Shown here: piece after piece, positions 1 through 32,957 of the stretch
Position numbering within the stretch: the stretch's first letter is position 1
How the letters are laid out: every line of letters starts with the position of its first letter
Origin: Propionibacteriaceae bacterium
Lineage (GTDB): Bacteria > Actinomycetota > Actinomycetes > Propionibacteriales > Propionibacteriaceae
Assembly: GCA_030532825.1 (NCBI GenBank)
Contig: JAUNKK010000027.1
Coordinates: forward strand, 1-32,957
Reading direction: 5' to 3'
Length of the DNA: 32,957 bases
Notes under the pieces: generated by a model
What the model was told of the DNA's origin: nothing
The model's input: only the letters and a program-made list of their open reading frames with translations
Databases searched by the model: none
Translations under genes and position numbers: made by a program

Positions 1-1028
1 GCCTTCCGGGCGGCCGCGAACAGGGCCTGGAAATGCTGCGACTGGCGCACGTCGGTGACGTAGATGATCCGGTCGGCTTTCAGCGCCTGGGCACGATGAC
101 GGATGGCGGCCATGTCGGTGGTGTCGTAGCCGTAGCCGCCGTCGGACTTGCGGATGATGAGCGGCGCGTCGAACCCGTCAACCCACACCACCAGCGCCCC
201 ATCGTCCAGGACAGCGATGCCGCGGTTCTCCAGGTCGGCGGCGATGTCCGGCAACTCTTCGTTATAGGTCGACTCACCGGCCAGGTCGGCGTCGGTGAGC
301 AGCACCTGCAGCCGTTCGTAGGCGGCGTTGAAGCCGACCAGCGACACCTCAATCAGTTGCCGCCAGATGCCCAGCGTCTCCGCGTCGCCGCCTTGCAGCT
401 TGACGACGCGGGTCCGGGCGCGGGCCGCGAACTCAGGGTCGTCGTCGAAGTGGCGCTTGGCGTCCTTGTAGAGTTGCTCGGCGCCCGCGAGGTCTAGGGC
501 CGAGACGTCGGTGCCGAACTCCAGGATGTGCTCGACGAGCATCCCGAATTGGGTACCCCAGTCGCCAATGTGGTTTTGCGGGATCACCTCGTGGCCAAGC
601 GCGGTGAGGATGCGGTTGAAGCAGTCGCCGATGATGGTGGTGCGCAGGTGCCCGACGTGCATCTGCTTCGCCACGTTGGGCGCCGAGTAATCGATGACGA
701 CGCGCTGCGGGTGCGCCGTGCGGTTCAGCCCGTGGTACGGATCCTCCAGTACCGCCGTCGCAGCGGCCGCCAGCACGTCGGCGCGGATTCGGAAGTTGAT
801 GAACCCAGGACCGGCGATCTCCAGGGGCTCGCACAGGTCGGAGACGTCGAGCGCCTCGACGAGGCTGGCCGCCACCTCGCGCGGGGGACGGCCCTGCTCC
901 TTCGCCAGGCGCAACGCCACGTTTGATTGGAAGTGGCCGAACTGCGGTTTAGTAGCCGGACGCAGCTCCGGATCAATTCCGGCGACGGCTTCCAGGCGAG
1001 TGGCTAAGACAGCGGGCAGCGATTGCAT
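1..1028 (-). CDS. argS: Arginyl-tRNA synthetase, N-terminal part (C-terminus outside window)
   Basis: This is a class I aminoacyl-tRNA synthetase that charges tRNA-Arg in the cytoplasm. Translating the minus strand from the ATG at 1028 gives an open frame to base 1, about 342 residues of the usual 550 or so. The start of the catalytic domain carries SAPNVAKQMHVGHLR, which holds the HIGH-type ATP-binding signature, followed by TTIIGD. Further on the frame reads GGYGYDTTDMAAIRHR, a segment typical of ArgS. The residues before the HIGH region fit the ArgS N-terminal additional domain that recognises the tRNA elbow. The KMSKS loop and the anticodon-binding domain lie beyond the left edge. It is divergent from the aldo/keto reductase across about 100 bp. 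It is a housekeeping gene and not part of the cluster. The identification is firm. Confidence 0.95.
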   Translation of the reverse strand, partial: MQSLPAVLATRLEAVAGIDPELRPATKPQFGHFQSNVALRLAKEQGRPPREVAASLVEALDVSDLCEPLEIAGPGFINFRIRADVLAAAATAVLEDPYHGLNRTAHPQRVVIDYSAPNVAKQMHVGHLRTTIIGDCFNRILTALGHEVIPQNHIGDWGTQFGMLVEHILEFGTDVSALDLAGAEQLYKDAKRHFDDDPEFAARARTRVVKLQGGDAETLGIWRQLIEVSLVGFNAAYERLQVLLTDADLAGESTYNEELPDIAADLENRGIAVLDDGALVVWVDGFDAPLIIRKSDGGYGYDTTDMAAIRHRAQALKADRIIYVTDVRQSQHFQALFAAARK

Positions 1029-1129
1029 GGGGGCTATTCTTTCACCAGTTCACCACCAGCGACACCACCCCGCTGTCGGGTCAAGGTCGGCGGTTAGGGG
1101 CTGCCGATGCCTCAGCTATTGGAGGTTAG

Positions 1130-1987
1130 GTGTTGAATGGCTCCATGACCAGCGCTCCTGACATCACATTGAACGACGGCATCACTATTCCCCAGCTGGG
1201 TTTGGGCGTGTGGCAGATGACCGACGACGAGGCTACGGCCAGCGTCGCCAAGGCCCTTGAGACGGGGTACCGACACATCGACACCGCCGCTATCTACCGC
1301 AACGAGGTGGGGGTCGGCCGCGCCATCGCCGCCTCCGATCTGCCCCGGGAGGACATCTTCCTCACCACGAAGCTGTGGAACCGGGTTCAGGGCCGTGACC
1401 TGGCCCGCTCCGGCCTGGAACGCAGCCTGGAGAAGCTTGGCCTGGACTACGTCGACCTGTATTTAATCCATTGGCCCTGCCCCGCACACAACAAGTACGT
1501 GGAGACGTGGGAGCAGTTCATCGACTTCCGTTCCGAGGGGCTGGTACGTTCCATCGGGGTGTGCAACTTCCTCGGCGACCATCTCGACACCATCGTCGAC
1601 GAGACGGGCATCATCCCGTCGGTCAACCAGATCGAGTTGCACCCAACGTTCCAGCCCGACGACCTCATCAACCACTGCTCGGATCTCAACATCGCCGTGG
1701 AAAGCTGGTCGCCGCTCGGCCAGGCCTCCGATCTGGAGCATCCCGTCGTCACGGGTATTGCGGAAAGGCTCGGCGCCACGCCTGCGCAGGTCATCATCCG
1801 CTGGCATCTGGACCGCGGGTTCATCGTGATCCCGAAGTCGAAGACTCCGGAGCGCATCGCCGCGAACCTCCAGGCCCTTGACGTACAACTCACATCCGAA
1901 GATCGGGCCGCCATCGACGCCCTGAATGCCGGCAACCGCCTCGGTCCCGACCCCGCCACCCTGGAGCCTGACACGGTCAATCCCTGA
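1130..1987 (+). CDS. Aldo/keto reductase
   Basis: This is an NADPH-dependent reductase of the aldo/keto reductase superfamily, about 285 residues, with a soluble TIM-barrel fold. All four catalytic residues of the family are visible: Asp51 and Tyr56 in HIDTAAIYRNE, Lys81 in TTKLWN, and His114 in YLIHWP. The C-terminal IPKS motif followed by TPERIAANL is the usual NADPH-binding stretch. It resembles the 2,5-diketo-gluconate reductase / prostaglandin-F-synthase-like bacterial group, but the substrate cannot be read. GGAGG at 1121-1125 serves either the GTG at 1130 or the TTG at 1133. The ATG at 1145 is too far away. It is convergent with the biosynthetic operon and separated from it by a hairpin, so I infer it is not part of the pathway. 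Confidence 0.93.
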   Translation: MLNGSMTSAPDITLNDGITIPQLGLGVWQMTDDEATASVAKALETGYRHIDTAAIYRNEVGVGRAIAASDLPREDIFLTTKLWNRVQGRDLARSGLERSLEKLGLDYVDLYLIHWPCPAHNKYVETWEQFIDFRSEGLVRSIGVCNFLGDHLDTIVDETGIIPSVNQIELHPTFQPDDLINHCSDLNIAVESWSPLGQASDLEHPVVTGIAERLGATPAQVIIRWHLDRGFIVIPKSKTPERIAANLQALDVQLTSEDRAAIDALNAGNRLGPDPATLEPDTVNP

Positions 1988-2009
1988 CCCCCGAGGATGC
2001 GCGCGGCGC

Positions 2010-2037
2010 GGGGAGGAGGTCACCCGACGTCCTCCCC
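2010..2037. terminator. GC-rich hairpin between convergent genes
   Basis: GGGGAGGA (2010-2017) and TCCTCCCC (2030-2037) are perfect 8-bp arms around a 12-nt loop, extended by one more C-G pair at 2009/2038. It lies between the stop of the plus-strand reductase and the stop of the last minus-strand operon gene, where a bidirectional terminator is expected. Neither side has a T-run, so if it terminates it does so as an actinobacterial-style U-less hairpin. Confidence 0.5.
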
Positions 2038-2042
2038 GGCTC

Positions 2043-2732
2043 TCATGTCAGCGACGGACTGAGGCGGCGCAGCGGCGGCCCCGGCCCCTCCGACCACCGG
2101 TCCGAGGCCTGTGGTGTGAGGAACCGGACCCTCAGACGTTCGCCAAGTTCCGGCTCCGAAAGCCCTGCGGCGCTGAGACTGACGTTGAATCCGGCGGATG
2201 CGCACCCGAGAGTGACCAGGTCCTGGCTGCCGGTGGTGTCTAGTTCCCGCAGCGGAGCGCTGAGACCCAGCCCAGAACGCTTGACCGTCGCCTCTTTCCG
2301 CGTCCACAGAGCGCTCATGTCGTCCCATCGCCGCAGCCGCTCCCCCAACCTGAGCTCCCCGGGGGCGGCCATGTAGCGAAACAGCTCGTCCTCGAAGGGC
2401 ACTCGGCCGGCGATGTCGACTCCCACCGGCACCGGCGACAGCACACAGGCACACAGCGAGCCATCGTGGGAGAAGTTGAAGTGCAGACCGGCCTCGTCGC
2501 CGAAGTCCGGCTTGCCGAACCGGCCGGTCACAATCGGCGGGAGTACGCCGTCGCATCGTTCACGCCACAGGCGCTGAAGCTGAGCGAAGACGAGGACGCT
2601 GGCGTGGCGGTCCACCGTCCGCTCGTATCGATCACTGCGTTCCCGCCGGGCCGCGGGTAACGCAGCTCTCAACGAGCGCATCACCAGGATGTCCAGCGTC
2701 GCCGCGTCCGTGATGACGAGATCGATCGTCAT
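2043..2732 (-). CDS. Sfp-type 4'-phosphopantetheinyl transferase
   Basis: This enzyme moves phosphopantetheine from CoA onto the conserved Ser of carrier proteins. Here it would activate the NRPS/PKS carrier domains and the free ACP encoded upstream. The protein is about 229 residues, the normal Sfp size. Visible signatures are FNFSHDG (about 85-91), GVD with Asp106, and the W-x-x-KEA motif at 143-148 with Lys146 and Glu147. The acidic residue expected two positions after Asp106 (Sfp Glu109) is Ala108 here, so one of the three classical Mg ligands is missing. From memory this position is also non-acidic in the human PPTase, so activity is still likely. I place the start at the ATG at 2732, which shares one base with the stop of the preceding ketosynthase (TGATG). 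A GTG one codon upstream is the alternative. It is the last gene of the operon. Confidence 0.9.
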   Translation of the reverse strand: MTIDLVITDAATLDILVMRSLRAALPAARRERSDRYERTVDRHASVLVFAQLQRLWRERCDGVLPPIVTGRFGKPDFGDEAGLHFNFSHDGSLCACVLSPVPVGVDIAGRVPFEDELFRYMAAPGELRLGERLRRWDDMSALWTRKEATVKRSGLGLSAPLRELDTTGSQDLVTLGCASAGFNVSLSAAGLSEPELGERLRVRFLTPQASDRWSEGPGPPLRRLSPSLT

Positions 2733-3946
2733 CACGGCTTCTCCAGGATGAGGCAGGTGTTATGCCCGCCGAACCCCAGTGACAGGGACACCGCCCTCGA
2801 CAGCGGCGTCCGACGCGAAGCCCCGACCACGACATCCACTTCGACCGCCGGGTCGATATCGGCCGTGCCGACGGTGGGCGGCACCTCATCCCGTTGCAGG
2901 GCGAGGACGGCGGCGATGGTCTCAAGCGCCCCGGCCGCGCCGAGCAGGTGACCGGTCATGGATTTCGTCGAGGTGACGACGGCGAGATCCCCGAACGCCC
3001 TCGCGATGGCGCGGCCCTCGACGAGATCGTTCTTGATGGTTCCCGTGCCGTGGGCGTTCACGTGTACGGCGCCTTCGCAGGGGCCAGCCTCCGCTAGGGC
3101 GTCGCAGATCGCCCGGTCCACCGCCTCCCCGTCATCAGCCGGAGCGGTGATGTGGAAGGCGTCGGTGGTGTTGCCGTATCCCGTCGCCCGGGCCAGGATC
3201 TTGGCGCCCCTGGCGATGGCGTGGTCTTCGCGTTCCAGCACCACTGCGGCGGCTCCCTCGCCAAGCACGAAGCCCGCCCGGTTTTTGTCGAAGGGGAGGC
3301 TCGCGCGGTCGGGGTCGTCCGCCAGGGTGAGTGCCCGGAGATTCTGGAACCCGGCAAGCACCAGCGCAGATCCCGCTTTCTCCGCCCCGCCACAGACGAG
3401 GGCATCGGCATAGCCATGGCGGATGGCCCGCATGCCCTCCCCGACGCTCATGGCGCTTGAGGCACACGCGGATAGATGGGACATCGTTGGCCCGTGCGCA
3501 CCCAGATGGATGGCCGCCCCGCCCGCAAGCAGGCTGGGGGTCCACTTGGGGATGAGCATGGGCGAGACCCGGCGGGCCCCCAAGTGTTTGAGGGTGTGGT
3601 GCTCTGAGGAGATGGTGGCGACTCCCCCAAGCCCGGAAGTGAGATAGCAGCCGAAGCGGTACGGATCGACGTGGCCCAGCAGCCTCGCCTGGGCGACCGC
3701 TTCCTTAGCGGCCGCCAGGCCGAAAGTCGCGTAGGGGTCCTGCCGCTTCAGGTCGAGTGTCGAAAAGTGGTCCGTGGCGGCGAACCCCCGTGCCGGGGCA
3801 TGGACGGCGACGTTGAGATCCGCGCGCTGCTCGTCCGTGAGACGGACGATTCCGTGGCGACCCTGAAATAAATTCGTTTCGAACTCGTGGGTGGTGGTCC
3901 CGATGGGGCTCACTACGCCCATTCCCGTGATGACGACGTTGTGCAT
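2732..3946 (-). CDS. Free-standing beta-ketoacyl-ACP synthase (FabF-like)
   Basis: This 404-residue protein has the size and fold signature of FabF/KS-II condensing enzymes, which perform decarboxylative Claisen condensation of malonyl-ACP with an acyl thioester. The Cys-His-His triad is complete: Cys161 in SACASS, His299 in NAHGTGT and His333 in SMTGHLLGAAG. The GFGGHN motif lies near the C-terminus. The ATG at 3946 is preceded by GAGGAG at good spacing and lies 10 bp after the stop of the carrier-protein gene. The reading frame is open further upstream, but that part overlaps the ACP gene out of frame. The ACP-KS-PPTase string at the end of a biosynthetic operon suggests a dedicated role, such as making or priming an acyl starter or supplying a condensation in trans. 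A primary fatty-acid-synthesis role is less likely because no fabD, fabH or fabG is present. Confidence 0.92.
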   Translation of the reverse strand: MHNVVITGMGVVSPIGTTTHEFETNLFQGRHGIVRLTDEQRADLNVAVHAPARGFAATDHFSTLDLKRQDPYATFGLAAAKEAVAQARLLGHVDPYRFGCYLTSGLGGVATISSEHHTLKHLGARRVSPMLIPKWTPSLLAGGAAIHLGAHGPTMSHLSACASSAMSVGEGMRAIRHGYADALVCGGAEKAGSALVLAGFQNLRALTLADDPDRASLPFDKNRAGFVLGEGAAAVVLEREDHAIARGAKILARATGYGNTTDAFHITAPADDGEAVDRAICDALAEAGPCEGAVHVNAHGTGTIKNDLVEGRAIARAFGDLAVVTSTKSMTGHLLGAAGALETIAAVLALQRDEVPPTVGTADIDPAVEVDVVVGASRRTPLSRAVSLSLGFGGHNTCLILEKP

Positions 3947-3956
3947 GGCGCGCTCC

Positions 3957-4190
3957 TCAGACGGGGAGTTGCTGCCAAGCGTCCTCGACGCACGCGTAGA
4001 GGTCTTGGACAGTTTTGACATTGTCGTTGAACTGGATGGGCTGGCCGAGTTCATCCTCAATCTTCATTGAGAACTCGAAGACTCCGATGGAGTCGACGCC
4101 AACCGCGGCGAGGTCGTCGCTGAGCGCGAGGGTCTCCGGGGTGCGGGTGGTGAACTCGGCGAGGGCGGTGAGGAAATCGTGCTCGGTCAT
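3957..4190 (-). CDS. Discrete acyl carrier protein
   Basis: This is a 77-residue acidic carrier protein. The phosphopantetheine attachment site is Ser34 in the motif GVDSIG, and the flanking sequence predicts the usual four-helix bundle (helix 2 after DSIGVFEF). The start is the ATG at 4190, preceded by AAAGGAG. The longer open frame back to 4403 crosses repeat-rich non-coding sequence. It is followed after 10 bp by the FabF-like synthase, which is its obvious partner, and the operon's PPTase would load it. It could carry the acyl group accepted by the N-terminal C domain of the megasynthase, or a malonyl unit for the AT-less modules. The sequence does not decide between these. Confidence 0.9.
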   Translation of the reverse strand: MTEHDFLTALAEFTTRTPETLALSDDLAAVGVDSIGVFEFSMKIEDELGQPIQFNDNVKTVQDLYACVEDAWQQLPV

Positions 4191-4202
4191 GTCAGGTGCT
4201 CC

Positions 4203-4258
4203 TTTGGGTTGTGCGAGTGTGGGTTTGGGGCGTGCGAGCCCGTTTTGGGTGTGCTCGG
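4203..4258 (-). repeat. Three imperfect about 21-nt tandem repeats in the ACP leader
   Basis: On the plus strand the core tttgggttgtgcgag (4203-4217) recurs as tttggggcgtgcgag (4224-4238) and tttgggtgtgctcgg (4244-4258), with periods of 21 and 20. In the transcript this is a C/A-rich, G-poor stretch ending at the AAAGGAG ribosome binding site of the ACP gene. Upstream of it, CGGACA and TGTCCG (4269-4283) can form a small hairpin. It sits in the largest gap of the operon (4191-4314). Confidence 0.55.
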
Positions 4259-4314
4259 CCGCCCATCCGCGGACAACGTGTCCGGGAGGGTGTTCGAAAG
4301 GGGTTGTCAGGTCG

Positions 4315-5076
4315 TCAGAAACCGAGCCCGCGCAGCCAGGCGAGGAGCTCATCCTCACGCTTGGTCGCGGTTGTTCGGCTCCACTGCCCCATTGCGCGGG
4401 CATCGACGAGAAGCCCGTCCTTGAGGTAGATCACCCGGTCGGCACGGGCGGCGCAGGCGGGATCGTGGGTGACCATGACGATGGTCCGGCCATCGTCGTG
4501 GACCCCCGACAGGGCGTCCATGACCTCGGCGGTCATTGAACTGTTAAGCGCCCCGGTCGGCTCGTCGGCGAACACGATGGCGGGTTCACCCGCGAGGGCC
4601 CGGCAGATGGAGGCCCGCTGCAGCTGCCCTCCCGAGACCTCGGTGATGCCGTGGTGCTTAATGTGTCCGATCCCGAATCGGTCTAGGAGCGCGTCGACGC
4701 GGGCGACGACGGCCTCCGTCTGCTTCGGCGCCGCCTTCAGTGCCGGCAGCAGCACATTGTCGCGGATGTTGAGGTTCGGCAGGAAATAGGCCTGCTGGAA
4801 GACGAACCCCATCCGTGTAAGCCGGACCTGGCTCATCTCGGTGTCCCTCAAGCTCGTCAGGTCACGTCCTTCGAGGCGGACGGAACCGGTCGTCGGGCGG
4901 TCCATGCCACTGATGCTGTACAGCAAAGTGGACTTTCCTGAGCCGGAGGCCCCCATGATGACGAGGAACTCCCCCTCAGCGACCTCCAGGTCGATGCCAT
5001 GGAGGACCTTGGTCGGGGGGTCGGTGCTCAGGTAGGTCTTGGTGAGACCGGAGCATTCGAGCATGGTCTTGGGCAT
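4315..5076 (-). CDS. ABC transporter ATP-binding protein (MacB/LolD type)
   Basis: This is the ATPase subunit that powers the adjacent FtsX-type permease. It is about 253 residues with every ABC motif in order: Walker A GASGSGKST (42-50), the Q-loop around FVFQQ (91-95), signature VSGGQLQ (147-153), Walker B IVFADEP (167-173) and the H-loop His204. LNIRDNVLLP between the Q-loop and the signature, and the family-typical ADEPTGAL, place it with LolD/MacB/BceA-like ATPases rather than drug half-transporters. I choose the ATG at 5076, 11 bp after the permease stop and preceded by AGGAA. The frame opens at a TTG at 5103, which would lie inside the permease gene without a convincing RBS. The context points to export of, or self-protection against, the cluster product. 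Confidence 0.93.
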   Translation of the reverse strand: MPKTMLECSGLTKTYLSTDPPTKVLHGIDLEVAEGEFLVIMGASGSGKSTLLYSISGMDRPTTGSVRLEGRDLTSLRDTEMSQVRLTRMGFVFQQAYFLPNLNIRDNVLLPALKAAPKQTEAVVARVDALLDRFGIGHIKHHGITEVSGGQLQRASICRALAGEPAIVFADEPTGALNSSMTAEVMDALSGVHDDGRTIVMVTHDPACAARADRVIYLKDGLLVDARAMGQWSRTTATKREDELLAWLRGLGF

Positions 5077-5087
5077 TTCGGTTCCTA

Positions 5088-7481
5088 TCACTTGTTGAGC
5101 CAATGGCTGGTTTCGCCCCGGCGCAAGCCGAAGGTCAGGAGGACGGCGGCGGCGTAGCCGACGGCGATGAGGGCCAGCGGGTAGCCGACGTAGACGAGGA
5201 GCGGTTCGGGGATGAAGCGGAGCTTGGTGAGCCCGATGCCCGTGACCGACAGCAACCCACTGATGAACGCCTCGCCGAGGGTCGCGGCGAAGAGGACACC
5301 GAGCACGGTGCCCACCGTTACTGTCAGCAGCGTCTTGAACCGGACTTGGCCGATGAGTTCACCGCGCGAGAAGCCGATGGCCGCCAGCACCCCCATGCGA
5401 CGCCGTTCCCTGGTCAGCCGGAGCTTGAGGAACAAACCGGTGATGAGGGCGGCGACCATGAGGCCGAAAACGAACGACAGGGTGGCCGCGCTGCGGAACG
5501 CATCCGTCACATAGGAGAGAGTCTGCTTCACGTATTCCTGCATCGGCACGATGCTCGCCTTGGTGAAGCGCTCGCCGTAGTCCTGGCTGACGGTGGCCGG
5601 ATCGGTGCCATCCACCACGTCGGCGTAGACGATGTAGCTGACCGCGTCCGCAGGGACCTGCCCCTGCATCTTCGCGGTGCGGCCGCCACTGGTGACGTCC
5701 TGGTAGATGCCCGAGACGGTGACCGTGGTTTCCTGCCCGGCGGATCGGATGGGCAGCGGGTCGCCGACCTGGACCTTGTACTTGTCGGCGTTCATCGTCG
5801 ACAGCGCGATCTCGCCCACGCCGGGTTGCCGACCCGAGAGGAACTCCACGGTGCCGCCGGAATAGTCCCCGACCTCAACCCGCAGGGTTTCCCAGCCTTC
5901 CTCACCCGGGGTTTCGTACAAGACGTTGCCGTAGACCCGGATGTCGTCGAGGCGCTGGTCGGCCTCCATCGCGGCGACTAGTTCGGTGCGGGTGGCCTCG
6001 ACGTCCTCGGCGAACTGAATGTCCGCGCGCAGGTCAGTGAGCGGCGCCCCCATGTAGGTGACGAATTTCGGGCTGGAGAAGGTGCTGAGTAGGTTCATCG
6101 GGAGGATCAGGAGCAGCGCGGTGAGAAAGAAAACCACCGGGATGAGAATCCACTGCCCCATCTCGGCCCGCAGGTCGACCAGTGACAACCGCTGCACGAG
6201 GCCACCGGCCCCGCGGCTCAGATCAGTGCGGCGGGCCCGTTTGGCTTGCCGGGCGGCGCGCTTCGCGGTGCGTTTCTCATCCAAGGTGCTGCCCTGCACG
6301 AGTGCCCCGACCACCTCGATGCGCCGGATGCCTCGCAGGATGCTGCGGCAGATGCCGACGACGAGCAGGTAGATCAGCACAAGGGCGACGATGGGCACCA
6401 GCACCGTGGCGACGCCCGTTTCAGCACTTGCGTAGTTCTTCGCGATGCCTTGGGTGAGGGCGTTGGTAGCGGCGATCCCCAACAGCCCACCGACGACGCA
6501 GGCGAACAACGTCATCAGGCTGTACTTGCCCAGGTAAAGCCCGGTGATGGCTTTGGCCGGTAGGCCGATAGCGCGCATGACGCCGATCTCACGCACCTCG
6601 TCTTCCAATGCCCCCTTGATGACGAACCGCAGGTTGATGAGAGCGATGAGCACGAGGAGCAGGCTGGCGAACACGAGGGCCACGGCGACGAGGCCGTCGC
6701 TGAAGGCGTTGATGAGGCGGATCATGTCGAAGGTGACGGCCTGCCCGTTGCGCGGCAGCGATTCGTCAGACTCGTAGGCGGTTTGCAACGCTCCGGCCTG
6801 CGACGCGTCCGTCAGGCGGTACTCCACGATGATCTCGGCGCTGCCGCCGCCGGCAGTGCTGAGGGTCGCAAAGTCCTCGGGCGAGATCACGAACCGGGTT
6901 GCCGACGACAGCGATGAGGCCATCTGCGAGTCACGGACGAAGCCCGCGATCGTGAACGGCTGGATGCCGGAGTTCGTCTGGACGTGAAGGATGTCGCCGG
7001 TCTGGAGGCCAAACTTGTCCTCGTAGGCGACCGGCACAAAGATCTGCCCCTGGGCGGGGTTGACCACGGTGCTCTCCGCGTCCAGCAGGTAGTCGAAGGA
7101 CTCGTTCTGGGTGACGAACAGGTTGTCGATGAGGCTGGCAGCCAGGCTGCCGGACTCGCCGGTGGCTGGGCGGTTCCACGTCAGGCGGGCTGAGTCGTAG
7201 CCGAGCATATCTTCGATCAGCCAGGCATTAACTTCGGAATGCGCCGACGCGAACCGCTCCAGCGCCGCCGTGTCGTAGTCGCCGGTGTGCATCTGCAGGA
7301 AGTGCGGCGGCTTGGCCTCGTCGAAAAGCTTGTTCACTCCGCCGACGAGACGCTCCATAACCATGCAGCCGGTCGCCATGAGGAAGGCGCTCAGGACGAG
7401 GATGATCATCATCGCCGCGTTGACTCCCCAGTTACGCACCAGGTCGTTTCGTGAGTACCTCAGGTACAAACGCTCCTTCAC
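5088..7481 (-). CDS. FtsX-family ABC transporter permease
   Basis: This is a membrane permease of the MacB/LolE superfamily, about 797 residues, in the duplicated form. One TM helix (about 20-41) is followed by a large extracytoplasmic domain (about 45-255) and a first FtsX core (about 260-385). A basic cytoplasmic linker rich in Arg/Lys (about 404-418) leads to a further TM helix (about 442-463) and a second extracytoplasmic domain. A second FtsX core (about 665-790) closes the protein. The start is the GTG at 7481, which overlaps the preceding stop as GTGA. The open frame extends further upstream only inside that preceding gene. Such permeases with a LolD-like ATPase extract lipids or lipopeptides from membranes or confer peptide-antibiotic resistance. 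I infer a similar role for this product. Confidence 0.9.
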   Translation of the reverse strand: MKERLYLRYSRNDLVRNWGVNAAMMIILVLSAFLMATGCMVMERLVGGVNKLFDEAKPPHFLQMHTGDYDTAALERFASAHSEVNAWLIEDMLGYDSARLTWNRPATGESGSLAASLIDNLFVTQNESFDYLLDAESTVVNPAQGQIFVPVAYEDKFGLQTGDILHVQTNSGIQPFTIAGFVRDSQMASSLSSATRFVISPEDFATLSTAGGGSAEIIVEYRLTDASQAGALQTAYESDESLPRNGQAVTFDMIRLINAFSDGLVAVALVFASLLLVLIALINLRFVIKGALEDEVREIGVMRAIGLPAKAITGLYLGKYSLMTLFACVVGGLLGIAATNALTQGIAKNYASAETGVATVLVPIVALVLIYLLVVGICRSILRGIRRIEVVGALVQGSTLDEKRTAKRAARQAKRARRTDLSRGAGGLVQRLSLVDLRAEMGQWILIPVVFFLTALLLILPMNLLSTFSSPKFVTYMGAPLTDLRADIQFAEDVEATRTELVAAMEADQRLDDIRVYGNVLYETPGEEGWETLRVEVGDYSGGTVEFLSGRQPGVGEIALSTMNADKYKVQVGDPLPIRSAGQETTVTVSGIYQDVTSGGRTAKMQGQVPADAVSYIVYADVVDGTDPATVSQDYGERFTKASIVPMQEYVKQTLSYVTDAFRSAATLSFVFGLMVAALITGLFLKLRLTRERRRMGVLAAIGFSRGELIGQVRFKTLLTVTVGTVLGVLFAATLGEAFISGLLSVTGIGLTKLRFIPEPLLVYVGYPLALIAVGYAAAVLLTFGLRRGETSHWLNK

Positions 7482-7966
7482 GATAAACCCCAAACTTCCG
7501 GGATGAGCAGAGACATCCACGTCAGGATCACGTGGTAGATGACGTCGAACACGATGTTTCCAATCTCCACCCAATCAGTTCGTCCGGTCTCGCGGCGTTT
7601 CCGAACAACTTCCTGGGTATGGGTCCACAGTCCGCTGACGCCGTAGACGTAGAGGGTGATGAGCGCGGCGGCCCAGAAATTGCCCTGGAACCAGATGGTG
7701 AGGACGCCGATGACGCCGAGCCCGAGCTGCTGAAACCCGTACTTGATCTGCCAGGGGCTGGTGGCCCAGCCCAGCTTCTCGGCCGTCGCTTTCGGTGTGA
7801 TGACGTTGATGAAGAATCCGAGCACCGCGACGATCCCGTGGGTCACAACGAACTGGTGCAGGAGCAGGGTGTGCATGATGGTGGCGGTGTCCCCCGGGAA
7901 ACCCGCCAGCGCAAGCTGGCCGACGCCGGTGAGGACGCCAATGCCGATGATGACGAGGATCCACAT
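7478..7966 (-). CDS. Small integral membrane protein, DUF6790-like
   Basis: This 162-residue, very hydrophobic protein has about four predicted TM helices (roughly 1-20, 40-57, 82-108, 137-157). The segment EKLGWATSPWQ followed by a Phe-Gln-Gln-Leu-Gly-Leu-Gly stretch resembles the conserved core of the DUF6790 family as I remember it. No function is established. The ATG at 7966 sits one base after the stop of the MFS gene and has GGAGGG upstream. Its stop overlaps the GTG start of the ABC permease (GTGA), so it is translationally coupled to both transporters. It could be an accessory or immunity subunit, but that is a guess from position. Confidence 0.75.
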   Translation of the reverse strand: MWILVIIGIGVLTGVGQLALAGFPGDTATIMHTLLLHQFVVTHGIVAVLGFFINVITPKATAEKLGWATSPWQIKYGFQQLGLGVIGVLTIWFQGNFWAAALITLYVYGVSGLWTHTQEVVRKRRETGRTDWVEIGNIVFDVIYHVILTWMSLLIPEVWGLS

Positions 7967-7967
7967 G

Positions 7968-9344
7968 TCAGTTCCCTCCGTCCCTGGTCGAGGCATACGC
8001 GGCCTGGAGGCCCCGGACGCTGCGCACGCGGGGCACGGCAGCAGCGATGCCGAGCAGCATGATGCCGACGAGCATGAAGATGAATCCGATGCCGCGGGAC
8101 TCGCCGACGCCGATGAAACGGCCCAGCGATTCGGACAGCGCACCGCCGGGGCGCAGCAACGGGTTGAAGACGCTGTCGGCGAGGTAACCGGAGATCGCGT
8201 AGGCGACGATGTAGCCGAGCTGAGAGATCAGGCCCATGAGACCCCAGATTTTGCCCTGGGTGTCGTTGGGGATGGCTGCACGGACGAGGACCTCGACGGC
8301 GGTGTTGAGCGGCGGCAGGATCAGGAAGAACCCGAAGGCCAGTGCACCGATCGCTAGGACGTTGGGAATGGCGCCGAGGAAGAACACGACGACGGCACCG
8401 CCGACGAGCGACCACGCGATCCAGCCGATGTAGGACCCTTTCATGTTGAAGACGCCGATGAGCAGGCTCGCCACGACCATGCCGACGGCGGCGACGGAGC
8501 GAACGACACCGAGGGTGGCTTCGTCGGCTAGGTCTAGGACCATCGGCGTCAGCAGTGTCTGTAGGAACCCCATGCAGAAGGTGACCAGGGTGAGGAGCAG
8601 CATGAGGGCGGTGATGCCACGGCTGCGCTTCAGGAACGAGAGGCCCTGAACGAACTCGGTCCAGAAACCTTCGCGGACCTCGCGTGGCTGAGTCCCCACA
8701 GCACGCCACACCAGCACCATCGCGCCGGTGGTGACGACCATGGTCAGGATATCGACGGTGAGCACGGTGGTGATGCCGTAGGTCGCCATGAGCAGACCAG
8801 CGATCGCGGGCGAGACCAGGTACTGGGCAGCCGCGGCGAGCTGGACGAGGCCACCGGCGCGGGCGTACTGCTCGGGGGTGAGCAGGTCGGTGACGGTGGC
8901 ACGGTAGGCGGGATCCATGACGGAACCGAAGACTGAGCTGACGGCCGCGCACAGGCACAACACCGGGACGCTAGCGTGTCCGGTGTGGAACGCGACGAGC
9001 ATCGCAACTAGGCCAAACGCGGAGAGCGTGTCGCCGAGGATCATGAGGAGACGCCGGTCGAACCGGTCGGCGAGCACCCCACCGAGTGGTCCGAGGAGCA
9101 GCCCTGGGAGGAAAGCAGCCATCGTGACAAGCGCCACCGACGCCGACAATCCCGTCTGCTGGTACACGTAGACGCCGAGGCCGAACGCCGTCAGGCCGTT
9201 GCCAACACGCGCCACCAGCTGAGCTACCCAGATGATCATGAAGCTGCGGAAGTTACGCGCTACCGTCGGGTCATCTGGTGTTCGGGGGCTGTTCGCCTCC
9301 GGGGGGGCGGTTTCTTCAACGAAATCCGGAGTATCGAGGCTCAC
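7968..9344 (-). CDS. MFS exporter, EntS/MFS_3-like
   Basis: This is a 12-TM major facilitator of 458 residues with a soluble N-terminal tail of about 30 residues. Motif A between TM2 and TM3 reads GVLADRFDRR (about 89-98). The overall pattern matches the MFS_3 / enterobactin-exporter (EntS) group, whose members often export products of NRPS clusters by proton antiport. The start is a GTG at 9344 with AAAGGC upstream. It follows the thioesterase by about 27 bp and ends one base before the next gene. It is the more likely of the two transport systems to be the dedicated product exporter. Confidence 0.9.
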   Translation of the reverse strand: MSLDTPDFVEETAPPEANSPRTPDDPTVARNFRSFMIIWVAQLVARVGNGLTAFGLGVYVYQQTGLSASVALVTMAAFLPGLLLGPLGGVLADRFDRRLLMILGDTLSAFGLVAMLVAFHTGHASVPVLCLCAAVSSVFGSVMDPAYRATVTDLLTPEQYARAGGLVQLAAAAQYLVSPAIAGLLMATYGITTVLTVDILTMVVTTGAMVLVWRAVGTQPREVREGFWTEFVQGLSFLKRSRGITALMLLLTLVTFCMGFLQTLLTPMVLDLADEATLGVVRSVAAVGMVVASLLIGVFNMKGSYIGWIAWSLVGGAVVVFFLGAIPNVLAIGALAFGFFLILPPLNTAVEVLVRAAIPNDTQGKIWGLMGLISQLGYIVAYAISGYLADSVFNPLLRPGGALSESLGRFIGVGESRGIGFIFMLVGIMLLGIAAAVPRVRSVRGLQAAYASTRDGGN

Positions 9345-9371
9345 AGTTCTGCCTTTCAGAAGTGGACGCGA

Positions 9372-10103
9372 TCAGAGCGCGTTCAGGATCGAGTTGATGA
9401 CCTTGGTGGACCGTAGGACGTACATGTGCTCCTCACACTCAAGCACGTACGTCGTGATGGGGTGGGCAAAATATCGCTGCCAAGCGGCTGGGGTATCAGT
9501 CGGGGTTTGAGGATCCCGTTCCCCCAGGATCAATCGCGCCCGCACCGTCAAGCCGGTGGACGGCGACATCATCATGTCCTCCAGGATTTGGTAGTCCGCG
9601 CGAAACGCGGGAACAAAAATGGCCATGAGCGACTGATCGTTAGTTAGCTCCGTCGGGATGGCGCCGAACGAGGACAGGTGACCGAGGAGGTCGACGTCTG
9701 AGAGTGCGGCTTTTCCAACGACAGGCAGCTGGTCCGGAGCGGCGCAGGCCGACAATACGAGATCGGTGGGCATGCGGTAGATGAACTCGGGTCGTCCGCC
9801 CATGCGGGTGAGGAGATGATAGGCCACGACCCCGCCCATGCTGTGTCCGAAGAACACCGCATCCGTGCGCAGGATCGGCATCAGCGCGTCCAGATAGTGC
9901 CTCAGTAGGCCGTCCATGTCGGTCACGGGGGCCAGTGGGGATGGACCGTGTCCCGGGGGATTCGCCGTCCAGATGTCCCAGTCCCCTTCTAATTCGGAGA
10001 CGAGTCGATTGTACGAGGCGCCGAACCCGCCCAGGAATGGGAACATGACGAGCTGCCGGCCGGTCGCGGAACGACGAAGGTTCCAGAAGGTCTTGTCGAT
10101 CAC
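9372..10103 (-). CDS. Type II thioesterase
   Basis: This is a free-standing alpha/beta hydrolase of 243 residues of the GrsT/RifR kind, which removes mis-primed or stalled acyl groups from carrier domains. The catalytic triad is readable: Ser88 in GHSMGG, Asp197 in GERDPQTP and His226 in CEEHMYV. The N-terminal FPFLGGFGASY, which forms the oxyanion hole, and NPPGHG are family marks. The GTG start at 10103 overlaps the preceding stop as GTGA and has a strong GGAGGT. No thioesterase domain is fused to the assembly line, so this protein may also take part in releasing the product. That is inference, since type II enzymes are normally editors. Confidence 0.93.
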   Translation of the reverse strand: MIDKTFWNLRRSATGRQLVMFPFLGGFGASYNRLVSELEGDWDIWTANPPGHGPSPLAPVTDMDGLLRHYLDALMPILRTDAVFFGHSMGGVVAYHLLTRMGGRPEFIYRMPTDLVLSACAAPDQLPVVGKAALSDVDLLGHLSSFGAIPTELTNDQSLMAIFVPAFRADYQILEDMMMSPSTGLTVRARLILGERDPQTPTDTPAAWQRYFAHPITTYVLECEEHMYVLRSTKVINSILNAL

Positions 10104-11053
10104 AGCGCACCTCCAGCCACGATTCTCTGCCCAGCCTGGACAAGGGTGCCGACCTCCTGGCTGCGATTTCCCTTGCCTGGCAAGACCGCGCCCATACGGG
10201 ACGTGTATTCAGCTTCAAGATATTCGGGGAAGGTGTGCAACTCTGGTAGCCCGCTGCGTCGCACCACGCAATACAGCGTGACGGCTAGGAGCGACAGCAG
10301 AGTGATCTGAACCAGTTGGGTTGGAGCGGCAAAATGGTACATGCGCCACAAGCTCCCCGAGGCCGAAACCCAGAAGGGGACGAGGAAGAACAGGACGTTG
10401 CCCTTCATGCGGGCCAGCAGCAGGCTCATCGTGATGCTAAGGATGATGAGTTGCGTGGCATACAGCGGCCAGGCGATGGCCAGGTCGAACGAGGAGAAGG
10501 CGTTGCCGGGGGCGACGAACAGGGCGATCCCGCCACCGGTGGCGATACCGGACCAGATGTGGCTGCGCGTCCACTTGTGCATCAGCGGCAGGAAAAACCC
10601 AAACCAGCCGACGCAGATGGCGACCATACCGACCTCGCGCCACAACAGCTGGACAAAACCCACGAACATGGCGGTGGGGGTCATGGGGTCCGCAGGCACG
10701 GGGATACCGACGAGTTGACAGCCGAACCGCACCGCGAAAACGTAGGCGAGCATGATAGCTGCCAGCGTCGGCAGCCATATCCAGTCGCGACGCCGTGGGA
10801 TCAGGGTACGCAGAAAGTTGAGGAGGGCGCGTGGCCCGTCGTAGGCCAACAGGATTCCGATCGCGGCGAGCGCCGGCGAGTGGAGGACGAGGACGACGAT
10901 AGGGTTGCTCAGAGTAAGTTCACCCAAGGTCGTCACGGCAGCGTCGTAGTTGATCAGGTAGGCGAGGCACACGGCCCACACGAGCCCGACCGTGAGGGCG
11001 AGGTACGTGGCCGCGTACCGGAAGTACGGGCGCCGCGCGGCTGGCTTGAACAT
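10100..11053 (-). CDS. CPBP-like membrane protein without recognisable protease motifs
   Basis: This 317-residue protein has about eight TM helices. The N-terminal half, with a PALAAIG helix followed by an RALLNFLRTLIPRRRDW loop, resembles the usual N-terminus of CPBP (Abi) intramembrane proteases. The segment GWFGFFLPLMHK (about 149-160) aligns by eye with the CPBP consensus GWRGxLLPxLxx. However, the Glu-Glu that should precede it reads Ile-Cys-Val, and the His expected after the next helix is Val (ALFVAPG). I therefore see a CPBP-like fold that has lost the metal-binding Glu and His residues. The start is the ATG at 11053 with GGAGCAG upstream, 13 bp after the aminotransferase stop. The role is unknown. 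CPBP relatives in peptide-antibiotic clusters are often immunity proteins. The family assignment is by eye only. Confidence 0.6.
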   Translation of the reverse strand: MFKPAARRPYFRYAATYLALTVGLVWAVCLAYLINYDAAVTTLGELTLSNPIVVLVLHSPALAAIGILLAYDGPRALLNFLRTLIPRRRDWIWLPTLAAIMLAYVFAVRFGCQLVGIPVPADPMTPTAMFVGFVQLLWREVGMVAICVGWFGFFLPLMHKWTRSHIWSGIATGGGIALFVAPGNAFSSFDLAIAWPLYATQLIILSITMSLLLARMKGNVLFFLVPFWVSASGSLWRMYHFAAPTQLVQITLLSLLAVTLYCVVRRSGLPELHTFPEYLEAEYTSRMGAVLPGKGNRSQEVGTLVQAGQRIVAGGAL

Positions 11054-11068
11054 GGTGCTGCTCCTGGA

Positions 11069-12403
11069 TCAGTAGATGTCGTCAATGGTGGCCTTCGCCT
11101 CGCGCAAGGCGGCTGGGACGCGGTCGGCGAGGTAGTCGAGGTCGTTGTCGTCGAGTTGGATGTTGGGATAGAGGCGAGAGATGCTGGAGACCAGCACCCC
11201 ATGACGCTGGAGAGCGGTGGCGACAATGATGTCCTTGCTCATGACGTCGAAGTCGTATTCCGACGGGCGCAGCAGGGGCTGCGCCACGCAGTGGAAGGAC
11301 GCGAGCCCGGCCGGGCCCTGGACGGTGAAGGGCAGCCCCACCGCGGCGGCGGCCTCGACGAGGATACCGTGCAGTTGCTCGGTGCGTTGGTGCATCACTG
11401 TGAGCGCCGCCCCATCGTCCCGGGAGAGGATCGAGAAGGTGGCGGCCACGGCCGCGGCGCCGAGTGGGTAGCCGTTGTAGGTGCCGGCGTGGATGACCTG
11501 CTTGTTCACGAGCAGCGCCATGATGTCGCGTCGCCCGGCAACGGCAGACACGGGTACGCCACCGCCGGCGATAGCCTTACCGAACGTCGCCAGGTCCGGG
11601 GTGACGCCGTAGCGGGCCTGAGCCCCACCAACGCCGAGCCGCATGCCGGTGATCATCTCGTCGAAGATCAGCACCACGCCGTGCTCCGTGCACAGGCGAC
11701 GCAGTAGCTCCAGGAATCCCGGAGCCGGCTCAATGGAGCCGCCGTTGACGCACACCGGCTCGGTCACGACGCAAGCCAACTCGTCGCCGCGCTCGTCGAA
11801 GAACAACTGGAGACGCTCCGGGTCGTTCCACGGCAGCAGGTAGGACTGCTCGGCCATGATGTCGGTCGCCCGACCGGCGGTGCCCTTGATGTCGCCGCGG
11901 AAATCAACCGGCACCGGGTGGTGCGGATCGATGACTCGGCCGCCCATGATGTTGTCGGCGTTGCCGTGGTAGTGGTTCTCGAACCGCAGGAAACGGTTGC
12001 GTCCCGTGAAGGCCCGGGCTAGGCGCAGGGCGGTCTGGAGGATCTCGGTGCCGGAGAGACCGAAACGGATCATCTCAGCCGACGGGATGCTAGCCTGCAT
12101 GATCTCCAGCGCATCCGCGTCCGTGTCAGTGTGGCTCACGCACAGGACCTGCTCGGTGGCTTCTTTGAGCGCCTGCAGATACTCCGGGTGACGGTGCCCG
12201 AGGATCATCGCCCCAAACCTTGCGTACAAGTCCAGGTACTCGTTGCCGTCCATGTCGACCAGTCGGCTGCCTGAGCCCCCGATGAAATGGAGTGGCACCT
12301 CTTCCCAGGGCATGTTGAAGTTGTAGTGAACCCCTCCGGGCAGGATGCGCTTCACCCGATGGTGGTAGTCGAGGTTGCGCGTCGTCTCAAGAGTGGCGGT
12401 CAT
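11069..12403 (-). CDS. PLP-dependent class III aminotransferase (glutamate-1-semialdehyde type)
   Basis: This 444-residue protein is of the fold-type I aminotransferase class III family, close to glutamate-1-semialdehyde aminomutase. The PLP lysine is Lys276 in TFGKAIAGGG, and Asp248 in LIFDEMITG binds the pyridine nitrogen. SGTE (117-120) and ENHYHG (142-147) are the usual phosphate-binding and ring-stacking regions. It is 21 bp after the KS-carrier gene, with AAGGAG before the ATG at 12403. GSA-type transaminases are known as integrated domains in mycosubtilin/iturin synthases, where they turn a carrier-bound beta-ketone into a beta-amine. The operon has no ketoreductase, so I infer it aminates one or more of the ketones left by the three KS modules, in trans. 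A role in making an amino-acid precursor is the alternative. Confidence 0.9.
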   Translation of the reverse strand: MTATLETTRNLDYHHRVKRILPGGVHYNFNMPWEEVPLHFIGGSGSRLVDMDGNEYLDLYARFGAMILGHRHPEYLQALKEATEQVLCVSHTDTDADALEIMQASIPSAEMIRFGLSGTEILQTALRLARAFTGRNRFLRFENHYHGNADNIMGGRVIDPHHPVPVDFRGDIKGTAGRATDIMAEQSYLLPWNDPERLQLFFDERGDELACVVTEPVCVNGGSIEPAPGFLELLRRLCTEHGVVLIFDEMITGMRLGVGGAQARYGVTPDLATFGKAIAGGGVPVSAVAGRRDIMALLVNKQVIHAGTYNGYPLGAAAVAATFSILSRDDGAALTVMHQRTEQLHGILVEAAAAVGLPFTVQGPAGLASFHCVAQPLLRPSEYDFDVMSKDIIVATALQRHGVLVSSISRLYPNIQLDDNDLDYLADRVPAALREAKATIDDIY

Positions 12404-12424
12404 AGCGGTTCTCCTTCGCCGGGA

Positions 12425-14515
12425 TCAGGCGTACTGCTCGGCTAGATGGGCGCTGATGTCCTCCACGGTGTTGAACTCGAAGAGCGCAACGGGGTTGACG
12501 TTGATCGACAGCGTCTTGCGCAAGTGGTTGATGATCTTGAGGGCTTGGACCGACGAGATCCCCAACCGCATGAAGCTCGTGTACTCGTCGACTTCCTCAG
12601 GCGCAACCGCCAGCTCCGAGGCGATCTTCCCAATCAGGATGTTCTTGATTGCGTCCTTGGTCATGCGTGATTCTCCGTTCAGTGCAGGTAGCCAGTGCGC
12701 TGTTCGCGCAAAGGGATAAGGGGGAAAGATGAGAAGGGTGCCCTTGTCGTCAGGGAAGAGGACCTCCCAGTCGATGTGGCAGCCCTGGAGGAATAGCTCG
12801 GCGGCGACCTCATGGTCGGTGAGGCTGGAAGGCAACGCGAGATCTGTGTCCTGCGCTTCGTTCCCTAGGACGACGGCTAGCTCCGACCGGCGGGCCTCGG
12901 CATCGCTGACCTCGACGGCGCCGACGAATAGGCGCCGCAGCAGCTCCTCCATGGCCGGCGAAGAACTTGCCGGCCGCACGAGCAGCTTGCGGACCGTCCG
13001 CCCGGGACAGGCCGTGACGAGGTGCGTCTGAGAGGGATCGTCCAGGTTCCAGGTCAGGGATCCCCGCCAGTCGAGAGCGGGACGGAAGCGGCTCAGCGTC
13101 ATGGCCAGGTTGTACTGGTCAACGCCCTCGGCCAGGAGACGTTGGGCCTGGTCGGCGAGGTCTTCAAGCGCCCTCGGCGAAGCAGCAGACAGGCACAGGC
13201 GGGGGCTGGGCAGCCCAGCCCCAGGCCGCTCCGCATCACCCTCGGCCACCACGAAGTGGACGTTGGTGCCCCCGAGACCAAGCGAGGTGACGGCACCCAT
13301 GCGTGGCTGGCCGTCGATCCGGTTCCAGGCACGGGGTTCCGTAACGACCTCGAAGGGGGTTTCGTCGAGTCGGAGCAGGGGGTTGAGGGCCTGCAGGTTC
13401 AGGCTCGGCGCCATGAGCCCGTGCCGAAGGCTCAACAGCAGCTTGGCTAGACCGACGCCGCCGGCGGCGGCCAGCAGATGACCGAAGTTGGACTTTACAG
13501 ACCCAATGCCGACTTTTCGCTCCCCGAAATCCTCAGCGCGATAGATCTGGCCGAGCGCATTTACCTCGATAGGATCACCGATCCGCGTGCCGGTGCCGTG
13601 TGCCTCCACGTATCCGATGCGGGTGTGATCGACGCCGACGGTGTAGCAGTCGCGGATCCCCTCGGCTTGGCCGCGCGGATTCGGGGCCATGATGTTCAGC
13701 GAGGCGCCGTCGTTGTTGATGGAATGGGCGACGATCCGTCCCAGGATGCGCCGGTTCTTGGTTCGTGCGATGTCCTCGCGCTCAAGGACCACCACGACTG
13801 CGCCTTCCCCAAGCAGGGTGCCATCGGCTTCGGCATCGAACACGCGGGTCCGGCCCGACGTGGTGGTGATGCCCCCCGCGTTGCACAGCATGTTCGAGAA
13901 GGCAGAACTCAGGATGTTCGCGCCTCCGACGACCGCGCCGTCGCATCGGGCGTGCGAGATCATCTCGACAGCCTCGGCAAGTGCCGTGAGGAAGGACGAG
14001 CAGGCCGAGTCGACCGTCATGACGGGTCCGGTGAGGTTGTACTGGTGCGACACCCGGGCGGCAACGCCGCTGTTCATGTTGTTCATGATGGTGCGCGGAT
14101 GGAGGGCGCCCAGTCCGTGTTTCGCCATATGCTGACACAGCAGCGGGTAGTAGGCGTTGGTGGCCAAGGCCATATAGACGGCGTAGCGGCGGCCACTGGC
14201 GCGGTGGGGCTCGACGAGGCCCGCGTCGCAAACGGCGTTGTGGGCGACCTCCATGAGGATCCGGTGCTGCGGGTCCATGAAACGAGCCTCGTCGGCGTCG
14301 ATCCCGAAGAACTCGGCGTCGAAATGCTCAACCCCCTCGATCTCGCCAATGGTGTCGTCCCACCACGGGGCTGATGCGAGGCTACGGCGGTGTTCGCTGA
14401 CAGGGGCAGTCCGGTTCGTCCCGTCGATCAGAAGCTGCCAGAACTCTTCCTGGGATACGGCTCCCGGCAGCCGGAGAGCCAGACCGGTCACGACGATGCT
14501 GGGTGCGCCGGTCAT
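12425..14515 (-). CDS. Polyketide synthase module: KS-carrier protein without acyltransferase
   Basis: This 696-residue protein starts with a full ketosynthase (about 5-425) carrying Cys172 in VDSACSS, His305 in EAHGTGT and His345 in SNFGHL. Residues about 440-610 hold a shortened linker but no AT active site (no GHSxG). The segment ends with HIDWEVLF and PPYPFART, the normal AT-to-ACP post-linker. The C-terminal carrier (about 618-695) has Ser655 in RLGISSVQ, where the Asp before the Ser is replaced by Ser. No reductive domains are present. The ATG at 14515 overlaps the megasynthase stop as ATGA, so the two are made together, and this is the likely third PKS module. Its extender must come from the megasynthase AT, the free ACP, or a fatty-acid-synthase MCAT. 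The open frame extends to 14557, but that part lies inside the previous gene. Confidence 0.92.
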   Translation of the reverse strand: MTGAPSIVVTGLALRLPGAVSQEEFWQLLIDGTNRTAPVSEHRRSLASAPWWDDTIGEIEGVEHFDAEFFGIDADEARFMDPQHRILMEVAHNAVCDAGLVEPHRASGRRYAVYMALATNAYYPLLCQHMAKHGLGALHPRTIMNNMNSGVAARVSHQYNLTGPVMTVDSACSSFLTALAEAVEMISHARCDGAVVGGANILSSAFSNMLCNAGGITTTSGRTRVFDAEADGTLLGEGAVVVVLEREDIARTKNRRILGRIVAHSINNDGASLNIMAPNPRGQAEGIRDCYTVGVDHTRIGYVEAHGTGTRIGDPIEVNALGQIYRAEDFGERKVGIGSVKSNFGHLLAAAGGVGLAKLLLSLRHGLMAPSLNLQALNPLLRLDETPFEVVTEPRAWNRIDGQPRMGAVTSLGLGGTNVHFVVAEGDAERPGAGLPSPRLCLSAASPRALEDLADQAQRLLAEGVDQYNLAMTLSRFRPALDWRGSLTWNLDDPSQTHLVTACPGRTVRKLLVRPASSSPAMEELLRRLFVGAVEVSDAEARRSELAVVLGNEAQDTDLALPSSLTDHEVAAELFLQGCHIDWEVLFPDDKGTLLIFPPYPFARTAHWLPALNGESRMTKDAIKNILIGKIASELAVAPEEVDEYTSFMRLGISSVQALKIINHLRKTLSINVNPVALFEFNTVEDISAHLAEQYA

Positions 14516-17500
14516 GCGATCGCCTCCGTCGGGACGGGGGCCGGCGCGGTGATCCACTGCAGGTGCAGCTGAGAGTCGTCATACCAGATATTGACCTGGG
14601 CTGCCGCGAGCGCCAGTCCGGGGAGGTCCCCGGAGGGAACATCGGCAGGCGGGATATGGCCTTGGAAGTTCACGAGGACGAGCCCAAGGGTGTCGCCGCC
14701 ATGGTAGAGGCCGCGGAGGCGAGCCACGCCTTGGTCAGCGGTCGGGGCGAGGTTGGCGAGTGCGTGCAGGTAGTGCAGGCCCCGCTCCCTGGCGCTCGCT
14801 AGGCGCTGCGACACGAGGGGCTGATCGTCCAAGCCGGTCAGGGTCACGGGGACAACGTCAAGGAACTCACCGACGCAGGCCCCGTAGTGCCTGCCCCGCC
14901 AGTGCCGACAATCCGACACGATCCCGACCGAGACCCGGGGCTCGCACGTCACACCGGAGAGCTGGGCATGGACCTCACGCAGGGCCTGACCGAGCGGATC
15001 GTCACCATTGAGGGGCAAGGAAACCCGGCTGGGCAAGGGGTCAAGGGCGAGCGCCCCGGTGACCACCTCGTTGGAGGTCAGCCAGGCATCGTAGTCGAAG
15101 CCCGCGAACTCCTCCGCCCAGTTGTGATCCCCGTCGAGTTGCCTCAGGAAGTCGCTGTAAGGCTGGGCGGCGGGGACTGCGAGGCCACGCGAACGCCGAA
15201 CGAGTTCTTCGCTCAACAGCCGGGCGCTGAAGCCGTCGAAGATGCTGTGGTGGAAAGCCCACGTGAGCCGGATCGACCCGGTGGGCTCAAGGACCATGGC
15301 GACCCGCCATAGGAGTCCGCCCTCGAAGGGGGCACGGGTCAGGTCCCGGGCGATGGCGTCCGTGATCTCGGTGGCCTGCTCAGCGGCGAGCGCGCTCAGG
15401 TCGTGGATCCTTACCAGATCAGCCAGATCCGCGACGGCCTCCTCGGGGATCACATCAAACCAGTCGCCGCTGACGCGGGCCCGCAGCATCTCGTGCGCCG
15501 CGACTAGGTCGCCGAGCGCCTCGCGCAGCGCCGGGGCCTGGACCCCCTGGACGGTGTGGGTGCATCCGCCGACGGATCCGGTGGCCGTGTGGAAGCGAGC
15601 AAGGATGCCGGCCTCAAACCGGTAGCTCGGGGCGTCGCTGGCGAAGGCGTCGGCCAGGTCCCGGGCGTCGGCGACGATATCCGCGACGATCCGCTCGCAG
15701 TCCACGGCTGCTGGCGTGGCACGGCCAACCGGCGGGGCCTGGAGGGGGACGCTGAGGATACTCCTCAGCTCGGCCACGGACGGGTAGCGGTAGATGTCAC
15801 TGACCTGGGCATCGAACCCGCACTCACGCAGCCGCCGGGCTAGGGCGATCGCCTGGATCGACTGGATTCCGAGGGTGAGGAAGTTGGCGTCGGGGGCGAG
15901 GTCAGGCAGGGCGAACACCGACCTGGCTAGGCCGAGGAGGTCATCTACCGTGTCGTCTGCCGTTTCGGGCAAAACCGGGCGGGCATCAGCGCCAAGCGTC
16001 AGGAGCTGAGCACGGTCCACCTTGCCATGACGGGTCAAGGGGAACTCGGCGACAGACGTGAGGTGCTGCGGCACCATGTAGGTCGGCAGAGCCTGGAGAA
16101 GGTGGCCTCGCAGTTCCTCGGCAGTCGCGTCGCCAGTGTAGAAACCGAGCAGGCGGCTGTCGTTTTCCTCCGTCGTGGTGTGGAGGACGACGGCCTCCGT
16201 CACGCCTGCATGACGCTGCATGACGTTCTCAATTTCGGAGAGTTCGATCCGGTAACCGGCGTGCTTGACCTGGCGGTCCACTCGATCGAGGTAGATGATG
16301 CGGTACTGGTCATCAAGCACGACCTTGTCGCCGGTCCGGTAGACCCGCTTGCCAAGCCCCCCGAGGTTCTCCGGGAACCGCTCCGCCGTCAGTTCTTCGC
16401 GCCGGTGGTAGCCGAGCGCCAGCGCGGGACCGGCGATACATAGTTCCCCCGGCACGCCGCACGGCAGGTCGGTCCCCTGGGCGTCGACGACGAATAGCTC
16501 CCGATTGTGGGTCGGGCCTCCGATTGGCATCCGCTCATACGAGGGGTACTCATCGACCCGGAAGAACGTGCTGCAGATCGACACCTCCGTCGGACCGTAG
16601 ATGTTGAACAGCCGGCCCGCGCCCAGCACCTCCCACGCGCGCTGCGCTGCCCACGGCTGCATCGCCTCGCCGCCGACGTACAAGGCCGTCATGCCGACGA
16701 TCGCCTGCGGGTCCTCGGCCATGAGGAGGTGGAACACGGCCGTAATCAGCAAACCCTTCGTGACCCTCTCGGACCTCAGGAACTGAGCCAATAGGCACAT
16801 GTCCATGTTGTGGGCGTGGCTGCCCATGATGAGGGTTGCGCCGGTGAGCATGGAACTGTAGATGTCCAGCATCGACGGGTCGAAGGTGTGCCTGGTGAGG
16901 TGCAGCACCCGATCCCCGGGGCCGGCGTCGAGGTAGCCGGTGTCGACGCAGGCACTGAGGATGCCGCCGTGCGTCACCAGCACGCCCTTGGGCTGACCGG
17001 TGGTGCCGGAGGTGTAGATCATGATGAGCGGGCTGGTGGGCACAAGGTCACGTGGCGCCTGGAAGTAGCCGGTGAGTTCGGCGGGATCAAACGCGGGTAG
17101 TCCGCTCGGCAGGTCCTGGCGGCTGGGATCGCCGGCCAGGGCAGCGATGGCTCCGGCGTCGCTGAGCATCTGTTCGATGCGCTGTGCGGGTGCTTCCGGG
17201 TCAAGGGGAAGCTCGATAGCTCCCATCCGGGCGAGGGCGAGGCGAGACCAGACCTGCCACGGCCCGCGGTCGAGGATGGTTGCCACGATGTCCCCGGAGC
17301 AGATTCCGGCGGCTTGCAGCCCTCCGGCAAGGCGGCTTGTGAGCTCGTCCACCTGACCGTAGGTCCATTCCTGGCCCTCCCAACGCAGAGCGATGAGGTC
17401 GCGGTGCTGGATGAAGGATTCGCGTAGCGGCGCATCAAGCCCAGTCTCGATGGGCGTATTCCTGCCGGTGAGCGCAGCGCGCCGACGGCTGAACTCCGCG

Positions 17501-20500
17501 TCGGATTCGCAAGGCACGAGGGCAAGGTCACGCTCAGCGTCGGCCGTCATACCGACCAGCAGGTGGTCGAGGTGAGCGGCCAGGCGGGCGATGGTGGCCG
17601 CATCGAACAGCTCGGTGCGGTATTCCAATTCCACGCTGTACCGGTCGCCGTGCTCCGCGATGCTGAAAGACAGGGGGAAACGGCTGCGTAGCACGCCAGG
17701 CGGCAGCGCCCGGAGCGTCAGGCCTTCGATGTCGAGGTCATTGGTGCCCATCGTGACGAAACTGACGAGCACGTCAAACAGGGGGTGGTCTTGTCCGGTC
17801 ACGGTGATGCCGCTGGCTGCTAGCACCCGGTCCAGGGGGGCGTCCTGGTGGGAGAGAACCTCGGCGATATGGTTCCGGGTCTCACGGATGGCCTCCCGAA
17901 CGCCCCGGTGGGCGTCGGCACTGAGACGCATCGGCAGGCTGTTTACAAACATGCCGACGACCTGCTGGCTCCCGACCGTGGTGCGGCCGGACAGCGCGGT
18001 CCCGACGACGAACTCTCGCTGGCCGCTGTGCAGGCCGAGAACGCGGGCCACAGCCGTGAGGAAGACAGCGTAGGGGGTCGCATCGGCGGCGGCGGCAAGC
18101 TGGGCAATCGACTCCTTGGAGGCGGAGCAGTAGATCGTCTGCCGGGCACCGGCGAAGGTCGCATCCTGGGGCGGAGTGTGGTCGCATGGCAGGTTGATGC
18201 GGCCCGGGGAGTCGGCGAGCAGTTTGGTGAAGAACGCCACGTCCTGGTCGAGTTCCCCGCTGGCGGCGCGTTCCTGTAGCTGAGCAGCGCACTGCGCGTA
18301 GGTGGCTGGCACGACGTCGAGGTCCCGCCCGGCCCACGCGTCGGCGAGGTCCTGGCCGAGGATCGCGAGCGAGCTCTGGTCACCGACGATGTGGTGCAGG
18401 TCTAGACGGAGGTAGTGCTCGCTCTCGTCGACGCTCAACACCTCGACGCGGAACAGCGGGGCCTGGGCAAGATCGAATGGCTTCGGTTCGGACGCCATAC
18501 GCCTAGCGGCTTCGTCGCGGGTGACGTGCTCGTGGGCGACGACGTCCGCCACCTCGTCGGTGACGTGCATGGTGACCTCGGAGCCTTCGAGATGGAACGA
18601 AGCCCGCAGCTGGTCGTGCCGCGCGACGAGTGCGGCGCAGGCGAGACGCAACCGGGCTACGTCCAGAGGACCGGTCACCTGATATCCGATAGCGAGGTTA
18701 TAGGCGGTGCTGGCGTCCTGCATGGAACACGCCGCGTAGATGTTGCGCTGCGCGGGCGAAGCGGGGAACACACCGGCCGTGGCAACCGATGCCGGCTGGG
18801 CCGCGACGGGAAGGCAGACATCCGCGTCGAAGCAGGCTTTGAGGGCGCCAAACGTCGGCGCAGCGAAGATGTCGCGGACGGTGATCGTGACTCCGGCGCG
18901 TTCCTTGATGAGCGAGCACAGGCGCACTGCGGCGAGGGAGTCACCGCCGGAGGCGAGGAAGCTATCGCTGTCTGCGGGGTCGGTGCCGATGACCTGGACC
19001 CAGGCTTGGCGCAGCACGTCGGGGGTGACGTCGGCCGTCTCGGTTACCTGGTTGGGGGTGTCGAAAAGCCGGTCTAGGCGCACGTCGGAAAGCAGATGTT
19101 GCTGGGCGAAGGCGTAGCCGGGAAGGGGGATCCTGCGGCCGCCGCGGTGGAAGTGGTCGCGGCCGATCTGCCCGCCACGCACCCATTCAGAGGCGAGCAA
19201 GGTGCGCAGAAGGTCACTAGACAGGGGATCCTTGACGATCCGCGCCCCGGGGATAGCCTCCAGAGGCGCGATAGTCACGTTTCGAGACCGGAGTTGCGTG
19301 AGGGCCGCGCCGGCGTCGAGTGTGCCAGCGGCGTATGCCCGTGCGATGCGCACGAGGCGATCCTGCCCGGCCCGCGCGGTCAGGCAGTCATTTCCGACGG
19401 CGCTCAGAATGGCGGCACGAATGATGAACTGGGCGACCCGTTCGGCTGAACGGTCGGTAGCGGCGCCCGACAGGGCAGCTTCTAGGGCTTTGCGAGCCGC
19501 CGCGTCGAAGCGGGACAGCCATCGCCCGACGGCCGCGAGAATCTCGGCGGCTAAGGTGTCGCCGGCCTCCAGGTCGGGGGGAAGGATGAGGGCGACATCG
19601 TCGGAGGCATCGGCAACGACGGCGGGAGCCCCGGTCTCCACCCATTCGAGGTACCGGCCAGTGCGGGTGACGGCGGCGGCTCGGCGATCGAACTGGGCGC
19701 GCCCCGTCACAAGGGTGTAGGCCGCGTCGCGGAGGGAGACGCCATCGGCCAGGGCACGCTCAACGTCGCGCTGCATGGTGAGGCGGGACTCGTCTGTCAG
19801 GGCGGACACGCCGAGGACGACAGCGCCGTCTAGCTCTGGGAGGTCTTCGCCGTGGATCGGAGCCTGTTCAAGGATGATGTGAGCGTTGGTGCCGCCGATC
19901 CCGAAGGAGCTGACGGCAGCCTTCCGGACTGTGGTGTCAGCGGCCGCCCCGACGGGAACGTAGAGGTTTCCGGTCGGCTGAATGGCCTGATTGATTTTCG
20001 TGAAGTTGGCCATCGGCGGGATCTGCTGGCGGTGCAGCACGCCGACCGCTCCGAGGAACCCGGCGATGCCGGCGGCGGCGTCGAGGTGTCCAATGTTCGC
20101 CTTAACGGCGCCGAGCGCGCACGGGGAGTCCTGGCCGTAGACCTCGGACAGGGCCGCGTACTCGATGGGATCACCCATCGCCGTGCCGGTGCCGTGGGTT
20201 TCCACGAAGTCAATCTCATCCGCATCGACCCCGGCATCGGCTAGCGCTGCGCGGATCACCCGTTCCTGGCCCTTGACCCCGGGCGCGGTGTAGCCCACTT
20301 TGGCGTCGCCGTCGTTGTTGATCGCCGTTCCCGCGATGACTGCGTAAATATGGTCACCGTCCCGCAGAGCTGCGTCGAGGGGTTTCAGCAGAACCAGGCC
20401 GCAGCCCTGACCGGCGACTGTCCCGTCCGCGTCGGCGGAGAATGGACGGCACACCCCGTCGCGGCTAAAGATCATGCCGTCCTGCCACAGGTACCCCTCC

Positions 20501-23500
20501 GCCCTTGGGAAATTGAGTGCCACGCCCCCGGCCAACGCCATGTCAGCTTCGCCGCGACGCAGACACGCGACGGCTTCGTGGATGGCCACGAGCGACGTTG
20601 AACAGGCGGTCTGAACGGTGACGGCAGGCCCGGTGAGGTTGAGTTTGTAGGCGACCCGGGTAGCGAGGAAGTCTTTCTCGTTGCTGGTCAGCGCCTCGAA
20701 CGCGGCCATCGGGTCCGTGTTTTCGCTGAGTAGCCCGGCGACCCACGCGAAGTTGGTTCCGCTGCCGGCGAACAGTGCGATATTCCCGTGCTGCTGGCGC
20801 GGATCGTAGCCGGCGTCCTCAAGGGCGTGCCAGGCGGTTTCGTGAAGGATGCGGGCCTGAGGGTCCATCGCCTCTGCGTCGCGACGCGAGTAGGCAAACA
20901 GGTCGGTGTCGAAGGTATCGGCGGCGATGTGGCCGCGGGCGGGCACGTAGTCGGGGTGGTCGAGGAGGGGTTCGGCCACACCAGAAGCGCGCAGTTCGTC
21001 CCGGGTGAAACGCCGGATGCTGACGATGCCGGCGGCCCGGTTGTTCCAGTGCTCCGTCACCGATCCGGCGCCCGGCAGGTGGCCGGCGACGCCAACGACG
21101 GCGATACGCGTCGAGGTGCTCGTCTCGTCCTGCCACTCCTCGAAGTGGGCAAGGTCTTGGAGGGAGAAATCCGCCTCGGCGGGCTCGGGTTCGGCGACCG
21201 TATCGGCGGCGCCGAGGCTGGTGGCCAGCGCGCGTGGGGTCGGGTACTCGAAGAGCTGAACCAGGGGGATGTCGGCGTCGAGGGCCTCGTTGAGGCGGTT
21301 GCTGACGAGCATCAGCTTGAAGGAGCTGCCGCCGATGTCGAAGAAGTTGTCGTTCGGGGCGACAGGATGCTGAAGTACCTGCTCCCATACCCCGGTGATG
21401 ACGTCCAGGGTGTTGGCCGCCCTGGCCGGTTCTGGCGACGGGGGACGTGGCGCCTCAGGCTGCTGGCCCAGGGCGGAGCGGTCGATCTTGTTGTTGGGCA
21501 GTCGAGGCATTTCGGGAACCTGCTGTACGGATCGTGGGGTCATGTACTTGGGGAGGGCGGCGGCGATGGCGCTTCGGATCGACGCTGCCGGGTCGCCTGC
21601 GGTTTCCTCAGCGGTGAAGTAGCAAACGATGTCGTCGTTTTCGACGAGCGCGACCGCGTAGGTGACGCCGTCGGCACGCATCGCGACCTGCTCGATTTCG
21701 CCGAGTTCGATGCGGTTTCCGTTGACTTTCACCTGGTGGTCGGTGCGACCCTTGAGTGCGATCTCGCCGTTAGGCAGCAGCGCTCCGACATCGCCGGTGC
21801 GGTACACAGGTACGTCCGGCAGCTCGGGAAGGGTCGTGAAGGCGCGCCGGGTCTCGTCGGGACGGTTGACGTAGCCCCGCGCTAGGCCCTGCCCGGCGAC
21901 GCACAGTTCACCAGGCACACCAGCGGGAAGCGCCATCCCCGCGTCGCTGACGACGAGCAGGTGGGACCCAAAGATCGGTGATCCGATCGTGACGGCGTCG
22001 CCGGGGGCCAACTCTTTGACGGTGGTGGTGACGGTGGTCTCCGTCGGCCCATACATGTTGAACACGCGCGCCGACGTGGACTCGTGCAGGAGCTCGACCA
22101 GGTTTTCGGAGAAGTGTTCTCCGCCGCACACGATGACGCGGAGCTGTGGGAGCTGCGCGCGGAAGCGACGATTGCCGCAGAAGGCCGCCATCTTGGAGAC
22201 GGGAACCTGGATGTGGCTGACGTTGTGCGCGGCGATGCGGCCGGCCACGGCCCCGGCGTCCTTCTGGTCACGAGTCGGGCACAGGTGGATGGTGGCGCCC
22301 GCGGCCAACGGGATGAGGCTTTCGAACGCGAAGATGTCGAAGGTCGGGTCGGCCAAGCTGATGATGACATCGCCGGGTTCGAAGATGCTTCGACGCTGGT
22401 GGTCCTGGAAGAGGTTCGCCAGTCCGCCGTGCTTGACGGCAATGCCCTTGGGGCGTCCGGTGGATCCGGAGGTGTAGACCACGTAGACGGGGTCGTCGGC
22501 GGTAACGGTCGGGGCGTCGAAGGATGCGGCGCCCCCCTGGTCGCACGAGTTGAGGTCGAGGACGGTTGCCACGGATGTCGTGGCAGCGAACCCGGCGGGG
22601 GCAATCGCGAACCTGGGATTGATGTCTTCGAGGATGCGGGCGTGTCGATCCGCGGGCTGGGTGGGATCCAGGGGCACGTAGGCGCCGCCGGCCTTGCTGA
22701 TCGCCAGCTGCGCGATGAGCAAGTTGGCGCTGCGCTCGGTGACCAGCACGACGGGGTCGCCGACCTTGAGGCCGGCGGTGACGAGACGCGCGGCTACCGC
22801 GTCGGCCAGCAAGTTCAGCTGAGCGAAGGTGAGGTTGCCACCCTCACCGTCGATGACCGCGACCGCTTCGGGCTGCTGCCCAGCCCGGCGAGCGATGAGG
22901 TCATGGAGGGGGGTGAACGGGGCACCGGTCAGTCGCGCACGCCATTCATCGTGCTCCGCCTCGCTGTAGATGCTGATCTGGCCCGTCGGGGCGCTTGGAT
23001 CGGCGCAGGCGTGCTGCAGGAAGGCGTCGAAATGGCGGGCCAGCGCCTCAATCGTTTCGGCGTTGAACAGGTCCGCCGCGTAGTCGAACTGAAGGTGGAT
23101 TCCGCTGGCGGTCTCGCGACCCGTGATGACTAGGTCCATGCCGACGGCAAGCGGCACAGTCTCGATCTGGCGGGCGGCTAGGCCGCCGATATGAAGGTCG
23201 TGGTGCTCGATGTTGTGGAAGTCGAAGGAGACATCGCACAGCGGATGGCGTCCCGGGATGCGCTGTACGCCGAGCCGGTCGACGACGTGTTCGAAGGGCA
23301 CGTCGAGGGCAGCGAGGCTGTCGAGGACTACCTCACGGGTGCCGCGGAGGTAGTCGGCGAAACTGGTATCCCCGCGTGGCGTCAGGCGCACCGGCAGCAT
23401 GTTGACGAACATGCCGACCATTTCACGAGTCTCGACAGCGGTGCGGGCACTGCCCGGGGTTCCGATGACTAGATCCTCGGTGCCGCTGTACCGGGAGAAC

Positions 23501-26500
23501 ACGGCTCCCCATGAGGCGAGCAGGACCATCGACAAAGTGGCCTGGTGCTGCTCCGCGAGGGCAGCAATGCGCTGCGCGAGTTCCGGGCGGATGGTCCAGT
23601 CGATCCGCCCCGCGGCCGGGGTGTGTTCCCCGCGGGGATGGTCGAGTGGGAGGACATCCGGTGACGGCGGGGTGTCGAGTCGGGTCAGCAGGGCGTCCTC
23701 GGCCTCGATCAGTTCTGCCGAGACATCGACGGTGCGGAGGTGGTGGACGTAGTCGACGTATTGAAGGGCTGGGGGTTCGAGGTCGTGCTCGTAGAGCTGC
23801 CCGAAGTCGCGGGCGAGGATCTCTGCGGAGGTGGCGTCGGCGACGATGTGGTGGACATCGAACAGCAGGAGGCTGGTGGCGGCGTCTTCCACAATTTCCA
23901 TGCGGAACAGGGGCCCGGTATCAAGGTCGAAGGGCCGGATGAAGCGTTCTAGGTGGGTGGCGGCCGACTCGGCGGTGGCTGTGCCGCGCGAGAAAGTCAA
24001 GGGCAGGTCGGTGAGTGCGACGACCCGCTGCCGGACTTGCCCACCGTCGGACGAGAACACGGTACGAAGCGGCTCGTGGCGACGAACCAGCCGCTCCAGC
24101 GCGGATCGTACGCGGACATGGTCGAGGTGCCCGTCGAGCAGGGTTACCGATGCCATGTTGTAGGCGGGCGAGTCGGGCGCGAACCGCGACGCCAGGTACA
24201 TGCGTTCCTGGGCTGCGCTGAGGGGATGGTCGGCGCTGAGCGGGGCCTTGGACATCGCGGCGGTGACCGCACGTTGCGGCAGCCGGTCGGCCAGCGCCTC
24301 CGGGGTGGAGGCAGCGAACACATCCGCGACGGTGACGTCGACACCCAGCATCGTCTTCAGGTGGGCGGTGAGGCCCGTCGCTTTGAGTGAGTCGCCTCCA
24401 AGAGCAAAGAAGTCATCGCTCGGGGCCACCTCGGAGTGCCCCAGCACGCGGCGGTAGGCCTCCCGAATTGCGTCTACCCGGCCAGCGGGGATGGACCGGC
24501 TGATGGGGTCGTTGGGCTCGGTGGTGACAGCCAGGGTCGCCCCACCCGAGACGGGATGCGGGCTCTGGTCGAAACTGTAGCCGGGTAGGGAGACGCGCCG
24601 CCCCGTTGACTGACTGGTCCAGTCAATCGGGAGGCCAGCGGCCCAGGCTGCCCCGAGGGCGGCCAACAGGTGGGTTTCGTCGCTGGTCTCGGCAGCGGCA
24701 TGTCGGAGCACACCTACGACCGGCACGTCGCCACCGTCGCACTGCGACACGAACGTGGCGAGGCTGTTGCCCGGGCCTGTCTCGATTGCGACGAGGGGCC
24801 CATCGGTGAGGAGGGTGGCGATGCTCTCAGCGAACCGGACCGTACCGGTGATGTGGTCCCCCCAGTACGTCGGGTCGGTCATCTGACCGGGTCGAACGAG
24901 TTCGCCGGTCCGATCGGACACGATGGGGATGCTGGGCTCCTGAGTCGTCACCCGGGCGACGGTTGCCGCGAATGCATCGGCGGCGGCCGCCATCATCGGG
25001 GTGTGGAAGGCGTGAGAGGTCTGCAGCTGAACGCCCACGATCCCGGCCTCGTCGAGGCGGGTGAGCACTTCGTTGAGGACCTGGGGGGCCACACCGATCA
25101 CCGAGCGCTGGGGTGAATTCTCAAGGGCAAGCCAAGCCTCGGGGAGGTCCGCCACCGCTGCGGCGGCCTCTGAGGCCGAAGCCAGCGCGGCAACCATGAC
25201 ACCCGGCGGCTGGGCCTGCATGAGGCGGCCGCGCTCACGCACCAGCATCGCCGCGTCCTCCAAGCTCCAAACACCAGCCAGGGTCGCCGCTGTGAGTTCG
25301 CCGATGCTGTGCCCGACCATGACGTCGGGGACAATCCCGAAGGATTCGAGCACCTTGGCCACGGCAATTTGGGTACTGAACAGCGCATACTGGGACCATT
25401 CGGTGCGGTGGATGCGGCCGTCATCGACCCCACCCCACACGACGTCACGGAATTCGTCGGCATCAGCGCTGGGCAGCAGTGCGATGAGCTGCTCCATCCA
25501 CCGCTGGTAAACGCTCGCCGCGGGGCCCGTACCCGTGAGCAGGCCATACCCCATCCGGTGATACTGATTGCCCTGGCCTGAGAACATGAAAGCCCGGCGG
25601 GGCGCCGCCTGAGCGTGAGTCGGGTGTACGACGAGGCGTTCAAGCCAGGCCGCCGCGTCACGCGCTTCGCCGCCCCGCACCACGAGGGTGGCGCGGTGGG
25701 GCAACTCGGTGCGTGAACGCAGGGTTGTAGCGACGTCCGCGAGGCGGATCGTCGGATCTGCCACGATGTGCTGGATCACACGCTCAGCAGTCCGGGTGGC
25801 CGCGTCAGCGGTGGCTCCAGAGAACTGGAGAAGCACCGTCTCTTCATCGCCCATGCTGGGGAGGGCTGGAGCCTCCTCAAGGATCATATGCACGTTGGTG
25901 CCCCCGACACCGAAAGAGTTGATGCCTGCCCGCAGAGGCTTGGCTTCCAGCGTCCGGTTCTCGGAGCTCACCTCGAAGGGAGTGGCCGGGAAGTCGACAT
26001 GTGGGTTGGGGGTGGCGAAGTTGACGGTGCCAGGCAGGAGCCGGTGCTTCAGGCTGAGGGCGACCTTGGCGAGGCCGACGGCCCCCGCCGCGGAATCGGT
26101 GTGCCCGATGTTGCCTTTGACGGATCCCAGCAGGCAGCTTTCCCGGGGGGCTTCGGCAAATGCCCGCGTCAGCGACGCAACCTCAATCGGGTCTCCGAGC
26201 GGGGTGCCGGTGCCGTGCGCCTCAATAAAGCTGACGCTTTCCGGGGGGATGTTGGCTGTTCGGTAGGCGGTGCTGATCGTCTCGTACTGGCCGTCTTCGC
26301 TGGGGGCGGTGTAGGACTGCTTGCGACGGCCGTCATTGCCGCTGGCCGAACCCTTGATCACGGCGTAGATGGGATCCTCGTCGCGAACGGCCATGGCGAG
26401 GGGTTTGAGCACGAGCAGCGCCGCCCCGTTCGAGAAGACGGTCCCGCTCGCAGCTGCATCAAATGGGCGGCAGTGGCCGTCGCGGGACAGCATCATGCCG

Positions 26501-29500
26501 TCGACCCACTGGTAGCCGCCGCTGTTGGGCAGTTCGACGGTCACGCCCCCGGCCACCGCCATATCACATTCGCCGGTGCGCAGCGCCTGGACCGCAAGGT
26601 GAACGGTCATCAGCGACGAGGAGCATCCGGTCAGCGCGGACAGAGATGGCCCCGTGAGGTCAAAATGGTAGGACAGCCGGGTGCTCAGGAAGTGGTTGGT
26701 CGCCAGGGTGAAGTTCTGGTAGGCGTCACCAAAAGACCCACCGTTCATGAGGGTGCGCTGGTACCAGGTGAAGTCGTCACTGCCGGCGGCGAACACGCCC
26801 ACGCGGCCGGGGAGAGCTTGCGGATCGTAGCCTGCGTCTTCGCAGGCGAGCCAGAAGCACTCGTAGAGCAGCCGAAGCTGCGGGGATGTGACATCCACCT
26901 CAGCAGGCGATAGCCCAAACAGGCGGTCATCGAACGTGTCGACGCCCTCAATACGGCCGGCGGCCCTGACATAGGCGGGGTCCCGAAGCAGCGTCTCTTC
27001 GACCCCCAGGGCACGCAGTTCATCGTTGTCATAAAAGGTGATGGACTCTCGGCGGCTGACCAGCAGATCCCAGAACGAATGCACATCGGCCGCCCCGGGA
27101 ACCTGGATGCCGACTCCGATAATCGCGATGTCCGCGCCCTGAGAACCGTCGCTACGCACCGCGACGGGCGCCGCTTGTTCGGCGGGCTTGATGAGGCTGG
27201 TCTGAGCGGCGATCGTGGGGTGGCTGAGCAGGTCGGTGATGCTCAGTTCGACTCCGAGGGTGTCCTGCATCTCAATTTGCAGCCGCATCAGGCTGAGCGA
27301 TGTACCGCCCGACTCGAAGAACGTGCGCTGGCGGTCAGTGATCGGACGTCCCAGGACCTTCTGCCACAACGCTGCGATGCGATCAGCGACAGCATCGACG
27401 GCTAGCTGCGCGGTCGGCGCTTCAGGGCGTCCGATGAGTTCCCGCAGCGCCGCGCGATTCAGCTTGCCGGCCGCGGAGGTGGGCAAAGCTTCGACCTGGA
27501 TGAGGACAGACGGGATGAACTGCGTGATGAGGGCCGTGCCCAGAGCAGCCCGGATCTGCTCCGGCGAGATCTCGGAATCTGCCGCATAGAAGCCCACGAG
27601 CCGCGGCTCCCCCATGGACTCATCCACTAGAGCGGCCGCCTCAACGATCCCCGGGACACCAAGCATCGCCCGCTCGATCTCGCCCAGTTCCACACGCAGC
27701 CCGCCGACCTTGACCTGCCGGTCCATACGCCGCAGGAACGCGAAGCGGCCATCAGAACGCAGGTAGCCGAGGTCGCCCGTGCGGTACATACGTCGCATCA
27801 CATCGGGGTCGGATGACTCGTTGAAGAGAGGATTCGGCACGAACTGCCGCGCGTTGAGGTCCTCCTGGTTCAGGTACCCGGCCCCGACGCCGGCCCCGAC
27901 AATGCACACTTCACCGGGCAGGTCGACGCCGCAGAGCTCACCTTGACGGTCCAGGATGTGGATACGGTAGTCATTGAGCGGGACGCCGATGGGGACATTG
28001 TCGACGGCGTCCTGAGCGCTGATCCGGGTGTGGGTTGCCCACATCGTCGCTTCGGTGGGGCCGTAGACATTCTCCAGGGTGCACGACAAGTTGAGCGCGA
28101 AGAACTGGTTGATGATGTCGGCCGTGAGGGCTTCACCGCCAACGAACAGATACCTGAGGCTCCGCAGGTCGTTGGCTCGGCTACGAGCGCTGGCGAGCAG
28201 GACACGCAGCAGCGTCGGCGACGTGTTCAGGTGGGTGACTTGGAAGCGCCGAACTGCGCTGATGACCGCCGACGGGTCAGCCTCCTGCCCCACTGGCAGG
28301 ACCGCAAGCATGCCTGCCCCAACGAGCCAGCCATAGACCTCGGTCCCGAAGATGTCGAATGTGAATGAGGTTTTGAGAAGAAAGACATCGTCCGCTCCGA
28401 GCGGGAAGCGTCGCTCAAGGTCCAGGGCGGTGTTTTGGACATTCGCGTGGGTGATCGCCACCCCTTTGGGATGGCCGGTCGATCCGGAGGTGTACTCGAT
28501 GTAGAGCAGATCCTCGGGGGTGCGGTCGACGTAACTCGCTCGCTCCTGGATGATCGTGCGGGTGTCGTCGGCGAGAACGGCGATCTCCGGGCAATCATCA
28601 ACGTTGACCCGCACGACCCCCTCAGGCAACTCGAGACTAGCCGCGGAGTAGGTGAGGACGGTCCGCACATCAGCGTCGGCCAGCATGCCGGCAATCCGGC
28701 CTGCCGGCATGTGTTCAGACAGCGGAACATAGGCACGTCCGGCCAGGACGCTCCCAAACACAGCCGCGAGCAGCGCGGCACCGCGTGGCAGGAGGATGGC
28801 CACGGGGGTGCGGTCATCCACGGTTCTTAGGAGGCGGTGCTGGACGAGAACAGCAGCGTCGTGCACCCAGGCGTTAGAGTAACTGCGATTCTCGTCAACC
28901 CACGTCGGGGCGGCGGGATCTGATGTAGTGCGCTCCAGGAAGAGCGTGCCGAGATCGGTCGGTGTCCAATCAAAGTGGTGAGTCCCTCGTGCTGACTCGA
29001 GCAGTTCGGCCTGCTCAACAGCGTCGGTGGCACACAGCGAAGCCACGGGCGCGTGGATATCGTCGGCGATCTGCCCAATCAGGTGGAGCAGGCGCTGCGC
29101 GAACAGGGCAACGCTATCGGCAGGCAGCGCGGATTCCTTGTACCAGACGACGATGTCGGTGCTGTCCCCCAGCTGCTCAACCGTGACGGTGAGCACACCT
29201 GGGAAGTGGACTTCATCAGGGCGAACCATGGACCGGACGCCCTCGGGCAGGCGTGGGTAGGCATCGTGGATAAAGGTGATGTCGAACAGGTTGACGCTTG
29301 GCAGTCGGGAGAGCATCTGAGTGACGGGGTAGTCGAGGTTCCGCCACAAGTCCATGATCTCGGTGCGAGTTCCGGCCAGCAGTTCCACTACGGTTTGACT
29401 CCCCGCGGCATCAATGCGGACCGGCAGGGTGCGGATGAAGCACCCGATGCTGCTGTCCATCTCCAGGTGGGGCCGGTCGGTAAACGGGCTGCCGAAAGAG

Positions 29501-30279
29501 ATCTGCTCCTGGCCGCTGTAGCGGCTGAGGAGGACCCCGAAGGCCGCCAAGTAGACGGTGAACTCTGAAACCTCAGCATCGCGAGCCGCCGAGCATACCT
29601 TCTGATTCAGGGTGGCAGGCAGGCTCAGGCGATACTCGCGTGCGATGTCTTCGCGGGGGGCACTAGCCAGCCAATGACCGAGTTGCGGCGTCTCGTGACG
29701 AGCGATGTTCTCCGTCCAGTAGCTTTCGCGCCGAGCGCGAACCTGAGGCGTCGGTTCCAGAACCTGATCCTCCTGGTAGACGATCATGCCCTGATCAAGC
29801 TGGGGTTCGAAGATCTCACCCGTCCCGCGAGCTAGCCCGAGAATGCGTTCAGCCAGGATGCTGGCCGACTGTCCATCGGCGATGAGGTGGTGGCAGACGA
29901 TCACCAGTCGCATTCCGTCGCCAGTTGCTACGGCGAGCACGCGGAACAGCGGGGCTGTATCCAACTGGAACGGGGTATGACGAGCCCTCATCATCACCGC
30001 TTCCAAGTCCGTGTCATCCGCGGTGAAGTCGTGGTGAGTCACCGGGGCCGGCACCGTGTCAGCAATCGCATACGAGGGGCCGGCCGCACTCTCAACGATG
30101 GCGGCGCGCAGCGCTGGCTGCTCAGCGATCATCGCTTCGACCGCCTGCACCAGACGCCGATAATCGACTGGTTCAACGTCGAGGTCGACGACGATGTGGT
30201 AGTCGGCTGCCTGGCGCAGCTGACAGTCGAAGAACATTCCCTGCTGGGCAGGGGACATCGGCAAGATGTGGTTGCTCAC
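14512..30279 (-). CDS. Giant hybrid NRPS-PKS megasynthase (C-A-T-KS-AT-T-C-A-T-KS-T-C-A-T-C-like)
   Basis: This is a single open frame of 5,255 residues. It starts at a GTG (30279) with AGGAG 8 nt upstream and ends in an ATGA overlap with the KS-carrier gene. Domains in order: C1 (1-435), A1 (440-945), T1 (Ser994), KS1 (1049-1470), AT (1560-1865), T2 (Ser1964), C2 (2018-2445), A2 (2455-2940), T3 (Ser2986), KS2 (3055-3475), an AT remnant (about 3480-3735), T4 (Ser3781), C3 (3836-4270), A3 (4280-4765), T5 (Ser4807), and a C-terminal condensation-superfamily domain (4862-5245). It is a cytoplasmic assembly line that alternates three amino-acid modules with ketide extension. No epimerase core motif, methyltransferase, KR, DH, ER or thioesterase was found. 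The frame is intact with no stop or frameshift across 15.8 kb. I cannot match it to a characterised product. Confidence 0.95.
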   Translation of the reverse strand: MSNHILPMSPAQQGMFFDCQLRQAADYHIVVDLDVEPVDYRRLVQAVEAMIAEQPALRAAIVESAAGPSYAIADTVPAPVTHHDFTADDTDLEAVMMRARHTPFQLDTAPLFRVLAVATGDGMRLVIVCHHLIADGQSASILAERILGLARGTGEIFEPQLDQGMIVYQEDQVLEPTPQVRARRESYWTENIARHETPQLGHWLASAPREDIAREYRLSLPATLNQKVCSAARDAEVSEFTVYLAAFGVLLSRYSGQEQISFGSPFTDRPHLEMDSSIGCFIRTLPVRIDAAGSQTVVELLAGTRTEIMDLWRNLDYPVTQMLSRLPSVNLFDITFIHDAYPRLPEGVRSMVRPDEVHFPGVLTVTVEQLGDSTDIVVWYKESALPADSVALFAQRLLHLIGQIADDIHAPVASLCATDAVEQAELLESARGTHHFDWTPTDLGTLFLERTTSDPAAPTWVDENRSYSNAWVHDAAVLVQHRLLRTVDDRTPVAILLPRGAALLAAVFGSVLAGRAYVPLSEHMPAGRIAGMLADADVRTVLTYSAASLELPEGVVRVNVDDCPEIAVLADDTRTIIQERASYVDRTPEDLLYIEYTSGSTGHPKGVAITHANVQNTALDLERRFPLGADDVFLLKTSFTFDIFGTEVYGWLVGAGMLAVLPVGQEADPSAVISAVRRFQVTHLNTSPTLLRVLLASARSRANDLRSLRYLFVGGEALTADIINQFFALNLSCTLENVYGPTEATMWATHTRISAQDAVDNVPIGVPLNDYRIHILDRQGELCGVDLPGEVCIVGAGVGAGYLNQEDLNARQFVPNPLFNESSDPDVMRRMYRTGDLGYLRSDGRFAFLRRMDRQVKVGGLRVELGEIERAMLGVPGIVEAAALVDESMGEPRLVGFYAADSEISPEQIRAALGTALITQFIPSVLIQVEALPTSAAGKLNRAALRELIGRPEAPTAQLAVDAVADRIAALWQKVLGRPITDRQRTFFESGGTSLSLMRLQIEMQDTLGVELSITDLLSHPTIAAQTSLIKPAEQAAPVAVRSDGSQGADIAIIGVGIQVPGAADVHSFWDLLVSRRESITFYDNDELRALGVEETLLRDPAYVRAAGRIEGVDTFDDRLFGLSPAEVDVTSPQLRLLYECFWLACEDAGYDPQALPGRVGVFAAGSDDFTWYQRTLMNGGSFGDAYQNFTLATNHFLSTRLSYHFDLTGPSLSALTGCSSSLMTVHLAVQALRTGECDMAVAGGVTVELPNSGGYQWVDGMMLSRDGHCRPFDAAASGTVFSNGAALLVLKPLAMAVRDEDPIYAVIKGSASGNDGRRKQSYTAPSEDGQYETISTAYRTANIPPESVSFIEAHGTGTPLGDPIEVASLTRAFAEAPRESCLLGSVKGNIGHTDSAAGAVGLAKVALSLKHRLLPGTVNFATPNPHVDFPATPFEVSSENRTLEAKPLRAGINSFGVGGTNVHMILEEAPALPSMGDEETVLLQFSGATADAATRTAERVIQHIVADPTIRLADVATTLRSRTELPHRATLVVRGGEARDAAAWLERLVVHPTHAQAAPRRAFMFSGQGNQYHRMGYGLLTGTGPAASVYQRWMEQLIALLPSADADEFRDVVWGGVDDGRIHRTEWSQYALFSTQIAVAKVLESFGIVPDVMVGHSIGELTAATLAGVWSLEDAAMLVRERGRLMQAQPPGVMVAALASASEAAAAVADLPEAWLALENSPQRSVIGVAPQVLNEVLTRLDEAGIVGVQLQTSHAFHTPMMAAAADAFAATVARVTTQEPSIPIVSDRTGELVRPGQMTDPTYWGDHITGTVRFAESIATLLTDGPLVAIETGPGNSLATFVSQCDGGDVPVVGVLRHAAAETSDETHLLAALGAAWAAGLPIDWTSQSTGRRVSLPGYSFDQSPHPVSGGATLAVTTEPNDPISRSIPAGRVDAIREAYRRVLGHSEVAPSDDFFALGGDSLKATGLTAHLKTMLGVDVTVADVFAASTPEALADRLPQRAVTAAMSKAPLSADHPLSAAQERMYLASRFAPDSPAYNMASVTLLDGHLDHVRVRSALERLVRRHEPLRTVFSSDGGQVRQRVVALTDLPLTFSRGTATAESAATHLERFIRPFDLDTGPLFRMEIVEDAATSLLLFDVHHIVADATSAEILARDFGQLYEHDLEPPALQYVDYVHHLRTVDVSAELIEAEDALLTRLDTPPSPDVLPLDHPRGEHTPAAGRIDWTIRPELAQRIAALAEQHQATLSMVLLASWGAVFSRYSGTEDLVIGTPGSARTAVETREMVGMFVNMLPVRLTPRGDTSFADYLRGTREVVLDSLAALDVPFEHVVDRLGVQRIPGRHPLCDVSFDFHNIEHHDLHIGGLAARQIETVPLAVGMDLVITGRETASGIHLQFDYAADLFNAETIEALARHFDAFLQHACADPSAPTGQISIYSEAEHDEWRARLTGAPFTPLHDLIARRAGQQPEAVAVIDGEGGNLTFAQLNLLADAVAARLVTAGLKVGDPVVLVTERSANLLIAQLAISKAGGAYVPLDPTQPADRHARILEDINPRFAIAPAGFAATTSVATVLDLNSCDQGGAASFDAPTVTADDPVYVVYTSGSTGRPKGIAVKHGGLANLFQDHQRRSIFEPGDVIISLADPTFDIFAFESLIPLAAGATIHLCPTRDQKDAGAVAGRIAAHNVSHIQVPVSKMAAFCGNRRFRAQLPQLRVIVCGGEHFSENLVELLHESTSARVFNMYGPTETTVTTTVKELAPGDAVTIGSPIFGSHLLVVSDAGMALPAGVPGELCVAGQGLARGYVNRPDETRRAFTTLPELPDVPVYRTGDVGALLPNGEIALKGRTDHQVKVNGNRIELGEIEQVAMRADGVTYAVALVENDDIVCYFTAEETAGDPAASIRSAIAAALPKYMTPRSVQQVPEMPRLPNNKIDRSALGQQPEAPRPPSPEPARAANTLDVITGVWEQVLQHPVAPNDNFFDIGGSSFKLMLVSNRLNEALDADIPLVQLFEYPTPRALATSLGAADTVAEPEPAEADFSLQDLAHFEEWQDETSTSTRIAVVGVAGHLPGAGSVTEHWNNRAAGIVSIRRFTRDELRASGVAEPLLDHPDYVPARGHIAADTFDTDLFAYSRRDAEAMDPQARILHETAWHALEDAGYDPRQQHGNIALFAGSGTNFAWVAGLLSENTDPMAAFEALTSNEKDFLATRVAYKLNLTGPAVTVQTACSTSLVAIHEAVACLRRGEADMALAGGVALNFPRAEGYLWQDGMIFSRDGVCRPFSADADGTVAGQGCGLVLLKPLDAALRDGDHIYAVIAGTAINNDGDAKVGYTAPGVKGQERVIRAALADAGVDADEIDFVETHGTGTAMGDPIEYAALSEVYGQDSPCALGAVKANIGHLDAAAGIAGFLGAVGVLHRQQIPPMANFTKINQAIQPTGNLYVPVGAAADTTVRKAAVSSFGIGGTNAHIILEQAPIHGEDLPELDGAVVLGVSALTDESRLTMQRDVERALADGVSLRDAAYTLVTGRAQFDRRAAAVTRTGRYLEWVETGAPAVVADASDDVALILPPDLEAGDTLAAEILAAVGRWLSRFDAAARKALEAALSGAATDRSAERVAQFIIRAAILSAVGNDCLTARAGQDRLVRIARAYAAGTLDAGAALTQLRSRNVTIAPLEAIPGARIVKDPLSSDLLRTLLASEWVRGGQIGRDHFHRGGRRIPLPGYAFAQQHLLSDVRLDRLFDTPNQVTETADVTPDVLRQAWVQVIGTDPADSDSFLASGGDSLAAVRLCSLIKERAGVTITVRDIFAAPTFGALKACFDADVCLPVAAQPASVATAGVFPASPAQRNIYAACSMQDASTAYNLAIGYQVTGPLDVARLRLACAALVARHDQLRASFHLEGSEVTMHVTDEVADVVAHEHVTRDEAARRMASEPKPFDLAQAPLFRVEVLSVDESEHYLRLDLHHIVGDQSSLAILGQDLADAWAGRDLDVVPATYAQCAAQLQERAASGELDQDVAFFTKLLADSPGRINLPCDHTPPQDATFAGARQTIYCSASKESIAQLAAAADATPYAVFLTAVARVLGLHSGQREFVVGTALSGRTTVGSQQVVGMFVNSLPMRLSADAHRGVREAIRETRNHIAEVLSHQDAPLDRVLAASGITVTGQDHPLFDVLVSFVTMGTNDLDIEGLTLRALPPGVLRSRFPLSFSIAEHGDRYSVELEYRTELFDAATIARLAAHLDHLLVGMTADAERDLALVPCESDAEFSRRRAALTGRNTPIETGLDAPLRESFIQHRDLIALRWEGQEWTYGQVDELTSRLAGGLQAAGICSGDIVATILDRGPWQVWSRLALARMGAIELPLDPEAPAQRIEQMLSDAGAIAALAGDPSRQDLPSGLPAFDPAELTGYFQAPRDLVPTSPLIMIYTSGTTGQPKGVLVTHGGILSACVDTGYLDAGPGDRVLHLTRHTFDPSMLDIYSSMLTGATLIMGSHAHNMDMCLLAQFLRSERVTKGLLITAVFHLLMAEDPQAIVGMTALYVGGEAMQPWAAQRAWEVLGAGRLFNIYGPTEVSICSTFFRVDEYPSYERMPIGGPTHNRELFVVDAQGTDLPCGVPGELCIAGPALALGYHRREELTAERFPENLGGLGKRVYRTGDKVVLDDQYRIIYLDRVDRQVKHAGYRIELSEIENVMQRHAGVTEAVVLHTTTEENDSRLLGFYTGDATAEELRGHLLQALPTYMVPQHLTSVAEFPLTRHGKVDRAQLLTLGADARPVLPETADDTVDDLLGLARSVFALPDLAPDANFLTLGIQSIQAIALARRLRECGFDAQVSDIYRYPSVAELRSILSVPLQAPPVGRATPAAVDCERIVADIVADARDLADAFASDAPSYRFEAGILARFHTATGSVGGCTHTVQGVQAPALREALGDLVAAHEMLRARVSGDWFDVIPEEAVADLADLVRIHDLSALAAEQATEITDAIARDLTRAPFEGGLLWRVAMVLEPTGSIRLTWAFHHSIFDGFSARLLSEELVRRSRGLAVPAAQPYSDFLRQLDGDHNWAEEFAGFDYDAWLTSNEVVTGALALDPLPSRVSLPLNGDDPLGQALREVHAQLSGVTCEPRVSVGIVSDCRHWRGRHYGACVGEFLDVVPVTLTGLDDQPLVSQRLASARERGLHYLHALANLAPTADQGVARLRGLYHGGDTLGLVLVNFQGHIPPADVPSGDLPGLALAAAQVNIWYDDSQLHLQWITAPAPVPTEAIA
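14515..15696 (-). other. C-terminal condensation-superfamily domain of the megasynthase
   Basis: Residues 4862-5245 hold an intact HHxxxDG (His5010, His5011, Asp5015, Gly5016). The domain lacks the opening LSPAQ motif of ordinary C domains, and the DG is not followed by Ser-Trp as in epimerases. Late in the domain NFQGHIP is followed by a short strand-rich end, more like epimerase or PapA-type acyltransferase tails than a C domain. It could epimerise the T5-bound residue, transfer the chain to an alcohol or amine, or be inactive. Only the superfamily is supported. Confidence 0.6.
15730..18774 (-). other. Megasynthase module 5: C3-A3-T5 (NRPS)
   Basis: C3 carries HHIVGDQ (His3962, His3963, Asp3967), with Gln in place of the motif Gly. 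A3 has core IYTSGTTGQPKG (4421-4432), Asp4467 in FDPSMLD and Lys4753 in HGKVDR. The pocket by alignment reads D-P-L-L-Y-G-I-I-C, an unusual combination that I cannot assign. T5 has Ser4807 in LGIQSIQA. Confidence 0.85.
18790..21111 (-). other. Megasynthase module 4: KS2 - AT remnant - T4 (PKS)
   Basis: KS2 is complete with Cys3226 in QTACSTS, His3362 in THGTGT and His3398 in ANIGHLD. About 250 residues follow (3480-3735; 19075-19842) in the AT position, without GHSxG or HAFH. The segment ends in IPLPGYAFAQQ, which matches the conserved AT-to-carrier linker, so an AT has probably been reduced here. T4 is SGGDSL with Ser3781. Malonyl loading must be in trans or by the module 2 AT. Confidence 0.85.
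21205..24237 (-). other. Megasynthase module 3: C2-A2-T3 (NRPS)
   Basis: C2 carries HHIVADA (His2143, His2144, Asp2148), so the final Gly of HHxxxDG is Ala. MVGMFVNMLPVRL marks the later C5 motif. A2 has core A3 YTSGSTGRPKG (2602-2612), Asp2648 in FDIFAFE and Lys2931 in NNKIDR. The pocket by alignment reads D-I-F-Q-V-G-M-V-T, with no confident substrate. T3 is GGSSF with Ser2986. Confidence 0.85.
24265..27135 (-). other. Megasynthase module 2: KS1-AT-T2 (PKS)
   Basis: KS1 has Cys1219, His1355 (EAHGTGT) and His1393 (NIGHTD). The residues before the Cys are Leu-Thr-Gly instead of the usual Asp-Thr-Ala. The AT carries Ser1658 in GHSIGE and His1759 in HAFH, the motif of malonyl-CoA-specific ATs (methylmalonyl types have YASH). 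FSGQGNQY opens the AT. T2 is GGDSL with Ser1964. This is the only intact AT in the window. Confidence 0.9.
27160..30279 (-). other. Megasynthase module 1: C1-A1-T1 (NRPS)
   Basis: C1 has an intact HHxxxDG (His130, His131, Asp135, Gly136) and begins with PMSPAQQGMFF. An N-terminal C domain in a first module usually acylates the first amino acid, or accepts a chain from another protein. A1 has core A3 YTSGSTGHPKG (596-606), the conserved substrate-binding Asp642 and the A10 lysine Lys939 in AGKLNR. By alignment to the GrsA positions the pocket reads D-I-T-N-F-G-V-M-W (235, 236, 239, 278, 299, 301, 322, 330, 331). I cannot assign a substrate from this. T1 is GGTSL with Ser994. Confidence 0.85.
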
Positions 30280-30298
30280 GGGTTGTACTCCTAGGGCT

Positions 30299-30342
30299 AT
30301 CTCGACGGTTCCAGATTCGAGCCGATATAACGGCCCCGAGAT
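30299..30342 (-). promoter_or_regulatory. Structured leader just upstream of the megasynthase RBS
   Basis: In the RNA sense, ATCTCG (30342-30337) pairs perfectly with CGAGAT (30304-30299). Inside it GGGCCG and CGGCTC form a second hairpin with one G-U pair around TTATAT. The AGGAG ribosome binding site lies a few bases after the outer stem. A further hairpin with GGCGC/GCGCC arms is at 30372-30392. These are hand-drawn and no riboswitch family is recognised. Confidence 0.35.
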
Positions 30343-30571
30343 CCACGCGGAGGAGACGGCGACTCAGGCTCGGCGCTGGCATCTGCCGCGCCGCTCCTTT
30401 CAGCGCTTTAACAGCATTCCTCGGCCGTCGTAAACAAATACGGCAGGCCTTCCCAGAAAGCCGTTTCCCGCGATATCAATGAATCCCAGAATGGCTGGAA
30501 TACCACGGAGATGTGATGTCAAGTTATGATGCTGCGATGCTCAATTGGGCTTGATTTATTCCGCAAGAATG

Positions 30572-30600
30572 ACCCTACGGAGATCCCGGACCATGGTCAA
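30572..30600 (-). promoter_or_regulatory. Predicted operon promoter with palindrome over the -35
   Basis: Reading the minus strand, TTGACC (30600-30595) is followed after exactly 17 bp by TAGGGT (30577-30572), a good actinobacterial primary-sigma promoter. The expected transcript start is near 30565. The perfect 10-bp palindrome GACCATGGTC (30589-30598) overlaps the -35 hexamer and could be an operator half or whole site. The promoter points at the megasynthase and leaves a leader of about 286 nt. Confidence 0.55.
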
Positions 30601-30675
30601 CGGGATTGCACCCAAAGTTGACTCAGCCCACATGGAAGCGGCCAGGACGGGAAAAGCGCAACCGGGCCGGTTCGG

Positions 30676-31806
30676 TCAGGCCTTGACGGCGTCGACGCGG
30701 GGCAGAGGAATGGTGACCGTGGCGCGCCACAGGGAGCCGTGCGGCCCGAAGGAACAGGTCCCGCCGAGCATGGTGACGCGCTGACTCATACCCACGAGGC
30801 CGTCACCGCCGCCTTTGGCGGGGGAATCGGAACCGATCTCGTTTTGGGTTCGGATGACGATGGATCCCTGGTCTTCCAGGACCTCGACGATGCATTCTCC
30901 TGGCGCGCCGTGCCAGACGAGGTTGGCCACGAGCTCGCCGAGAATCCGGGAAATCGTGTGCTCCAGTTCGGGGGAGAGCACAAGATCCCCGATATCGAAT
31001 CGAGTCTGGGGGTTGAACCCGCTGTCCGTGAGGGCCTCTTGCACTTGGTCCCACTGCTGGGCCAAGGAGTGTCCGCCGGGGCGGCCGAGGAAGCGGAAGT
31101 CCTGGTCTACGTTGCGCAAAGCCGCCATGGCCTCCCGGAGTTCGCGGGCGGCTGCGCGGGAAAGCTCCAGTGCCTCGATCACTTGGGGGGTGAGGTCTTC
31201 GCTTAGGTGGGGGTCGTCGGCCAGTTCCTCTAGGTGCATGACCAGCAGGGCCTGTGTCTGGGCCACGCTGTCGTGGAGTTCGCTAGCCATGAGGAGGCGG
31301 GTGGAGCGCAGCGCCTTCTCGCCCTGGCGCATAGCCTGTTCCTGCGCTTCCCTTCGCCGGCAGGCCAGCTGGCCTGCCACGACCGCGAACGCCGTGACCC
31401 CTGCGAAGCCTAGGAAATTGGCAGCCCAGTCATCCCAGGAATGCCGCATCGTCCATGTCACCGTCTGGAGGATGGGATCGGCGACAGCCAGCCACCAGCG
31501 CCCCCGACGTCGGCGATACATCCAGTTATAGACAAACAGTGACGTCCCTAGATTCATAAGCGTCCAGGGGAGCGGGAGGACCAGCCAGCCAGCGAGATGC
31601 ACCAAGGCGATCAGCCAGGCAATTCCGTGTCTGCGCGGCAGAATGATCGTCGCGCACAGCATGATGGCGATCAGCCCCACGTGGCTCCAAGTCAGGCGCT
31701 CCCAGAAGGCGCTGAACGTGAAGAGTGCCAGCAAAGCACCAACGACCGGTTCGATAGACCAGCCCCTTAGCCCAAAACGACCAGGGCCACTAGCGTGACG
31801 AGGCAT
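30676..31806 (-). CDS. NarL-type sensor histidine kinase
   Basis: This 376-residue membrane kinase senses an unknown signal and phosphorylates a NarL/LuxR regulator, very probably the divergent one at 32398. About four to five TM helices fall in residues 17-150 with almost no extracytoplasmic domain, as in kinases that sense within the membrane or respond to peptides. The HisKA_3 domain shows phospho-acceptor His178 in ELHDSVAQ, including the D-x-x-x-Q phosphatase residues (Asp179, Gln183). The HATPase_c domain shows Asn295 in ELVANLVWHG and the G-box GDGLVGM (about 335-341). The ATG at 31806 has no SD, but TAGAAT ends six bases before it, suggesting a leaderless mRNA. It is in the same orientation as the biosynthetic operon but probably a separate transcript. 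Confidence 0.93.
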   Translation of the reverse strand: MPRHASGPGRFGLRGWSIEPVVGALLALFTFSAFWERLTWSHVGLIAIMLCATIILPRRHGIAWLIALVHLAGWLVLPLPWTLMNLGTSLFVYNWMYRRRRGRWWLAVADPILQTVTWTMRHSWDDWAANFLGFAGVTAFAVVAGQLACRRREAQEQAMRQGEKALRSTRLLMASELHDSVAQTQALLVMHLEELADDPHLSEDLTPQVIEALELSRAAARELREAMAALRNVDQDFRFLGRPGGHSLAQQWDQVQEALTDSGFNPQTRFDIGDLVLSPELEHTISRILGELVANLVWHGAPGECIVEVLEDQGSIVIRTQNEIGSDSPAKGGGDGLVGMSQRVTMLGGTCSFGPHGSLWRATVTIPLPRVDAVKA

Positions 31807-31812
31807 AGGGCT

Positions 31813-31848
31813 ATTCTAACCGCAACTGGTCACTCACTCCGAGTGACC
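31813..31848 (-). promoter_or_regulatory. Kinase promoter with upstream inverted repeat
   Basis: The -10-like TAGAAT (31818-31813) ends six bases before the kinase ATG. Immediately upstream, GGTCACTC (31828-31835) and GAGTGACC (31841-31848) are a perfect 8-bp inverted repeat around the 5-bp spacer ACTCC. This is the size and geometry of a dimer binding site. The repeat covers the -35 region, where no good -35 hexamer exists, as expected for an activator- or repressor-controlled promoter. Confidence 0.5.
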
Positions 31849-31993
31849 GCACGGACGATGGGGTTCACGAACAGGCTGGGGCAAAGCCGCAACGGTGAGT
31901 TCAACGCACTCTTGAGAGACACCTGCTGCGAACTGCGGCGCAGAAATCCACTTCCTCAAATCCACAAACTAATTTCAGGCTTGCAACTCACCT

Positions 31994-32152
31994 TCAGCAG
32001 CGCCAGCGGAAGACGCACAACCAATTCCCCTGGATCCGGACCTCGGTCCTAGCCGCGGATAAGGTAGAAGTCGGCTCGGCCGCGTGGGCCGGCACGGCCA
32101 GCTGAGGGAGCAAGACCAAAAGAGCGGCGGCGAGGGCGATCCTGAACTTCAT
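31994..32152 (-). CDS. Predicted 52-residue secreted peptide with C-terminal Cys loop
   Basis: The frame begins with Met-Lys-Phe-Arg, then an uninterrupted hydrophobic core (about residues 5-20), and a Pro-Ala-His-Ala cleavage site near residue 24. This is a textbook Sec signal peptide. The mature part is about 28 residues and ends in NWLCVFRWRC, with Cys46 and Cys52 as the only cysteines and Arg/Trp between them. GGAGAG lies just before the ATG at 32152. It is in the same orientation as the sensor kinase, 187 bp upstream of it, and inside the divergent kinase/regulator locus. It may be a signal peptide for the kinase, a cationic disulfide-loop antimicrobial, or the remnant of a longer secreted protein. 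No continuation is visible in other frames. I do not recognise a family, and expression is not shown. Confidence 0.5.
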   Translation of the reverse strand: MKFRIALAAALLVLLPQLAVPAHAAEPTSTLSAARTEVRIQGNWLCVFRWRC

Positions 32153-32385
32153 GACTCTCCAATACTTGCGAGGGGAATGACCGTGCGATCTCGGGGCCAC
32201 TGCGCTGGTAACCCAACAATTCAGGAGATGCGAATCACATCATCCCGAACTCGATGTCAGGTGCACTTTGATCTCAAGTCATTCAATGACTGTTCTGTGA
32301 TAGCAAGTCAATACCATGCCGGCGGAGAGTTCCTGTCGGCGTCAACTTCCGGGGACATCGTCTTCGGCGGCCTGGGGAGCGCCGG

Positions 32386-32391
32386 TAGATT
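32386..32391 (+). promoter_or_regulatory. -10 element of the response regulator (leaderless start)
   Basis: TAGATT ends six bases before the ATG at 32398, placing the predicted transcript start on the initiation codon. No SD is present at a useful distance. A weak -35 candidate TTCGGC lies at 32363-32368 with 17-bp spacing. The spacing is the same as at the divergent kinase gene. Confidence 0.45.
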
Positions 32392-32397
32392 GATGGC

Positions 32398-32957
32398 ATG
32401 AGCGAAACTGACATCCGCGTCCTCGTCGCGGAAGACCACGAGCAGATGCGGGCGCGCATCCACCGCATCGTGGACGCGATGCCGGGAGTCGCGGTGGTGG
32501 GCACCGCGAGTAACGGGCTCGCCGCCGTCTCGGCCGCGAAGCGGTTGGAGCCGGACGTGATCCTGATGGACATCAACATGCCGCTCCTCAACGGGATCCA
32601 GGCGACGTCCCAGATCGTCGATCTGCGGCTGAGTGCACGCATCATCGCGCTGACCTCGCTGGAGGACGACTCCACTTTCCACGAGGCATTGCGCGCGGGT
32701 GTCGCCGGCTTCCTTCTCAAGACGAGCTCCCGCGGCGAGATCATGCACGCCATCCAGCAGGTCCACCTGGGCGAATCGATGCTCTCCCCCAGCCTCATCA
32801 CCAGGGTGCTAGCCAACTACGAGCAGGGGCACCGACCCTCGCGGATCATCACCGATCTCCCCGAGAAGGACCTTGAGTTGCTTCGCCTCATCGCCGAGGG
32901 GCTCAGCAACACCGAGTTGGCGGAACGGCTCGGGCTCTCCCCCGCGACGGTCAAGAG
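32398..32957 (+). CDS. NarL/LuxR-family response regulator (truncated by window end)
   Basis: I read this frame directly from the sequence: 186 residues up to the window edge, with perhaps 25-35 missing. The receiver domain has the acidic pair Glu12-Asp13, the phospho-acceptor Asp58 in LMDINMP, a Thr in ALTSLED and the conserved Lys in FLLKTS. The C-terminal helix-turn-helix of the LuxR type begins at LPEKDLELLRLIAEG and continues through LSNTELAERLGLSPATVK to the edge. It is divergent from the sensor kinase and is its likely partner, so it is the best candidate to control the biosynthetic operon and perhaps the peptide gene. The start has no SD and looks leaderless. Confidence 0.93.
   Translation, partial: MSETDIRVLVAEDHEQMRARIHRIVDAMPGVAVVGTASNGLAAVSAAKRLEPDVILMDINMPLLNGIQATSQIVDLRLSARIIALTSLEDDSTFHEALRAGVAGFLLKTSSRGEIMHAIQQVHLGESMLSPSLITRVLANYEQGHRPSRIITDLPEKDLELLRLIAEGLSNTELAERLGLSPATVK

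Follow-up and report, generated by a model that had tools for sequence, protein, structure and literature searches.

A candidate secreted Cys-loop peptide between an HPK7 kinase and a NarL-type regulator at an NRPS-PKS locus of Propionibacteriaceae

What is the role of a 52-codon open reading frame (ORF) that lies between a histidine kinase gene and a divergent regulator gene, beside a biosynthetic gene cluster? The question is raised by a contig of 32,957 nucleotides from a Propionibacteriaceae bacterium (contig C192 of the genome labelled G000), which is called the window here. The minus strand of the window encodes an HPK7 histidine kinase of 376 aa (30676..31806; HisKA_3 above cut-off) and, downstream of it on the same strand, an NRPS-PKS megasynthase ORF of 5255 aa (14512..30279), the presumed target, the first 4999 residues of which contain three condensation, three adenylation, two KS and one AT domains as well as five carrier stretches according to Pfam. 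The megasynthase ORF is followed by genes for a KS/carrier protein, an aminotransferase, a thioesterase, MFS, FtsX, ABC and KS proteins and a phosphopantetheinyl transferase. On the plus strand, the gene of a NarL/LuxR-type response regulator (32398..32957; Response_reg and GerE above cut-off) is cut by the contig end after 186 aa. The small ORF itself occupies 31994..32152 on the minus strand (stop codon included), with no gene between it and the kinase gene, so that the regulator and kinase genes are its only neighbours, and the first-pass annotation had placed it correctly between a kinase and a divergent regulator. The same annotation had credited the kinase with almost no sensor domain, which is wrong: an AlphaFold model of modest quality (6 sequences; mean pLDDT 68, pTM 0.37) predicts six membrane helices joined by short loops, together with a long signalling helix and the DHp and ATPase parts, giving a sensor of about 130-150 residues, modelled without an outer domain. 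The named records among the nearest relatives of this kinase belong to Arachnia propionica, [Pseudopropionibacterium] massiliense and a Propionibacteriaceae MAG. The window comes from a relative of Arachnia, a bacterium of the mouth.

The ORF would encode a precursor peptide of 52 aa, MKFRIALAAALLVLLPQLAVPAHAAEPTSTLSAARTEVRIQGNWLCVFRWRC (52 codons plus stop), behind a ribosome-binding site GGAGAG (32155..32160, minus strand), the GGAG of which lies 4 nt before the ATG. Its N-terminus reads as a signal peptide, MKFRIALAAALLVLLPQLAVPAHA (32081..32152, minus strand), with a basic start, a hydrophobic core and an A-H-A cleavage-like site after residue 24, a layout shared by the counterparts described below. 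The 28-residue tail after this site (31997..32080, minus strand) varies between relatives and ends in the terminal loop C-V-F-R-W-R-C, i.e., Cys-x5-Cys (31997..32017, minus strand). The length, the signal-peptide-like start, the cleavage-like site, the ribosome site, the tail and the Cys-x5-Cys end had all been noted earlier and are indeed present. A loose detector, defined by a signal-peptide-like start plus a terminal Cys-x4-12-Cys, gave 43 matches in 1.07 Mb of other loci on both strands (13 in a variant with a ribosome-site filter), and about 0.02 or fewer matches are expected by chance in the roughly 430 bp that flank the position of the ORF on its two sides. The divergent region between the peptide and regulator genes also holds an imperfect 16-nt direct repeat with a spacing of 29 (32266-32310).

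A similarity search with the 52 residues, which had been proposed as a check, was nearly uninformative with the peptide alone, and its useful part proved to be the inspection of sequence beside homologous kinases, which revealed the counterparts. The best relative of the peptide-only search (E 0.0071) lies inside a 450-codon open frame, the syntenic relatives scored E 0.016 (G006) and 0.48 (G002), the single Pfam match was far below cut-off, and NCBIfam, the PDB and a plasmid collection gave no match to the window peptide. The weak peptide-only matches, the sub-threshold Pfam score and the blank NCBIfam and PDB searches are what a chance ORF, or the decayed start of a longer secreted-protein gene, has in its favour. 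However, a chance origin is untenable because the position of the ORF is conserved in relatives, and the ORF's own stop codon and ribosome site, purifying selection in related peptides and the existence of independent paralogous systems leave this reading with a probability close to nil. Where the first-pass annotation had looked to a lack of conservation, or to decay of a longer gene, as grounds for dropping the candidate, synteny and an own stop codon were found instead. Judged from these sequence comparisons, the 52-codon ORF is a real gene and not an isolated one.

Window-type kinases, defined at E <= 1e-30 and searched in 198 genomes of the family, were found in seven genomes, all of one genus (the Arachnia group of Propionibacteriaceae), giving nine kinases including that of the window. 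A short signal-peptide ORF lies upstream of six of the nine (the window, two kinases of G006, G002, G004a and G005), and a seventh, G004b, retains just the last bases of a G002-type peptide upstream; no peptide was found upstream of the window-type kinases of G034 and G023. The terminal Cys pair is present in four of the six peptides, the tails of which end in NWLCVFRWRC (window), HWLCEVFRLQCPRK and FWNCRCFRICF (G006) and NFLCHIWRGYC (G002), and the tails of G004a and G005 are without cysteine. Peptide and kinase of G005 are separated by about 1.8 kb of other DNA, which includes what reads as a transposase-like ORF. The two kinases of G004 stand in tandem (L045, 9123-13218), with identical catalytic halves, different sensors and other DNA between them. 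As for the genes beside these kinases, the megasynthase seems to be absent or shortened in the relatives G034, G004 and G006: MFS, FtsX, ABC, KS and PPTase genes adjoin the kinase in G034 (L044, 10984-18263), a short condensation ORF with MFS and FtsX in G004 (L045, 13780-19500), and a short condensation ORF plus a thioesterase in G006 (L041, 1895-4067). The kinase copy in G005 adjoins a lanthipeptide-type locus, in which two LanM-like ORFs occur together with a C39 ABC exporter (L047, 9644-18998), and a 60-aa hydrophobic ORF lies on the other strand between the peptide-less kinase and the ABC genes of G023 (L048, 8714-8896).

A weak match of the peptide in G010 revealed a second system, comprising a double kinase of about 770 residues and a divergent LuxR-type regulator, located between ftsY and ffh (Pfam assignments in G010 and G004). 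The double kinase occurs in 14 of 39 genomes of the genus (E <= 1e-60), and in all 14 loci a signal-peptide ORF that encodes a terminal Cys pair lies between regulator and kinase. Nine of these loci have ftsY and/or ffh beside them: both genes were seen in seven (G010, G034, G023, G004, G002, G005 and G069) and one flank gene in two that lie at contig ends (ftsY in G000, ffh in G006); neither gene was found in the flanks examined of the loci in G003, G018, G021, G022 and G030. A third system was found in a scan of the 17 HisKA_3 loci of the window genome, on contig C102, where a peptide ending in QYLCHIAPLFCGL follows AGGAGG; a C102-type peptide with a terminal Cys pair is present at all six close homologues, C102 included (E < 1e-100). 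Since three peptide-linked kinase types are each found in the window genome, this genome has three systems, i.e., peptides at 3 of its 17 HisKA_3 loci, and no peptide was detected within the 1.5-kb flanks of the other 14.

These paralogous loci bear on the suggestion of the first-pass annotation that the Arg/Trp-rich loop belongs to a membrane-active peptide. A small bacteriocin or membrane-active peptide, which the kinase would sense for self-immunity with cluster regulation being secondary, fits this loop composition and the ABC exporters or lanthipeptide-type locus next to some window-type kinases. However, in the ftsY-ffh loci of G010 and G004 the space between the two housekeeping genes is taken up by regulator, peptide and kinase only, and neither an exporter nor an immunity gene is present there, so a membrane-active peptide looks less likely and this explanation is regarded as improbable.

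The association extends beyond the genus. Among 31 loci of more distant kinases that were scanned, 16 could be judged (11 had no kinase ORF by the motif used and 4 had no upstream sequence), and 10 of the 16 have a secreted-type peptide with a Cys pair upstream. These ten peptides span six genera other than that of the window, four of them are without a clear ribosome site, and ends of the form C-x2-hydrophobic-P-x2-C, such as CYYLPWLC, CGWLPIAC and CYYLPFLC, are common. At 15 class-level kinase loci (most from genomes of 7-10 Mb) no such peptide was found, the one detector match being without a ribosome site and judged spurious. In a tree of catalytic domains with 70 rows, all 37 peptide-linked kinases (G004b counted by its remnant) fall into one clade of 47 with support 100/99, the bootstrap being not fully settled. 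No peptide was detected at the other 10 kinases of this clade or at the 23 outside it, which come from the window genome and the class-level set. The peptide label needs 9 changes on the tree compared with a mean of 23.6 for shuffled labels (0 of 500 shuffles as low). Because the rows were fetched by similarity and 15 further ones were dropped (no recognisable H-box, no ORF, or too short), the tree shows an association with one kinase lineage and is not a census.

Selection on the peptides was compared in 11 pairs of related members, none of which includes the window peptide because its nearest counterpart is too distant. The dN/dS ratio was below 0.41 in eight pairs and about 0.5 in two, suggesting purifying selection in related peptides, and it reached 0.9 for G002/G004a because the tails of this pair do not align. 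The same pair was compared at the DNA level in 60-column windows. The start of the regulator gene shows an identity of 0.93-0.98 and the signal-peptide region one of 0.70-0.95, the alignment is lost over the mature tail and the gap behind it, the sensor reaches 0.52-0.77, and most windows of the catalytic part are at 0.87-0.97, a few being at 0.73-0.78. At the protein level, G004a is 60% identical to G002 in the sensor and 92% in the catalytic part, the corresponding values for G004b and G002 are 92% and 92%, and the two G004 kinases are 62% identical in the sensor and 100% in the catalytic part. Thus, in this one pair of relatives (G002/G004), the peptide tail and the sensor appear to have changed together. 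This matches the specificity pattern of agr and ComX, in which tail and sensor vary and the regulator start and catalytic part are conserved.

The main rival explanation is that the hydrophobic N-terminus stays uncleaved and that the product is a membrane-tethered modulator, the short Cys-containing outer part of which touches the kinase of the same cell, as MgrB does with PhoQ. MgrB is a bitopic membrane protein whose periplasmic region contains C28 and C39, and PhoQ has a periplasmic domain (PMC10576120). MgrB is thus a small protein with an outer Cys pair that touches a kinase (PMC10576120), and the size, N-in topology and two outer cysteines of the window peptide resemble MgrB; its adjacency to the kinase and the co-variation would also fit a dedicated partner protein. 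However, the peptide differs in its cleavage-like site, long linker and variable tail, and the sensor here consists of membrane helices. In most members an A-x-A-like site can be read, behind which comes a linker of roughly 10-25 residues that is rich in Pro, Thr, Ser and Ala, and a hypervariable tail paired with a hypervariable sensor is expected more of diffusible specific signals than of a fixed subunit. Tethering is considered rather unlikely, and release of the ligand as a pheromone is judged to be the probable outcome.

The Cys-pair peptides now number 34 members (14 double-kinase, 6 C102-type, 4 window-type and 10 from other genera), and their terminal cysteines are probably functional. 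A disulfide may join the two. A search for VKOR gave no match in the window genome (G000) or in any of the eight further genomes that have a copy at ftsY-ffh, and disulfide formation is therefore unsupported. Within the genus, VKOR is present in 28 of 39 genomes, including the five other double-kinase genomes, so that it splits the 14 double-kinase genomes into nine with an ftsY-ffh copy, where it is absent, and five others, where it is present.

A link between the regulator and the biosynthetic genes is suggested by two operator-like sites in the window. One, TCAACTTCCGGGGA (32342..32355, plus strand), lies in front of the regulator gene and 44 nt upstream of TAGATT (32386-32391), and the other, TCAACTTTGGGTGC (30608..30621, minus strand), lies 329 bp upstream of the NRPS-PKS start codon and is accompanied by TTGACC (30595-30600) and TAGGGT (30572-30577) on the same strand. 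Such TCAACTTYSGGKG-type sites precede the regulator gene in six genomes (the window, G006, G034, G004, G002 and G005). In six (the window, G006, G034, G004, G002 and G023) they precede the operon that adjoins the kinase, an NRPS-PKS, condensation-domain, MFS or ABC one, and three further sites are located downstream of the kinase in G005, at a second place in G023 and off-system in G004. The off-system site, a perfect match, is at 6214-6227 of L049, about 1 kb or less from a partial regulator homologue. At 13 of the 15 sites a -10-like hexamer TAnnnT follows, its first base 43-45 nt from the start of the site, compared with a background of 0.5% for random positions and 1.1% for intergenic ones; the exceptions, with no such hexamer at this spacing, are the second site of G023 and the separate site of G004. 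Of the six operon promoters, five have TTGACC or TTGACG at offset 21 (17 nt before the hexamer) and that of G023 has TTGGGA. Because the operator pattern was drawn from these same loci, more weight is given to the constant spacing seen from genome to genome. The pattern, allowing up to one mismatch, has no match in 1.07 Mb of loci taken from other organisms. In the window genome, the two exact matches are both within the window; with 19 one-mismatch matches the total of 21 equals that of a reversed control (21), and the scan added no further members to the regulon. Consensus promoter and terminator scans found nothing. No operator-like site facing the peptide gene was found, and autoinduction would thus rest on the shared divergent region.

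Taken together, synteny, paralogy, the specificity-cassette pattern and the shared operator-like site strongly support the autoinducing-peptide layout that the first-pass annotation had proposed, and taking the peptide as the cognate ligand of the kinase would explain the conserved position, the paralogy, the tail-sensor change and the shared site at once. The ORF product would be exported via Sec and cleaved after AHA to a 28-residue peptide, perhaps trimmed further to its aromatic Cys-loop end, and the neighbouring HPK7 kinase would recognise it through its six-helix membrane domain. The kinase would then phosphorylate the divergent NarL-type regulator, which would bind the TCAACTTYSGGKG-type sites that closely precede two core promoters, that of the regulator gene and that of the NRPS-PKS operon, turning on the cluster when the cognate peptide accumulates. 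As a whole, this proposal from sequence, a Sec-secreted pheromone sensed by the six-helix kinase with the regulator activating itself and the NRPS-PKS, is considered likely.

Among known systems, agr relies on a kinase of the HPK10 class, a regulator of the LytTR type and the protease AgrB, and AgrC-like sensors have no outer domain. The window system resembles agr in its C-terminal Cys-containing motif, its membrane sensor without an outer domain and its hypervariable peptide and sensor cassette. However, its kinase is of the HisKA_3 type and its regulator carries GerE (NarL-type), and no AgrB-type protease gene was found among the window ORFs scanned. The blp, pln and spp loci of lactic acid bacteria, where peptide, kinase and regulator control biosynthesis or export operons, are similar in that arrangement; their peptides have double-glycine leaders and dedicated ABC exporters, and their kinases are HPK10. 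As for ComQXPA, one source assigns ComP to HPK7 and the NarL family and has surfactin synthesis induced by ComP-ComA (PMC8895600); another describes a variable pheromone that is encoded next to a membrane kinase and forms specificity groups, the pherotypes (PMC4408185). The likeness lies in an HPK7-type membrane kinase with a NarL-type response regulator (HisKA_3, Response_reg and GerE above cut-off) and in a hypervariable pheromone and sensor with a conserved catalytic part, the latter seen in one pair, G002 and G004. The differences are the Sec-type signal peptide, the Cys pair and the divergent regulator gene, and no gene for a modifying enzyme such as a ComQ-type isoprenyl transferase adjoins the peptide in the window or in the G010 and G004 ftsY-ffh loci. 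By analogy, the window system may work like ComQXPA or agr, and it is filed under neither because no ComQ-type gene adjoins and the kinase and regulator classes differ from those of agr. A published census places comQXPA-like loci in no phylum but Firmicutes (PMC4008528). In the literature covered, which mostly leaves out subscription journals, no description of the present system was found.

Quorum sensing in which peptides act on membrane kinases has been described mainly in Firmicutes, and a recurring, co-varying actinobacterial peptide-kinase family would add a signalling class. In its broadest form, the proposal is that Propionibacteriaceae possess a peptide language of Sec-secreted Cys-loop pheromones with their own HPK7 kinases, in up to three parallel channels per cell, one often located between ftsY and ffh, with the window channel directly switching on the NRPS-PKS and with peptide and sensor exchanged together to give new specificity groups; this wider reading is favoured by a narrow margin over its being untrue. 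If true, it would offer a natural set of matched peptide-receptor pairs and a direct handle for waking silent natural-product clusters.
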